Assembly: GCA_030248225.1 (NCBI GenBank)
Contig: JASANE010012360.1
Location: 23,618-87,617 of the forward strand
From: Trileptium ribeirensis
Lineage: Eukaryota > Nematoda > Enoplea > Enoplida > Thoracostomopsidae
Reading direction: 5' to 3'
DNA: 64,000 nucleotides
This document shows positions 1-64,000 of the stretch, piece by piece (position 1 is the first letter of the stretch; each line of letters opens with the position of its first letter). A program made the position numbers and the translations under genes. The notes beneath the pieces were generated by a model, which was not told where the DNA came from, did not search any database, and saw only the letters and a list, made by a program, of their open reading frames with translations.

Positions 1-558
1 ATTTCCGTATATACGCGGTAGAACTTGTATTCCCGTAACGCAGTCAATATGGGAACATTTGATTTGAATATAGACACATAGCTATTCCGGCTCATAAATT
101 TTTTTCTTGACTTCCGAGGAACTGAAATTTTATTTTATTTCACAGGGGTAGGCTTGGATTAGAAATTTTTATGGCGGCTATCGGAAATTAAAGGGGACGA
201 CATTCGACACCGAATACTGTGGAGTTCGAGGTGTGACCACTAGAATGCCTGTGGGAAACGAGGTAGTCCGTATTCTTTTTGCATGTGTCTATTCCCTTCG
301 AAACGATGCGATTCTGTTGAGCGCTGCGGCGAGGTTAACTCTACCCACTCGTGATTCAGCTATTGATTACCAAAGCCGAAGTTAAAAGCTTATTTAAATT
401 GTTGCAATACAAGTAATGCAGTTCTTTATCACTGTTAAGTTTAACCCGTACCACAATTATCGGCGGGAATTATGATTCCATTTTTGACTATGCCACTCTG
501 GTGTTTAAGGTTTAGGTTATCCGTTCTTTAGTATTCCTCTTGTGAGGTTAATACAGTA
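1..558. other. no gene recognised
   Basis: AT-rich sequence without a convincing reading frame, RNA gene or element end that I can recognise on either strand. Confidence 0.4.
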
Positions 559-935
559 CCCCGGTTGACTGGCACTGTACTATTATTTGAGTACCTGAAC
601 TTTGGCCTACTGATTCTTCTTTAAAGCAGCAACCCTCGTTGGCTGGTATGCCGCGTTAAATTTGAGTGATCCAGGTTTAGATTTTGGTTATCTATTTACT
701 AATCCTATTTTAAGGTTTGTACAGATACCTCCGATTGGCTGGTACACCGCACGTCTGTGTAATTACCTTAACCTGGTCGTTAGAATTACGCTATTAGGTA
801 CTTATATTAAAGCAGTTTCCCCCGGTTGGCTGGCGTATATACTGCTTTATGTCAGGAATTGGTTGTGGAATTTATGCAGAACTAGTTAATGAATTTTGTC
901 TCTCGATCGTCCGGTTGGCTGGCGCAACAGGTGGT
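559..935 (+). repeat. five diverged ~91-bp tandem units
   Basis: The core CCGGTTGGCTGG, followed by a pyrimidine/purine pair and ACYGC, recurs with GRCTGG at about 567, 641, 737, 828 and 919, so the spacings are 74, 96, 91 and 91 bp. Sequence between cores is diverged. No reading frame runs through all units. It may be the internal repeat of an unrecognised element. Confidence 0.6.
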
Positions 936-1429
936 TATGATGAAAGGATAACTAGATTAGCTGAACATAAAATTTCGACACCAACTGCATATTCAAAAGC
1001 TACTGTAGAGAAAAGCGGCGAACTACGTGTTGGAATGGATGAATGGACGAGGATCAATGCCTCCGCACCACGTCTTCCTACTCTATCACACCGAAAGAGG
1101 CTATAACTTTCCAGCTGAAGTTCACTGTCGTCGTTGATTTCCGACGCCTATATTTCTGTTATTAATATAATGTCAAATTAAAAATGCATTACAATTAACC
1201 CAAGATCACACATTTTGTTTATGATAGACCTGGCATTTATTAGAACACACTTATAACCACAGCTATATGTAATCAAAAGTGTTTGCACCACCAAATGTCA
1301 AACCTTTATTTACAAAATCACATTTACATATAATATTGCAACTTTTGTTACAAGCCGGGTTATGATTTATTGATTCAATGAATTACCATTTACTCCGATG
1401 ATATTTAGGTAACCGTAATCAGTGGCCCG
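936..1429. other. no gene recognised
   Basis: AT-rich stretch between the tandem repeat and the 3' end of the first LINE remnant. Nothing supportable was seen. Confidence 0.35.
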
Positions 1430-3530
1430 TCCCCCGATGGAACAACATCGATTGTTTCCGCTTCTCCCGTGCCGTATGGAAAGCATCAGCTTCCCATTTT
1501 GTACGGTCGGTCGGGATTGATGTACCTCCGGCTAAACTCTTAAGTAACTGGGAGGCTCCTTAAAACTTTGGCCGACGAGATAGCAACATTTCGATCAATA
1601 TCACTATCAGATACAACTTTTAGTAACCGCGGTGACGTATCTGATCTTGGTTTTCCAAGACGGTACATTATTATGACGTTGAATGCGTCGCGTTTCAGGA
1701 GTTTGTATACCAAGGTACCGAAGCCGTTCCTTATATGACCATCGGCGAATTGCTGGAATCAGTTTTGTAGCTAGTCGTTGCACCTTCTCTATCATCTGGA
1801 TGTCACGAATGCAATGTGGGCCCAGACGTTCACGGCGTACTCGGCGTGAGGACAAATAAGAGCTCGGTTAACTGAAGCCAAATGAATTTTGTCCAGTATG
1901 TAATTGTCCTTCGTAGCAGAAAAATAACCCTCCGTGCCTTATCCACAGCAAATGCGCAGTGCTTTGAAAATTTAAAATCATTGGTTATGATGACGCCAGG
2001 TCTTTCTCAGCATCAGTGGGTGCCAGACAGTTGTTCATGAATAAGTATACAGCGCGAGGATTATCGGCACCACAGTGCATTACGTCTTACGTGATATTTT
2101 GATTCATTTATAGCAACACACCACTCGTTACAATAAAATGATAGGCCATCGAGGTTCACTTTGAAAGGAGTCGAAGTCATGTTCAGGCTTATGCTTTAAT
2201 ATTCGACGGGCCATTCGAAGATTATCGGCAAACTTGTACACAGCACAGGAAAGGTATTCGTCTATGTCATTCACAAAAACCAGGAATAACAGAGGGCCCA
2301 AGACTGATCATTGAGGCACTCCGCTGCTTACTGTAGACCATTTCGATGTCACACCATTGAGTGATACTACTTGTCTTCGATCAAGAAGATACGACTTGAA
2401 CCACTGATGCAAATTGCCATATATATATATATGCCGTAGATTTCAAGTGTGCAGTAGCGCTTGCAGATTTACCTTATGGAAAGCTTTTCGAAAATCTATA
2501 TATGCAACGTCCACCCAATCGTTTTGGTCAATACAACGAGTAGCGAAACTAAGGTATTGCAATAACTGTGTTGTAGTAGATCGTTTGGGTGGAAACCATG
2601 TTGAGAATCGTATATCAACTCATTTTTATTTAGACGTCCACTGCTTTATCACGAACAATAGTTTCCAATACTTTACTCACTGACGATGTTAGACTAATTG
2701 GGCGGTAGTTTCCACACTGACTACGGTCATGTTTTCCTTTATAGACTGGAACAACTTTAGCATCTCGCCACTGGATAGGAACAGTACCGGAAGACAACGA
2801 TAGGTTGAAGAATTTTGCCAAAGGAGCAGCAATAACGTTTTTGGGGTTGATAATAAATCTATTTGGGATATCATCTAAAGCTGGAGCGGCATATTCTTTG
2901 ACGTTTCCTAGCGCACGGCTCACTTCATCTGTTGAAACATGTAAATCAGCCAACCGCTTCGGTGTTCGGACCTTCGGTTTTGGTGCGACAAAATGGTATT
3001 CGTTAAATACAGACACGAAGAAACTATTGAAAATATCACAATCCTCTTGGGGTGATTGAGCTAATGATCCGTCAGTGCGCTGGATGGGTCCTATTTTTGG
3101 AGGAATCTTGCTACGTTTTAGTGCATAGTTGAAAAGAGATTTTCGATCATTATCAACGTTCGCAGCAAGCTTTTGTTCAAAACGACGAATGGACTCCTGA
3201 GCATGGAAATCCGCGGTGACCCGTTTAGACTCAAAGTCATTCCACGGTGCCGCAGTGTTATGATGTTTAAATCGACGGAAAGCGTTGTGCTTTCTCAGCA
3301 TAGAAGACCAACAGAGACTGTCTGCCCAAAGCGGTTTACGACGCTGACGTGCCGATTTAGTGGGCATATAAATCTCAATTGCAGAACGAAACTCAGACAC
3401 AATCTTGCTCCAAGTGGTCGTAATATCAGCATCATCAAAAAGAGAGTCCCAAGTAATTGATCTCAGGTGAACACGGAGTCGTTCCCACGGTGTTCGACCC
3501 CAGTCCCGCAATACTTTGTTCTGTGTATTA
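1430..3530 (-). pseudogene. decayed CR1/Jockey-like LINE reverse transcriptase
   Basis: Reading the minus strand from 3530 down, the frame carries the post-endonuclease linker (RDWGRTPWERLRVHL, then a basic stretch and PLWADS). The start of a non-LTR reverse transcriptase follows, with the motif GNYRPISLTSSVSKVLE near 2700. The palm continues in broken frames: SGVPQ at about 2310, followed at once by an in-frame TGA where a glycine is usual, then LGPLLFLVFVNDID. The catalytic box reads FADN instead of FADD near 2230. The C-terminal part (RDIQMIEKVQRLATKLIPAIRR, ERLRYLGIQT) is at 1607-1855. The endonuclease domain is missing; upstream sequence is an unrelated gag. With the stop, the frameshifts and the changed active site, it cannot make a working enzyme. 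The clade is assigned by motif similarity only. Confidence 0.85.
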
Positions 3531-4900
3531 ATTATTGTACGCGCAGACGTAGTAATTGCACAGTGCACATCGCTTGCGGCATTGCATGTTGCGTTCCCAT
3601 CGATCCGTAATACGGTTGCACCGATTGCTGATAAGTCATGCCGTCCTGTTTTGGCATCTATGGTATCGGTATCGTCCAGAGTTGTACGATTTGTTGCTGT
3701 TGTGGTTGGCATACTTGCATCGATTGATTGCTCCACTGTTGTGGACACAATTGTATTTGCGGTTTTTGTACTCTTGGTCGCCACATTTTGTTGACCGGTA
3801 TTTTATCTCGTTTGATTTGTGCTCGGTCGACTCGATTGTATTTCTCTATACATTTGTCGTGTTCGCCCGTGCTTCATAATCCATGGGTCATTTGTTGATC
3901 GAGATTCTCGACCGCTGCTGCTTTTTCCGTCAATGCCATGAAGGTTTCTTCTTTTGTCGCTCATACTCGATTTCGTATTTCATATTTTAATCCTTTGATC
4001 AACGCGAACTTGAGGACATCGTCGCGATAGACTCAGGTATTCTTTTCGTGGTTAAATTTCATGCTGCGTACTTTTGTAGCTCGTGCGCAAAATTTTGGAC
4101 TGTTCCCGTTTGCCGTAGACTTTGTAGCTTGTTCATTAGATTCGTCAACGTCTTTGGTACGTCGAATATTTCTTTCAATTTTTTCACCAATTCACTGTAA
4201 TTGCGTAGTTCCTCTGCCATTGCGAGCGACAGTACCTTCAAATATTATTCTGGTTTTCCATGCGTTTTTGGTTTCAGGACTCGGGAGTTTTCTAGCTCGT
4301 TGTCGATGCGCTTTTTCGAGTTTTTTACGAAATTTCTCGAAATGTCTCGCCCTTGTACGATTGCACGTTTCGGACTTCGTTTTCTATTTTGATCATGATC
4401 GCCTGACCAATTGCTTGTTGTGTTGTGTTTGTTGCTTACGGCGTTTCTTTGGTCGCCACTTTGATCAGGGCTTCGATTAATTGTTGGTTCATTGCCTTTA
4501 TATTGTTTTGTTGACTTTCGTTGTTACTTTGATTCGTGAACGCCGTCGTTTGTTGCGATTGATGGACTTGATATACATACGGTGTTGCTGTTGCTAACGG
4601 TATTCCATGGTTGATCATCGAATTGCTCCCAGCGTGCTTCGTTTTGCATTACACCGGTTGCTATTTTTTAGTTTTGATTCCATGTGCTCATCGTTTGGAA
4701 CGCACTTCAGTTTGTTGTCACATATGGAGTTCGCGTTTGATTCCATGTGCTCACCGTTTGAATTGCACCGAAATTTGTGGTCGCGTACGAGGCTTGTGCT
4801 TGATTCCATGTATTCACCGTCTGAAATATGTCACAATTCGTTGTTACCGTTTGGAACGGGTCATATATAATTCATTGTTGCCATTTGAAACTCGTTATAA
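3530..4900 (-). pseudogene. decayed LTR-retrotransposon gag fragment
   Basis: On the minus strand three pieces in different frames read like one capsid/Gag protein: a Q/N-rich N-terminal part at 4436-4618 (NNIKAMNQQLIEALIKVATK), a capsid part at 4059-4241 (LRNYSELVKKLKEIFDVPKT, then QNFAHELQKYA), and after a frame change at about 3900-4010 the segment DDVLKFALIKGLKYEIRNRV followed by a stop and ATKEETFMALTEKAA. A Q/M/P-rich tail follows (YQQSVQPYYGSMGTQHAMPQ, about 3560-3640). The order fits Gag of a Ty3- or BEL-type element (family knowledge). No protease, integrase or LTR pair was found. It stops at about 3,530, where LINE sequence takes over. Stops and frameshifts make it a relic. Confidence 0.7.
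4676..4850 (-). repeat. 63-bp tandem repeat encoding a 21-residue Gag repeat
   Basis: GATTCCATGTGCTCA on the + strand starts at 4676 and 4739, and a variant (GATTCCATGTATTCA) at 4802, exactly 63 bp apart each time. On the minus strand the period equals 21 codons, and each unit carries EHMES followed by a variable stretch rich in N, K and C. The frame is kept through all units, so the repeat arose in coding sequence, probably the N-terminal part of the adjacent Gag relic. Confidence 0.7.
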
Positions 4901-5109
4901 TTAGTTGTTGTATTCGGTATTTGTACCCCGTGTTTTGTTTGTTTGGTTTAATTCGTTTGTTGGTTTTTCGTACTTGCACCGATTTGTTCTTTATTTGCAC
5001 CGACTTGTGTTTGATTTGCCCGGATTCGTTTTTGAATTCAACTTTGATCCAGGCGACGTCCGTTCCATCCTAAGACTTCGTAGGGCCACACGATAAAATC
5101 ATGTTATTG

Positions 5110-5690
5110 ATACACTGTTGAATGGTCACGTTGAATTCAGTGATGCAATCCAGTTTTGTTTCACGTGATTCTAAAACAACACAACACCGCGACACAGGCT
5201 ACAGCTCTGGGAGGCATCCGGATGCGTGGATACGTGACTTAAAACTAGCGACCGTTGCAGCGCCCGCCACCGAACCGGGTAAATTGTTCCAACCGTTCAA
5301 GACCCTGTAGACAAACGAATAACGTTCGCAATCCAGATGAGGATTTATTCAAGGGCGCAATTTGTATATGTGACCACGGAGCCTTTGGTTAACTATAAAT
5401 TGAAACCAGTTGGTAATCGGAAAATCCGCCATGAATGAATAGAATGAGGTCCGCGCGATAACGACGCGATGGTAATGTCTGTGGTACCAATGCCCGCAAT
5501 CGATCCTCATACGTCAAATCCGCCAAACCTGGTACAAATTTGATCGCTCTTTGATGAACTCGCTGTATGAGCTTAACGTCTTTATGGTAGTGAGGGCACC
5601 GAGCGCTCGTAGCATATTTAAGCGGCGATCTAATCAGCGAGCGGTACAACATGAGAAAACAGACTTATTTACATTGCAGGTCACGTATCT
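5110..5690 (-). pseudogene. 3' fragment of a CR1/Jockey-like LINE
   Basis: The minus-strand frame at 5389-5652 reads LIRSPLKYATSARCPHYHKD, then IQRVHQRAIKFVPGLADLTY and EDRLRALVPQTLPSRR. This is the C-terminal region of non-LTR reverse transcriptases and matches the same region of the neighbouring + strand LINE (ALIRPHLEFASPVWCSYFRK). A further piece at 5210-5310 reads LERLEQ/WNNLPGSVAGAATVASFKSR in another frame, the usual tail of these proteins. It is truncated at about 5690, where an oppositely oriented LINE begins. Confidence 0.75.
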
Positions 5691-7215
5691 ATGAATGAAA
5701 TCTATTTCGATGCTAATTTAATTAAAAAGAAGTTATCCGAGGTGGAATCCAATAAGGCATGTGGCCCAGACAGAATACCTAATGCAGCCCTGAAGTATAT
5801 GGCTGTAAAATTTTCGAAATGTCTTACAGACTAGCAGTTTTGCCTACTAACTGGTTAGCGGCTGATATAGTCCCGCTCCACAAAACTGGAAATACCTCGG
5901 ATGTTAGAACCTATAGACCGATCAGTTTGACTTGCAAGTGCTTTAAAATATTGGAACAAATTATATGCGACCAGGTTATTGCCCACACGATTTCTAATAG
6001 TATGTTAAATGATTCTCAATTTGGTTTCCGTCGCGGGAAATCGTGCTGCACGCAGTTATTAGAATTCACCGATTACATTACGAGGGCAATAAACGATGGT
6101 GACGTAGTAGATTGCGTATATCTTGACTTCAAGAAAGCTTTTGATTCAGTCAGTCATATAAGATTAGTGCAAAAGCTGTCATCTTTTGGTTTAGCAGTTA
6201 AAACAATTGAATGGTTTCGAAGTTTTTTTGCAAGGAAGATCACAACGAGTAGTGTACAGAGGCTTTCATTCCCGCCATGTGGAAATTTCCAGTGGTGTTC
6301 CACAGGGATCGGTAGCCGGACCTTGTTTATTTTTGCTCTATATCAACGACATCGATGAAACGCTTTCTGCCAATGTGAAAATGCTTAAATTTGCGGATGA
6401 CTTGAAGGTTTTTGTAAAATTTGATCCTCTTTCAGCAAATAATTAAGTTGCTTCCAATCTCCAGCGTACATTAGATAACGTTTACAACTGGTCAATAGAC
6501 AATGCTATATATTTCAATGCTGAAAAATCCTTAACTGTGAACTTTGGAACGAACAATGTTGGCAAGGAATACACTCTCAATCGTCAAGGTCTTCAATTAG
6601 TTGAAACAGCTCGCGACTTAGGTGTTTTAATGTCACATAATTTGAAGTGGGAAGCACAATGTAAAAAGGCGGTGGCAGCGGCAAACAAAGCGTATGGGAT
6701 CATTAAGAGACATAGTAAGCACTTAACTAAAACTTCACTACTTTTCTTGCATCGGGCATTGATTCGACCTCATCTTGAGTTCGCCTCCCCGGTCTGGTGT
6801 TCTTACTTTCGGAAAGACATTGCTCTATTAGAAGACGTACAAAGGCGCGTCACCAAGTTGCTGCCCAGTATACGCCAACTCAGCTATGAGGATCGTCTAC
6901 GATATTTACAACTACAGACATTGGAAACGTGACGTATACGTGCGGATTTAATTCTCATGTATCAAATAATGACTAGTAAAGTCAACCTTCCGCATCATAA
7001 GTTTTTCGTTGATGGTAATGCTAACACTCGTGGTCATATCTACAAGATAAAGCCACTGGATATTGCGCGATCCAATAAACGATTGCAATTCTTTAGTCAC
7101 CGGAGTGGTCAAAACTTGGAATAACCTCCCGTCCCACGTTGTTGAAGCACCGACATTAGCATCGTTCAAACGCTTGCTTCACGTTTCCGGTGCATTGCCG
7201 GAATTATAACTGTGT
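5691..7215 (+). pseudogene. 5'-truncated CR1/Jockey-like LINE reverse transcriptase
   Basis: Starts abruptly at about 5691 with MNEIYFDANLIKKKL and ACGPDRIPNAALK, shifts frame near 5815, then runs through the palm in 5819-6358: TYRPISLTCKCFKILE, FGFRRGKSCCTQLLEF and VYLDFKKAFDSVSH. A run of seven T at about 6223-6229 holds a one-base slip, after which the frame at 6207-6446 continues with SSGVPQGSVAGPCLFLLYIN and the intact catalytic box FADD near 6393. An in-frame TAA lies at 6444-6446. The same frame resumes to a TGA at 6930 that replaces the arginine in LETRRIRADLI (CGA to TGA, as expected from CpG decay). Three or four lesions make it inactive, but it is younger than the LINE at 1430-3530. 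Confidence 0.85.
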
Positions 7216-7369
7216 TCTGCCGCGGTATCTTTCATTTTAGGCCCTATCAAATGGATTTATCATCGATGAACAATACAAATGGGGCGCGCAGGTGAATAAA
7301 CAGGTGAATTTAAATATTTGAACGATCTACGAATACACTAAAGTATGAATATTGTCCGTTTGACTATTT
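7216..7369. other. short spacer between LINE relics
   Basis: No recognisable element sequence. It separates the 3' end of the + strand LINE from the 3' end of a minus-strand LINE. Confidence 0.3.
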
Positions 7370-9239
7370 CCGAACAATGCTCTGAAGATTTCAGGTTGCA
7401 GACGCAATGAGACCCATATCCTTTTCAAATGGCTTGTTAGGGATAGCGTCTCCGTCAAGAGTATTTTTGTGGCAGGGACTGTTTCTTCCGAAATGAACAC
7501 AGGCAGATTTATGGATACTGCACTTCATACACCATTCTTAGCCCATCCTCCGAAGTTATCAATATCACGTTGTAACTCATTTATGTTAAAATGCGGTAAA
7601 GTCGGCTGTGAATGTAATCTCCTAAATAGCTTCGAATCATCCGCAAATTTTCGAATAGCACTCAAAATGCAGTCGTCGATATCGTTGAATTAGTCGAGGA
7701 ACAACATTTGGACCAAATACGGTACCCTGAGGTACGCCACTTTTCACAATGGACCAACCCAGAGCGTTTTCCATTGACAATCTCTGCCTGCTTACGCCCA
7801 ATCAGGAAAGATGTAATCCAGCGCAAGACGTTGCCATTTATGCCGTGAGCAGCTAACTTTATTAATAAACGCCGGTGTGGCACTCAATCGAAGGCCTTTT
7901 GTTTATCAAGGTATATCGTATCGACACAGTCTCCATCCTTTACTACCTGAAATATATACCCATTGTATGTACTCGACTAACTAACCAACTGCGGAGCGTT
8001 TTCGCAAGATCCTAAACAGTGTTTTTCTGAGCAACTTGTGCACTGTTAAATGTTTAATGTCATCCGCGACGACCGGTTCCATTACCTTTCGATGTTCCGG
8101 AAGTTAGACTAACGGGTCTATAGTTGTCGACAGAAAAATGACAACCTCTTTAAATATAGGCGTGATTAGAGCAGTCTTCCATTCAGCAGGCACGATACCG
8201 GACTGTAACGACTTGTTAAATAAATCAGTTCGTGGCTGACAAATTTCCTCACGGCGTTGATGAAGAATATAATTTTGTATCATATTGATGCCAGGTGGTG
8301 CCAACTTCTTAACAACATTCAGTTTCTGCAATACTAACTCAAAAGTGAAGGTAACATCCTGTAGTTCCAAGGAAGATTTTTGTTGGAGAGTTGGTAAATC
8401 AGTTAGATCCTCCTCAATAAATATGGAAGAAAAATGATCGTTCAGTAGCTTAGCCAAGTCATGCTCAGATGCACACACTGTGCCATCAGTAGACTTAAAC
8501 GGTCCCACACCCGGACGAGAAGTTATCTTTCCGTTGACATACAATCAAACGATTTAGCATCAGAGTTTATGCGACTACCTATTAAATATTCGTACCGCCG
8601 GACAGCTCTGTTGGTCTGAACAGTTGCTATTTCACATGCCGCGCGATACCGTTCCCAGTCCACCATAAGCCGTGACTGAGCGAACTGTCATTGGTAGGTA
8701 CGTTGTAATTGACGCGCCCGAACACACTGTTATTCAGCCCAATTTTGGTTTAGACATACGGCTGCGTTTGGCATTTATTTTAGGCACAAAATTTGAGATT
8801 GCTTTTGTAATAATAAACTTAACATTGGTCCAGGCTACTTTGCGTCCTCCACTCAATGGAGGTATGTGACAGCGTACAAATCCCTAAATCTGTTCCAGTC
8901 AATGTGCGTGTAGTCTAAACTGGTTTGCAAAGAGGATAGCTGGCGATGGTGCTGCACAACAACAGAGGAATTTACAGCCATGTGGTCACTGGTGCCGAAT
9001 CCGGCAAATATAAATAAATCTCCAAAAACGTTTGGTTGTTTTGTTGGTTAATAAAAACCAAATCTAGCACGTTATTCAACCGAGTACATTGAGTTACACA
9101 CTGCGTTAGGCCGGCATCGGCGCATGCCACGACAAAGTCTTTGCAAGTAGTTGGCCAAACGTACGTGTCCAGTTTGTCTTTGTAATTTAAGCCGCGTACA
9201 ATCACAACAGTTTTGTTGTAGTGTGTGGCGAAATAACTA
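7370..9239 (-). pseudogene. decayed LINE with endonuclease C-terminus and reverse transcriptase
   Basis: On the minus strand, 9205-8972 reads as the C-terminal half of an exonuclease-endonuclease-phosphatase type nuclease (LDLVFINQQ and DSAPVTT, at the place of the usual SDH). The linker and reverse transcriptase start follow at 8544-8104 (SRPGVGPFKSTDGTVC, then LQSGIVPAEWKTALITPIFK). The palm is in pieces at 7883-7662 (VPHRRLLIKLAAHGINGNVL, then SGVPQGTVFGP in a shifted frame), and the thumb near 7400 (KDMGLIASATLKSSEHCSE). The nuclease is cut off at about 9240, where hAT-type repeat sequence begins, so that element probably inserted into or deleted part of this LINE. It is beyond function. 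Confidence 0.75.
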
Positions 9240-9242
9240 ACA

Positions 9243-10292
9243 TCTGTTTTACTATATTTAAATTTCGAAGACCAAGTTCCGGATCCGGTTTAAATGGACG
9301 GTTCCGGTTGCTGGTTCCGGTTCCGGCAAATTCGGTTCCATGAAGGAAGAAATCAAGGTACGGTGGATTTAAAATGCATTAAAAATAACTTTTACATTAA
9401 ACTTAATGTATTGCGGTGGCATTATTGTCTTTCTGATACTTTAAAGAGACTGAGGAAGCTAATAATGTTTATTTATCGATCAAATATGTCGATTTTTGGA
9501 CACCCAGAGCAAAAAATGCCTTCCACTATACACCATTGCGTATACTGCGTCAAATCGAATATGCTTACAAAGCTTGGAGCGTAGAATACACACTTTCGCT
9601 CTGTCTCCAGTCGCCTTCCTTTACTACACATACGTTTGTTACATGCTCTTCTGTAGGAAACTTGAAATTATTGGTTTATATGATTGTAAGAGAAAATAAT
9701 AGATAAAAGGTAATTTTCTGATCAGTGGTCAGGGACACTGTTTAGGCTAGTGCCCATAAGTTTTGGACAAACAGTGCCCGTAAGTTAGATGATAATGATG
9801 GTAACTTTCTAATCAGAATGCTATAAATGAGACACACTGTGATGCTGTTCGCACAGTTTCAATAAATACAGTTCTTTGTCAAGAAAGCAGTTTCTAGCTG
9901 CGTTGCAGATAACGTTAGTTTACTTCAATTTAGACTGATTTACCAAGTTTACAAGCGCACTGGCTGGCGGGTGCTTGACGCAATTTATGTTAGCCAAGCA
10001 TACCCTAAGTACTTCTGCGTAAGCTATACTCTGTTACCGAGTGGGACCGGTTTAATTTAAACGTATCCCACAGACTTCTGGATGTGTAAAATAGCTGCTA
10101 CAAGCATCGACATGGCTTTGATTTAAGAAACTCCTGCAGGTTATTATGAAAAATTCCTGCTCAAATTATGTGCCCTACTTACGTTTTACACTGCAAATTG
10201 GTTAGTTAATCTTTTCTTTTGCTTGGTTGTATTGGAGCTTGATCATTGTATAATATATATTACATATGTTTGATCACAGATGAAGCATTCGC
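9243..10292 (-). mobile_element. hAT-type TTCCGG element, copy A (reverse, terminal segment flipped)
   Basis: Matches the complete copy at 18,931-20,096 in reverse orientation over about 9335-10292. The outermost part (about 9243-9330, from the GTTTTACTATA region through the GGTTCCGG repeats) is instead in forward orientation, so the tip of the element is inverted relative to its body. The other end, with the CAGGGAGTAACC terminus, is missing and AT-rich sequence then leads to a Penelope-like element. It encodes no transposase. Confidence 0.75.
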
Positions 10293-10348
10293 AAATAAAA
10301 TTAATAATTACTTTTAATTATTTAAAATTTGTTAATTTTAAATTAAAA

Positions 10349-10418
10349 TTTGCGCCTTCAACTGTTAATTGTAAAGTTAATCTGGAAACAATAGCAACGG
10401 CTTGAGGGAGTTTATGTC
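10349..10418 (+). repeat. left arm of Penelope-like inverted repeat
   Basis: Reverse complement of 11749-11823 with very few differences. It contains AACAATAGCAACGGCTTGAG. The arm overlaps the end of the GIY-YIG-like reading frame. Confidence 0.85.
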
Positions 10419-10838
10419 ATTGAGTTTAGGCCTTTTGAAGCGAATGTGCAAATTTTCAAGTATACAAAGGACTAGTTCTGAATTAGATGATTGGGCGTTA
10501 ACTTGGCTTAAGATGGTAAAATTATCTATTGAGGGTTTCGAAGTACATGTTTGCGTATGGTGGAAAATGGCGGAGTTGGCAATCTGTGCGTTATTGAGCG
10601 TTTTTCCAGTCCTAGCAGAGACACCTAAGTGTTCCGAAACTCTAGTTGCCAGATGTCGGTAGGAACTACCAACGTAGTCTGCTTCACAAGCAGAACAAAC
10701 AAATTGATAGACAACAGAAGATTTCACAGCATTTGGTGTTTGATCTTTGAACTTAAAATGATGCTTTAGGCGTCGGCCCGTTTCTATCACAATGCGAACT
10801 TTGATGTTGGGAAATGTGGACTTTAGTAAGCAGTTCAT
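10377..10838 (-). pseudogene. GIY-YIG-like domain of the Penelope-like element
   Basis: 153 codons open on the minus strand. The core reads VVYQFVCSACEADYVGSSYR, where FVC stands at the GIY position and YVG at the YIG position, followed by HLATRVSEH with the conserved arginine. Near the end ILENLHIRFKRPKLN carries the conserved glutamate and the PxLN motif of Penelope endonucleases (family knowledge). The frame continues from the reverse transcriptase upstream, separated only by one in-frame TGA at 10986-10988; the intervening 49 codons are open and contain the usual KLRFLGIFTSKLKSK linker. An internal Met was used as the start of this entry, but the domain is really the C-terminus of a single polyprotein. 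Confidence 0.8.
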
Positions 10839-10985
10839 TTTGCTTTTTAGTTTGCTGGTGAAAATTCCTAAAAACCGAAGCTTTATAGTGAAAACGTTTG
10901 GCGTCGTTGGACTGATACTGTGATTCAGTGCTTGGGTGTCAATTATTGCGTCATTATTAGTTGGCCTGCTTTGATTAGGTGTTAA

Positions 10986-11636
10986 TCATTTGTTAATAAA
11001 AGATTTGGTGTTATTTTGGACGAGCCTCATAGGAAAACCGTTATTATATAAAGTTTTTTGGATAAACTTGATCTCGCGGTGAATAAGATGGTAGTTTGAG
11101 CCGATTTCAAAGGCTCTATGGAGTTGACAGTCGATTAGACCAGATTTATATTTAGGGAATATAAACGAGTCATATTTCGTTAGCAATCCAGTAAACGTTG
11201 GTTTCCTATATGTGGATGTGTTAATGACACCGTTAGATTTCGTGATCAGTATGTCCAAGAACGGAATGGAGTTATTTTCTGTTGTAACTGTGAACTTGGT
11301 CGAGTCGTGCTGTGCATTCAAATATTCTAAGAATTGTCCAGGTTGACTTGGATTCTCAAATACTACGAAGGTATCATCTACATAGCCACGATAATATAGT
11401 GGCTTTATAGTTGAAGGGCATTGATTAAGCCATTTTTGTTCAGCAAAGCACATGAAGATGTTAGCCAATGCAGGGCCTAATGGAGATCCCATTGCGACAC
11501 CTTCTGTTTGTTGGAAAATAGTGTTGTTAAACATGAAGTGAATATCCTGAACACACTGTCTAATGGCCTCAATCAGATCATTTATAGGTATAGATGGAAT
11601 GAATTGTTTGTTTTTGCGGCTTCCGGATGAATCCAA
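10986..11636 (-). pseudogene. Penelope-type reverse transcriptase, C-terminal part
   Basis: The minus-strand frame has TEGVAMGSPLGPALANIFM, the catalytic box YVDDTFVVF near 11380, then NNSIPFLDILITKSNG and TYRKPTFTGL, in the order of Penelope reverse transcriptases. Upstream of 11,636 the frame is closed by a stop, and the preceding SFDV/SLYTNIP region is only barely recognisable, so the N-terminal fingers are lost. It ends at the TGA at 10986-10988, after which the same frame leads into the GIY-YIG-like domain. Confidence 0.85.
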
Positions 11637-11748
11637 AGTTCGTTAATGCCACATGGAAAGGCACACGACCAAAGCCTCCAATTTGTCCGAAGTTGGAGTC
11701 AGAAATGGATTTTGCGAAGCTAAATGAATCGGAAATTGTGTACGCGTT

Positions 11749-11823
11749 TTGACATAAACTCCCTCAAGCCGTTGCTATTGTTTCCAGATTAACTTTACAG
11801 TTAACAGTTGAAGGCGCAAATTA
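11749..11823 (+). repeat. right arm of Penelope-like inverted repeat
   Basis: Reverse-complement partner of 10349-10418. It is followed by a TA-rich stretch and then by the terminus of hAT-type copy B. Confidence 0.85.
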
Positions 11824-11851
11824 TGGGTTACTTTATTATATATATATATAT

Positions 11852-12966
11852 CAGGGAGTAACCGGAATTCCGGTTCCGGCGAAAATCGTGTTCCGGTTGC
11901 GGTTCCGGCAAAGGCAAAAACCATACCGGAACCGGAATTCCGGTTTAAAAAGTTTGCTAGAAATTTTCCACGTTTTTTGCTTCATCTGTGATCCAAACAT
12001 ATGTAATATATATTATACATTGATCAAGCTCCAATACAACCAAGCAAAAGAAAAGATTATCTAGCCAGTTTGTCGTGTGAAACGTAAGTAGGGCACATAA
12101 TTTGAGCAGGAATTTTTTTTATAATAACCTTCAGGAGTTTGTTAAATCAAAGCCAGGTCGATGCTTGTAGCAGCTGTTTTACACATCCAGAAGTCTGTGG
12201 GATACGTTTGAATTAAACCGGCCCAACTCGGTAACAGAGTACTTAGGGTATGCTTGGCTAACATAAATTGCGTCAAGCACCCGCCAATGCGCTTGTAAAC
12301 TTGGTAAATCAGTCTAAATTGAAGTAAACTAACGTTATCTGCAACGCAGCTGGAAACTGCTTTCTTGGCAATGAACTGCATTTATTGAAACTGCGCGAGC
12401 ATCATCACAGTGTGTCTCATTTATAGCATTCTGATTATAAAGTTATCATCATTATGGTCTAACTGACGGGCACTGTTTGTCCAACGATAGCCTAAACAGT
12501 GTCTCTGACCACCGATCAGAAAATTACCTTCTATCTATTATTTTTTCGTAGAATCATATAAACCAATAATTTTAAGTTTCCTACAGAAAAACATGCAATA
12601 AACGTATGTGTAGTAACGGGAGGCGACTGGAGACAGAGCGAAAGTGTGTATTCTACGCTCCAAGCTTTGTAAGCACATTCGATTTGACGCAATGGTGTGT
12701 AGTGGAAGACATTTTTTGCTCTGAATGTCCAAAAACCGACATATTTGATCGATAGATAAACATTATTAGCTTCCTCAGTCTTTAAAGTTTCAGAAAGGCA
12801 ATAATACCATCGCAATAGATTAACTTAAATGTAAAAGTTATTTTTAATGCATTTTAAATCCACTATACCTTCATTTCTTCCATCATCTGTTTTACTATAT
12901 ATAAATTTCGAAGACCAGGTTCCTGTTCCGGATCCGGTTTAAATGGACGGTTCCGGTTATTTCCTG
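11852..12966 (+). mobile_element. hAT-type TTCCGG element, copy B
   Basis: Forward copy from the terminus CAGGGAGTAACCGGAATTCC to GGTTATTTCCTG, where one base differs from the perfect TATTCCCTG. It is colinear with copy C throughout. The flanks (ATATATAT before, CTAAGCAA after) do not match, so no target duplication is left. No transposase is encoded. Confidence 0.85.
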
Positions 12967-13829
12967 CTAAGCAATATACCTTGAAGGTTTGGGTTTGAAG
13001 TATTATTTGTTTCTGGGCTCATAATGGAGGTGTTAACCTTGTGATGGCGGTATAAATCTTATTTACATTTATGGATACAAAGCAGTCAACGATTTTCATC
13101 TACGTGTCCTTGGACGGCCATAGAACTGACACTGATCACGCCACAGGGGTTGACCCAAGGTGCAGTTAAGTATATAATTAGTTAATTAGCATATACCGCT
13201 AAGCTTTAGAGCTTCAGAAATGTCATATTCTTGGTCAGCGCCAGAGATCCATGGTCAGCTTTGACCCCTAACAGGGAGAGGAAGCCTAAGCCTAGGAGGT
13301 CGTAAATAAGGGTTAAGACAATGACTTTTGGAACTATCGAATTTTTTTGCAGAAATTGAGCAAAATTTTATCAAAAACTGGGGAAAATGGCAGAATTTGA
13401 GCTATAGCGAAGGAAATAGGCCAAGTTGTGAAAAATGTGGTGAAGCCAAATTTGTGGTTATCAAATTGGAAAATTTTAGGGGTCACTGAGGGAAGAAGGA
13501 TGTATCTTTTAGGAGCTAATGAGAGGTCAGTCCTGGCCCTTCCCCCAATAAAAATCTCGGGTGTTCTTTTCGAGTAGTGTTTAGTTCTACATTGTATTTA
13601 GTGCGGTTGAGGGTAGGCAGTGTGTTATAGCTGTTTAGTGCATATATATTCTGGCTTTGTTTGATCCGTTAGTACGTGTAATTGCGGATTATGTAGCTAA
13701 GTTATATGTAATCAGGTTTTTTATTTTGCAAAATCCATAATGTATGTTTTGTCAAAAATATAGATATGTATCGCAATGCTGAGAATGTGTAATTTATTCA
13801 ACACAAGTAAAACCACTAAAAATTATTAA
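12967..13829. other. no gene recognised
   Basis: AT-rich sequence with no convincing frame. A G-rich string near 13,260-13,300 resembles the dispersed G-rich motif seen elsewhere in the window. Confidence 0.3.
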
Positions 13830-14281
13830 GCGGAGCGAGGCGAATCCGAGCGAAGCGTTTTTATTTTCTGTCTGGGAGTAAAAAGGTCGATGTCCGTTCG
13901 TTCGGTCCGACGGATCTCAAAAACCACTGAACCGATTTTAAAAAATTTTTTTGTTTGAAAGCCTATCATGTCAGAGCGTGCACCTGATATTTGGGATTAA
14001 AAAATTTTTAGTGGTTCATTAATAATTAGCTAATTAGTTAAGCTTATGCAGCTAAAATAGAGAATTTTGCAATATTTGTGTTATTTATTGAAATAGAATC
14101 GTTTCGATCAAACCACTATATGGTTTTTTGGGTCGAAGAATTCAAATATAATATTTTTACCAATGATAAAGTTCTATGCCCTTTGCAATGTAGTTACAAG
14201 AACATAAAATTGAGTACATTCGTAATGCCGCAGCCCAAGCTCCGCTCACAAATGTAGTTCCACTACCGACTAGTTGTAAAG
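13830..14281 (+). repeat. dispersed ~0.4-kb repeat, copy 1 (MITE-like)
   Basis: Shares long near-identical blocks with 63,535-63,925, for example GTTTTTATTTTCTGTCTGGG, GACGGATCTCAA with AACCACTGAACCG, and the end CCAAGCTCCGCTCACAAATG followed by TTCCACTACCGACTAGT. GCGGAGC at the left and GCTCCGC at the right form a short inverted repeat. It is noncoding. Confidence 0.7.
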
Positions 14282-14763
14282 TGATGCATATTTATTAATA
14301 TATTTTTCTGAAATATACGTGAGTTTTATATGCGCTGAAAATTTTGCCATGGGGCATGAACCTGGAGGCCCTGGTCCGAACCAGGGTTGCCCAATTTAGA
14401 AAAAGGTTAACATTGTGTTAGAACTCTTTTGGTGAAGTGAAAAAGCTATTTTAAGCAAATTTTGACAAAATCTACGAAATTTTTGGCTTCAATACGGAGT
14501 TTGTTGCAAATTTCGATCAAATTTTATGTGATTTGGGCGTGTTTGTACCCAGTGGAAACAAAAATTTTGCCAAGGGGCGATGAATCGGAGGGAGGTCAAA
14601 AATTTGCCAGAGGGCTCGAACTGGGGGCAGTCGATTTTGTCTGGGGTACTTAAAATGCCAGAGGACCCCAACCCAATTTGGAGAGCTTAGAATTATGCTC
14701 TAGTCTCAGAAACTGTTGTGAAAAATATTAGAGTACACAATAAAAAGACATGTATGATAGTTA

Positions 14764-14935
14764 TTGAAACGAAGCGAGCGGAATTTTTGCAAACAGCGTT
14801 TAAATGGAAAAATTATTTTCATCTCCGCTTGTTCGACGCGTAACACTTACAAAGATTGATGATTTTCGCAATTGTTTTATTCGACGCCCAATGAAACACA
14901 CTTGTGCATATACGTATAGTTTTGCTCTGCTCCCA
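14764..14935 (+). repeat. dispersed GCGAGCGG repeat, copy
   Basis: Begins AAACGAAGCGAGCGGAATTT and runs through ATGATTTTCGCAATTGTTTT-like and ATTCGACGC blocks. These are shared, in the same order, with copies at about 15,390, 20,296, 22,478 and 55,412 and more weakly at 17,582 and 25,765. Noncoding; class unknown. Confidence 0.55.
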
Positions 14936-15000
14936 TGATTTCATACCTAAATTTTCCCAACATCGACGACCCGAATCAGAGCTTCATAATTTTGACCATT

Positions 15001-15390
15001 TGGGGTGACCCAACATTTTAGGTTATAACTCTTGCCAGAGGTATCGGACCGAAAAATGGAGACATATAATCTTCATATCCAGAGCTATAATTTTTCTGTT
15101 ATGTATTTTTATCAATGTAGCCGTGTTGAGCTATGAGCCAAAGTTTAAAAATGTCCTCTGAAAAGTTGAACTGGATATTTTTTGATTTTGGCTGTTTGGG
15201 GTCACCCAACATTTTAGGTTTTAACTCATACCATAGGCATCGGATCGAAAATGGAGACCACAGAATCTACGCATCAACGGTTAGAGCTCTTGTGTTATGG
15301 ATTTTTTAATCACAGTAGTCATTTTCTAGCTATGAACCAGAGTTTAAAAATGCTCCCCTCCATAAAAAGTGAATGTTTGAAGATTTTTAA
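15001..15390 (+). repeat. 196-bp tandem duplication
   Basis: TGGGGTGACCCAACATTTTA at 15001 recurs as TGGGGTCACCCAACATTTTA at about 15,197. Downstream blocks repeat in the same order: CATCGGAYCGAAAAATGGAGA, ATCTTCATATCCAGAGCT/ATCTACGCATCAACGGTTAG, AAGTTTAAAAATG. A single diverged relative begins near 20,500, so the unit also exists dispersed. Confidence 0.65.
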
Positions 15391-15675
15391 AACGGAGCGA
15401 GTGGAGTTTCCACAAATACTAGCGGTAATAATCGTAAAAATTTAATTTTGTCCGTCTATGAAGATCATATTTTATTAACCGGATGGATGGACCTTCACAA
15501 TTGTTTTATTTGATCACAAATTCAATCTATTTGTGCACAAACCGGCCGACCACATCTCCCGAGTAAAAATGGGCCCCAATTGGTGAAGCGTCTTTTGAAA
15601 TTTGGCCAACCTGATATCTATCTTTCGCGACCTATATGTTGAGACAGAGGCTTCGCAGCGCAAAACTCTCAACGA
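15388..15675 (+). repeat. dispersed GCGAGCGG repeat, longer copy
   Basis: Starts AAACGGAGCGAGTGGAGTTT and ends with TTTCGCGACCTATATGTTGA followed by GACAGAGGCTTCGCAG. The same start and end blocks are seen at 22,478-22,760, so this shows the fuller unit, about 0.28 kb. Confidence 0.6.
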
Positions 15676-16149
15676 AAAATATATTGACAGAGTAACCACT
15701 ACCACACTTGTTTTTTTCCTTCGCTTTGCGAGTTACTATATAGTTACAAAGAACGTTTTTTGCTTGTTGAGGGTGAATTATAGGATCGTAGGAATATTTA
15801 ACCCTTTAAACACTCTGTTTTTATTGTTTTAACACCAAATTGGAATTTGGTCAATTTTGGCACCAAAAAATGATTAAATATGGTATTAATACATTATTGT
15901 CATATACTTCATGTACTTATGCAAAATTTTTAGTGGCAGATATCAATGATTTCAGGTAACTGCCTTGAGAACTCTTGATACATAACAAACTGACAAAGTA
16001 CACCAAAAGTGTCTAATTTAAATGTGTCCAACAAGCTGTGCAAGATGTCACTGTTTATAAAATGTATGTTTCATCAACAAACGGAGAAAATGTAGAAAAT
16101 TAAATTTGAACTTATTAAAATTAAAATATAATTACAACATGATTTTATA

Positions 16150-16243
16150 ACTGGAATTCTGGTTCTGTATGAATTTTGCCTTTTGCCGTAACCACAACCG
16201 GAACATTATTTTCGCCGAAAGCAGAACCAGGATCCGGTTACTT
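16150..16243 (-). mobile_element. hAT-type TTCCGG element, terminal fragment G
   Basis: Reverse, diverged remnant of the subterminal part: CTGGAATTCTGGTTCTGTAT, a central TTTTGCCTTTTGCCG and GAACCAGGATCCGGTTACT, corresponding in reverse to the first 95 bp of copy C. Confidence 0.6.
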
Positions 16244-16452
16244 TGTTAAATAAAATTCTAACGCATAAATTAATTATATATTATACTGTAGCAACAAAAT
16301 TTCATAATTCTTTATTTCACAATAGAAGATAGTGCGTTCTTGCGCTTCTCATGTTCTGCTTGCACACTGTTAACTCTTGTTGCTGTCATACACTGATGGA
16401 TGCATACCAACACCTACGTGACGTAGCGAGTATATAAATCCAAATTGTTAGA

Positions 16453-16840
16453 ATGCAGCGACAAAATAATATGCCACCCCGATACTACACGGCTGTAACT
16501 TTCGGGCAACAACAAATTCCACATCAGCGGCAAGTTCAACCTATGTCTACATTGCGACCGACCAATAACGGCCAAGTATTACAGCAGCAGCAGCAGCTCC
16601 AGTTGGGGATGCATGAACGTGCTCAGCAGCAATGTCATAATGCGGGCTCAAATGCTACAGCGGCCACTGAGTCAATAATAGCGCAAGTTCCGGTCGCAGA
16701 GTTTAAGGAACGTTTTTTGAAATGTTTTAAATGTGGAATATTAATCAATAACGATTCATCTGCGCAGATGCAATTAAAAATTTTGCCATGCCTTCATGTC
16801 TACTGTTCGACGTGTGTTAATACGCTAGCATGCGGTCCAG
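16453..16840 (+). CDS. TIF1-like exon 1: Q-rich start and first half of RING finger
   Basis: Encodes 129 codons plus one base. The ATG at 16453 is the first in frame. A Q-rich run (QVLQQQQQLQL) lies near residues 48-58. The RING ligands are C91 and C94 (CFKC), C113-L-H115 and C118/C121 (PCLHVYCSTC); the last pair is on exon 2. The donor at 16841 is GTTAGT after CCAG, phase 1. Immediately upstream, TTGTTAG at 16445-16451 could be an acceptor, so the coding exon may not be the first exon. TATATAAAT at 16431 lies too close to the ATG to be its TATA box if transcription starts 30 bp downstream. Confidence 0.85.
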
Positions 16841-19800
16841 GTTAGTATTACGTGCATTAGTGAAATCGTCTGAATGTGTTCTACGTTTCAGGAACACTTT
16901 AAGAATATTTTCAATATATATATATAGGAAGATATTAAGAAAATTTTCGATAAACTATTAGATATGCATAAAAGACTTCTGAATTTGAAGACTCGCATCC
17001 ATTTTTGCAAACGTAATGGCAAGGAAATTTTTGCTCTCGATAGAATTTTCTATGGGGGTGGAGCCCGAAGGAGGTTTGGGTTTGGTGTTCCCCGCTCGTG
17101 CGATTCTGTGTCAGACTGTAATGACGCTCGCGTTTGCAACGCACATGCTTATTACTCATGTCGTTATTTTGTGTCTTGTTTGTTTTTAAAGGTGTGTTCA
17201 AACTTATACTAAAAATGCAAAAAATGCTTCAAATTTTGACCAAAAGGTGTGAGCGTATTATCACATCTTAAGAAATTCAGCCATTCTAGCGTTGTCTGTG
17301 CAGTTGTGACTTAAAAACTTTTTACATTAATTATTGGTTTCAACGGTTTTTGGACAAAAACATGGTAGGAACTTAGAATATTATCGAATATCGCTGCGCT
17401 AAACATTCATACCTATGTAAAGCTAGCACATATTGCTAAACGCTGAGGTAAATGCTATCGATAAATTCATTCAAAATTTGCTTAGAAGTTAACAGCGAGC
17501 AAAGTAATGTCTCACTATGTAACAGAAAAATCATTGCCATAATACGTAACTGTTGAGCAATTATATAGTATGTGATATTGTTGAAACGTAGCGAGTGTAG
17601 TTTCCATTGATAGCGCTATGAGAAAAGATTGTGATAATTCTTTTTGTCTTTCGTTGTAAACCATAACCCATCTGGGGGTGAGTGAATTCAGATATTTTCA
17701 TTTGATTTCAAAGGAATGACGATGTGCCTTTTACTTGAACGCGAAACGGTCCGCTCTGACGCTAGGTTCAAAATGGCCAGAATTTGGTTTTTAAGGGTTC
17801 TTTGCTAATCTTGTCCTTGCGTGTACTTGTGTTGTGCGCCCATATCTTGCAACACTTGCTTCGAATCCAAAACAAACACCACCATAGAGGATCTGTTTTG
17901 CTGAATAACACTTCTATGGACCGAACCGTGTGTCACTGCGGAATAAGGAACTGCGGGCAGTGCATCAACAATGGTCAACCCGAAAAAAATTTATGCTCAA
18001 AATTAATTCACGTTTTTATTTTGTGCATTCCTTTTAGCCTAGCGCAATTGGACACGCGTGATATGTGGATAATTATCCTAACTACCGAAAGAATTTCATG
18101 TGTTGTCAATTGTTTGGTTACGCGTTGTCTTCTGCTCCTGATATAAGCTACTATAGATTTTGTGACATGCCTAATACGTGGCGCGTCTTAATTTCTATCA
18201 GACCAGCATTATTACACTTCGTTTTACCCCATGAAAACGAGATTTTCTTGTTTACAATCATAATTCAATTATGCAGATATCATGTATATAAGTTTTGCAT
18301 GATTTGTGCAATTTGATTTGACACCACTCTTGGCAGGTAAACGTCCTTTGCCATAGAACCCGATAGCCATACCGGAGCATCTGTGTCTAATGCTTCATTA
18401 TATTAAGAGTACCGCACCTACGTTATAAATGTATCAAAATCTGTTACATTTTTGTCTTGTCTGTCTGTAATTCTGGAAGTAAGATTAGATTTTAATGAAT
18501 TTCGAAAGAGACAAAGTGAATTGTTTTTTCGGTACCGTAGAAGTTTTTCCACTGAATTTATGCGTTACGTAGTATGCAGTTAAGGTTGTACACATTTGGT
18601 ACAGTTGGTAAATTCGTTGTTTATTGACGAAAATGTGCTGATTTAATCACGGTGTTATGTTTATTTCAGACACCGTTGCTTGTGCAATTTGCAACATGAA
18701 GTGTTCCCAACAGAATATCATGGTAAATTTTCTGGCACGACACGCAACTGCAGCAGCTGACATAGCTAGTCCTGTTTGCTCATCCTGCGATCAACAATTA
18801 TTCGTTAAACGATTCTGTGTGGAATGTGGAGATCATCTGTGTGATACTTGTGTCGATGCGCATAACAGGGTAAGTGTGAAATAAGCGTGCAAATTTTGAC
18901 TTTGAAAGGAATGCTAACATATGTAGGTATCAGGGAGTAACCGGAATTCCGGTTCCGGTTCCGGCGAAAATCGTGTTCCGGTTCCGGCAAAGGGCAAAAA
19001 CCATACCGGAACCGGAATTCCGGTTTAAAAATTTTAAATTTTGTTTGAAATTTTCCACGTTTTTTGTTTCATCCTGTAATCCAAACATGTAATATATGTT
19101 ATACAATGATCAAGCTCCAATACAACCAAGTAAAAGAAAAGATTAACTAACCAATTTGCAGTGTAAAACGTAAGTAGGGCACATAATTTGAGCAGGAATT
19201 TTTCATAATAACCTGCAGGAGTTTGTTAAATCAAAGCCAGGTCGATGCTTGTAGCAGCTATTTTACACATCCAGAAGTCTGTTGGATACGTTTGAATTAA
19301 ACCGGTCCAACTCGGTAACAGAGTATGGCTTACGCAGAAGTACTTAGGGTATGCTTGGCTAATATAAATTGCGTCAGGCACCCGCCAGTGCGCTTGTAAA
19401 CTTGGTAAATCAGTTTAACTTGAAGTAAAATAACGTTATCTGCAACGCATCTAGAAACTGCTTTCTTGGCAATGAACTGTATTTATTGAAACTGTGCGAG
19501 CAGCATCACAGTGTGTCTCATTTATAGCATTCTGATTAGAAAGTTATCATCATTATGATCTAACTGACGGGCACTGTTTGTTCAACGCTAGCCTAAACAG
19601 TGTCTCTGACCACTGATCAGAAAATTACCTTCTATCTATTATTTTCTCTTAGAATCATATAAACCAATAATTTTAAGTTTCCTACAGAAGAACATACAAC
19701 AAACGTATGTGTAGTAAAGGGAGGCGACTGGGGACAGAGCGAAAGTGTGTATTCTACGCTCCAAGCTTTGTAAGCATATTCGATTTGACGCAGTACATGC

Positions 19801-22800
19801 AATGGTGTATAGTGGAAGACATTTTTGCTCTGAATGTCCACAAACCGATATATTTGATCGAAAAATAAAAATTATTAGCTTCCTCAGTCTCTTTAAAGTT
19901 TCATAAAGGCAATAATACCGTCGCAATACATTAAGTTTAATGCGAAAGTTATTTTTAATGCATTTTAAATCCACTATACCTTCATTTCTTCCATCATCTG
20001 TTTTACTATATATAAATTTCGAAGACCAGGTTCCGGTTCCGGATCCGGTTTAAATGGACGGTTCCGGTTGCTGGTTCCGGTTCCGGTTATTCCCTGGTAG
20101 GTATATCTATACGTAATCAGATGGAAAGGGCTCTCAGGTTCTGTGAGCTACCCCAGGATTTCGGTGGCCGCGCACTTGTAAACCTTGCCTTCTTCCAGAC
20201 AGGTTCCGAAAGTTGTTTTTTTCAACTGGCTCAAATATAATTGTTGACGTAATCGGCGGTGGGCGGTATACTAAGGTCTGGTTAACACAGTACGATATTT
20301 AAACGTAGCGAGCGGAATTTCCTCAAATAATTACGACAAAGATTTTATTTTTCTCCAACTCTTTAGGTGCTGGATTTTCGCAATTTTTTATTCGACGCGA
20401 AATGGAATGTAGGTGTGAACTTAGCTTTGCATTTGTGCTACACCCACGATTTCCTACCCAAATTATCACGAAACCGTCGCAGATTCAAATCTTTTCTATT
20501 TGGGGCTAGCCAACATTGTAGGTAATAGCTCTTGCCGGAGGCATCAGATGCTAGTGTAATGCGATGATCATGAGTGTAACAGTGGTCGAGCGCTTCAGTT
20601 GTTCAAACTGGTATATCAATCTCAAGTATAGCTCTTCCCATCAACAGAGTTAGGTGTAATGTTGCTTCATTAAGGAACAATAAGTAGCTTTAGGGCAATT
20701 ATCAAATTAATATAGAGGTTATAGGCTCCAGGAGTGTATACCTACCAATTTGCCCCTCGAAAATTTAATTTCAAGGCTCAAACCAGGGCCTAACTGTAAT
20801 TGCTGCATCTCTCACAAAGATAAGTAGATTTACGAAACAAATTTGCGAGCTGATAACATTAATATAGCTACATAATACAAATACCAAGTTAATATTATCA
20901 AGTATATACAGCCTCAAAGTAATTTCCTGCACAACGTCAACAACCAGAATCGAGCACATCTTATATAAATTTATTAAAATGTCAAAATTTAAAAAATTAC
21001 ATGTAGAAATTACATGATGCATGAATTTTGTGATTGGTATTGTGTATTTTTACTGCACGGCTTTTTAGTTAGCCATATAGAGCTTATTATTGCCATTGGT
21101 AATAAAACCTGTATGTTTATGTCAGATCACTACTTTCGTCACTGTTCCCACGCCATAAAATTGTAATGCAATTTGAAATGGCAAACTAGGGACATTTCTA
21201 TGACGGAGAAGATTCGTATGTCGTAAACATTATGTAATGATAAAACGCTCGACCCCTGTTACACTATTTATATGGGTGTGTTTTAGACATTACCATGCAT
21301 ATTATGCTGATATAATAAAGTGAAAAATAGTGGAACATGATCAGGGATAACCGTTCCACTAGTCTTAGAAAGTTTTCAATGTTTGTTGAATGCACAATTT
21401 TCTCAAGCTGGAAAATAGGGTTTCCATGGCTTCTTTAAACTGGGGTGGATCCCCGGATATTTTTTAAAAATTTTCAGTTTCCCTATGGTAAAATAATAAA
21501 ATGTTGATCTTCATAATTAATGCCCGCCCCCGGCAATTTTTGTTTACAGCGAAAACACCATTCCTCGCAATTCGACACCTCATAAAATATTTTATAGTAG
21601 AAAAATTGATTAAATGGCTTAACAACCTTAAAAGCTGTTTTTAATCTCACTGGAGACGTTTTCGCTGCGCTTCTGCATTTATTAATTATCTTAGCGTTTT
21701 TTATTAAAACACTTAAGTTTCAAAATTTTTTAGATTTCGAAGTCCATCAGATCTACCGGAGCCCACTCATTTCATCTCCTGGCAAATTTACCTGGTTTTG
21801 AAGCAAAAATTCTTTACAAATTTCAGCAAAGAGAGAAGCTAGCTTCTTAGCAGCTTTAGAAGTCATAAACATCCAAATTAAAACTACAGCCATAATCGCT
21901 GAGATAATTGTAGTTCGTTCGAAGATGCCCAAGCGATAGAGGATTTTTGCTGGAGACCAGATTGCGCGGGTGTTAGCCAGTACGATGTTATCTTGTCTAT
22001 TTTTATTATACGTTTTTAAGGAGAAACAGATGCCGGCTTCATTTTTAGTTATTTGTTTATGTTTGCTGTGTATATTCATACATAATGCAAGCATTGTATA
22101 CAATTCAGGCATTCTTATTATTTTAGAAATGATTAGGTGCTTTTGTGTGACGCTTAGGATTGCCACAGAGGAAATTGATCTCAGTGACTGGGGCGATTAA
22201 TCAAAACAATGATTATAAACAACCACTGATTTTAGCTAATTCTTAGTTCGCGCCCGTTTCAATTGCTATTTAGAAAAAGTTCTGCTAGTTTTGCTTCTGA
22301 TTTCATATCTTACAGTCTATTACCAATAGTTGGCTTAGATACCAAGTTACTGTCGGCAAACCCGGCACATTTGCGGTATCATTAAGTGAGATTTTACAAC
22401 AATCTTTGGATTGCTAATATTGCACCAAAATTTTGGGTGATTTATTTTGTTTCACGTCTGAATAAATGTATCTATCAATTGAAACGGTGCTAGCGGTGTT
22501 TCCACCAATAGCTTTGTTAGTGGCAAAAATCGTAAAAATTTCTTTTAAGTCCATATGTGGAGATCATAACTTATCACCGGATGGAGTGATTTTCACAATT
22601 TTTTTTTATTTGAGCGCAAATTTAATGTATTTGTGTTCTTTCATTAGACCACCATTATGGTCAAAATGGCCAACAGATTGTCAGTAGTCTCATGGTTTGT
22701 AATTTGACCGTCTATATTTCGCGACCTATATGTAGAGTAGAGGCTTCGCAGTGGACCCGTTAATGAATCGATACAGAATCCGCTCATCAAAACCTACGAC

Positions 22801-25800
22801 ATTATCGTTATGTATTTTTGTCAGAGCTGCCGTTTTCATGCTATGAGTCAAAGTTTTAAAATACCCCATAAAAGTGAAAATTATTTCAAAATTTTTTTGC
22901 TTGTTGGGGTAAATTATGGGATTAGGGTTATAGAACCCGTTAAACAAGCTGGATTCATTGTTTTAATACCGTATCGGTTGTGGTGTTATTAACCCTGTAG
23001 GACGTAGGACGGCTCCCTAGCAAAATTTGGTCAATTTTGACACCAAAAATAGTAAAAAATTTTTATTCACTTTTCTTATGTAGATGTCAATAGGCCAATT
23101 GAACGTGTCTATAGATTTCTGGGCCTGCTAAATACGATAAAAGCAATTGTATTTGCTTGGTAAGCATCAAATAAGGCAACTTTTAGGGCCCTGCTACGTA
23201 AAATTGCACTTTAAATTATAATTTTTATTAAATTTCAAAAGTTTTATCATTTATAAATTTCAAATGTTTTTTATATTACAAGAAGAAATAAAAAGTTCTT
23301 CGGTTTTCAGATATTATTAAAATGACCGTAGCATTGTCACAGAAGTATTGCGGGTGCATAATTGCTATCAATAGGACTTTAAGCGGGCTGAGGGAAATGC
23401 GTTTGGACCGATCAAATCGTCAATAAGGGCGGAATAACCACTCTCGCTCCGTTACCCTCCTTTTGTGAGTTACTAGTTAGTATCACTAAATTTGAAGCGC
23501 TTTTTGCAAGACATGTTGCCAAAGTTTAGATAGCTCGAATAAAATAATGCGTCCTTAAATGTGCGATAAAAGTCGCTCGATAACAAGCCAAATTTTACGG
23601 TATTGACTGACACATGTGAGTAAGTTGCTCATATGAGAAAATGTTAATCTATTAAAGTATAACGTAAAATATATTTATTAATTATAGCAGAAGAACAGAT
23701 AGGTCCTCTGGTTTAAGTTATTTCATTTAACTTGACCATTACAGGATAGAGGATGTGTATTATACCTATATTATACCATATGATGTGTGAAATTTGGTTT
23801 TGCGTATTTTAATTTCTAGGTCCGAATTACAAGAAATCATACAATACAGCAAATTCCTGGCCTAGGTGGTGTCGACACGCCATTACAAAAATGTGCCTCG
23901 CATCCAAACAGCGATCTCACTTTGCTTTGTGTTCAGTGCAACTATTTTACATGTAAAATTTGTCGTCAAGATCCCAAACACGCTGGCCACGATTTGGAAC
24001 CTGTATATGTAGGTTCCATGCTTACTGTTTCAACTCTTTCGAGTCTGCTGACTAGCTATATCTAGTTGTTTGTGCGTAATTGAGTGCATTGTGCTGCTAT
24101 TGTAACTACTAGTTTTGTTTCCTGACTTCACCATTCGCTGAAAAGTATGCCAGGGGCATTCACGGGGGTGGAGTACCTGGTTCGGAACCAGGGGGAGCTG
24201 GATTTTCACATGGGGCACGAAATTCAGCGAACGTGGTGTGCGACATCAAGTGGTAACCGGACGAGCTTCGCAAAAAACTTTGAGCTAAGCAATGTTATGC
24301 TAATTTATGTGTAATATAATAACCAACGGTATAATATGTGTTATGAGGAAATTTGATAATTTCGAAACGAGGATACATGTAATTTTGACAGGAATAATCG
24401 AAACAAGAAGACGCAAAAACACTGAGCTTGCAGCAAAGCAAAATAATTGCTGATGTTGTGGTACCTCAGCAAGTTCAAAACTTTCGGCGGAACAAATTGT
24501 TGTAGTCAAAATTTGGTTTTCATTAAAAATATTGTCCAATGTGTGCTTGCGTGTGTTGTATATTTAGCATACTTATATATATAATATCCGCTAACTTTGG
24601 GGGCAAGACAGTTCCGGCGGAAGGGGCAAGACAGTTCCGAACGGAAAGGGCAAGACTTCGGGGGTAACTGGAGATTTTCCTTATCCTGCATGATTCTTAA
24701 TGCTTTTCTCATAATATTCAAAATTCTTTCTGAAATTTTCGTAGTTTTGCTCTCATATTCCTTAACCTAAGCATATATACTGGTGGGCGGTAAATATGGC
24801 TTAGGCGTGTACAATCTTGCTGAGCGCAGCTCACATACCCTATGGGCACATTGCTATATATATATTACATGTATATATATATATATATTACATCTTAGAA
24901 TCTTGTTGCGTCAAAACCGTGTTCCGGTTTCGGTTCAGGCAATATGCAGTAACCATACTGAAACCAGAATGCCTGCTAAAATATTGTTTAAAAATTTCCA
25001 CGTTTTCTATTCATTTGTTCTCCGAACATTTATTTTGCATATAGCTGCAATGGCTAGTTTCCTTTTACAACGTCAACACAACGAATTTGTATCTTAACAA
25101 ATAGTCTTTTAAAATATAAGTAGATTAATACTTCCGTTAAAATTTTTTATGTTAATCCTGTATATCTGGCTTTCCCAAACTGCCTCCGAAGTACCTGGGG
25201 GAACCGAATTGGGGCGAGAAATTCGTCCTCTCCCCTTGAACTGGCGGAACTGAAAACCGCGAATACAGCATAAATAGCCGATTCACAGTGAATATACAAT
25301 AGTAATACACATTATGTAGTTAAACTGTATAGATTGACGGCAAATATAGTGTTTTTAACCCCGCAGGGCAAAAATTTAGGGATTTTTGAGATCTATAAGA
25401 AAAAATTGATTGGCATATTTTTTTGCTTCGCAAAAAAAATTTTCCTATATTTTAGTCGTGCAGAAAAATACATGTGGGACTAAACTGGGGGAAGGTTAAA
25501 ACATCTGGGAAGGCTGAAATACCTGCTCCCCAAAATGCCAGAAATATACCTGTGGGTATAACAGGTGAACTGAATGTACCTCGAGAAACATTCGTCCAGT
25601 TCACTTGGGGACAGCAAAGTATAGTAACTGCCAGAAAACGTAAAATATGTGTAATTTAATGTGATGTCAGTTGTGTATATCAGGAAAACGAAAATTTTAA
25701 CCATTTTTAACTTTATTTGAGGGATTTATATTTACCGCAGTAGATTAAAAAATTTTAATTGAAAAGGCGGAGTGAGTGGTGTTTTTGTAATACTCGGGAC

Positions 25801-28800
25801 GCTTCTTCACTGTGCAACTTCCAAACGAAGTGCCCGTACGACCTCAGTTATCGTAACCTCGACGGCAGACCTAGATTACTGATTTTGGATCGTTTTCCGG
25901 GGTCAGACACAGAAGCTACGGAGCTTAGCTAGAAGTAGGAGCGCTTCACAGGACGCGTTGGGATAACGTTGAATATGTTTCGCACGTCGCGTTCGTGGTA
26001 CTACGTTTGAGGTCCCCAGGGAGGTTGGCTCCGTCAACTGCTCGTAGTGGAACGAGACCATACCACCATTACCTATTATGATATTACGTGGAATTTGTGA
26101 TAAGCTACATTGTCGGGGTTATTCTCATATGACGTTATAGCCACACTGGCACCCACCAGGGTCCTACAACCCTGGACGTTAAACGTCGGATCGCTTTGCT
26201 CCATTCAGCTACGGATCCCGCAGGTGGTTCCCGAGAATCTTCTACGACGTGGGACCTTTGGAACTCTCGCACATGTTAATTCGCCAACGAAACACACTGG
26301 GGCTTGTGACCTTCCGACACCAAGACTAAACACAATTCGTCAACTTGGGCGACAATATCAAACCTCGTCACACACATCGCTACATATATCATCAATCAAC
26401 AGGGAACACAGTGTGTTTTTCAGCAATGATTTATTGATAAGTAAATCAGATACATCTTTAGTACGGGTCAACGTGATACAATAGAACATTCAATAGCATC
26501 AGTGCACACTAGTAGTAGAAGTGGTGTATTCAATATCACACAAGAACATAATTCTACGCTGGTACTAGGATTAAGACAAAATGAGGGTCATAGTCTACCT
26601 AATCTAACGTAGACAGACGTAACCAGTTCGATAACGCTATGGTTTCACAAGTGTACGATTCAAAGGACAATTGTGCTTATCTTACTATATATACGAACCA
26701 ACGGGAAACTAACGAACGCTCTACGATACAGATCATCTCTAATTTATCTGTTGGCCAGTTCATCTGGCCTTACAATACCTATGAATGGCAGATCGTGCCT
26801 TATCGGTAAAAATACGCATGCAACAAGGATGCGGTTACCGGATTGGGATGGAGATCGAAAGCGCGCCGTGGATCCGGCGTCCATGATTGACAACTTTAAT
26901 AGCAAAGTTGCGAATGGTTCGCTCAGTAACGTCATCCTTGCTCAACATCAGCTAACAAAAATTAAATTTATGCGTACATATATACTCAGTCTAAGCTCAA
27001 TAGCTTTATCTTGCTTGGTTTCAGCTGTTTTAGTGGTTTATACTCGTGAACCACTGCAAACCGAGGGGTATGCAATGCGGGACACCTAATTGATCTCGGA
27101 GCTTCCGGCAAAATAATTCGAGACTATTTTCCAACCTCCCAAGATTTCCTAAAATAATTATTGATTATTATTTGTTATTAGTGCAAAATTTTATATTCAA
27201 TTGCTACTTTTCTAAACATGGGGAATTTAATACTTATTGTTTTCGGAGAATTTTGTATTATTTTAGATAATTTTACGAAGTTGTTGGATAGGGTTAGATC
27301 CAGGGAAAATACTAAAAATGAGTATTATTAATTTTTATAGTCTCTTAGTGACTTAGAGTATATAGTTACTCAGCGGGATTGTTCTTATTGAAAAGCGGCG
27401 TCTCAGACCTCATTGATAAGGTTTGGCACCGGTTTCATTACCCAACCGAGAGAAACGAAATGGCAAACCTAGGAATGTAATATTCTCAAAATTGTGCCAG
27501 CTTTTCGATGTGAAAATTTGCACAGAGTCTGATATCGAACTATATTTTCAATTTCTGCGGGACGGGTTAAAGGTTCTACTTAAAACTGGTCCGTCGGGTC
27601 AAGGCCCGACGGGTCTGACATACGATGTTGCTAAAATTTTTCAATTTTACATCAGATTTCCTAACACTACTAAATTTGATACTGCAATTGCAGTGTCGTC
27701 GTACCGGAATTTAGCGACTCTGATACAAGCTTGCTCCACTGATGACTATATGTACACACAACTAAATGCGATAGAGTCCGTAGATGAAACTCAAATGCAC
27801 TAGCTGTGAATTAATGTGTTCATACCGAAACTGGTACATGTGTATTGACCGTTAAAATTTTAACAAATTTACTGGAGGGAATTTTATGCCAGAGCGATCA
27901 GTTCTATACGTAAATTTTTTATGGGCAGATCTGTCAGCAAATATGTTGAGTAAACATCACTGCGAAAATAATGGATAAACGTAATGCAAATTCGCGAAAG
28001 TAGAAATAGCCGCATGGATAGGGTAACATAAATTGTAATGCTACGCTAGTTATTCATTTCCCAAATGTCAAAGGTACAGGTTACATTAATAATTCCTTTT
28101 TTTGGATGTCATGGTAACAAATACATAATAGTACAATGATAAACGAACGGGCACACTAGGTAAACGGCGAAATGTACAGTGTTCGCTGAACAACCATCTA
28201 GAAATATACATATACATATGGGATACACGATAACGGATATGCAACTACAGCATGATTACACAATCGTAAGCGCACAATTATTTATAACAAAGTACACTAA
28301 ATTCATCTAGATTAAAAGTACTAGATGTGATACTCACAGATGGTGAGTGAGTCTTGAATTTTGCTCAAAAATTGCAATTCCGTTCGAATTTCTTTTTCTT
28401 ATGCAACCTGGGGGCCTCTGCCGATTTGCAGAAGTCAGGTTGGAATTGTTTGTCTCAACCTAATGTTCACATAACAACACTTTTTCGGTCAACTGGTGGT
28501 GGTTTTCCCGGTATAGATGTAAAAATTTAGCGCGTAGTACACTGATCCAGGGTGAACCAAAAAATACCATGTCCCCCAAATCTCCTTTTTGCAGGGCCCA
28601 ATATATACATGTCTAATATTGCAACTAAACAATGTATATACCAAAGTTTTAGGGCCACGTAATGATCATCGTCATTATGTTTAGCTTGTGATTGAATCTG
28701 CAGTGTTATGATGTGCAACTCTGTATCACGTTTATGATTGTTTTATCGATAACCAATTTTTTGATATTTACAAATATTGGTGGGTTACTCTGTCGCATCC

Positions 28801-31800
28801 GTTAATAGGTTTATGTCGATACTGGTTTTTTTCAGAATTTAGCTACGCAAACGAAACAACAGATGATGCGCGAGCTGCAGGGCAATCAAGCAAATTTAGA
28901 AAAGCTTCAACAGTGGTTAACGATGACAATGCAACGTTTGGACGACTGTGAACGCATTAAACAAGAAATGATCGAGAAGGCCAATTCCACATTCGATTCA
29001 ATCGTGGTAAGTTTTGTCATCCCTACAAATTGTTAGCATAGTTTAGGTTGTGTTTCCACGAATGATAATTTTCCATGGATGACAACCACTTACACATGCT
29101 TCAATTTACATGGCTCCGCAATGGGTAGTTTTACTTGAGGTGTTGCCTCTAAACAAGTACTGGGCAAGTGCGATATCTGGACAGTTTTGTGTGGTAACTT
29201 GATGGTTGGTGATACACTAGGGCATAGGGACTAAAACACTTGTACATAGCTGAAGGCAAAAACAAGCTACTGTCATCTTCATACTATGATTAGGTAAATC
29301 TGAACTTTAAACAAAATAATTCCAATTAAACTTACAAACAACATTACCAATATATTGAAGTGCTGCTGCAATGTTTTAAACAAATTAACACATTTTATAT
29401 GTTTATGTAAAATCATTTAGCGAAGTTTAAATATATATATAATTTGAGTATTAATGTGATATATTTCTGATCCAAAACTTGGTAGGATAGCAGATGCAGT
29501 CATATCGTTGGTTCTTATGGCACAAAATTCTCGTGTGCCATCCAAATTTTAGGAAGCTGCAAACGAACGAAGGACCCAAATGATGAGTGAAATCGAAAAA
29601 GCAATCGACCCTAAGGTAGTGCTATTCAGTCAGAAAAACGGTGCTCTTCGTCAACGTTTAGCCGTCTTAGCTCAAGTAAGTTCTCTGGCACATGATGTAC
29701 TCCAAAAATTTATGTAAAATATTGGGTCTTTTACAAGTTTGATTAATTTTTAATTATTGTTGATCCTTTTGCGCCAAACGAATAAGAACGCAAACATTTA
29801 CTTGTGTAGTATTTTGCACTACCTCCGGTTCTCAAATGTTTGTAAAAATGGTCTTCGGTCATTTTAATTATTTGAATAATTGGCATCAGACGTGTCTTGA
29901 GTTATTTAATATTAAGCCACTATTGATGCTTATATTTGTCATTGGTGACATGCCAACAGGAAATGTTGTTATTTTACCATTTGAATCGTAGAAACGCGAT
30001 ATTTGAAGATCTATGTTCTGAAATGATTTAGTTTTTGATATGTCAGTACTGCTGACATGACAGGTACATGTTGATATGACATGCTACTCTAGTCATATGA
30101 AAGGGATCGTTGTCATGCCCCCCTTTTGAGTTATAATATGAAGTTTGACCGGGTAGCACTACTATATCCTAAGCGCAGCCTGGGTTCACATAGAACATCA
30201 AAATTTTTTCTTTTTCACTGATATTTAAAAAATATTCTCTCCTGATATAATCAAGTTCCAGCCGCTGCTATAGAGGAAAGTTGTGTATCTTATCTACGTA
30301 TCTTAAAGTATATAGGTATGAATATATTTTTGTTATATCTGACTTCCGGAATATGGAGAAGTGGGGTCGGCGCTTTTTTGCCAAGTTCTAGTCTTATCGG
30401 CCTCCTCCCCATAAAACGCGTATCCTTTGCTGATTCGATTCGGAAACCGAGAAAGGTCTGCAACAAAATTTGATCAAACATATAGCGCTGGTGGTACTGT
30501 GACTGTGTAAAATATGATTTTAAGCTGCTCTCGTTGATGTGCTAAACTGTTTTTGAATGGACGAGAATTAGAAAAAAATTTACTTGAGACCTCTTTTGGT
30601 TCGTAGAATATTCTTCGGAGTTGCAACTGACCCTCTAATTGCGAATACGATTTAAAATTCCCCGCATAAGTCCAATCTTCAGTAAGCGCCAACTTTACTT
30701 TGTCTTCATATTAGCTGCAAACTTAGTTAATATTGGTCGTCTGCTAAAAGTCCATGCTCGTAGTTAACAATTGTGTATTTATGATTCCCTTCACGGAAGC
30801 AACATTATTTTCTTTTAGCTTTTGAATTTTTTCTCTTTTTACTTTTATTTCATAGTGAAATTATAAATGCCACATATATCATATCGACGTATGCTATCGA
30901 GAGCGGATTATCTGTGCACGCAAAAGGCGTAGGCTCACCTATGTTTCAATACGGTCTGCAATCTCGATAGAGTTACTAGTATACTGAACTAGAAAGAACC
31001 TTAGCAGTATCATGTTTCCAAAATGTCAGATTGTGGATTTTCCTTGTTATTGTTTCCGATATGACACAAATCGAGTAGGCAAATTTCTTCGTTATTTGTA
31101 TTGTAGAATTTCTGAAATTGATGAATCAGCTATCTACGCTCGATCTTTCTTTTATTTCACCAACCGAAAAATAGCAAACATGTTTTGCACGCGTGTATCC
31201 AATATCATGTGCCAAGCTTGTGCGATGGTATAGCCTGAACCAGAACATGGTCTTATAAATTTATGGCAAAGCAAATAAAAGCAAGGTGGAATAAGCAAGT
31301 GTTATGTGCACTTGAAATTATGTGTGTTGAAAACGACAGTTACGTTACGGAGAATATGTTGCCGTTGTTTGATTGTGTTTCTATTATGCTTGAGAAGTGG
31401 AAAAATTTTATACTATTGCGTTATTTGTTGATTAACTTGATGTGTTTCTGATTTTGGTTCGTTAGTACGATCAAAATGCATTCCTGCACGGACTGGTTCG
31501 AACTAAATTTGTACGCTAAGCATTGTTCGTACAGCAGCCAATTTTAAGCCCGTGTTCTATCGGCTTTTTTCAATTATGGGACCTACGGATGTTATGTTCC
31601 GTGGAAATCGTGGAAATATTGGTTTCTTCGGTCATGAAAGAAAATTACTCAAGGTTTTACTCTCTGAACAGATACTGCTTCGGTAAAACAAACTATAATA
31701 ATAATAATGCGCACATCCAACAAACATAATACGTTACACAAAATTCAACTACTGGCTGTGTTACGGGGATGGTAGCTTACTTGATGTATATATGGATTTA

Positions 31801-34800
31801 TAAAAAATGCAAATGGGCTTGAGAGAATTTATGTTTCCAGAAATTGTTACAACTTTGTAAAATGTTTGAAAATACGTATGCTGTTGTGCCAAGTTTAAGT
31901 TCAAAACGCGAAAATTTCGACTAAGCACATCTAAGCGTACGCATACCACAAGTTCATTTACTAGGTACAGAGGGCGCTTCTTTGGATGAGTCAGACAGGT
32001 GTGATGAGTATGGAGTTTGTTCTTAACTTAAAAAGAACGAATTATATGAAAAGTATGTATATGGTACTTATACTTTTCACAGCAAATTTGTTAAGAATTT
32101 TTGTCTGGTTGTGAAAGAAATTGAGCAATGTGCATAGGAAAACCTTCGCCGGGACTGGAAATCGGTTACTTCCTGACTGACTTTTACGTCATAGAATTTT
32201 TTGAAGTAATGGCGAGCAATATGTGATACATGCAATATGAGCAACAATACGTTATTAAATAGCACGTTGTTATCTGCCTGTTCACAGCCCTCCGAGAAGT
32301 GGAAGGAACTTTGGGGGCCCCAATGTTCATTCTCGACGGAAAATTAAAAGTGTGGGGGGATAAATTTTGCTTAAAAGTACTAAATATTCCCATATTTTTA
32401 CACAGTTTTGCTGCCGTGAATGTATTTTCAAGCTAAAAAACTATATTTTAGCATTATAAATATTGGTAACTAATGTTTAAAAAACAATTCGCAAACAAAA
32501 AACATAAATTTTCAGGCCTAAAAAATTTTAAGAATTAGTTGAATATGGGGGTTTCGGCCGAATGGGGGACGGACATGGGGGAAAATCTCACGAACATGGG
32601 GATTTGCAAAGTGGCCCCCATTGTGGACAGGCCATATTATGTCGATTCATTTTTGGTTAATATGCAACAAATGTGTGATAGTTTATTGTCGTTTCATTGC
32701 ATCGTTTTGAAGAATATGAATAGTGAGAAAATATCTTGTCGTTAACTTTCCTTCGTGCCTATAGTTTGTTACTACAACATAAAGTACGTCTTCTAAAGAA
32801 AATAGTTGTAAATTGCTAAATCGGCAACAGCATTGTCCTATATATAGCAAACTCTATTATCTACCGTCACGTATAACATTATTTTACGTTTATGTCAAAT
32901 AATAATTATTTAAATAATTTCAGCTACAAGCTACTTATCATCTAGCGTTGAGAGCAGGCAATGATCACTTAATTCTGCAAGTGAATAAATTGGTTAAAGA
33001 TTTGCAAGTTTCATTTCGAAGCACATCGCTGGATCTAAGTGTTTTAAAACGTTCGCTCAACGTTGGAGTACGTGTGGAAATGGTCCCGAAAACGTTACTC
33101 AAGAATATTAAAAAGCAAGTTTTTTCACTAAGTAAAGTATAGAATTAAAAGTTACATTATTATTGATATATATTTTTAATTTTATTTTGCTAGAGATTTC
33201 TACAGTGGGAAGTTTATAAAGGAAAGCCTGTTTGTAGAACGTCTTTGGCGTATTATTTGTATGACAGTGGCTGCGAATTTAACTCCTGAGTGTTTTGTGG
33301 CACAAAAACTTTATACTGTATGTTTCGTCATGACTTGGCTACGGTTAGTACAATACTTAATGACATCCGGTTGGCATCGGATTCCCTTAATCTTATGCAG
33401 CGATCATGCTGCATTGGCTTTGTAAGCTTCAGCTCCTCTACAATGAAAAATGAGTTTCAGATTGAATTAATTTTCCTTATTTATATTTGCTACGTCTAGG
33501 TATAAACAGTGTCACTGATATGATAAGATCACATTTCAACATACTATTGGTATGTACGTGATGCGTCGTTCATATGTGCGCAGATCAGCATACATTTTTG
33601 TGTGTCCAGAATTTACAGTCGAAACTAAAATATAGCAACTTTCGTGAGCGGGTTTCCAAACCACATTCTGTTTAGCAATACACTTGTGCAGTGTTACTCA
33701 CATAGTATTTCTAAGTTTTTACGTTTCTATTTGTGGCAGCGGTATAGTAGCATTGGAATTTTGTTTCAGACAGTTTTAACTTTATAATAAAATAACGTAT
33801 AAATGCTTTAACTAAATTAAAATTCTTTCATTATCGGTTGCACCAAGCCATTCCACCATGAGATTTTTTATAATTTTAATATGGAGACTTTTTAGTTTAT
33901 ATAATAAGTTTCGTGACAATAATTTTTACATCTAAGTGGTGTCTATATTTTTTATGTTATTAAACGACAATACCTGAAAATTTTGTAGGATCGGAAATGT
34001 TGTCGATGACAATCCTAGTTTGGGAGCAAATTTAACAGTAAGTGCGTGCTTTGTTTACGTATTACATTAGTTGAGTCGCTGAATTCGCTGCAAACATTGT
34101 GGAAGATTACGTTATTATAGCCACAATTTCGGACAGAAATAAAAGAAATCAAAATTAGCTTTTGCGCAATTGCTTTACACATGTCTTTCGCGAATAATTT
34201 GGTTTTGTTTCTGATTTTTTGGCATTCTTTTTCTTTTTTCGCTATGCCACTATCGCTGAAGGTTTCGAGAAACAGTTTAGACTTTTGAATGGCTAGTTTA
34301 TGTTGCTCCGAACTCAAGCGATCCGGGTTCGATTGACCGCGGTGTATGAATACATAAATTCGTCATCGATTGCTAAATGTGCGGTCGTAATTCGAAAACG
34401 AATTAACTGGAGACGAAAAGCTTTGTAATCATATGTTGTCTTTTAATACACCACCGCTAGCGGTTTATCCTGGCTTCTCCACGGACCCTGCCGGGGGAGT
34501 ACGAAATGGGGTCCTCTTCAGAAAATGGGGTGAAGAAACCGGAGGAGGCGGTACGACATGGGGGCCCTCTTCGGAAGGTGGAGGAGAAAAACCGGAGGAA
34601 GGGGAACGAAATGGGGTCTCCCTTCGGAAAGGTTTAATGTCGCAGAGGAAATTTTTTAAAAGTCACGGTAGTATTATTAGTGGAACAGACAGGCAAAAAA
34701 ATTTCGTACGATTTCGACTCTTATCGATATTTGAGGAGACAGCACTCGCTACGTTTGCATCGTCTCATAAAATCTATGGTGTATGACCTGAGGAGCCCGC

Positions 34801-37800
34801 TGTGTTCCGGCAAATCCACATTACTTAGTCATGTGAGGTCTATCGAATTTCAGCTTATGTTTCATAACCCTTGGATGCGAGCGTAAGGCTGGTAGTTACT
34901 ACAATAAGCCTTATAAACAAGCCTTTAATGTTTTTATTTTTACTAACGATGACATCTTATTTACTTTTCTCTTAACGGAGATACTCTGCACCAGTTATAG
35001 ATTATGTTTAAGTATGGTAACGGATTCGACTTTTGCGGATGCATATTTTTTTGAACCTAGTGTGGACATTCAGTTTCAATAAGTGTACAGTGCACGCCAC
35101 AAAAGACTAACGCCTTTCACGAGAGTGCACATCAGCGGGCAGTATTATAACATGCAGCAAGCGAGCATCCACCCAGCAGTAGGCAATTATTAACGATTGT
35201 CGGTCATTCCGGGCAGGTATTGTGATGTTGTCGACCTAGTGACGTATAATATACATGTCGTGTTGAGCTATTCGCATTCGAGATATCGGGAAACCTATGT
35301 AACAGATCCTTACGGATCATTACGAGGTGGATAATCCTGACCACAGCCTAATGGCAAACTTTTATTGAAAACCCATAATCCTGACCACACGATAATGGTC
35401 AACGTTTACGAAAATCCTGACCACACCCCAATGGTCAACATTTTTTCGAACAAAAATAAATCTGACCACAGTGCAATGGTCAACATTTTTTCGACCACCA
35501 AAAAATCCCGTCCACAGTGTAATGGACAACATTTTTCCGAGTACCAAAAATCCTGTTCATAGTGTAATGCTCAACAATTAGTTGAGTTCCCCAATAATCA
35601 TGACCACGTGTATAGTGGCCAACATTTCCGAATTCTGTCACCAGTTTCTCCCCAACCTGGAACCCCGACGGGAATAGTCCAAAAGGGTACGGAACTCACC
35701 GTTGCATTACAATACGTACATTTATATAAGTAGAACCAATTAATCGCTTCTTAGCACAAGCAAATATATATATTGAGTTCCTTTATATACACCTATCGAC
35801 CATGAAAGCCCTGTTGTCACTTCATATGTAGACTGCATAACTGGCACAAACCCTGAACCACGGTATATACGTAAACCAGCACTTGAAACAACTCGCAAGA
35901 TCAATACAGCTATATAAGTACATAATTACAATAAATCAGAGATCATTAGGTACATACATTGATAATTGAAACAGAACTAAAATCAAAGTATATATATGTA
36001 CGTAATCGAAACAACTTCAATAGCATGATATATATCTATATAAAGGTAAACGGAGTAATTAGGTTCAAAGAGTCCCGCTATGTAACTGACTCGCATTTTC
36101 AGTATATCGGCCTGCACCGCCGACATCGTTTCGATCAAGGTGGGTATCGTTATCGCTATTTCAGGGATGGATATTCGTCAAGGAATCGCAACCGTATATA
36201 CAGATATTTATATCCATCTATATACATTGATAGTAGTGCCCCGATGGCACGCCTTAGTATATATATATATACATATTGGCATTTGCATGATTTTTCTATA
36301 GTATCATTGGCCATAAAGGCACCATTGATATATGCTTGAATTACGTACCAATGATATCATTCTTGTTATACTTTTGATGACCATAAAGGCACGTTTTCGA
36401 TATGTATTACCTTGATCGTATCCTATGATTGTGTACCGTTGAAATCAGTGTTGTTGTTCATATGTATTTTTAGGTACACGATCCAGCCGCTTGATTGAGA
36501 TGATCTTTGTTATTCATTTGCATGTATTCATACCGTTCGTTGTTATCATGTGAGGCCATAAAAGCGCCGCCCTTTTGTTACCATTGTATACCGTATTATG
36601 ATCATGTTGCGCTATAATTGTACTTATATTGGATTGATCAGGCCATAAAAGCGCCTGCGGTTTACCATGATTTTATGTATTTTGTTTGTTATATTTTGTT
36701 GCATTGCTGTAATTTTAGGTTGGAAGTACGACTGTTTGAGTGTAACATATTTGGGATAATTTTAGGAGAAATTTTAGGGATTTTTATGTACGCAAAAGTG
36801 ATCTTTTATAGGAGCAGAACGTGAGTATGACGAGCTCTTGCCATACCGGAAGTGTCGAGAATTTTAGGACGGTACGACTCCCCGATACATATAGGAATTG
36901 CCCTACCCCGAGTGGTAGGACTGCAAAGTTTATTCGGAATCATCGTAGGAAAGACTGGCCGTAACGGACACCCGTCACGACCGTCCTCACGAATGAGGAC
37001 CACAAAAATATGGCTGTTCGCTTGAAAGCGAACAGCAATTGAGAGAATTCCCCGAAAATTATAAGAGTAAACTGAAAGTATAATATTTACCAGTGCTCGC
37101 TACACTGGTAATTTGTATAACATTACGAAATATTGTCTACCAGCGTTCAATCTCGCTGGTTGAGATAAGAGACGAAAATGGAAATATAACAAATTTAGAA
37201 ACCGAAAATGTCGGCTCCGGTCCATAACTCCGGAACCGTTGGGAATTTCAAAATTGAGTGCTTAACATTCCTTATAGAGAATTTGACGGTCTTTCGAATG
37301 AGGCCGGTTTCGTGGAGATCCGACCCGGATCCAAGCACTTAGGGACAAATTAGTATATAAGTAAGCCGGCAGAATACAATTAGTCAATTAAGTCAACGAA
37401 TATTGGTCATAAAACTATCTACAAGGTATCCTTATAATCCCCAGACCCGAGGCTTCAATTTAAGCCCGGACCGGTCCCACTGCGCCCACTTTTTGTACCC
37501 ATATGAAAGTTTCAGAAATAACGCCCCGACACCACTCATTGGATTCCCCGTATTTGAGACCAACCCAATAATATATAAAACACCCCAGAAAAGTGCACCC
37601 CGAAGCCAGGGGAACCGTTTAAGCACCCTACCCGGAGAAAAATTTGGCATGGACCCTCCCCCCAAGAGTCTATTCCCCCCTGTAGACCGAAAACGGTCCT
37701 GTTACATATCATTTAAATCGGCCGGACTTGCTGAGCCCGAATCGAAACCTTGTTTGGCACTTTGGCCACCTCCGAGGGAAGGGTACCCTCTCCTTTCGCC

Positions 37801-40800
37801 TGTGGTTCTTCTTTGTTTACTTAAGCGCATTTCCTGTGAATTCTGTGTCCCAATTCAAGACCACTAGCACGCAGTTTCCTCTAATGTAAACATCACGTCT
37901 TTTGATACCAAATTGTGAACGTTGATACCGGCATAATACGAATTTAATTCTGTACTGGACTAGAGTGTTTGCGCTTCCACACACAAGCCGTAGCAGCTCC
38001 ACTTAATACGCTAGCTGAGTCAATATTTTCGTTAATAGTTTGGTCTCTTGGTGCTAATTTAATATAAATTTGGTACGCAGCTTGCTGGAGTTTCTTATCA
38101 GTAAGACGTGGTTTTAGACGATTAAGCACACATCAAGCTACCATTACTTTATATAAAGTTTATTTACGGATATGAAGTTTCGAATTTAGTGTAAACTGTA
38201 TGTGCTACTAGAAACTTCCAGAAACTTGTAGTGGTCGCGAGCACGGTTTATATAACATTTATAGCATATCGTTTAGCTGGACGTTAATGTTTGTATTAAT
38301 ATGAAGCGGACACTCGGTAGTGTTGTTTGTCAGACTGAATTTTATAGTGGTCCAATATAAAGTTTGTATTATGCTATTTAATTGGCGGCGAACTTCATAT
38401 AAAACGCATCTGACTTGAAGAGTTTATACTGCAGGGGACACCGAGATTGGTTTGTTTGTTTAATATAGAGTGATAGTCTGATTCAATACGACGGTTGTAT
38501 CCAGAGGTTTAGAACTTTGCGTTACATTCATAGTTTAACTGCTGAATTTGTTAGAAAGTTTCTGGAAAGTTCGTGGTAAGCTTAGGAGTTTATATAAATT
38601 TAGTATAAACAAAGTCGTAAATTATAAGAAGCATATAAATTTATATAACATTTTATATAAAATCGGACGGAAAATTTCTTAAAATATGCTTGGAATGTGT
38701 CCGATAAGAATGTTGATTTAGTTCAATAATATTAGATCAGAAATCGGACTAAAAGTGCTGAGCCAGCACTTTAACCGCCGCGAATTTCAAAATTTCAAAT
38801 TTCAAAAATCCGAGTATAAAAGCAGAACTGCACAAACAAGATAGCGTTCAGTATGACTTCGAAAGCGCAGAGTTCGGTCGTTTTGCAGACCGGCTCTGGC
38901 GCTCGCTTTTGTTAATGTGTTTTCGTTTTTGGCTCGACATTGGCTTTTGCGTTGGATCGTGCGTACGGATGGGCGATGGATGCTGGAACAAAGACCCGAC
39001 CGCTCTAAGTGTGGACAGGGAGGGATACCTGTAGAACATCGTAGCATTGAAACCAGTTAGGCTAAGTACGTTTGTAGTCGCCACTAGGGTACAGTAGAAA
39101 AACGTATCGATTGGAAGTAACGTCAAGTCTCCATGGACTCCCTGTCCACACTTGATTTTTACATGATAGCCTGTCCGCCCTAGCTCGTCCCGCCGACCCG
39201 TAGTCTCGGATAGCCGCTCGAATGATTGGACTAGACACCCGAAGTCATGCTGGACCTCCCTCGGTCAATCAGTTAGGATACAAACAAAGGCGACACCCGC
39301 GTTGAGATTCATTTTACATGATTCCCTGAGTCGAGTTAGGAGTTAGTAAAAGTTTCCCTGAGCTGACCGAGGTTAAACAAACCTTTCACATGAAAGCCTT
39401 GTGATTAAACAAGACGTTTCGATTAGTACTCCGAATCATCCACGGTCATACACGTACGAGCATGATTTGTTTAGGGTTTGCCAAAGTGGTTTTCAAGATT
39501 TCAAGTTACGATTTTCTCTGGACGAGAGTCGGTCAAGCTGTTCTGATTCTTCGTTGATTGGAGTTATTTGGCATTTGTGGATCGTTTTACGTGAACAAAA
39601 CCTGATTAAGCTTCATTAATAAGTTAATAGTGCTGTAGGCAACGTTGCAAGTCAAAACTTTATACCGACATGATGTCCCGTGAGCGTGACGGCTCGCCCC
39701 TGCTAAAATAGGAAATTCGGTTTATCTAGGGAACTGTTCCAGGAATTAAGTTGAAATCTCTAGGAGGATCCGAGCTATCGATTTAGCGATTAAAACGTTT
39801 AAATACTACATCGGGAACATAAACCCGAGGACCCTAAAGGGGCGTGTTCCCAACAAAATGTGAAAATTTAATTATCTTAGGACCTACTCCAGGAACTTTA
39901 CTCCAATTTTGGCAGTTTCTTCGTAGCAATGTCTATTGACGAATAGGAGTCTAAAACATGTCGGTTTCGAGTCGGAAACCGAAACCCGACGGCCTTGAAT
40001 TGGCCTAACCCCACTAAAAATGTGAAACTAAGATTAAAAGTAAAATATTTTAAGAACCTCTCCAGGAATTTCGCTAAAACTTTCGCTGTTTCTTCGTAGG
40101 GATGTCCGCTATTGGACACCGCTCTGAAACCCAACCTTACCGGGTTGGAATCACAAACCCGATGGCCTAGAAGTGGCCTGACCTTGTCAAAATTGTGAAT
40201 ACAGGCTTAGAATTTAAATATTTAAGGATTCCCTCCAGGAATCTTGGTGAAACTTTAGCTGCTTCTTTGTAAGTATGTCTACTTTCGGATATTATCACCG
40301 AATTCAACTTTATCATGTCGGAACCACAAACCCGACGGCCCGATAGTGATCCGTTTCTACCCAAACTTTACACGTTAATAAATCGATATTCGCTCCAGGA
40401 AATTTAATGATCTTCCTCGTATATATAGAGGCCCTTTCGGCCTTTCGTTTAAGCTATTGAGCCCGGCAAAGCCGTGGCCCGTTCAAAAGTTATAGGCTAC
40501 CTAAGTCCGACCCGCACAACCGTTGCTCGGATTGCAACTTAAATTTTACAAATTAGACTATTTTCGCAAGTCTGTTTTGGTCTTGCTTTTCCACACATTT
40601 TGGTTCGTCAAGGGAAAATATTGTCTTCCCTAGTGTTGATAAATTACATTACCAACGAAAATGCTTTAAATTTCAAGGTTATCGAAGTCGCCAAATGCGA
40701 CATCGAATCGATCGGGCCTTAGCCCGAGCGACCATTTTTTGTGAGGACCGTTGACCCGGTCCTAGAAAATCGATAGGTAGGATTAAGCCCAGCCATTGTG

Positions 40801-43800
40801 CAAAGTTTAGCGGAGAAAGGCTGGCAGAATACAAAGTTATTAGGGATTCAAGGTCCGCCCCGGCCCCAATCGAATTTTACCCCAAAATTTTGGTCGAAAA
40901 TCGCGGACCGAACAATTCAAGTAAGCAGATCGAGTAGAATTAAGCTAGAAAATTGGCTACGGTTGTCCTAACAACCGGGGCCTCCGTCGTCTGCCTCGCT
41001 TCGCCGAGCAGAAATCGCTCGAAATAACACTAGGATTTTGGTACTAAATGTAGCTCATATTCGAACGCTTTTCAAGCTAAAATAACGTAGCTTTTCGTAA
41101 CATTAGAGTAATGCCGATGGCCTACGAAACCCCGTCACTAATATTACGCGTTTTAATTACAATCCAAGGTACAGCCGCATAGTAAATGGAATCAAATTTT
41201 GCATTAGGGAAAGCTCGAATTTTAGTCCCAACTTCAGTCTACCGGGACCCGTAAGCTGTTCGAAAAACAAGTCGCCCAATCGTTCCTTTTTATACAGTTC
41301 TAACTCCCGTTGGTGTACTCGAAATGTTTGCTTTTGTAGTGGTCTGGATAATGGATTAACCACAGTGAGAGACCCAATTCCATTGCGTTTGTGGAATGAT
41401 CGCATAGGGAACATGAGTTAAAATTATGTAGCATATTTGGACATTTCGTAACAAACTTTACACGGTCGCTCTAAGTACGTATGTATGTATGCGAGTAGGA
41501 CAAAAATTTAAATCTCAAACCGTAGTCGCACACTTTAGAAAAGAATTTAGGAGTCGTACCGAAGAGCAGTATGTAACATTGTCATGGATTTAATAAGTGT
41601 TATCATATCGAATTGTTGTATTATGTTGTCATAGACTAACCTCATCGCTACTAACTGCGAATATAAGTAACCGATTATTATGTACCATAGTTTTGTGATT
41701 TGAATGAGCAAGATGAAGTCTCGCAAACATCCCGTTGCACGCTCAGCCCCGTATACCCCGCCTCGTTGCCGCCTTTCGCTTACCCGAACCTATTGTTATG
41801 TCGGAGTTCCCTTCCTGTTGGCAAACGTAGTACTGAGCAAATAGTTAGTTCGATGGCGCCTTCATTTTATCGATAACTAACCGTAGCACCTACCGGTACC
41901 GATTTTCATTTGACCATTTTATTTTTATGAGTAAGGTAAGCACAGCTGTCATACGATAAGGCTTCACAGTACACGCCGTGTTTTGACTCAGCTGTGAGAG
42001 TTCCGTGAAAAAGGCGATGACTCCGCAACCCTCCCCAATCGAAGCTCTGCTCATTGTGTATTCGCGTGCCATAATTGTGACAACGCTTATTGTATTCGTC
42101 CGTACAATATGTATCTGTCCGTGTACCCATAAGTTCATGTGCAACTCATCAATAAATGCTCACTGAAGACTCGAATTGTGCAAGTGTTTTGTTGATCCGT
42201 AGTAGCGATAGGAACTGAAGGGTTTGAAATCCGTCACCACGATCGACGACCCACGTTCAGGTTTGACACGCGCATCGAAGAAGTAAACCTCAGCGTGACT
42301 CGCCGATTACAAATAAGTTTGTCAATGATGTTCGTTGTAAAGGTACGACTGGTGCGACAAATTAGAAAATTATCAACTCACGCTGAGCACCCGACATAGG
42401 AAATTTAGATACGCGCGGATCCGACGTTAAACGTGTAGGGATTTGTCGGACCCTAGTGGGGGCCACTGGCTAAAGTAAAATTAAATAAATTACCCATTTT
42501 GAGAAAGTTAGAAAGAAATTTGACACTTCCCGGGTTTGACGTGGATAGGGAATAGTGGTACGGTCTCTTTGGCCTGTGAGCAGGTGACGGAGCCGACCTC
42601 CCTGGGGACCTCAAAGGTAGTACCTCGTAGACTACGTGCGCAACCCGTCCGGCAGAATCAGAACACATCCTGTGAAGCGCTCCTGCGGCTTGCTAAGCTC
42701 CGTCATTTCTTGGGCCTGACTCGCGCGGGAAAAGACATTCGAGTAATTGAAACCCGTCAGGTCCGCCCTTGAAGTCACGATAGCCGGGGTCGTATGGGCA
42801 TTACGTCTGGGAAGTGCGTAATGCAGCAGCGTCACGTCGATTTTATTACACCTATAATATTGGCCATTTTTGCTGCCCTGCTCGCAATGCATAACCAAAC
42901 AAATGAAAACAGTATCTGGCCCCTCTTCAGACCAAAATTTCGCTTGGGGGTTTTGAGCTCCAATCTTGGGAGACCTGAAAATACCTAAGCGAATTTCCAC
43001 CAGCTTATGGGGGAACCGTGCAACCTAAGTCTAGTGTGTGGTTTTATAATTGCTTTTTTCAGGCATTTGAATCATTATATCAATGTTTTTATTGCATATT
43101 TATTATTTACCAACTGAAAATACGTATTTATGTAGGCCAGCCATTTTACTTAGAATTTCGTCATGAATAGTTGAAACGTAAGAAATAGTGTTGAATTTTG
43201 CCATGACCGTTTTTTGTTTGGGCGATCATTTTTGATGCCACCTCAAAATACCTCCGGTGCTGGGTATTAGCCTGGGGGAGTCAAAATTTGCTGGCGGGGC
43301 ATATCCTGAAGGAACCCCCAAAATCCTGTTCCACTCGCCAACATCCCCTCTGTGGAGAGGCTAGAGTATACCTGCTGTAATTGAAGTTCGTCGACCTTAA
43401 AGTGATTAAGATAGGAATAGATATACGATGTTCTTGCTGATTAATGCAGAAAGTAGGTTCAAAACAGTAACACTTATGTGGTTAGTTACCCTATAAATCT
43501 ATCGTCCTTCTCCAACATTAAAAACCTACCTTATTCCAAAAGTTTTTATAGATTGTGGCTTGTCGCATTTATTATTTTGATTTTCGATGCTACGTGACCA
43601 TACATTATTTTTACGTCATTTTTGTCTTTGACTATGGCAATCTTACAATATCTGCTTCAGTCGTTACCGTTACAAAGCGACGCCAGTCCTGGATCTCAAC
43701 CAGTAGGATCTATACCATCGACGTCTGGTCTCAGTGTAGTTTCTAGTGGTCCTAGTTGCACAAGTATTGCTCCGATTAATAGCAGCAACCAAGTGACGAG

Positions 43801-46800
43801 AGCAAGTTACCTCAACAACAGTTGCAGTTTGGAAGCCTTCGGAAATCTTGTGTCATCAGATAACCACTTGGCTGTACTGGATCGTGTGTCGACGCAGTAA
43901 GAATTATAGATTAACCTTTTATAGTTAAATATAAATAAATATTATCACCTAGCCCCGAGATAGGGCGCCAGTTCTTCGGCGATTCGTCGTTTTTATTTCG
44001 TCAGGTCTTTGGCGTATCGTGAAGGATCGCGATTAGTCGATTCCGTCAAGTTCGCCAAGCTACTTTATTGTGAAGGCAATATATATCAGAGAATACCCGT
44101 AACCGGAATTTACCGGAACCAGCAACCGGAACTGTCCATTTACACAGAATCCGAACCTGGTCTTCTAAACTTATATATAGTAAAACAGATGAAGGAAGAG
44201 TTGAAGGTACTGTTGATTTAAAATGTAATAAAAAATAAATTGTACGTTACACTTAATAATGTTTACTTATTGTTTATCTAACAGCTAAGCGGTTCTAAAC
44301 ATTCCATACTCTGTTGTATATATATATATATCAGTTTGGATCGGTTCAATTCTAAAGTATACCGCAAGTCTATGAATGGGTAAAATAGCTGCTACAAGCA
44401 TCCTCCTATCTTTGTTTTGTTAAACTCCTGCAGGGTCGAGATAAAAAATTGCTATTGAAATTAAGTGTCTTTCGCTTGAGTCCACTTTACGGGCGTGCAC
44501 CTGGATTGTTCTTTTGTCAAGTCAGTTCACGATCGTAAAAGCGATCGCAATTTTTCCTTCTGTACTCGTACATGATTTGCCATGTAGCAACGCGTAAACG
44601 CTGTTCGTGGTCACTTTTTAGATTAAGCATCGCATTTTCCTGACCGCGTACATGTGAAGACGCTATTAGCAATGACGTTTTTCATGTATACTGTAATACA
44701 CAAATACACCGTGAACAGCGCTGTCTGATTCAGAATGTTTTTTTGCTGAACGCATACAAACTTGCGAAATGGACAAATGTGCGGGAACGCAAAATCCATT
44801 CGGACATTGCTGAGCACATGTTGGCGTTCACAAAAATATGAATACCAATGGCAGAAGTGTGTACGTGAATTTCTGCGTGAATCAAGTCATGATTTGGACA
44901 AAACAACAAGCTTGGTGTACGCACTGAAAAGTTCTGTTACATTAAGTGTACCTTGGTGTGCATTTGAAAGCTCTGTTACACTAAGTAGACTTTCAGACAC
45001 AGACTCACGCACTGCTTACTTTTCACAGAGCAATTTGCTAAGGTCATATTTTCTTTTGTTTGGTTGTGCAACAGTTTTATTGTTCCACATTTCCTCAACA
45101 TCTGTGGCTTCGCCATCTGACAAAGCACTGAATCGCGTTGAAAGAGCGACATAATAGCGTAAGAGTGCTGCTGGATCCTTCAGCTGTTCGACGTCAGGAC
45201 CAAGGTAGCGGCGGCGGAAGTGCTCTGGGTGCAATCGCGCACGGATTTTTGAGACGACCATTGCATTGTCGGTCTGAAGAGCATTGCCCCAATAGCTACC
45301 ACAGTCAAGAACTGACGATGTCCGTTTCTTGTTGATCAACACATGGTTTAGCTTGTAATACTATTTTCCATAATGGTGCTCTCCACGCGCAAGTATGTCG
45401 TTTTTTCCTTAAATATGGAGCTGGAAATGCAGAACGACTGATATTGTGCCTCAGCAATTGAAGAGCTTAGTTCTAGAACATGCTAAGTGCCATATTTTTC
45501 AAAATTGAGTTAGTGACACCGTTGAGTTGAAATTTTCACCCTCTTTTCAATTCCGTAACATGCTAAGCGCTGCGCCAACTGGTTAGTGTGATATAGAAAG
45601 CTAGTTGATGTTAAGTGCACTTAATCAGCCATTTTCGCGAGCGCAACATGCAAAGTACACACATCACTTCTTAGCATGTTGTGGTTGTGTGGAAGTAAAA
45701 CCATATCATGCCAAGTGTGCACTTAGCATGTTGCAATAATTACTGCGATGTACTTTGCATATTGTGCCAAGTGCTACAAACGAGTATACGAGATGTTGTA
45801 GCTGATTTGGCTACCACAAGAAATAATCCACTTTTCTGTATTTTTAGGACAATGGCTGTCGTGGACCGGACGTTGCGCCAATCAAATGTCGTGATACTCC
45901 GAAATATTAATAAATAACACCCTTACTAACTTTTAAACAACTAAAATACCCTAAATATAATAACTATATGCAAAGCTATTTGCCGTCATTCTGAATGCTT
46001 TTTGGAACATTTCTAAATTTAAATTAAGCTTGGAACCAAAATGGGCAAATCAAAATTTAACAATTTTGTTACTAAATTTTTAGTTAAAGTCCTATCTGTA
46101 CCTACCAGTATGCGACCTATCTGTACATATCTGTATGCGGTGTAGTGTTAACAATAGCAAATGAGCCACTGTTTCTGTCGTGTGCATGGAAGAGTAAACA
46201 ACACCGCATTGATCGAATAGTTTAAAATCGACTAGTATTATCCAACAGTACTGAACCAAGAGTAAGATGCTGACCGAATAGCATTGTTTTTGTACAAACA
46301 TTTCTGATTTCGTGATTCATATAAGTTTATCTGACAATGTCGATTTAAAGCAGTACTTCGATAAAACAATATATAAGAATTCTGTTGATAGAGCAAGATG
46401 TACGCAACATACTTTAACGCCATTTGTTCTCTCAATTCCTCCAACCATTGTAGCTTTGCATATTTTTAGATTTATTTTAAATTTAATTATTAAATAAATC
46501 AAACTAAATAAGTACTAAAATATAAGTAGCAAAATAAGGTAGCAAATATATATACATACTAAATATATAATAATACCTAAATGTTCAAAATTGACGATTA
46601 CGTTTGGGTCTTATGGCAAAAAACGTGGTGGCCAGCAGTAGTCTCGACCCAGGAAGGATTTCGTGGACGAAAACAACGTGCCGATGATGTTTGCGTATAC
46701 TTCTTTGGGGAGGACAACAGAGCCTTTGTCCGTCCTAACAACATGATTGCTTTTCATGATAACAATGCAGCGTGGATTGTAAAGTCAAAGAAAGCCAAAT

Positions 46801-49800
46801 TTGTGGACGCACTGGAACACTGTATTTTGTATTCTGCTACTCATGGAAGACTAGAGGCGGTTGCCGTAGTCAACAAGTTTTTATTTTGTCGCGACAATAT
46901 TCATAAAGCGATTTTGGACGCACTTGCTCAGGCAGATCCTTATCTACATCGACATTGTGAATCCGTGGCGAACGCGGTTATGTCTGAAATATTAGACATT
47001 TTGGAACATTCTGTTACTGAATGCCTAACAGCGAGCGATAGATTGAACTTTTCCTCGTCGGTACAAATGCCAGATAACCTATCGAAAGCATCACCGCTCT
47101 CAAAGCGCCGTGGTATCCCTCCAGCGCAGGAAATAATACGCAGAGAATTGAAACAGGAGGCGGCTAGAAAGAAAAAACTGTTGGCGATTTGTAACGATGA
47201 AGAAGGTCACATCTCCGACGATAGCGTCGATAGCCACCACCAGGATCCCGATTTTCAACCAATGGACGAGTCCTTTAACAGTACTGACAGTGAATCGGCC
47301 ACTGTTCCTGAAAGGTTACCACAACAGGAATTGCCTGAATTGCGTATAGCGACAGCGCCGGCGATCATCGATAATACATCCAAGCACCCACATATACCAA
47401 ATAACAGCAGCCCGCTTCCTGGACCTAGTTCACAGAATGATGAGCAACATGGAGGCCGATTTCACAACAAATCACGCAAAAGAACACGAAACCCTACTCA
47501 GTGGAAGAAGAGTTTGCGCAAGGCAGCTTATCATGCCGGCATCGCGCATACGAATAGTGTGAAAATGCGTGTTGAAGCAAAAAATCCAGCAGTTGGAATA
47601 AATATATGTGGTAATAAAGAGTGTCGTTATAAATGCAATTCAACGATTAAGGAAGATGCGCGCCGAGCAACGTTCAATAATTTTTACAGCAAGAAAGATC
47701 GCGCTGCAAAAGACGCATTTCTGGAAGCCTGTCTTAAAAGGCGTGAAAAACCAATACGACGAAAGAAAGGGGCAAGTAAAGACAAAACTTGTTCGTTTCA
47801 GTATCAAATCAATATCAATGGTACACAGCACTCAGTATGTCAAACAGCTCTCTGCAAATTGCACGGGATTAGCAAAATGCGTCTAGAGCGTATCCGTGAG
47901 TTAATATGTAACCCCAATCGCGACCGATTGAATAACCTGACTGCTGACGACATTCCTCGGCCCCGTGCGCATAATCAGTTGCCGGATGAGCTAAAGCAAG
48001 CCGTCATTGAGCATATTTCCAGTTTCCCTTCTGAAAGTAGCCATTATTCCCGCTACAAAAACCCTAATCGTCGCTACTTGAGCAGCGAATTGTCAATAGC
48101 AGAAATGTATGGCGCATTCAATCAGGAACGACTGAAAGAAAACAAGCCAACGGTTAAGGAATCGTACTACCGTCACATTTTCGTTACCGAGTTTAATCTA
48201 GGCTTTGGTAGTCCCCGAAGTGACACTTGTGAAGTCTGCGACATAAGGGCCCCGGGATGGGAGCAGCATAAAATCGAGGCAAACTTGGCACTAAATGTCA
48301 TGTCTAGCGACCGCACTATGTGCAGGGAACAAGATGGTTTCCTTTTTATTACTTTTGATCTCCAAAAAACTTTACCTCTCCCTCGACTTACTACCAATAA
48401 AGCTTTTTATTTAAGACAACTGTGGTTTTATAATTTCGGGGTTCACGCCATTTCAAAAAGTTGTTCTGAGGGCAAAGGATACATGTACAGTTGGACTGAA
48501 AACCAACATGGAAAAGGTAGTAATGAAGTTGGCTCGTGCGTATTAGCGTTCAGCGAGGAACCCGGTTTCGAAGATTGTAAGCATCTTATTGCTTGGTCGG
48601 ACTCCTGTGGGGGTCAAAACAAAAATTTCTTCATACTGACACTCTGGATTTATTTAGTTAAAACAGAACGCTTCGCTGTCATTGACCACAAGTTTCCGGT
48701 GGTCGGTCATTCATACCTTGACAGCGACCGCGACTTTGGCCACGTGGAAAAGAAAATTAGACGTTGCGAAAATATTTATTCAGCGGAACAATATAGATCT
48801 ATTATTCGAGAAGCGCAGGTGCGAAATCCGTTTCAAGTGACCAATGTCGCCGGCAGCGTAATTGACCTAAAGCAGCTTTCAAGTGCGATGGGACTGTATC
48901 GACGTATGAAGGGGAGAAACAAAGAAAAGGTGCCGTTCAAGGACATCAGGTGGCTCCGTATCGATCATACCGATTACTATAAATACCGTTTGTCATTGGA
49001 TGACAATGAAGATTGGAAAATCGTAGATACGCTAGGGACCAGAACTGGTGCCGTTCCTGATGTAAATGTATCTAAATATCGCATCGCTGCTCACCGAAAA
49101 ATAAAGCCACAAAAGTGGAGAGACATTCAACATCAAATTAAGTTTGTTCGCCGTATCGATAAACCGTTCTACGAGTCCCTTGAACCAGAGGAAGACGAAA
49201 ATAGTAATGACGATGCCTGACTAGACGTGGTTATTTGGAAAACAGTTAAGTGTTAAATTTTACTAAATTATGCTTTTAATACAGGTGGTATTGTGTTAGT
49301 GTGTACCATGAATATTGGTTTTGTTTGTAGTGGTGGTTATTTTGTTTATCACAGGTAATATATACGCTCTTTGGAATTTAACATGTTCTTAGCATATTGT
49401 GATCTTACCTGAACTGACCATTTCTAGTTCTCAAACATGCTAAGTGATTGTGGTAGCTTGCTATCGTAAAAAGCTAAACAATTGTGCTATTATAATGAAA
49501 GTAGCAGTGATGCAACACCTTTAGCTATATTCTTAGCCATAAAAAATGTGGATACTCCAAGTTATGAAAAAGACTGCAATAAAAATCACTCTATGATATT
49601 TATCTCGAAAGTGACAAATGAGCACTTAGCATGTTTCGAAACTAAGGTCTTCAATTCATCGGCTACCGTTGTGGCTGTGTTTTTTCAAACAATACCGACC
49701 GATGATGTGCTCTTCGCCATGTATTGTTTGACCTATTTGGGCATTTGGATCCCCGCGTATCAGCACAGTATAGCGTTCGTTTGAATAGCCAATTTCCTCA

Positions 49801-52800
49801 GTAAGATCTCCGAAAAACGATTATTTCTCGTTATTATCGTATTGCTCTGTTGGAGCGTGGGCAGAGATAATTGTAAGATCAACTGGCTTCGTACGTAGTC
49901 TGGCGGATGCTATCCGTGGGCTGATAGCCTTTCAAGATAGAATTTGTTCTCGAACGCTGCTGTATAGCGCCATGGCTACTCCTTGTTTTCCACATTTCTC
50001 CGCATCTGACTATAGAAGATCGTAAGTTTCTCCGTGATAACTTATACTTATTGTACCGGAATGCGCGAGCCAACTTTCAGAGAGCGCCGCAATTTATATA
50101 TCACGCTTCAGTAGGGAGTACAAAGAATTTATTTGTAGCCCTCCTTCAACAAAGTCCTTATATTTCAAGATGGTACGTCCTACATTTGTTTCGATAGTTT
50201 AAGCTGTTTTGTCACCATAAGTCATTTTTCACACCGCCGGCGACAAAACGGTGCGCGTTCTTTACCTAGGATATGGTATCATGGCTTTGATTCGACATAT
50301 TACTTTCCACGGAGAATTTCGGAAGTTCTGCGAAAATTTCAAAGCCCTCAACCTGCGGAGAAACTAGACTATTGTCACCGACTATCCCGATAACCGGCTT
50401 TGCAGCCACCGCATTTGGTCTTTGGCATTCCTGCTTGCTTGATGGCATATCGTGGCATTTTGTACGAGGAGACGGATGGGAGCGCCCTTTACCCCGACCA
50501 GGGCCTTGACGTTGCCAATGACTCCGATTTTAGCTGGAGGACGCATTTCTGTCCCATGCTGGGTGTTAACTTTGAGAGTACTGCCGCCATATATATGTAA
50601 TATATACACAATGATCAAGTTCCACCACAACCAAACAAAATAAAAGATTATATCAGCAAATTGCAGTCTGAAACGTTAGTAAGACATATAATTTCAGTAG
50701 GAATTCTTTATCTTAACACTGCAGTAGTTTGTTAACAAAGCAAAGCCAGCTTGATGCTTGTAGCAGCTATTTTACACATTCAGAAGTATAGAATTAAACC
50801 GGCCTAACTCGGCAATAGAGTATGGATTATTTAGAAGTACTTAGCTGTAAGCTTGGCTAACCCGCCAGTGCACTTGTAAATTTTGTAAATCAGTCTACAT
50901 TGAAGTAATGTAACATATCCGCAACGCAGCCGGGAACTGCGTTCTTGCCAACGAACTGTATTTATTAAAACTGGGCGACCAGTATAACAGTTTGTCTCAT
51001 TTATAGCATTCTGATCAGAAAGCTACCATCATTTTCATCCAGCTGGCGGGCACTGGTTGCCCACCACTAGCCTAAACAATGTATCTGACCGCTGATCAGA
51101 AAATTATATTATACCTTCTTTTATTTTCATTTAGAACCATATCCTATAGAATAACGTGCAAAAACCATATGTGTTGTAAAGAGAGCCAATTGCAGAAAGA
51201 GCGAAAGTGTTTAGTCTACGCTGTAGTTGCAAGCATCTTTAGTTACAACAGTGCGCATTCAGTTGGATGTCATTTGCGCAAGGCTGTATAGTGGAAGTTT
51301 TTTTGCCCTGGGAGTTCAAAAACCTACATTGATTGATAAATAAACCTTTTAGACTTCATCAGTCTCTTCAAAGTTCCAGAGAGGCAACAATACCATTGCA
51401 ATACGTTAAGTTTAGTGTAAAAGTCATTTTTAATAGATTTTAAATCCATTATACACATCGTGGGACTTTAAACAAGCTCAGGGATCTGAGACTAGAATGA
51501 GGTCAGAGTCTCGAAAGCTAAGCGTAGATTAGCTGCACACGCTCTATTTCCCTCGCTTTGCGAGTTATAGTTATGAATGTTGGCATGTTTCGTTGCTGCT
51601 TCGTTCTGGGACTTAAACATTTTTAGCTGGATAAATACCCCTTTTAAGACCAACACAAGGATAGGTTTGATATACACCGTAGCATACGCGACACGGCCAA
51701 ATGAATATGAGAGGAGCCCATCTTGTAATAAGCATTCTATTCATATCTTTTCGCAAGATAATTCAATTTAACCCAGTTGGGATCTAGGTGGGCAAGATAA
51801 GGCGGAAAATCGTGTTTTACATCAGAAAGTACTATGTAGGCCATAAAAGTACATAATGTATAATGTGGTTGAGGGTTGTTTGAAACAAACATGATTATGG
51901 CATGTCTTCGATTAAGTTTTAATGAAGTAGGCTATAAAAGTAGATAATGTATAATGTGGTTGAGGGTTTTTTGAAACAAACCGCAAGGGTTGTTTGAAAC
52001 AAACAGGATTATGACATGTCTTCGATAAACTTTTAAAGAGTGGTGTGCGAAATTGATTTGTAAAATTCGCGGGAGGCACAAGTAGTTTTGTCAGGGCAGT
52101 TTATTAAAGTGCAAACATTATTCAGGTCAAAATTGTCAGTCTTTGTCTTGCGAGCACCTATCGAGTATCCGTAGTCGCATTTAGCTTAAACTATTTAGTG
52201 TGCGCACAACTATTAGTATATTGCTGCGTAATACAAATTTTAACGGATTTTCTATCCTGACTTATGTTAAACAATAACTATATAATAAGGTTATTACGAC
52301 AAGGCTGCTTTGTGGCTTTATTGCCTTCTCGAGACTACCAAAGTTACACCAGGGTACCACTGAGTAGAGTAGGAAGCTCGCCTCTCCACATGACCGAAAT
52401 TTTATTTGGGGGCTTTGAGCTGGGGTCCAACCTGTAGTGGGCGAGGGAGCGGTAAATTCCGGGGGAATCTCAGCCCAGGTAAGTCGGAGAAAAGCCGGGT
52501 CACCCAGCACAATAGAGGTGATTATAGTTGCAATTTTTCGTGTTTTAATGCTGTTACAACACTTTTATCGTTGTTTATGCTGCATATTTATCATTTTCTT
52601 GTTGAAAAGACGTATTTACACGGCAATATTATTAATTATTTAGTCTCACAGGAGGGCACATGGGTATGAACTGGGGGGTGGAAACTCTATCTGGGAGCAT
52701 GAATTAGGGCAAGCTTGGGGCAAATCGCTATATTGGTCTGCCTACTTATTTATAGAAGCCAGGCGTTGTAGAATTCCCCGAATCAATCACGTGTTAAACG

Positions 52801-55800
52801 TGTGAACTATTAACACTTTTCTTCGAAGTGTATAACATAACAAACTTCACCTTACTGGACGTTTGTAGAATAAACTTACTGCTGCAAAAAGTGAAAAGTT
52901 CATTCAGAAATGTAGGGATGACCAGTAACTATCTGGACCTGTTCGTGCATCGTGTTCACTTAATAGCTGGTTTCTTATATAACTGCTATAACATATCGAT
53001 TACCGCGTTATTATACCTACCTTTGTTCAGGGACGGTTGTCTGAAATGTTATTACATTACAGCTTAGGAACATATAAAGACGATAGTTCCGATACCACCC
53101 ATTTGGTTAATTGTGTACAAGTTCAAAAGGTAACTTTGTAGAAGTGGCACACGGTCTTTGTTATTTGCTCGCTATATTTCTGGCCAAAATTTGTGAAAAC
53201 CTAGACTATCGTTTGCTGAAAAGTTGCCTCTGCTATGGCATACAAATAATTAGGTAATAATGAATTAGAAAATTCTATCTTGTATTTGTTAGTTATCAAG
53301 TAAACGGTAATTCATGCAATATTATAGATTTAAAACAATCATATGACTGTTATATTTATCAAGAAATTGTACAATCTGTATTGTTCACAACCATGTTAGA
53401 TGTTAACTGTATAAATAATGTTAAGCCGCAAACACGCGAACAAAGTCGCTGTAAAGTGTTTTACTTGTTTTAGGGAATCTTCTGCTATGCCAAACAACAT
53501 AAAAAATTCCGTGAATGTGCCTAGCAGTAACACATCGCAGCAGCAATATCGTTTTCAACAGTTACAACCACGAACACTGCAACATGGTGCGGTGTATCGT
53601 CAGCCACCGCCTGGATCTCGTACAAAAGCGGACTTACACGGTACATCGGTTATCGTGCCTCAGCCAAATGTGCCTTGGCAACAGCCGTCGATGTTGATGG
53701 TTCAGCAACAACAAAATGTTACAATGAATCAGCAAGATCAACAACAGCTGATGTCGTTGAATGGTAGTAATTCACAACACCATCAGCTGGGGCAACACCA
53801 GGAGACTGGAAATCCATTAGCTGCAGGTCAGATGTCTCACCAAACACTGGTTCAGCCAACAGCATCTTCGCAACAATATTGTTCGCTAAGTGCAAGCTCT
53901 AGCTCACCCGAGTGTATGATAGTCTGTGAGACCGCCAACATCACTGATACCTCTAGAACGATCAAAAACAATAGCAAATCTATTTCCTACAACACTGCTT
54001 CCAACGTAACGGTGTCGTCTGTACATAACTTCCCTCAACAGGCAAATAAACTGGTATCGCTGGGCGATGCAGGTAATTGCTCAGCTCCTTCTAATGTGAC
54101 GGTTACTGATGGAGCTGGTACATGTCACCAGTGGTCTTGTTCCGTCAGTACAGCACAGCATACTGTTAATCCGTGTAGTAGCAGCATACAGTCGTCTTTA
54201 CCAGTGGTTACTGATTGTTATTCTGGAAGCAACCTAATTTCAGGGATAGGTGTTGTTTCGGCTGCTTCGGGTCAGAATATCGAGCAGTGTTTTATTTCAC
54301 CTAACGATTTTGCTGTTGGCTCAGATAATAATTGTGATTTCTTTGATGATGCTATTGCTGGAGCAAACAAAATAATTGCGTCAGAAAATGTTAACAATAA
54401 TATAAGAAATTGTACTACGGATTTAGCTCGGAATTTGAATCAACAACATACTAGTCTCTCTACAATATTGCAGCAGCATGCTCATGACAGTGGATTTTCG
54501 AGGAAGAACGTAAATTTTAGTGCAATTGTCACATCTTCGCCATCGAACAGCTGGAGTGGAAACGGTTTTGCCACACCAGTTGGCTCATCTTGTCGTGTCC
54601 GAAATGACAGAAAGTCCTCATTACCGCCGGGAAGCGCTAATGCTGAACTTACCGATGGAACGGTAGCAACCGGAGGTGTCAGGCGGGCTTTCCTATCAGG
54701 AACGCCGGTTTGTTCTGCTAGCAAGAAAGTGCACGTAGTTGCGTCAACTGACAAAACCAGCGTGACATCCATGTCCTCACAATCTTTGACTCTGTATGAT
54801 GGCACTGTTCGCAGAAAGACTATATCTCGTCCTAAGGCGGGTCGGCGATCTCAGCCACATGCCGTTGATGCTGCGATCCCATATGTAGAGTCTGTAGCGG
54901 GACGTGATCCGTATGCTGTCGGTGTTTGCGAGGAGACAGATAAAGCTCGTGATGAATCCAAAACGACTGATGTCTGCAGAGATGATGCTATTCACCGTCA
55001 TAATTTTAACCAAGCGGATTGCGGCGGAAACGCCTTATCGGTGAGAACTCTTCAACAGCCAAATGCGGACGAACCGATGGATAATGGTGCATCAGAAAAT
55101 GCTTGTCTTGGCTCTGGCGCTGCTGGCCTTTCATCAGCTTCTGTCGAGTCATCGTCTAAATCTGTAAATCGATGCGGCGGCGATGATCGCAGAATTTCAG
55201 AAGGACAAAAAAATATGTGCCGGCCATCATGTTTTCAAATTAAACATGAGGGTGAGTGTTACGATATTATATTTTTCGCGGTGTTCTTAGTCCAGTATCT
55301 GTTATAGCTAGTTATGTATGTGTGATGTTAACATCGTTTGAAGAAAGTCGTTGGATGTCCTTCCGGTAACTGAAAGGTGGTGAAACTGTGCTTGACTCTT
55401 GTTGAGTTTTGAAAAGTAGCGAGCAGAGATGTTTCGTTATAAATATAGCGGTCAACCGTCCAAAATTTTTTTTGTTAGTGTCTGATTAACTAATAAAATA
55501 TATCGCTGGATTGACGGATTTTTACAAAATTTTTTATTCGATTCGTAGGTACTAAAATGGAATTTGTTTGGCTATTCGGAACAACCGGCATTTTAAGTTT
55601 TAAATTGTTTTCAGCAGTGTTGGTTGTAGTGATGCAACCTGATTAAATTTTTCGGTCCGCACTGGTACGAACCGACCAAGGCACATTTAATTTGACTCAT
55701 GGACATGAAAAAATTTTGTCCTACCACGTACTAAGTTCATTGCGGACCAGTTTAAAGTCTGTTTTTTCTTACATTGGCTTTCTCTTTTGCTTATGTTATA

Positions 55801-58800
55801 GCAGTAATTAGTAACTATGCATCAAAAATAATTGGTGAATTTTTTCGTAACTCTGGTTACTAACTAGATTACAGAGTACAGTATATTTTGGGAACAGGCG
55901 GACGAAAATATTTTTTCACATTTTGGAAAAATATTCCGATCAGATTTCGTTAGCTAATATTGAAACAGTCGACCAAGTATACTAACCAAATACTAGATAT
56001 TGAAGATAACCGTGGACATGGTAGTATCGAGCTATCAAAATTTCTGGGACTGAAATTCTTTATTTTAGGTACCAGTGCTGAAATTTCTACTTTAGCAGTA
56101 CAACATATTCATTCTTACTCATGCATGGACGGGATGTCACTACCCTTATTCCCTTAACAATTTTATTCACAGAATGCTCTATGCACTATCAACGTGTATG
56201 CTCGCGTATATCAGAGGCAGGACGACATGTGCTCACCCAGAAATCCAGCTGAAGGGACATGTCCTTGACGCTCAGTGTGCTTTATTTAGTAATGGGCTTT
56301 TTCGCCGTAGGCATGAGGATTTATGGTAGTTTTTGCCATAGGTAGCCCCCATCTGTTTATTTCGGCTTGCATTCCCCCAAATGTGTTTTATCTTAGCTTG
56401 CCCATTCCGGGTGGTTTCCCAATGCCTATAGTTAAAAGTTTAGGTGTCGAGCGTAGCTGCACATTTTTTCTTAAAGAGTATTTAATTAGGCCATTATTGT
56501 ACATGTTGCTGCATAAGTAATCTAGTAAACTTCATAGAGAGTTATAACTCAAATTAAGCGCTATTATTGTAGAATCGGGTATATCGTCTGAAGCTGAAAC
56601 TAATTCACTTAGTGGTCCAAGGCAAGCCTTTACGAATACTTTAAACGCCGGTAATGACGCATCAAAGTCACCTACATCAACGTTCCCTCAACATTGCGAA
56701 ATCCAGCATGGCGAGCCGCGGGGTCTTAGCGCTCCAAATGTTGACTCAACATTTGGTAGCACTTCGAAGTCACAATCGCCGGCGGCGCCGCAAAATAAAA
56801 GAAAGCGCCCATTGACTGCGATAAGCGACGATGACACCGGTACTCACGATGATAGTTTTACTAAACAGAATCTTTTAACGAACATTGCTAGTCAAGAACG
56901 GGAGTTGCATGAATATGGGCGCGGTGCAAGCAATTGCCGCACTACGGAGGATGGTGTTAAATCCCGATGTGTTACTGCTGCATCAGCGAAGACAATACCT
57001 GTAATCGCATCCTCTACCAGTTGTGTCGCATTGAACAGTCAAAGGAGCGGTGACATGAATAGCGAAGCTACTGCAACACCGTTCTTGCCAACAACAATGA
57101 GCGACTCTGAATCGGAGGAAGACGGGCTGTCGGCCACAGCTTTTCTTTTAGCTGCGGATGCTGAAAATAGCCCAAACAACGTCCATGCAATGTTAAATTC
57201 CGAAATGGTGGAACACACGTCGACTGTATTTGAACCTATTGTTTCAACACCAAATATGCTGATTTCTAATAAGAATAGTCAAGCCTCATCCGGAAAAAAT
57301 GGTACAAGGTCTGCAAAGGAGGACGCTTTGTTATCTAATGCACCCGAGCAGTTGAGCCCGGAAGATCATGGTTCCGGGCATGCTGAAATTAAAGAGAGTG
57401 CTGCCAGCAGTATTTCAGTATTGCACCCAGGCCATAACATATCTTCCTGTGACACACAGTCTGATATTACAGAAAACAGCCTTCCTACTGACACTAGCAA
57501 ACCTAGCGACACAACTGCTGTATATAATAATCCGGGTCTAGCCGGAATTACGAAAGTATCAGAGCTTACTACCGAAGCGAACATCGAGCAATCTGGCAGC
57601 GCTGAAGATGACGAAGATGATAGCGAGTGTCATGCTGTCGATATTATGGACGATTGTAATGACGACATTGACGCAAATAGTAAAAACAATGACGATGACG
57701 ATAATGATAGTGGCTGTGCGTCGCAAGGGCAAACTCAAACTGGTGCCCCAAGCATTACCAGTAATGCAGGTGGTAGTTCGTCTACCACTACCAGTGGCTC
57801 TAACGGAAATAGTAGTGGTAGTAACGGGAGCCAATCTGCTAATGATAGTTGTTTGGCACAGAATTGTGCAGTGGATAGTGACGATACGGTTGTCGATAGC
57901 AGACAGACCAGTATGCCAGTACTATGTTTTTCCGACGCTGCCATTCCTGAGCCAACAAACAGCCCGGCTTTCGTAGAATCAGCCACAAATAATATCGACA
58001 ATAATGAAAAATATATAGCTCATAAGATGGTGAATAACGTTGCTACTGGATTGCTTAATACGAATATAATTACTGACACGGAAAAGTTGTTGCAACAGTC
58101 CCAAGCGAATTTCACATCCATAATTGATGAAAGTATCCGGTCAATTTTAGGCGGTGAGGTATTCTCGAATATCGACAATCGCTCAGACACGAATTTTAAG
58201 CAACCCTCGTGTAAATCAAGTGTGGCATCATGTGTCACTGCGGCTTCGGAGATAGCTAGCCTTATACAAGACAACCTTTTTTCGGTTATTGACCAATGCA
58301 CTAAGCCAATAATTTCGTGTAATGTAGAAATGTCTTTAGATGCCGCCAGCAAATTTACTGTGGCTTCGGCTGCTGCCAGTACATGTTGCACTACGTGTGA
58401 TGTAATTAATTGTTCTGTCACTTCACCGTCAGTATTTCATAGCCTTGCACAACCCGTGACTGCAGCTGATCGTCGTGCTTCAACATTAAGTAATTGCTTT
58501 AGGCCAGTAACGCAACGACTCGCGCTCATTCCATTTATGCTGACGTCAGCTGATGCTGATGCAGCAGCAGCCGCACTCACAATTGATAGTCAGTTGCCAC
58601 GAATGGTTCAGGCTTCCAACAATATCCTACAGAATTTATTCCTTAAGACGTCGAGTTGTGGCGGTAAATCAATAGTGATGTCTGCGAGTGAAGCAACACA
58701 GCCGTCAACTCAAGCGCAAGTATCTCCTGGTGCTGCCTCTTACACCGTCTCAGATACTAGCAAAATAAATGTTTCGTTAGAAGTGAGACCGCCTAATTTG

Positions 58801-61800
58801 AAAATATTCCAAGCGTCTGCAGTTCAGCGGCAAGGTAACAAGAACTTGTGTAATCCGTCTACTTTGGTTGCTGCCACAAATGCTCAAATAACCTTAGGAA
58901 CATCCAGTGACAGTAAATCTGCTACCGCCGAGAACATCATTCCGGAACGTATTTTGCCAAAGAAAAATGCGGTTACCAATGTAAGCTTCTCAGCGCTTAC
59001 CCCAACAAACACATATTTCTTGAATGAAAGAGAGTTTAATAAAGAAAAATCGCCAACATCGCTTGATTCGCACAACAGTGTACAGTCACCAGCAGGATTT
59101 GTAGCGTAAGTTTGTAATTCGTATTACTACCTTATTAGTCTTAACATTAATGTAAACAATTTTTTCCATAACTATCTGCAATAATTGGCTTGTAAAAAAA
59201 TTTTAAAGGCTTGTAATTTAACAATTTTGTTCGATTGCTTGACTCTCCCGACATGTTTCACGAGTTAGAGCCTATTATGGATTTATATTTAATGTGACTA
59301 AAGCATCGTCCGTTAATTTAACATAGCATTTGTGCCATCTGCTCACGTACTATCTGCAGTAATTTTGTTCACACGGGCACAATTTATTTCTTCTGCTCAA
59401 ATTTCAGAGAAAATTAAGTTGCATGGAATTTTTGGTGTTTGCTTCATCCATCTGGTCATGTGCTAGCTACAGTAAGCAGCAGTAATTTTGTTGATGCGGA
59501 TACTGTTATTGCTTGTGTTCAAATTTTAGAGAAACAGAATTTGCATGTTATTTTGTTATTTTTTCAAATCGCATCGCTAATAGTCTGAGCTAAAGTAAAT
59601 AATATAATTTTTTCGCATGTGGTCTTTAATCGGTAACAAGCCTATTGTAACAAACTTTGTTCACTTGGCTGTTTAGGACATCCATACAGGACACATTTTA
59701 ATTTTTTCTCTGCGTTATATCAATACATACTATAATTTCTATCAACTTTTGATGTGATCACAGCAGCTGATTTAGGCTGCTGATATTTTGTTAGAGTCAA
59801 TTGTATCTATTAGACTTTAGTTATGAATACAGCCTTTCGCTCTGTGTCGCTATGCAGCTGTTTACCAGGATATTCGAGCTAAGTTGGACCAAATGTTTAT
59901 AAGTCATGGATGATAACAACAAAACTTACATAGATATCGACTTTGGAAAGGCTGATCGTATAATTAATACTGCAAATCACTTTAAGACGACTCGACTGGT
60001 ATTAAATAACTTTATTTAATACCAAGTTACAGGAGACAAAATCAAAATTCGCACTTGAAAAGGTATTGTTTAAAATCTGTTCGCAATCATGGGGACATTT
60101 AAAGTGATGAGCATGCCCTCATTTGGGATTCGTGGCACTTGACCAGTGGTAAAACATTCAGACATGCATGCGCCATTTCATTTATGTTATTGGTGTTATG
60201 TCAATAACTTCTGTTTTTTGGGCAACTACTTATATCACAGCTAAGGCTACATTACTTGCCACACTTGACCGTTGCTCGCTCGCAACTTGCACGTAGGAAA
60301 ATAAAACTTCATATTTAAATTTAGTTGACGGAGGCAAGACGAGCCACCGAAGGTGGCGAGTCGCAGCCGGAGGCGTACATTTAACTTTATATATATCAAT
60401 ATACTAGACGCAAAATTTCAATTTTCTCTGTGACTTTTTTTTTGTTTGTCACAGACAGGTCTGCAGGTTGAACGCCTGGGCCGATTTTAGAAATTTTTTT
60501 TCTTCGTGTTGCATATTCTCTTGCGGAGTGCACTTTCATTGAGCACTTTTTTCTACGAAAATTGCTTTGTACTCAAAATTAAGCAAATGTTGTTCAAACT
60601 TAGGGATTTTTGCCATTTTTTCAGCTTTTTCACCGCATCTCGACAACCGTTCGTGCTATTTCGGCGATTTTTTACATAAAATATATTTTCACGTTTTCTA
60701 AACAGCTGTATATAGCTGATTGACGTATTTCATCTCTTTCCTTAAAAATTAAGCAAATTCTCTCAAAATTGACTTAGGGAAACCTAAGTTCATCATATCT
60801 CGACAACCGTTCGTGCTATCTCGGTCATTTTTTGACATAACATGTACCTTCACGTTTTCTAAAAGACTGTATACGAGTGATCTACTTACCTTTATAAATT
60901 CTCTTAAAATTAAGCAAAGTCTCTTAAAAATGAGTTAAAAATTATTAAGTGTGTTATTGACGGAGGCAAGACGAGCCACCGAAGGTGGCGAGTCGCAGCC
61001 GGAGCAGTCGCAGTCGAACATTATTTTACATAATAAATTCAGTTTCTTAAAATTGTTTTCATGGTGAAAATTCGAAGATGAGGTGTAGCTACTCGATTTA
61101 AATGAGTATGTTACTTTTAAACTGTTACCAAAAATGTTAGAAATTCCACAAGCTGTATGCACTATTCACGCCGTTGTTAACCACCATGCCTCCGTCACCC
61201 ACGTTTACGTGTTACTAGTAGTTAGTTTGTTTGTTGCTCGCTCGCGACAGTCAGTTGTGGCGAGTACTGTATCTTCGAAAGTTGTGAATTGTTTGAATGC
61301 TAATCGAAAATTGTTGGAGAACTGTTTTTGCGGCATTGGAGAAAATTTTTTATGTTCGAGATGTGTCGATTTTTGTTCTCTTTTAATGTGTTCGGAGTTA
61401 CTTGAATCTAAGCTTCATTTCAGGCATTTACATGCAGTACCCGACATACATGATCGCTGCTCGATAGCCGTTCCTTCAATGCTGGGTTAATAAGACAGTA
61501 ATTGTTACATTAGTATATTTTAGCAACCGATAGTTTTTTTTTAATTTGTGGCCGATATAGAACTATAATACTTTGAGTTATACAGGGCTAAACTTGTATA
61601 GTCTGATTTTGTATTGTTGTTTATTTTAGTAATCAAGACGATGGATTTAGTACCGGCCGGTTTTCAGTATCGCCTGCTTCTTCTCGTTTCGATGGATTTT
61701 CTGATTTTGAGGAAGAATTAGCAAGCATTCCTAGGAGTGGTGTTAATATGCGCGCTGGCGATATTGTCTTTTCGTCATCGACCACAACTTGTTATGTCAC

Positions 61801-62237
61801 AGCTAAACAAAATGTAGCAACGGTATTGCGGATGCGACACGCTTCGGGAAGTTTTTCTGAAGCCAATGCTTCTTCAACGTTTTCTAAAACCGCCTCTGAA
61901 AGGCGAAGGTCAGCGGATTTTCTACTAAATTCATCTTGGCAAAACCTCAAAACACCTTATCCTATCGCTCAGGCGAACAATAAAACAACATCCAAAGCTG
62001 CCGCTGGAAACGTGGAAATGTTTCAGTCGCCTAGTAAAACATCAGAGCTTACTAGTAATTTGAACGAAACGAGTGGCGCGAACGATGATATTATTTTTCA
62101 TAATGCGAAAAACCAGCAGCAGTCCATTATAAATGATCCGACACAAGTGGTAGTCGCTGGAGACATTTTTCCTTGTGAGGCGAATAACTATGTCGGCATT
62201 AGAAAAAACTTAATACCGACATTGGATAAAACTATAA
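16453..62237 (+). CDS. TIF1-family chromatin regulator gene (bonus/TRIM24/TRIM33-like), 11 exons, 3' end outside window
   Basis: Gene-level entry; the exons are listed separately. Spliced in phase they give 2,155 codons plus one base: RING (residues 91-137), B-box 1 (166-195), B-box 2 (221-253), coiled coil (about 260-400), the NLGxLV-like segment after it, and then about 1,700 residues of Q/S/T/N-rich sequence. TIF1 proteins are nuclear TRIM proteins that act as transcriptional co-repressors or ubiquitin ligases and end in PHD and bromodomain modules (family knowledge). Those modules are not present before 64,000, so the gene runs on. Family members are usually near 1,100 residues, so the middle region is greatly enlarged. 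All ten joins keep the frame, nine with GT-AG introns and one with GC-AG. The promoter is not identified. The bases before the first ATG also form a possible splice acceptor, so a 5' noncoding exon may lie upstream. Confidence 0.88.
16841..18669. other. intron 1
   Basis: GTTAGT donor to TTTATTTCAG acceptor. It holds a weak copy of the dispersed GCGAGCGG repeat at about 17,582. Small frames at 17,784-18,316 have no recognisable domain and cross no conserved motif. Confidence 0.8.
17582..17720 (+). repeat. dispersed GCGAGCGG repeat, weak copy
   Basis: GAAACGTAGCGAGTGTAGTT opens a stretch resembling the copies at 14.8, 15.4, 20.3 and 22.5 kb. Similarity fades after about 140 bp. Confidence 0.4.
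18670..18869 (+). CDS. TIF1-like exon 2: end of RING and B-box 1
   Basis: The acceptor TTTATTTCAG gives the two bases that complete an Asp codon with exon 1. ACAIC supplies the last RING cysteines (C134, C137) and is followed by NMKCSQQNIMVNFLARH, matching the TIF1 pattern C-x2-C-x2-E/K-C ... IxxNFF. B-box 1 follows with VCSSC (C166, C169), FCVECGDHLCDTCVDAHNR and its cysteine/histidine ligands. GTAAGT donor at 18870, phase 0. The C-x2-C, CVEC and CxTCVxAHxR pattern is typical of TIF1 B-box 1 and is the strongest family signature here. Confidence 0.92.
18923..18930. repeat. target site duplication, left
   Basis: GTAGGTAT, identical to 20097-20104 on the other side of copy C. Confidence 0.9.
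18931..20096 (+). mobile_element. hAT-type TTCCGG element, complete copy C with 8-bp target duplication
   Basis: 1,166 bp from CAGGGAGTAACCGGAATTCC to GGTTCCGGTTATTCCCTG. The tips CAGGGA/TCCCTG are inverted repeats. GTAGGTAT stands directly before (18923-18930) and directly after (20097-20104), a perfect 8-bp target site duplication. An 8-bp duplication with a CAGGG tip is characteristic of the hAT superfamily (family knowledge). Both ends are packed with TTCCGG/CCGGAA motifs, probably subterminal binding sites. No transposase frame is present, so it must be moved in trans. It is the reference for copies A, B, D, E, F and G. Confidence 0.92.
20097..20104. repeat. target site duplication, right
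   Basis: GTAGGTAT, identical to 18923-18930. Confidence 0.9.
20296..20480 (+). repeat. dispersed GCGAGCGG repeat, copy
   Basis: AAACGTAGCGAGCGGAATTT through GGATTTTCGCAATTTTTTAT and TCGACGCGAAATGGAATG, in the same order as the other copies. Confidence 0.55.
22478..22760 (+). repeat. dispersed GCGAGCGG repeat, long diverged copy
   Basis: Starts GAAACGGTGCTAGCGGTGTT, continues through ACCGGATGGAGTGATTTTCA and ends with TTTCGCGACCTATATGTAGA and GAGGCTTCGCAG. It is paired block by block with 15,388-15,675. Confidence 0.6.
23820..24008 (+). CDS. TIF1-like exon 3: B-box 2
   Basis: Exactly 63 codons, phase 0 at both ends (TTTCTAG acceptor, GTAGGT donor). It begins VRITRNHTIQQIPG, which directly continues AHNR of exon 2, as AHQR is followed by V/I-x-x-T-x-D-HT in TIF1 proteins. 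B-box 2 ligands are C221 and H224 (CASH), CVQCN, CKIC, then H and GH in KHAGHDLEPVY. It is a complete CHC3H2-type box. Confidence 0.92.
24598..24668 (+). repeat. G-rich minisatellite
   Basis: Three units of about 24-30 bp built on GGGGCAAGACAGTTCCG, GGGGCAAGACAGTTCCGAAC and GGGCAAGACTTCGGGGG. Confidence 0.6.
24895..25090 (+). mobile_element. hAT-type TTCCGG element, diverged fragment F
   Basis: AAAACCGTGTTCCGGTTTCG, then CAGTAACCATACTGAAACCA and AAAATTTCCACGTTTTCTAT, align in order with positions about 30-160 of copy C. The outermost terminus and everything beyond about 25,090 are lost. Confidence 0.6.
25850..26080 (+). repeat. diverged repeat, inverted relative of 42,555-42,785
   Basis: Shares GGAGCGCTTCACAGGA, TTTGAGGTCCCCAGGGAGGT and GGCTCCGTCA(A/C)CTGCTC with the reverse complement of 42,555-42,785. 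In both, the TTGAGGTCCCC block can be read as (TT)FEVPREVGSV, so it may be decayed coding sequence of an unrecognised element. Confidence 0.6.
28836..29006 (+). CDS. TIF1-like exon 4: coiled coil, first part
   Basis: 57 codons, phase 0 to phase 0 (TTTTTTTCAG acceptor, GTAAGT donor). NLATQTKQQMMRELQGNQAN, then LEKLQQWLTMTMQRLDDCER, IKQEMIEKANSTFDSIV: leucine-rich heptads with many Q, E and K, as expected for the TRIM coiled coil directly after B-box 2. It would mediate dimerisation (family knowledge). Confidence 0.88.
29007..29552. other. intron 4
   Basis: 546 bp, GTAAGT to CAAATTTTAG. No element or gene seen. Confidence 0.85.
29553..29675 (+). CDS. TIF1-like exon 5: coiled coil, second part
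   Basis: 41 codons, phase 0 to phase 0, from CAAATTTTAG to GTAAGT. EAANERRTQMMSEIEKAIDP, then FSQKNGALRQRLAVLAQ, continues the helical heptads. The position matches the second half of the TIF1 coiled coil. Confidence 0.88.
29676..32923. other. intron 5
   Basis: GTAAGT to ATAATTTCAG. It is AT-rich and has no mobile element that I recognise. Short frames such as 31,012-31,233 lack motifs. Confidence 0.75.
32924..33114 (+). CDS. TIF1-like exon 6: end of coiled coil, spliced with a GC donor
   Basis: Starts after ATTTCAG with LQATYHLALRAGNDHLILQV, which matches the TIF1 pattern after the coiled coil (FAxWALxSxNxxALLxxKKL). It ends VPKTLLKNIK plus two bases. I place the end at 33114, before GCAAGT, giving phase 2. 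Only this donor joins in frame to the 49-bp exon at 33,989 and yields KNIKKIGNVV, which resembles the conserved family string N-x-x-N-L-G-x-L-V. The alternative GT at 33119 gives phase 0 and an immediate frame clash with that exon, though it could join exon 8 directly. Confidence 0.78.
33115..33120 (+). promoter_or_regulatory. GC-type 5' splice site
   Basis: GCAAGT following AAAAA. It agrees with the donor hexamer GCAAGT of GC-AG introns, a rare but established class. It is paired with the acceptor TTTTGTAG at 33981-33988. Support is reading phase plus family similarity, with no transcript. Confidence 0.6.
33115..33988. other. intron 6 (GC-AG)
   Basis: 874 bp without recognisable elements. 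Confidence 0.6.
33989..34037 (+). CDS. TIF1-like exon 7: 49-bp microexon
   Basis: TTTTGTAG acceptor, GTAAGT donor. One base completes a Lys codon from exon 6, then IGNVVDDNPSLGANLT follows in phase 0 to the donor. The peptide continues the TIF1 pattern NLGxLV in the segment after the coiled coil. Other frames have early stops. It is too short to be found by ORF length. Confidence 0.68.
34500..34640 (+). repeat. 53-bp G-rich minisatellite
   Basis: ACGAAATGGGGTCCTCTTCA starts at about 34,501. Variants start at 34,553 (ACGACATGGGGGCCCTCTTC) and 34,606 (ACGAAATGGGGTCTCCCTTC). Each contains GAAACCGGAGGA or a close variant until the last partial unit. Confidence 0.7.
35331..35640 (+). repeat. tandem array of ~45-bp hairpin units
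   Basis: Seven units start near 35,331, 35,376, 35,411, 35,455, 35,500, 35,540 and 35,591. Each has TGACCA (or a variant), about eight bases, then TGGTCA (or a variant) and CAACATTTTT. The two six-mers are complementary. In unit 5 both arms change together (GTCCA with TGGAC). Confidence 0.75.
36309..36660 (+). repeat. spaced CCATAAAGCGCC repeats
   Basis: GGCCATAAAGGCACC at 36,309, GACCATAAAGGCACG at 36,379, GGCCATAAAAGCGCC at 36,554 and 36,641. Flanks such as TTGATCGTATC and GTTACCATTGTATACC are partly shared, so this looks like an eroded tandem array of about 80-90 bp. Confidence 0.5.
36902..37160. repeat. cluster of five short perfect hairpins
   Basis: Stems at 36902-36919 (CCTACC/GGTAGG), 36983-37000 (GTCCTCA/TGAGGAC, loop CGAA), 37013-37036 (an 11-bp stem GCTGTTCGCTT with a GA loop), 37088-37110 (TACCAGTG/CACTGGTA) and 37139-37160 (ACCAGCG/CGCTGGT). 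The last two look homologous and differ by a paired T-A to C-G change. Confidence 0.65.
38815..38852 (+). promoter_or_regulatory. possible core promoter of a decayed element
   Basis: TATAAAAG at 38815 with TTCAGT about 33 bp downstream (38847-38852), the spacing of a TATA box and initiator. It is not attached to a recognisable gene. Confidence 0.25.
39007..39153. repeat. 16-bp perfect inverted repeat, 147-bp unit
   Basis: AAGTGTGGACAGGGAG at 39007-39022 and its exact complement CTCCCTGTCCACACTT at 39138-39153, 115 bp apart. No flanking duplication was recognised. Confidence 0.75.
39739..40410 (+). repeat. tandem array of ~150-183-bp units
   Basis: CCAGGAAYTT occurs at 39,739, 39,889, 40,072, 40,235 and (CCAGGAAATT) 40,395. 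Units share GCTGYTTCTTYGTA, ATGTC and AACCCGACGGCC. Unit-specific hairpins occupy equal positions (CGGTTTC/GAAACCG in one unit, CCAACC/GGTTGG in the next). Confidence 0.75.
40506..41012. repeat. run of nine short hairpins
   Basis: Complementary stems follow one another: TCCGA/TCGGA (40506), GCAAG/CTTGC (40566), AGGGAA/TTCCCT (40611), GTCGC/GCGAC (40687), TCGGGC/GCCCGA (40712), AGGACCG/CGGTCCT (40744), CCAGCC/GGCTGG (40789), CGGTTGT/ACAACCG (40960), TCTGC with inner CTCG and partners (40990). Single short stems can arise by chance; the density is what stands out. Confidence 0.5.
42289..42387. repeat. 10-bp inverted repeat
   Basis: CTCAGCGTGA at 42289-42298 and TCACGCTGAG at 42378-42387, separated by 79 bp. 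Confidence 0.55.
42555..42785 (-). repeat. diverged repeat, inverted relative of 25,850-26,080
   Basis: On the minus strand it shares three blocks of 16-30 bp with 25,850-26,080. A frame at 42,632-43,000 on the same strand is open (122 codons) and includes KPQERFTGCV, so it may be remnant coding sequence of an element that I cannot name. Confidence 0.6.
43661..43896 (+). CDS. TIF1-like exon 8: start of the low-complexity region
   Basis: Acceptor CTGCTTCAG, start in phase 0: SLPLQSDASPGSQPVGSIPS, then S/T/N-rich sequence ending VLDRVST plus two bases (CA). Donor GTAAGA at 43897, phase 2. The split CA|G makes Gln with exon 9. No domain; a disordered linker by composition. Confidence 0.8.
44087..44465 (-). 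mobile_element. hAT-type TTCCGG element, truncated copy D (reverse)
   Basis: Starts CAGAGAATACCCGTAACCGG (expected CAGGGAATAACCGG in reverse), continues through AACCAGCAACCGGAACTGTC, TATATATAGTAAAACAGATG and GGTAAAATAGCTGCTACAAG to TAAACTCCTGCAGG. An internal deletion removes much of the middle. Confidence 0.75.
45016..45455 (-). pseudogene. RTE-type LINE, end of endonuclease and following linker
   Basis: On the minus strand from 45,455: LQLLRHNISRS, a frame change, RKKRHTCAWRAP (RTE endonucleases have K/R-x-TWxSPDG here), then KLNHVLINKKRTSSVLD (usual NQIDHVLINKR), DNAMVVSKIRAR (usual DHxLVVAKxRLK), DVEQLKDPA and STRFSAL with DVEEMWN. This is the order of the RTE-clade C-terminal nuclease plus linker. 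It continues the half found at 49,657-50,230. The coding capacity is broken. Confidence 0.75.
45456..45459. repeat. possible AATT target duplication, left
   Basis: AATT beside the left tip of the PWWP element, also at 49653-49656. AATT is its own complement, so it could instead be the outermost part of the inverted repeat. Confidence 0.45.
45460..45490 (+). repeat. left terminal inverted repeat of the PWWP element
   Basis: GAAGAGCTTAGTTCT, then AGAACATGCTAAGTGC; 26/31 match to the complement of 49622-49652, with four of five differences at positions 14-17. Confidence 0.75.
45478..45770. promoter_or_regulatory. left cluster of 12-bp subterminal motifs
   Basis: ACATGCTAAGTG at 45478, ACATGCTAAGCG at 45558, ACATGCAAAGTA at 45646, complement CTTAGCATGT at 45670, TCATGCCAAGTG at 45706, complement CACTTAGCATGT at 45720 and TGTGCCAAGTG near 45,762. 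Such mixed-orientation subterminal repeats typically bind the transposase (family knowledge of DNA transposons). Confidence 0.7.
46581..49220 (+). CDS. PWWP-domain transposase-like protein (879 aa)
   Basis: Single uninterrupted frame, ATG at 46581. Residues 1-90 form a PWWP-type domain with YVWVLWQKTWWPAVV (W16-W17-P18). PWWP domains bind methylated H3K36 nucleosomes and DNA (family knowledge). Residues 170-330 are acidic/basic linker with KSRKRTRNPTQWKK as a likely nuclear signal. A cysteine cluster follows (C343, C348, C352; CGNKECRYKC), then a helical DNA-binding-like region and a C550-x2-C553 pair. The core at about 585-735 has D593 in ITFDLQ, a glutamate-containing GKGSNEVGSC, D674 in SDSCGGQNKN and E723 in GHVEKK, resembling an RNase H-like DDE/D fold. 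The core resembles uncharacterised animal repeat proteins sharing the SDxCxGQNxN string (recalled as DUF7869-like, not checked). Transposase is the likeliest role; a domesticated function is possible but the terminal repeats argue against it. Confidence 0.8.
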   Translation: MFKIDDYVWVLWQKTWWPAVVSTQEGFRGRKQRADDVCVYFFGEDNRAFVRPNNMIAFHDNNAAWIVKSKKAKFVDALEHCILYSATHGRLEAVAVVNKFLFCRDNIHKAILDALAQADPYLHRHCESVANAVMSEILDILEHSVTECLTASDRLNFSSSVQMPDNLSKASPLSKRRGIPPAQEIIRRELKQEAARKKKLLAICNDEEGHISDDSVDSHHQDPDFQPMDESFNSTDSESATVPERLPQQELPELRIATAPAIIDNTSKHPHIPNNSSPLPGPSSQNDEQHGGRFHNKSRKRTRNPTQWKKSLRKAAYHAGIAHTNSVKMRVEAKNPAVGINICGNKECRYKCNSTIKEDARRATFNNFYSKKDRAAKDAFLEACLKRREKPIRRKKGASKDKTCSFQYQININGTQHSVCQTALCKLHGISKMRLERIRELICNPNRDRLNNLTADDIPRPRAHNQLPDELKQAVIEHISSFPSESSHYSRYKNPNRRYLSSELSIAEMYGAFNQERLKENKPTVKESYYRHIFVTEFNLGFGSPRSDTCEVCDIRAPGWEQHKIEANLALNVMSSDRTMCREQDGFLFITFDLQKTLPLPRLTTNKAFYLRQLWFYNFGVHAISKSCSEGKGYMYSWTENQHGKGSNEVGSCVLAFSEEPGFEDCKHLIAWSDSCGGQNKNFFILTLWIYLVKTERFAVIDHKFPVVGHSYLDSDRDFGHVEKKIRRCENIYSAEQYRSIIREAQVRNPFQVTNVAGSVIDLKQLSSAMGLYRRMKGRNKEKVPFKDIRWLRIDHTDYYKYRLSLDDNEDWKIVDTLGTRTGAVPDVNVSKYRIAAHRKIKPQKWRDIQHQIKFVRRIDKPFYESLEPEEDENSNDDA
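49388..49634. promoter_or_regulatory. right cluster of 12-bp subterminal motifs
   Basis: CTTAGCATAT at 49388 (complement), ACATGCTAAGTG at 49435 preceded by TAGTTCTCAA, and CACTTAGCATGT at 49623 inside the terminal repeat. The motif is the same as at the left end. Confidence 0.7.
49622..49652 (-). repeat. right terminal inverted repeat of the PWWP element
   Basis: Complement reads GAAGACCTTAGTTTC, then GAAACATGCTAAGTGC. It pairs with 45460-45490. Confidence 0.75.
49653..49656. repeat. possible AATT target duplication, right
   Basis: AATT next to the right tip, matching 45456-45459. Confidence 0.45.
49657..50230 (-). pseudogene. RTE-type LINE, N-terminal part of endonuclease
   Basis: On the minus strand: INSLYSLLKRDI with IAALSESWLA (usual DIxALSETR), then KQGVAMALYSSVREQILS, SPRIASARLRTKPVDLTIIS, AHAPTEQYDNNEK, VLIRGDPNAQIGQ (usual GDFNAKVG) and HNGSR. 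These are successive motifs of RTE-clade endonucleases. Stops occur after INxS, after NNEK and after NGSR. The domain continues at 45,455-45,016 beyond the inserted PWWP element. Confidence 0.78.
50592..51457 (+). mobile_element. hAT-type TTCCGG element, truncated copy E
   Basis: Forward copy lacking both tips. It starts in the GTAATATATACACAATGATC region, includes AGCTATTTTACACATTCAGA, CCGCCAGTGCACTTGTAAAT and GTCTCATTTATAGCATTCTG, and ends at TTTTAAATCCATTATAC, before the terminal TTCCGG block. Confidence 0.8.
51836..52031 (+). repeat. 91-bp tandem duplication
   Basis: GTAGGCCATAAAAGTACATA at 51836 and GTAGGCTATAAAAGTAGATA at 51927, each followed by ATGTATAATGTGGTTGAGGG, TTTGAAACAAAC and CATGTCTTCGATWAA. 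The second copy has an internal extra GGGTTGTTTGAAACAAAC. Confidence 0.8.
53474..55251 (+). CDS. TIF1-like exon 9: long Q/S/N-rich region, first half
   Basis: Acceptor TTGTTTTAG; its first base completes Gln with exon 8. It encodes 592 codons: ESSAMPNNIKNSVNVPSSNT, a Q-rich stretch (QQQYRFQQLQPRTLQ, QQQQNVTMNQQDQQQL), then S/T/N-rich sequence and a basic patch near TVRRKTISRPKAGRRSQ (about residue 965). It ends SCFQIKHE plus one base before GTGAGT at 55252, phase 1. The open frame extends upstream to 53,418 inside the intron, but the acceptor and phase decide the start. No domain; probably disordered. Confidence 0.85.
55252..56572. other. intron 9
   Basis: GTGAGT to ATTATTGTAG. It holds a copy of the dispersed GCGAGCGG repeat at 55,412-55,570 and nothing else recognised. 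Confidence 0.8.
55412..55570 (+). repeat. dispersed GCGAGCGG repeat, copy
   Basis: AAAAGTAGCGAGCAGAGATG, then ATTGACGGATTTTTACAAAA and TTTTTTATTCGATTCGTAGG, in the family order. Confidence 0.5.
56573..59105 (+). CDS. TIF1-like exon 10: long S/T/N/D-rich region
   Basis: Two bases complete Glu with exon 9, then 843 codons in one frame and two bases, ending before GTAAGT at 59106 (phase 2). The likely nuclear signal PQNKRKRP is at about residues 1182-1189. An acidic run rich in D, E and N (DDNDSGC and neighbours) is at 57,600-57,720, and a G/S/N-rich run follows. Many S and T residues occur throughout, with scattered cysteines. No PHD, bromodomain or other fold is seen. The length alone exceeds most of a normal family member's middle region. 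Confidence 0.85.
60325..60372 (+). repeat. 48-bp repeat with hairpin, copy 1
   Basis: TTGACGGAGGCAAGACGAGC followed by a GCCACC-GAA-GGTGGC hairpin and GAGTCGCAGCCGGAG. It is identical to 60957-61004. Confidence 0.85.
60590..60950 (+). repeat. 160-bp tandem duplication
   Basis: ATCTCGACAACCGTTCGTGC occurs at about 60,637 and 60,797. Both are followed by TATYTCGG, ACATAAMATRTA, TTCACGTTTTCTAAA and AATTAAGCAAA in order. Confidence 0.8.
60957..61004 (+). repeat. 48-bp repeat with hairpin, copy 2
   Basis: Identical to 60325-60372. Together the two copies bracket the 160-bp tandem duplication as direct repeats 632 bp apart. Confidence 0.85.
61630..62237 (+). CDS. TIF1-like exon 11: last exon in window
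   Basis: One base completes Ala with exon 10. It then reads NQDDGFSTGRFSVSPASSRF, followed by FSDFEEELASIPRSG and S/T/N-rich sequence to IRKNLIPTLDKTI, with one base before GTAAGT at 62238 (phase 1). 202 codons. The frame continues 12 codons past the donor before a stop, so a terminal exon here is possible, but the strong GTAAGT and the missing PHD and bromodomain favour further exons downstream. Confidence 0.8.
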
Positions 62238-64000
62238 GTAAGTCTCACACATACAGTCACGATGAGAAATAAAAGCAAATTTTACGCAAAAAAAATTAGC
62301 GAATTGTTGGCGAACAGTTTATGAAAGATTAACAGCTGTTTAGTTGATATATGCGACTTATTCGCAAACTGTTCGCGATCAATTGTCGGAAAAATTGCTT
62401 TTATTTCTGGCCATAACTGCAATAAGGTATATGTGGAGTTGTAAAACGGTATGTGGGGTTTATTTTATTAACTGCTATTCGAATTCATTGGGTTTTTGTA
62501 ATGCGTTTACGAGTTCCATATAGCAACTTTAAGCGACGTTAAAACTTAATATTGGACGGCAGTATTGCTTGGTGATAACAACGTGGTAGGATGGTGTTGA
62601 ATTAGCTTTAGTGGTTCAGTAGTATTTTTGTGCTCCACGAACATGAGGTGTTTTGATCTTAGTGGTCAAATACATGGGTAGCATCTAAGTTTGGTGTTCA
62701 AGATTGGGGTACACTATCTTCAATAAACGTGCGTGAACACAACGTGAATGTTATGTCAGACTATAATGGCACCAAACTAGATATACATGAAAATATTCAG
62801 AATATTACGCAAAATTCCATGGAAACTTTTCTAAAACTTTAAATGAAATTTCAGAAATAATATTTTAATGTAGCCGCGTTTTTGCTGAATACTAGTGTTA
62901 CATAACAGTGCTTGAGACGTTTCGTTTTGATATATAATACAGAAGCACTTCAGTCGGTAATATCCCAACTAAAGGGGAAAGTAGACTTCAATAAATGTTA
63001 TTTGGAAAACAAAAAATCGAAAACTGGCTAATGCTATTATATGAGATAATGAATAGTTAGATACAGGAATCGCCAAAAATAATTGCTCGTCGCTCGATTG
63101 ACGCTCATCCGATATTTGCTTTTAAATATTCAAATTTTGCTAGAAATCTGTTTATTCCTAGCGCGGTTATGAAAGTTTGCTCGTGAGTTATTCGAACATA
63201 AGCAAATGATTGTTCCAGTGTAATTCGTTGGAACCAGAAGAAATATTTCTGTCGAGTACTGTAATAAAAACTTCATTATATTAATCGCCACAAGATATAA
63301 TCAGAAACGAATGAAAATTCAATTGGACAGTCGGTGTCGAACCTTCAGTTTTGAGATATCCGAAAGATTTGGAAGTTGCAACTAGAGGAGATGCAGAATA
63401 GTATAATCACATGTTACCTGTCGTTTCTATAGATCTGTGAGATTAATACCAGAGTTGCGTATTTTCTTGAATTTTACGCTCTGAAGGCCCAACAGTAGTT
63501 TTGAAGAATTATTGAATTGGGGTGAGCTTTTGGTTGAGCGGAGCTCGGCGAAGTTGAGCAAAGCGTTTTTATTTTCTGTGTGGGAGTAAAAAGGTTGATG
63601 TCCGTCCGTTCGTTCGTTCGATCCGACGGATCTCAAGAACCACTGAACCGGTTTTAAAAAAAGTTTGCGCCTGATATTTGGGATTAAAAAATTTTGATTG
63701 GTTAATTAGTAATTAGCTAATTAGTTAAGCTTATGCAGCTAAAATAGAGAATTTTGCAATATTTGTGTTATCTATTGAAATAGAATCGTTTCGATCAAAG
63801 CATTATAGAGTTTTTTGGTTCGAAGAATTCAAATATAATATTTTTACCACTCAATAGTCAATATTTGAGTTATTAATTGAGTAGCCCAAGCTCCGCTCAC
63901 AAACGTAGTTCCACTACCGACTAGTATGTTTGTGTCATTCATAACTCATTTTCGGATGGAGGAGCAATACGTAAACGAACGAAGTAGATGTAAAGCAACA
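62238..64000. other. intron 11 (incomplete) and end of window
   Basis: From GTAAGT to the window edge. The only recognised feature is copy 2 of the dispersed 0.4-kb repeat near the end. Confidence 0.6.
63535..63925 (+). repeat. dispersed ~0.4-kb repeat, copy 2 (MITE-like)
   Basis: TGAGCGGAGCTCGG at 63535-63548 pairs with CCAAGCTCCGCTCA at 63886-63899 as short terminal inverted repeats (13 of 14). The interior matches 13,830-14,281, and both copies go on to TTCCACTACCGACTAGT. Confidence 0.72.

Follow-up and report, generated by a model that had tools for sequence, protein, structure and literature searches.

A recently mobile DNA transposon of Trileptium ribeirensis whose DUF7869 transposase carries an N-terminal PWWP-family domain

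The way in which mobile elements select chromatin has long been a question, and one locus in the 64-kb stretch of DNA analyzed here (the window) raises it directly. A first-pass annotation made from the letters alone had read this locus as an undescribed-looking DNA transposon lying in an intron of a host gene, with a transposase whose N-terminal PWWP domain might read H3K36 methylation. We therefore asked what kind of element this is, to which transposases it is related, and what a PWWP domain may do for it.

Ends, copies and insertion site

The element is defined by the following features (coordinates here and below are positions within the window; TIR, terminal inverted repeat; TSD, target-site duplication):

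45060..50056, + strand: older host repeat split by the transposon, flanks as far as compared (the transposon itself is 45460-49652)
45456..45459, no strand: left TSD copy, AATT (a single AATT in empty-site alignments)
45460..49652, + strand: whole transposon, 4193 bp (supported by its TIRs and TSD, by related empty sites and by other copies that end alike)
45460..45490, + strand: left TIR, 31 bp, 26/31 complementary to the right end
45477..45763, + strand: left subterminal AACATGCTAAGT cluster, 7 motifs (≤2 mismatches) in both orientations
46581..49220, + strand: transposase open reading frame (ORF), 879 aa in one reading frame (ORF list; also intact in copy L015)
49376..49635, + strand: right subterminal AACATGCTAAGT cluster, 4 motifs
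49622..49652, − strand: right TIR, 31 bp, 26/31 complementary to the left end
49653..49656, no strand: right TSD copy, AATT (a single AATT in empty-site alignments)

The coordinates, the 879-codon ORF, its motifs, the 31-bp TIRs and the subterminal motifs of the first-pass annotation were all recovered as it had described them. The TIRs match at 26 positions, and 2000 random pairs of window segments with the same spacing gave 23 at most. When up to two mismatches are allowed, AACATGCTAAGT occurs 14 times in the window, with 11 of the 14 matches within the transposon ends, and we presume that these subterminal motifs are binding sites of the transposase. A stop codon immediately precedes the first codon of the transposase ORF.

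Six copies with both ends are found in the genome, the window copy included, with a divergence of 0.06-0.57%. All six are flanked by perfect 4-bp TSDs composed only of A and T (AATT, AAAT and ATAT among the copies), and their TIRs are complementary at 25 or 26 of 31 positions. In the empty-site alignments, paralogues of the flanks continue across the joined flanks with one AATT, which confirms the boundary of the transposon. Other copies and empty sites were what the first-pass annotation had proposed to search for, taking the absence of any second copy as fatal to its reading; both were found, the copies lying elsewhere with TSDs of their own, and together with the TIRs and the AATT duplication they bear out its identification of a DNA transposon. 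The transposon is recently mobile. Its transposase frame is intact in L015, and L016 has a stop-free frame of 879 codons, while among the copies examined the frames of L009, L010, L011, L012, L013 and L014 are broken, that of L012 just inside the PWWP domain.

Paralogue alignments place the window insertion inside an older repeat family. RING-like and B-box-like segments upstream of the transposon and long ORFs downstream, all of them same-strand candidates for TRIM-like exons, make the intronic position proposed earlier a possible one.

The catalytic core and its relatives

Three features of the transposase, all on the + strand, describe its core:

48222..48269: DTCxxC...H motif, residues 548-563 (conservation; probable zinc site)
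48339..48761: predicted RNase H-like core, residues 587-727, with D593, D674 and D716 (or E723) (AF2, VIA-align, conservation)
48480..48875: match to DUF7869 (PF25273), residues 634-765 (Pfam 42.9 bits, cut-off 26)

Structure prediction and a domain search of the core, both suggested by the first-pass annotation, gave an RNase H-like model and the DUF7869 match. The core is predicted to adopt an RNase H/integrase-like DDE/D fold with three acids in place, as judged from the AF2 model, VIA-align and conservation; Foldseek by itself found nothing in the PDB at E ≤0.001. Retroviral integrases and the Mos1 transposase share 7-13% identity with it, a likeness that would be one of fold only, and the VIA-align list leaves room for families that it does not contain. 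The earlier catalytic triad stands for D593 and D674 but is doubtful for E723, as 101 of 104 alignment rows have D716 and 93 have E723, making D716 the likelier third acid. In the same rows D548 and C550 are present in 104 of 104, C553 in 103 of 104, and H563 is nearly invariant, a pattern that suggests a probable zinc site.

A core of ~580 residues is common to the DUF7869 proteins, the best match being 42% identical across 70% of the query, and their conserved acids and cysteines are those of the window transposase. The named relatives come from beetles, moths, butterflies, bugs and one sea anemone. The relatives alignment (A2) holds 103 of 105 database relatives (P0072 and P0091 are absent), and the larger relatives tree used 100 of 104 rows. 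Viral contigs gave 74 pattern matches and no confirmed relative, and prokaryote genome contigs gave seven matches to one motif pattern, again with no confirmed relative. Intact copies of the element suggest a candidate activity for this domain of unknown function, namely that of a DDE/D transposase.

Whether this transposase belongs to a named superfamily, with the PWWP domain as the only novelty, is a question on which we lean slightly to the negative. The best candidate is Sola, described as having a DDD transposase, a 4-bp TSD and TIRs of 11-1124 bp (PMC10741241). The 4-bp TSD of all six both-ended copies, the 31-bp TIR, which is within that range, and the candidate D593/D674/D716 triad, with D716 conserved above E723, are all compatible with this, a likeness by description only. 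Sola is, however, reported from bacteria (PMC10741241), whereas the single motif pattern searched led to no confirmed prokaryote relative, and a literature search found no paper on DUF7869, hence no link to a named superfamily. No report of a PWWP-bearing transposase was found among the papers listed by further literature searches, in keeping with the initial impression of an undescribed element, and a search on the GQNKN motif gave nothing related by title. Kolobok and piggyBac duplicate TTAA (PMC5199201, PMC9587614), unlike the TSD sequences listed above. In the hAT/P/MuDR/Kolobok/Dada group a C/DxxH motif is described between the second D and the last acid (PMC9587614); it is absent between D674 and D716, and D718-H721 fits by letters if E723 is the last acid, but relatives do not retain H721 and have Q, K, R, A or other residues in its place.

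The PWWP domain and its occurrence on other mobile elements

The N-terminal domain maps as follows:

46596..46826, + strand: PWWP domain, residues 6-82 (Pfam PF00855; alignments to the NSD2 and DNMT3B PWWP domains)

The PWWP domain claimed for the transposase was upheld by Pfam, PF00855 scoring 34.3 bits with the whole protein (E-value 3.5e-8) and 41 bits with residues 1-90 alone, above the curated cut-off of 25.6. Modelled without an alignment, residues 1-66 of the full model and 1-70 of the piece alone have pLDDT <50, and residues 1-160 folded alone have a mean pLDDT of 45, so that these models do not confirm the PWWP fold, a barrel of five strands with helices. A comparison of residues 1-300 with 5.8 billion proteins, which finds exact-word sharers only, gave 2186 candidates and none at E 1e-3. 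No PWWP domain is detectable in 175 DUF7869 relatives retrieved from the protein database, in which respect they differ from the window transposase; members of this family thus seem to manage without one.

The methyl-lysine cage is formed by Y18, W21 and F44 in HDGF2 (PMC3119473) and by M15, Y18, W21 and F44 in PSIP1 (PMC3663649). Alignment to NSD2 and DNMT3B places K14 at the position of PSIP1 Y18, with W17 and F41 retained, and the transposase domain therefore appears to lack the three-aromatic cage. Basic residues (R28, R30, K31 and R33) occupy the loop after the WWP motif, with others at 68-74.

Of 150 scored PWWP matches in the genome, each of the best 30 is located on a mobile-element gene or next to one: 20 accompany LTR-retrotransposon-type integrases and 10 accompany DUF7869 transposases. 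Copy numbers of PWWP-bearing elements are minimum values, and from the zero matches in 14 control genomes no conclusion is drawn. Direct fusions of PWWP to integrating enzymes of two unrelated kinds thus coexist in one genome and suggest repeated borrowing of this domain by mobile elements that are not related to each other. The first cage position is Y or F in all 20 integrase-class domains and Y in three of the 10 readable transposase-class domains, window included. In a small tree of 43 rows (39 hand-chosen relatives, the window and three PWWP loci), the PWWP-bearing transposases are split between two distant clades; grouping by PWWP label does not exceed what chance gives (49 of 500 shuffles scored as low), and L056 and L070 join P0100 and P0104 at a fork supported 88/82 only. 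On balance we incline to the view that PWWP was recruited independently, N-terminally by DUF7869 DDE/D transposases of two or more distant clades and C-terminally by LTR-retrotransposon-type integrases, as a recurrent tethering strategy in which the retrotransposon branch keeps the cage and the transposase branch often loses it. Chromoviruses, which belong to Ty3/Gypsy and bear a chromodomain at the C-terminus of the integrase (PMC3605345), likewise fuse a chromatin reader to an integrating enzyme, and their layout resembles that of the PWWP-integrase elements of this genome; the reader there is a chromodomain rather than PWWP, and the window element is a DNA transposon with its reader at the N-terminus.

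Possible roles of the PWWP domain

We regard the element as probably a cut-and-paste DNA transposon, recently mobile, whose DUF7869 DDE/D transposase uses PWWP as a chromatin tether. The transposase would bind both the TIRs and the subterminal motif repeats, cut the element out and insert it at 4-bp A/T-only sites, and the N-terminal PWWP domain may serve as a built-in tether that takes the transposase-DNA complex to nucleosomes. Given K14 in the cage, we rate general nucleosome or DNA binding and H3K36me reading as equally likely. A transposase with such a built-in nucleosome-binding module would interest builders of integration tools. With near-identical young copies and two enzyme classes in one genome, the role of PWWP is testable through insertion profiles of full-cage versus partial-cage families.

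A somewhat unlikely alternative is that the domain has no effect on site choice and acts as a nuclear-retention or DNA-binding module that helps to locate the TIRs or to remain on chromatin. The basic residues and weak cage are consistent with this, as is the unspecific nucleosome binding of which PSIP1 PWWP is capable when ionic strength is low (PMC3663649), but the integrases of the same genome carry PWWP domains with aromatic cage residues, which favours a chromatin role.

Recognition of H3K36 methylation by the domain, with insertion thereby directed to the bodies of transcribed genes, is in our view unlikely. The model for this is LEDGF/p75 (PSIP1), a PWWP protein that tethers HIV integrase to chromatin and directs HIV-1 to active genes (PMC11054761, PMC3663649); membership of the PWWP family, the retained W17 and F41, and the position between same-strand TRIM-like exon candidates agree with it. 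LEDGF/p75 is, however, a separate host protein with an M15/Y18/W21/F44 cage, and mutation of its M15 or Y18 lowers its specificity for H3K36me3 more than its affinity for nucleosomes (PMC3663649). K14 instead of the first cage aromatic, the scarcity of Y there among transposase-class as against integrase-class domains, and the insertion into an old repeat all count against such targeting, so that the original interpretation survives as a recently mobile DNA transposon with a PWWP-family domain and is weakened in its H3K36-reader part.

Aligned counts for L016 and the window copy show the coding part to be less changed than the noncoding part, the coding changes being 9 synonymous and 15 nonsynonymous (alone not significant, p 0.07). 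Although this and the intact ORF would suit a domesticated host gene, a PWWP-transposase fusion among old transposon remnants, that reading is highly improbable and was dropped for the window copy, since its TIRs and TSD are intact, copies elsewhere have TSDs of their own and paralogous empty sites exist.

A PWWP-bearing transposon and its copies

The first-pass annotation had described a DNA transposon with an intact 879-codon open reading frame (ORF), 31-bp terminal inverted repeats (TIRs) and dense 12-bp motifs at its ends, all of which hold:

45460-49652: element, 4193 bp, with 31-bp TIRs and AATT on either side
46581-49220: transposase ORF, 879 codons, its start immediately 3′ of a stop codon

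The TIRs are complementary at 26 of 31 positions, against a best of 23 among 2000 random pairs of places, and 11 of the 14 occurrences of the 12-bp motif AACATGCTAAGT in the window (allowing up to two mismatches) lie inside the two ends of the element. Pfam matches to PWWP at residues 6-82 (3.5e-8) and to DUF7869 at residues 634-765 (5.4e-11), both above cut-off, agree with the annotated PWWP domain on a transposon protein; NCBIfam gave no match to the transposase.

A search for further copies of the proposed transposon was productive. The first 741 bp have 14 matches in the 687 Mb genome including the window, eight of which span at least 739 bases, and 13 were found for the 3′ part, again with the window included. 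Six copies possess both ends (the window, L009, L010, L012, L014 and L015), each with its own perfect 4-bp target duplication (AATT in four, AAAT and ATAT in the others). Divergence among these six and L011 is 0.06-0.57%, and L010 has an internal deletion of ~0.8 kb. L015 retains the intact 879-aa ORF with three amino-acid differences, while the frames of L009-L014 are broken, some perhaps through assembly errors; contig ends cut L011, L013, L016 and L029. L016 differs from the full-length copies by 1.7-2.1% and carries a stop-free frame of 879 codons that shifts by one codon near residue 60 and ends in a different tail. It differs from the window at 24 of 2633 coding sites versus 44 of 1294 noncoding sites (p 7e-8); the coding changes, 9 synonymous and 15 nonsynonymous, are not significant alone (p 0.07). 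The element is mobile now or was until recently.

Solo left ends (L018, L019 and L020) and solo right ends (L030, L031, L032 and L033) of 44-223 bp also occur, with A/T tetramers outside and the opposite end not found within the stretch examined around each; they may be products of aborted repair, unusual derivatives or breaks in the assembly. At L019 (C13744:26500-36400) two left ends with an identical outer flank lie ~7.4 kb apart in opposite orientation, which may be an inverted duplication or an assembly artefact.

Beyond the predicted DDE/D fold and the target duplication, we infer a mechanism in which the transposase would bind the TIRs and subterminal motifs, cut, and then insert the element at A/T tetramers, with the PWWP domain acting as a chromatin tether. 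Sola elements encode a DDD transposase, duplicate 4 bp of target and have TIRs of 11-1124 bp (PMC10741241); our element matches the duplication length and the TIR size, may match the DDD acids, and is not filed as Sola. TTAA-specific superfamilies were rejected because the duplications are AATT, AAAT and ATAT. As regards the C/DxxH motif, DxxH precedes E723 in the window protein, its H not being conserved.

PWWP domains on other mobile elements

A Pfam PWWP search gave 777 first-look candidates in the genome, of which 150 were scored, all above cut-off, and neighboring genes were examined for the best 30 of these (L042-L071). In all 30 the PWWP lies on or beside mobile-element genes: 20 share their locus with an LTR-retrotransposon-type integrase (phmmer), nine match a DUF7869-core profile (built from 103 relatives, the window left out), and L066 (C14157) has a PF25273 (DUF7869) match 2.5 kb downstream of the PWWP on the same strand.

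The integrase class comprises L043, L058, L061 and 17 others, 20 loci in all, with G000:C16487, C4322 and C7181 among them. End-to-end Pfam scans of L043, L058 and L061 found RT_RNaseH, Integrase_H2C2, rve and then PWWP in a single frame, the rve match of L061 being just under cut-off; in these three the PWWP closes the pol frame at its C-terminus. Such elements would be a PWWP counterpart of chromoviruses.

In the transposase class, PWWP and the DUF7869 core share one open frame in L044 (C8546; E 3.5e-123), L070 (C16214) and L056 (C17210), and occupy nearby frames on the same strand in the remaining profile-matching loci. The three single frames are divergent DUF7869 transposases with the PWWP N-terminal. 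The genome has 148 DUF7869 matches, and at least 12 of the 150 PWWP matches are followed by one on the same strand, no more than 4 kb away, as drawn from 15 same-contig pairs chosen by eye. The window's family scores lower and falls outside the 150, but its DUF7869 is among the 148; the PWWPs most similar to its own (L064, L050, L065 and L066) are all of the transposase class.

Residues 1-160 gave a best E of 0.076 against 175 relatives from the protein database, and PF00855 (PWWP) was absent from the precomputed domains of database relatives among the matches listed (all but 49 of 169 in one set). On a tree of 43 rows chosen by hand, the window and L044 cluster with the database relative P0001 (support 98/91), and L056 and L070 (99/97) are placed elsewhere, adjoining P0100 and P0104 (88/82), also database relatives. 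The PWWP label needs three changes, three being forced by well-supported branches, and no bootstrap tree reduces it to one; 49 of 500 label shuffles were as low as observed. These changes could be one gain plus losses, and N-terminal exons may be missing from the database ORFs.

The literature searched yielded no mention of DUF7869 and, in titles and opening abstracts among the matches listed (subscription papers and Repbase being outside this scope), no report of a PWWP-bearing transposase or retrotransposon; PMC3978060 concerns a PWWP gene that was hit by a transposon insertion.

The aromatic cage

The annotation had extended its PWWP claim to reading of H3K36 methylation; the domain is supported by Pfam, but that step is weak for this protein. 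In alignments to NSD2 and DNMT3B the first cage aromatic is replaced by K14, with W17 and F41 retained. The PSIP1 cage consists of M15, Y18, W21 and F44, and mutation of M15 or Y18 lowers preference for H3K36me3 nucleosomes, with affinity much less affected (PMC3663649). For the window protein, K14 and these mutant data weaken the step from PWWP to H3K36 methylation reading. Two human PWWP domains with a single cage aromatic are named as exceptions (PMC3119473). The window PWWP likely binds nucleosomes; AF2 gave no usable model of residues 1-70.

The first cage position is Y or F in all 20 integrase-class PWWPs, whereas it is Y in three of the ten readable transposase-class domains, window counted (L063 not read); the difference gives a Fisher p of 6e-5, copies within a class not being independent. 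L044 and L052 are near-duplicates.

First cage residue of transposase-class PWWP domains
Window: K
L044, L052: Q
L056, L065: H
L066: N
L070: S
L050, L062, L064: Y

Insertion site and surrounding repeats

Counting its own position, the left flank matches 43 places in the genome, as the element was inserted into an older repeat whose copies are mostly 69-81% alike. Empty sites for the annotated element were found among these paralogues: when the flanks are joined through one AATT, the alignment to each of the seven compared (L035-L041) spans the junction, and in the alignments inspected the junction is ungapped in L036, L037 and L040, with one T missing in L038. These sites support the element's ends and 4-bp duplication, and the flank paralogues indicate an insertion nested in a repeat. 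For the intronic position claimed earlier, the relevant features are:

16723: RING-like segment, pattern match; Pfam RING matches below cut-off
23892: B-box-like segment, pattern match
53415-59109, + strand: long ORFs

On these features the element plausibly, though not demonstrably, lies within an intron of a TRIM-like gene.

Other repeats lie in the window. At 10380-11642 (-) a reverse transcriptase precedes a weak GIY-YIG match (E 0.0045, under cut-off), an arrangement that we take to resemble a Penelope-like element, and a reverse transcriptase fragment at 5783-6355 (+; RVT_1, 4.7e-15) probably derives from a non-LTR element. A repeat family up to 97% alike occurs in both orientations at 9340-10272, 11994-12958, 19087-20069 and 50592-51454, and short tandem arrays occupy 35331-35552 (period ~45 bp) and 39863-40279 (~173 bp).
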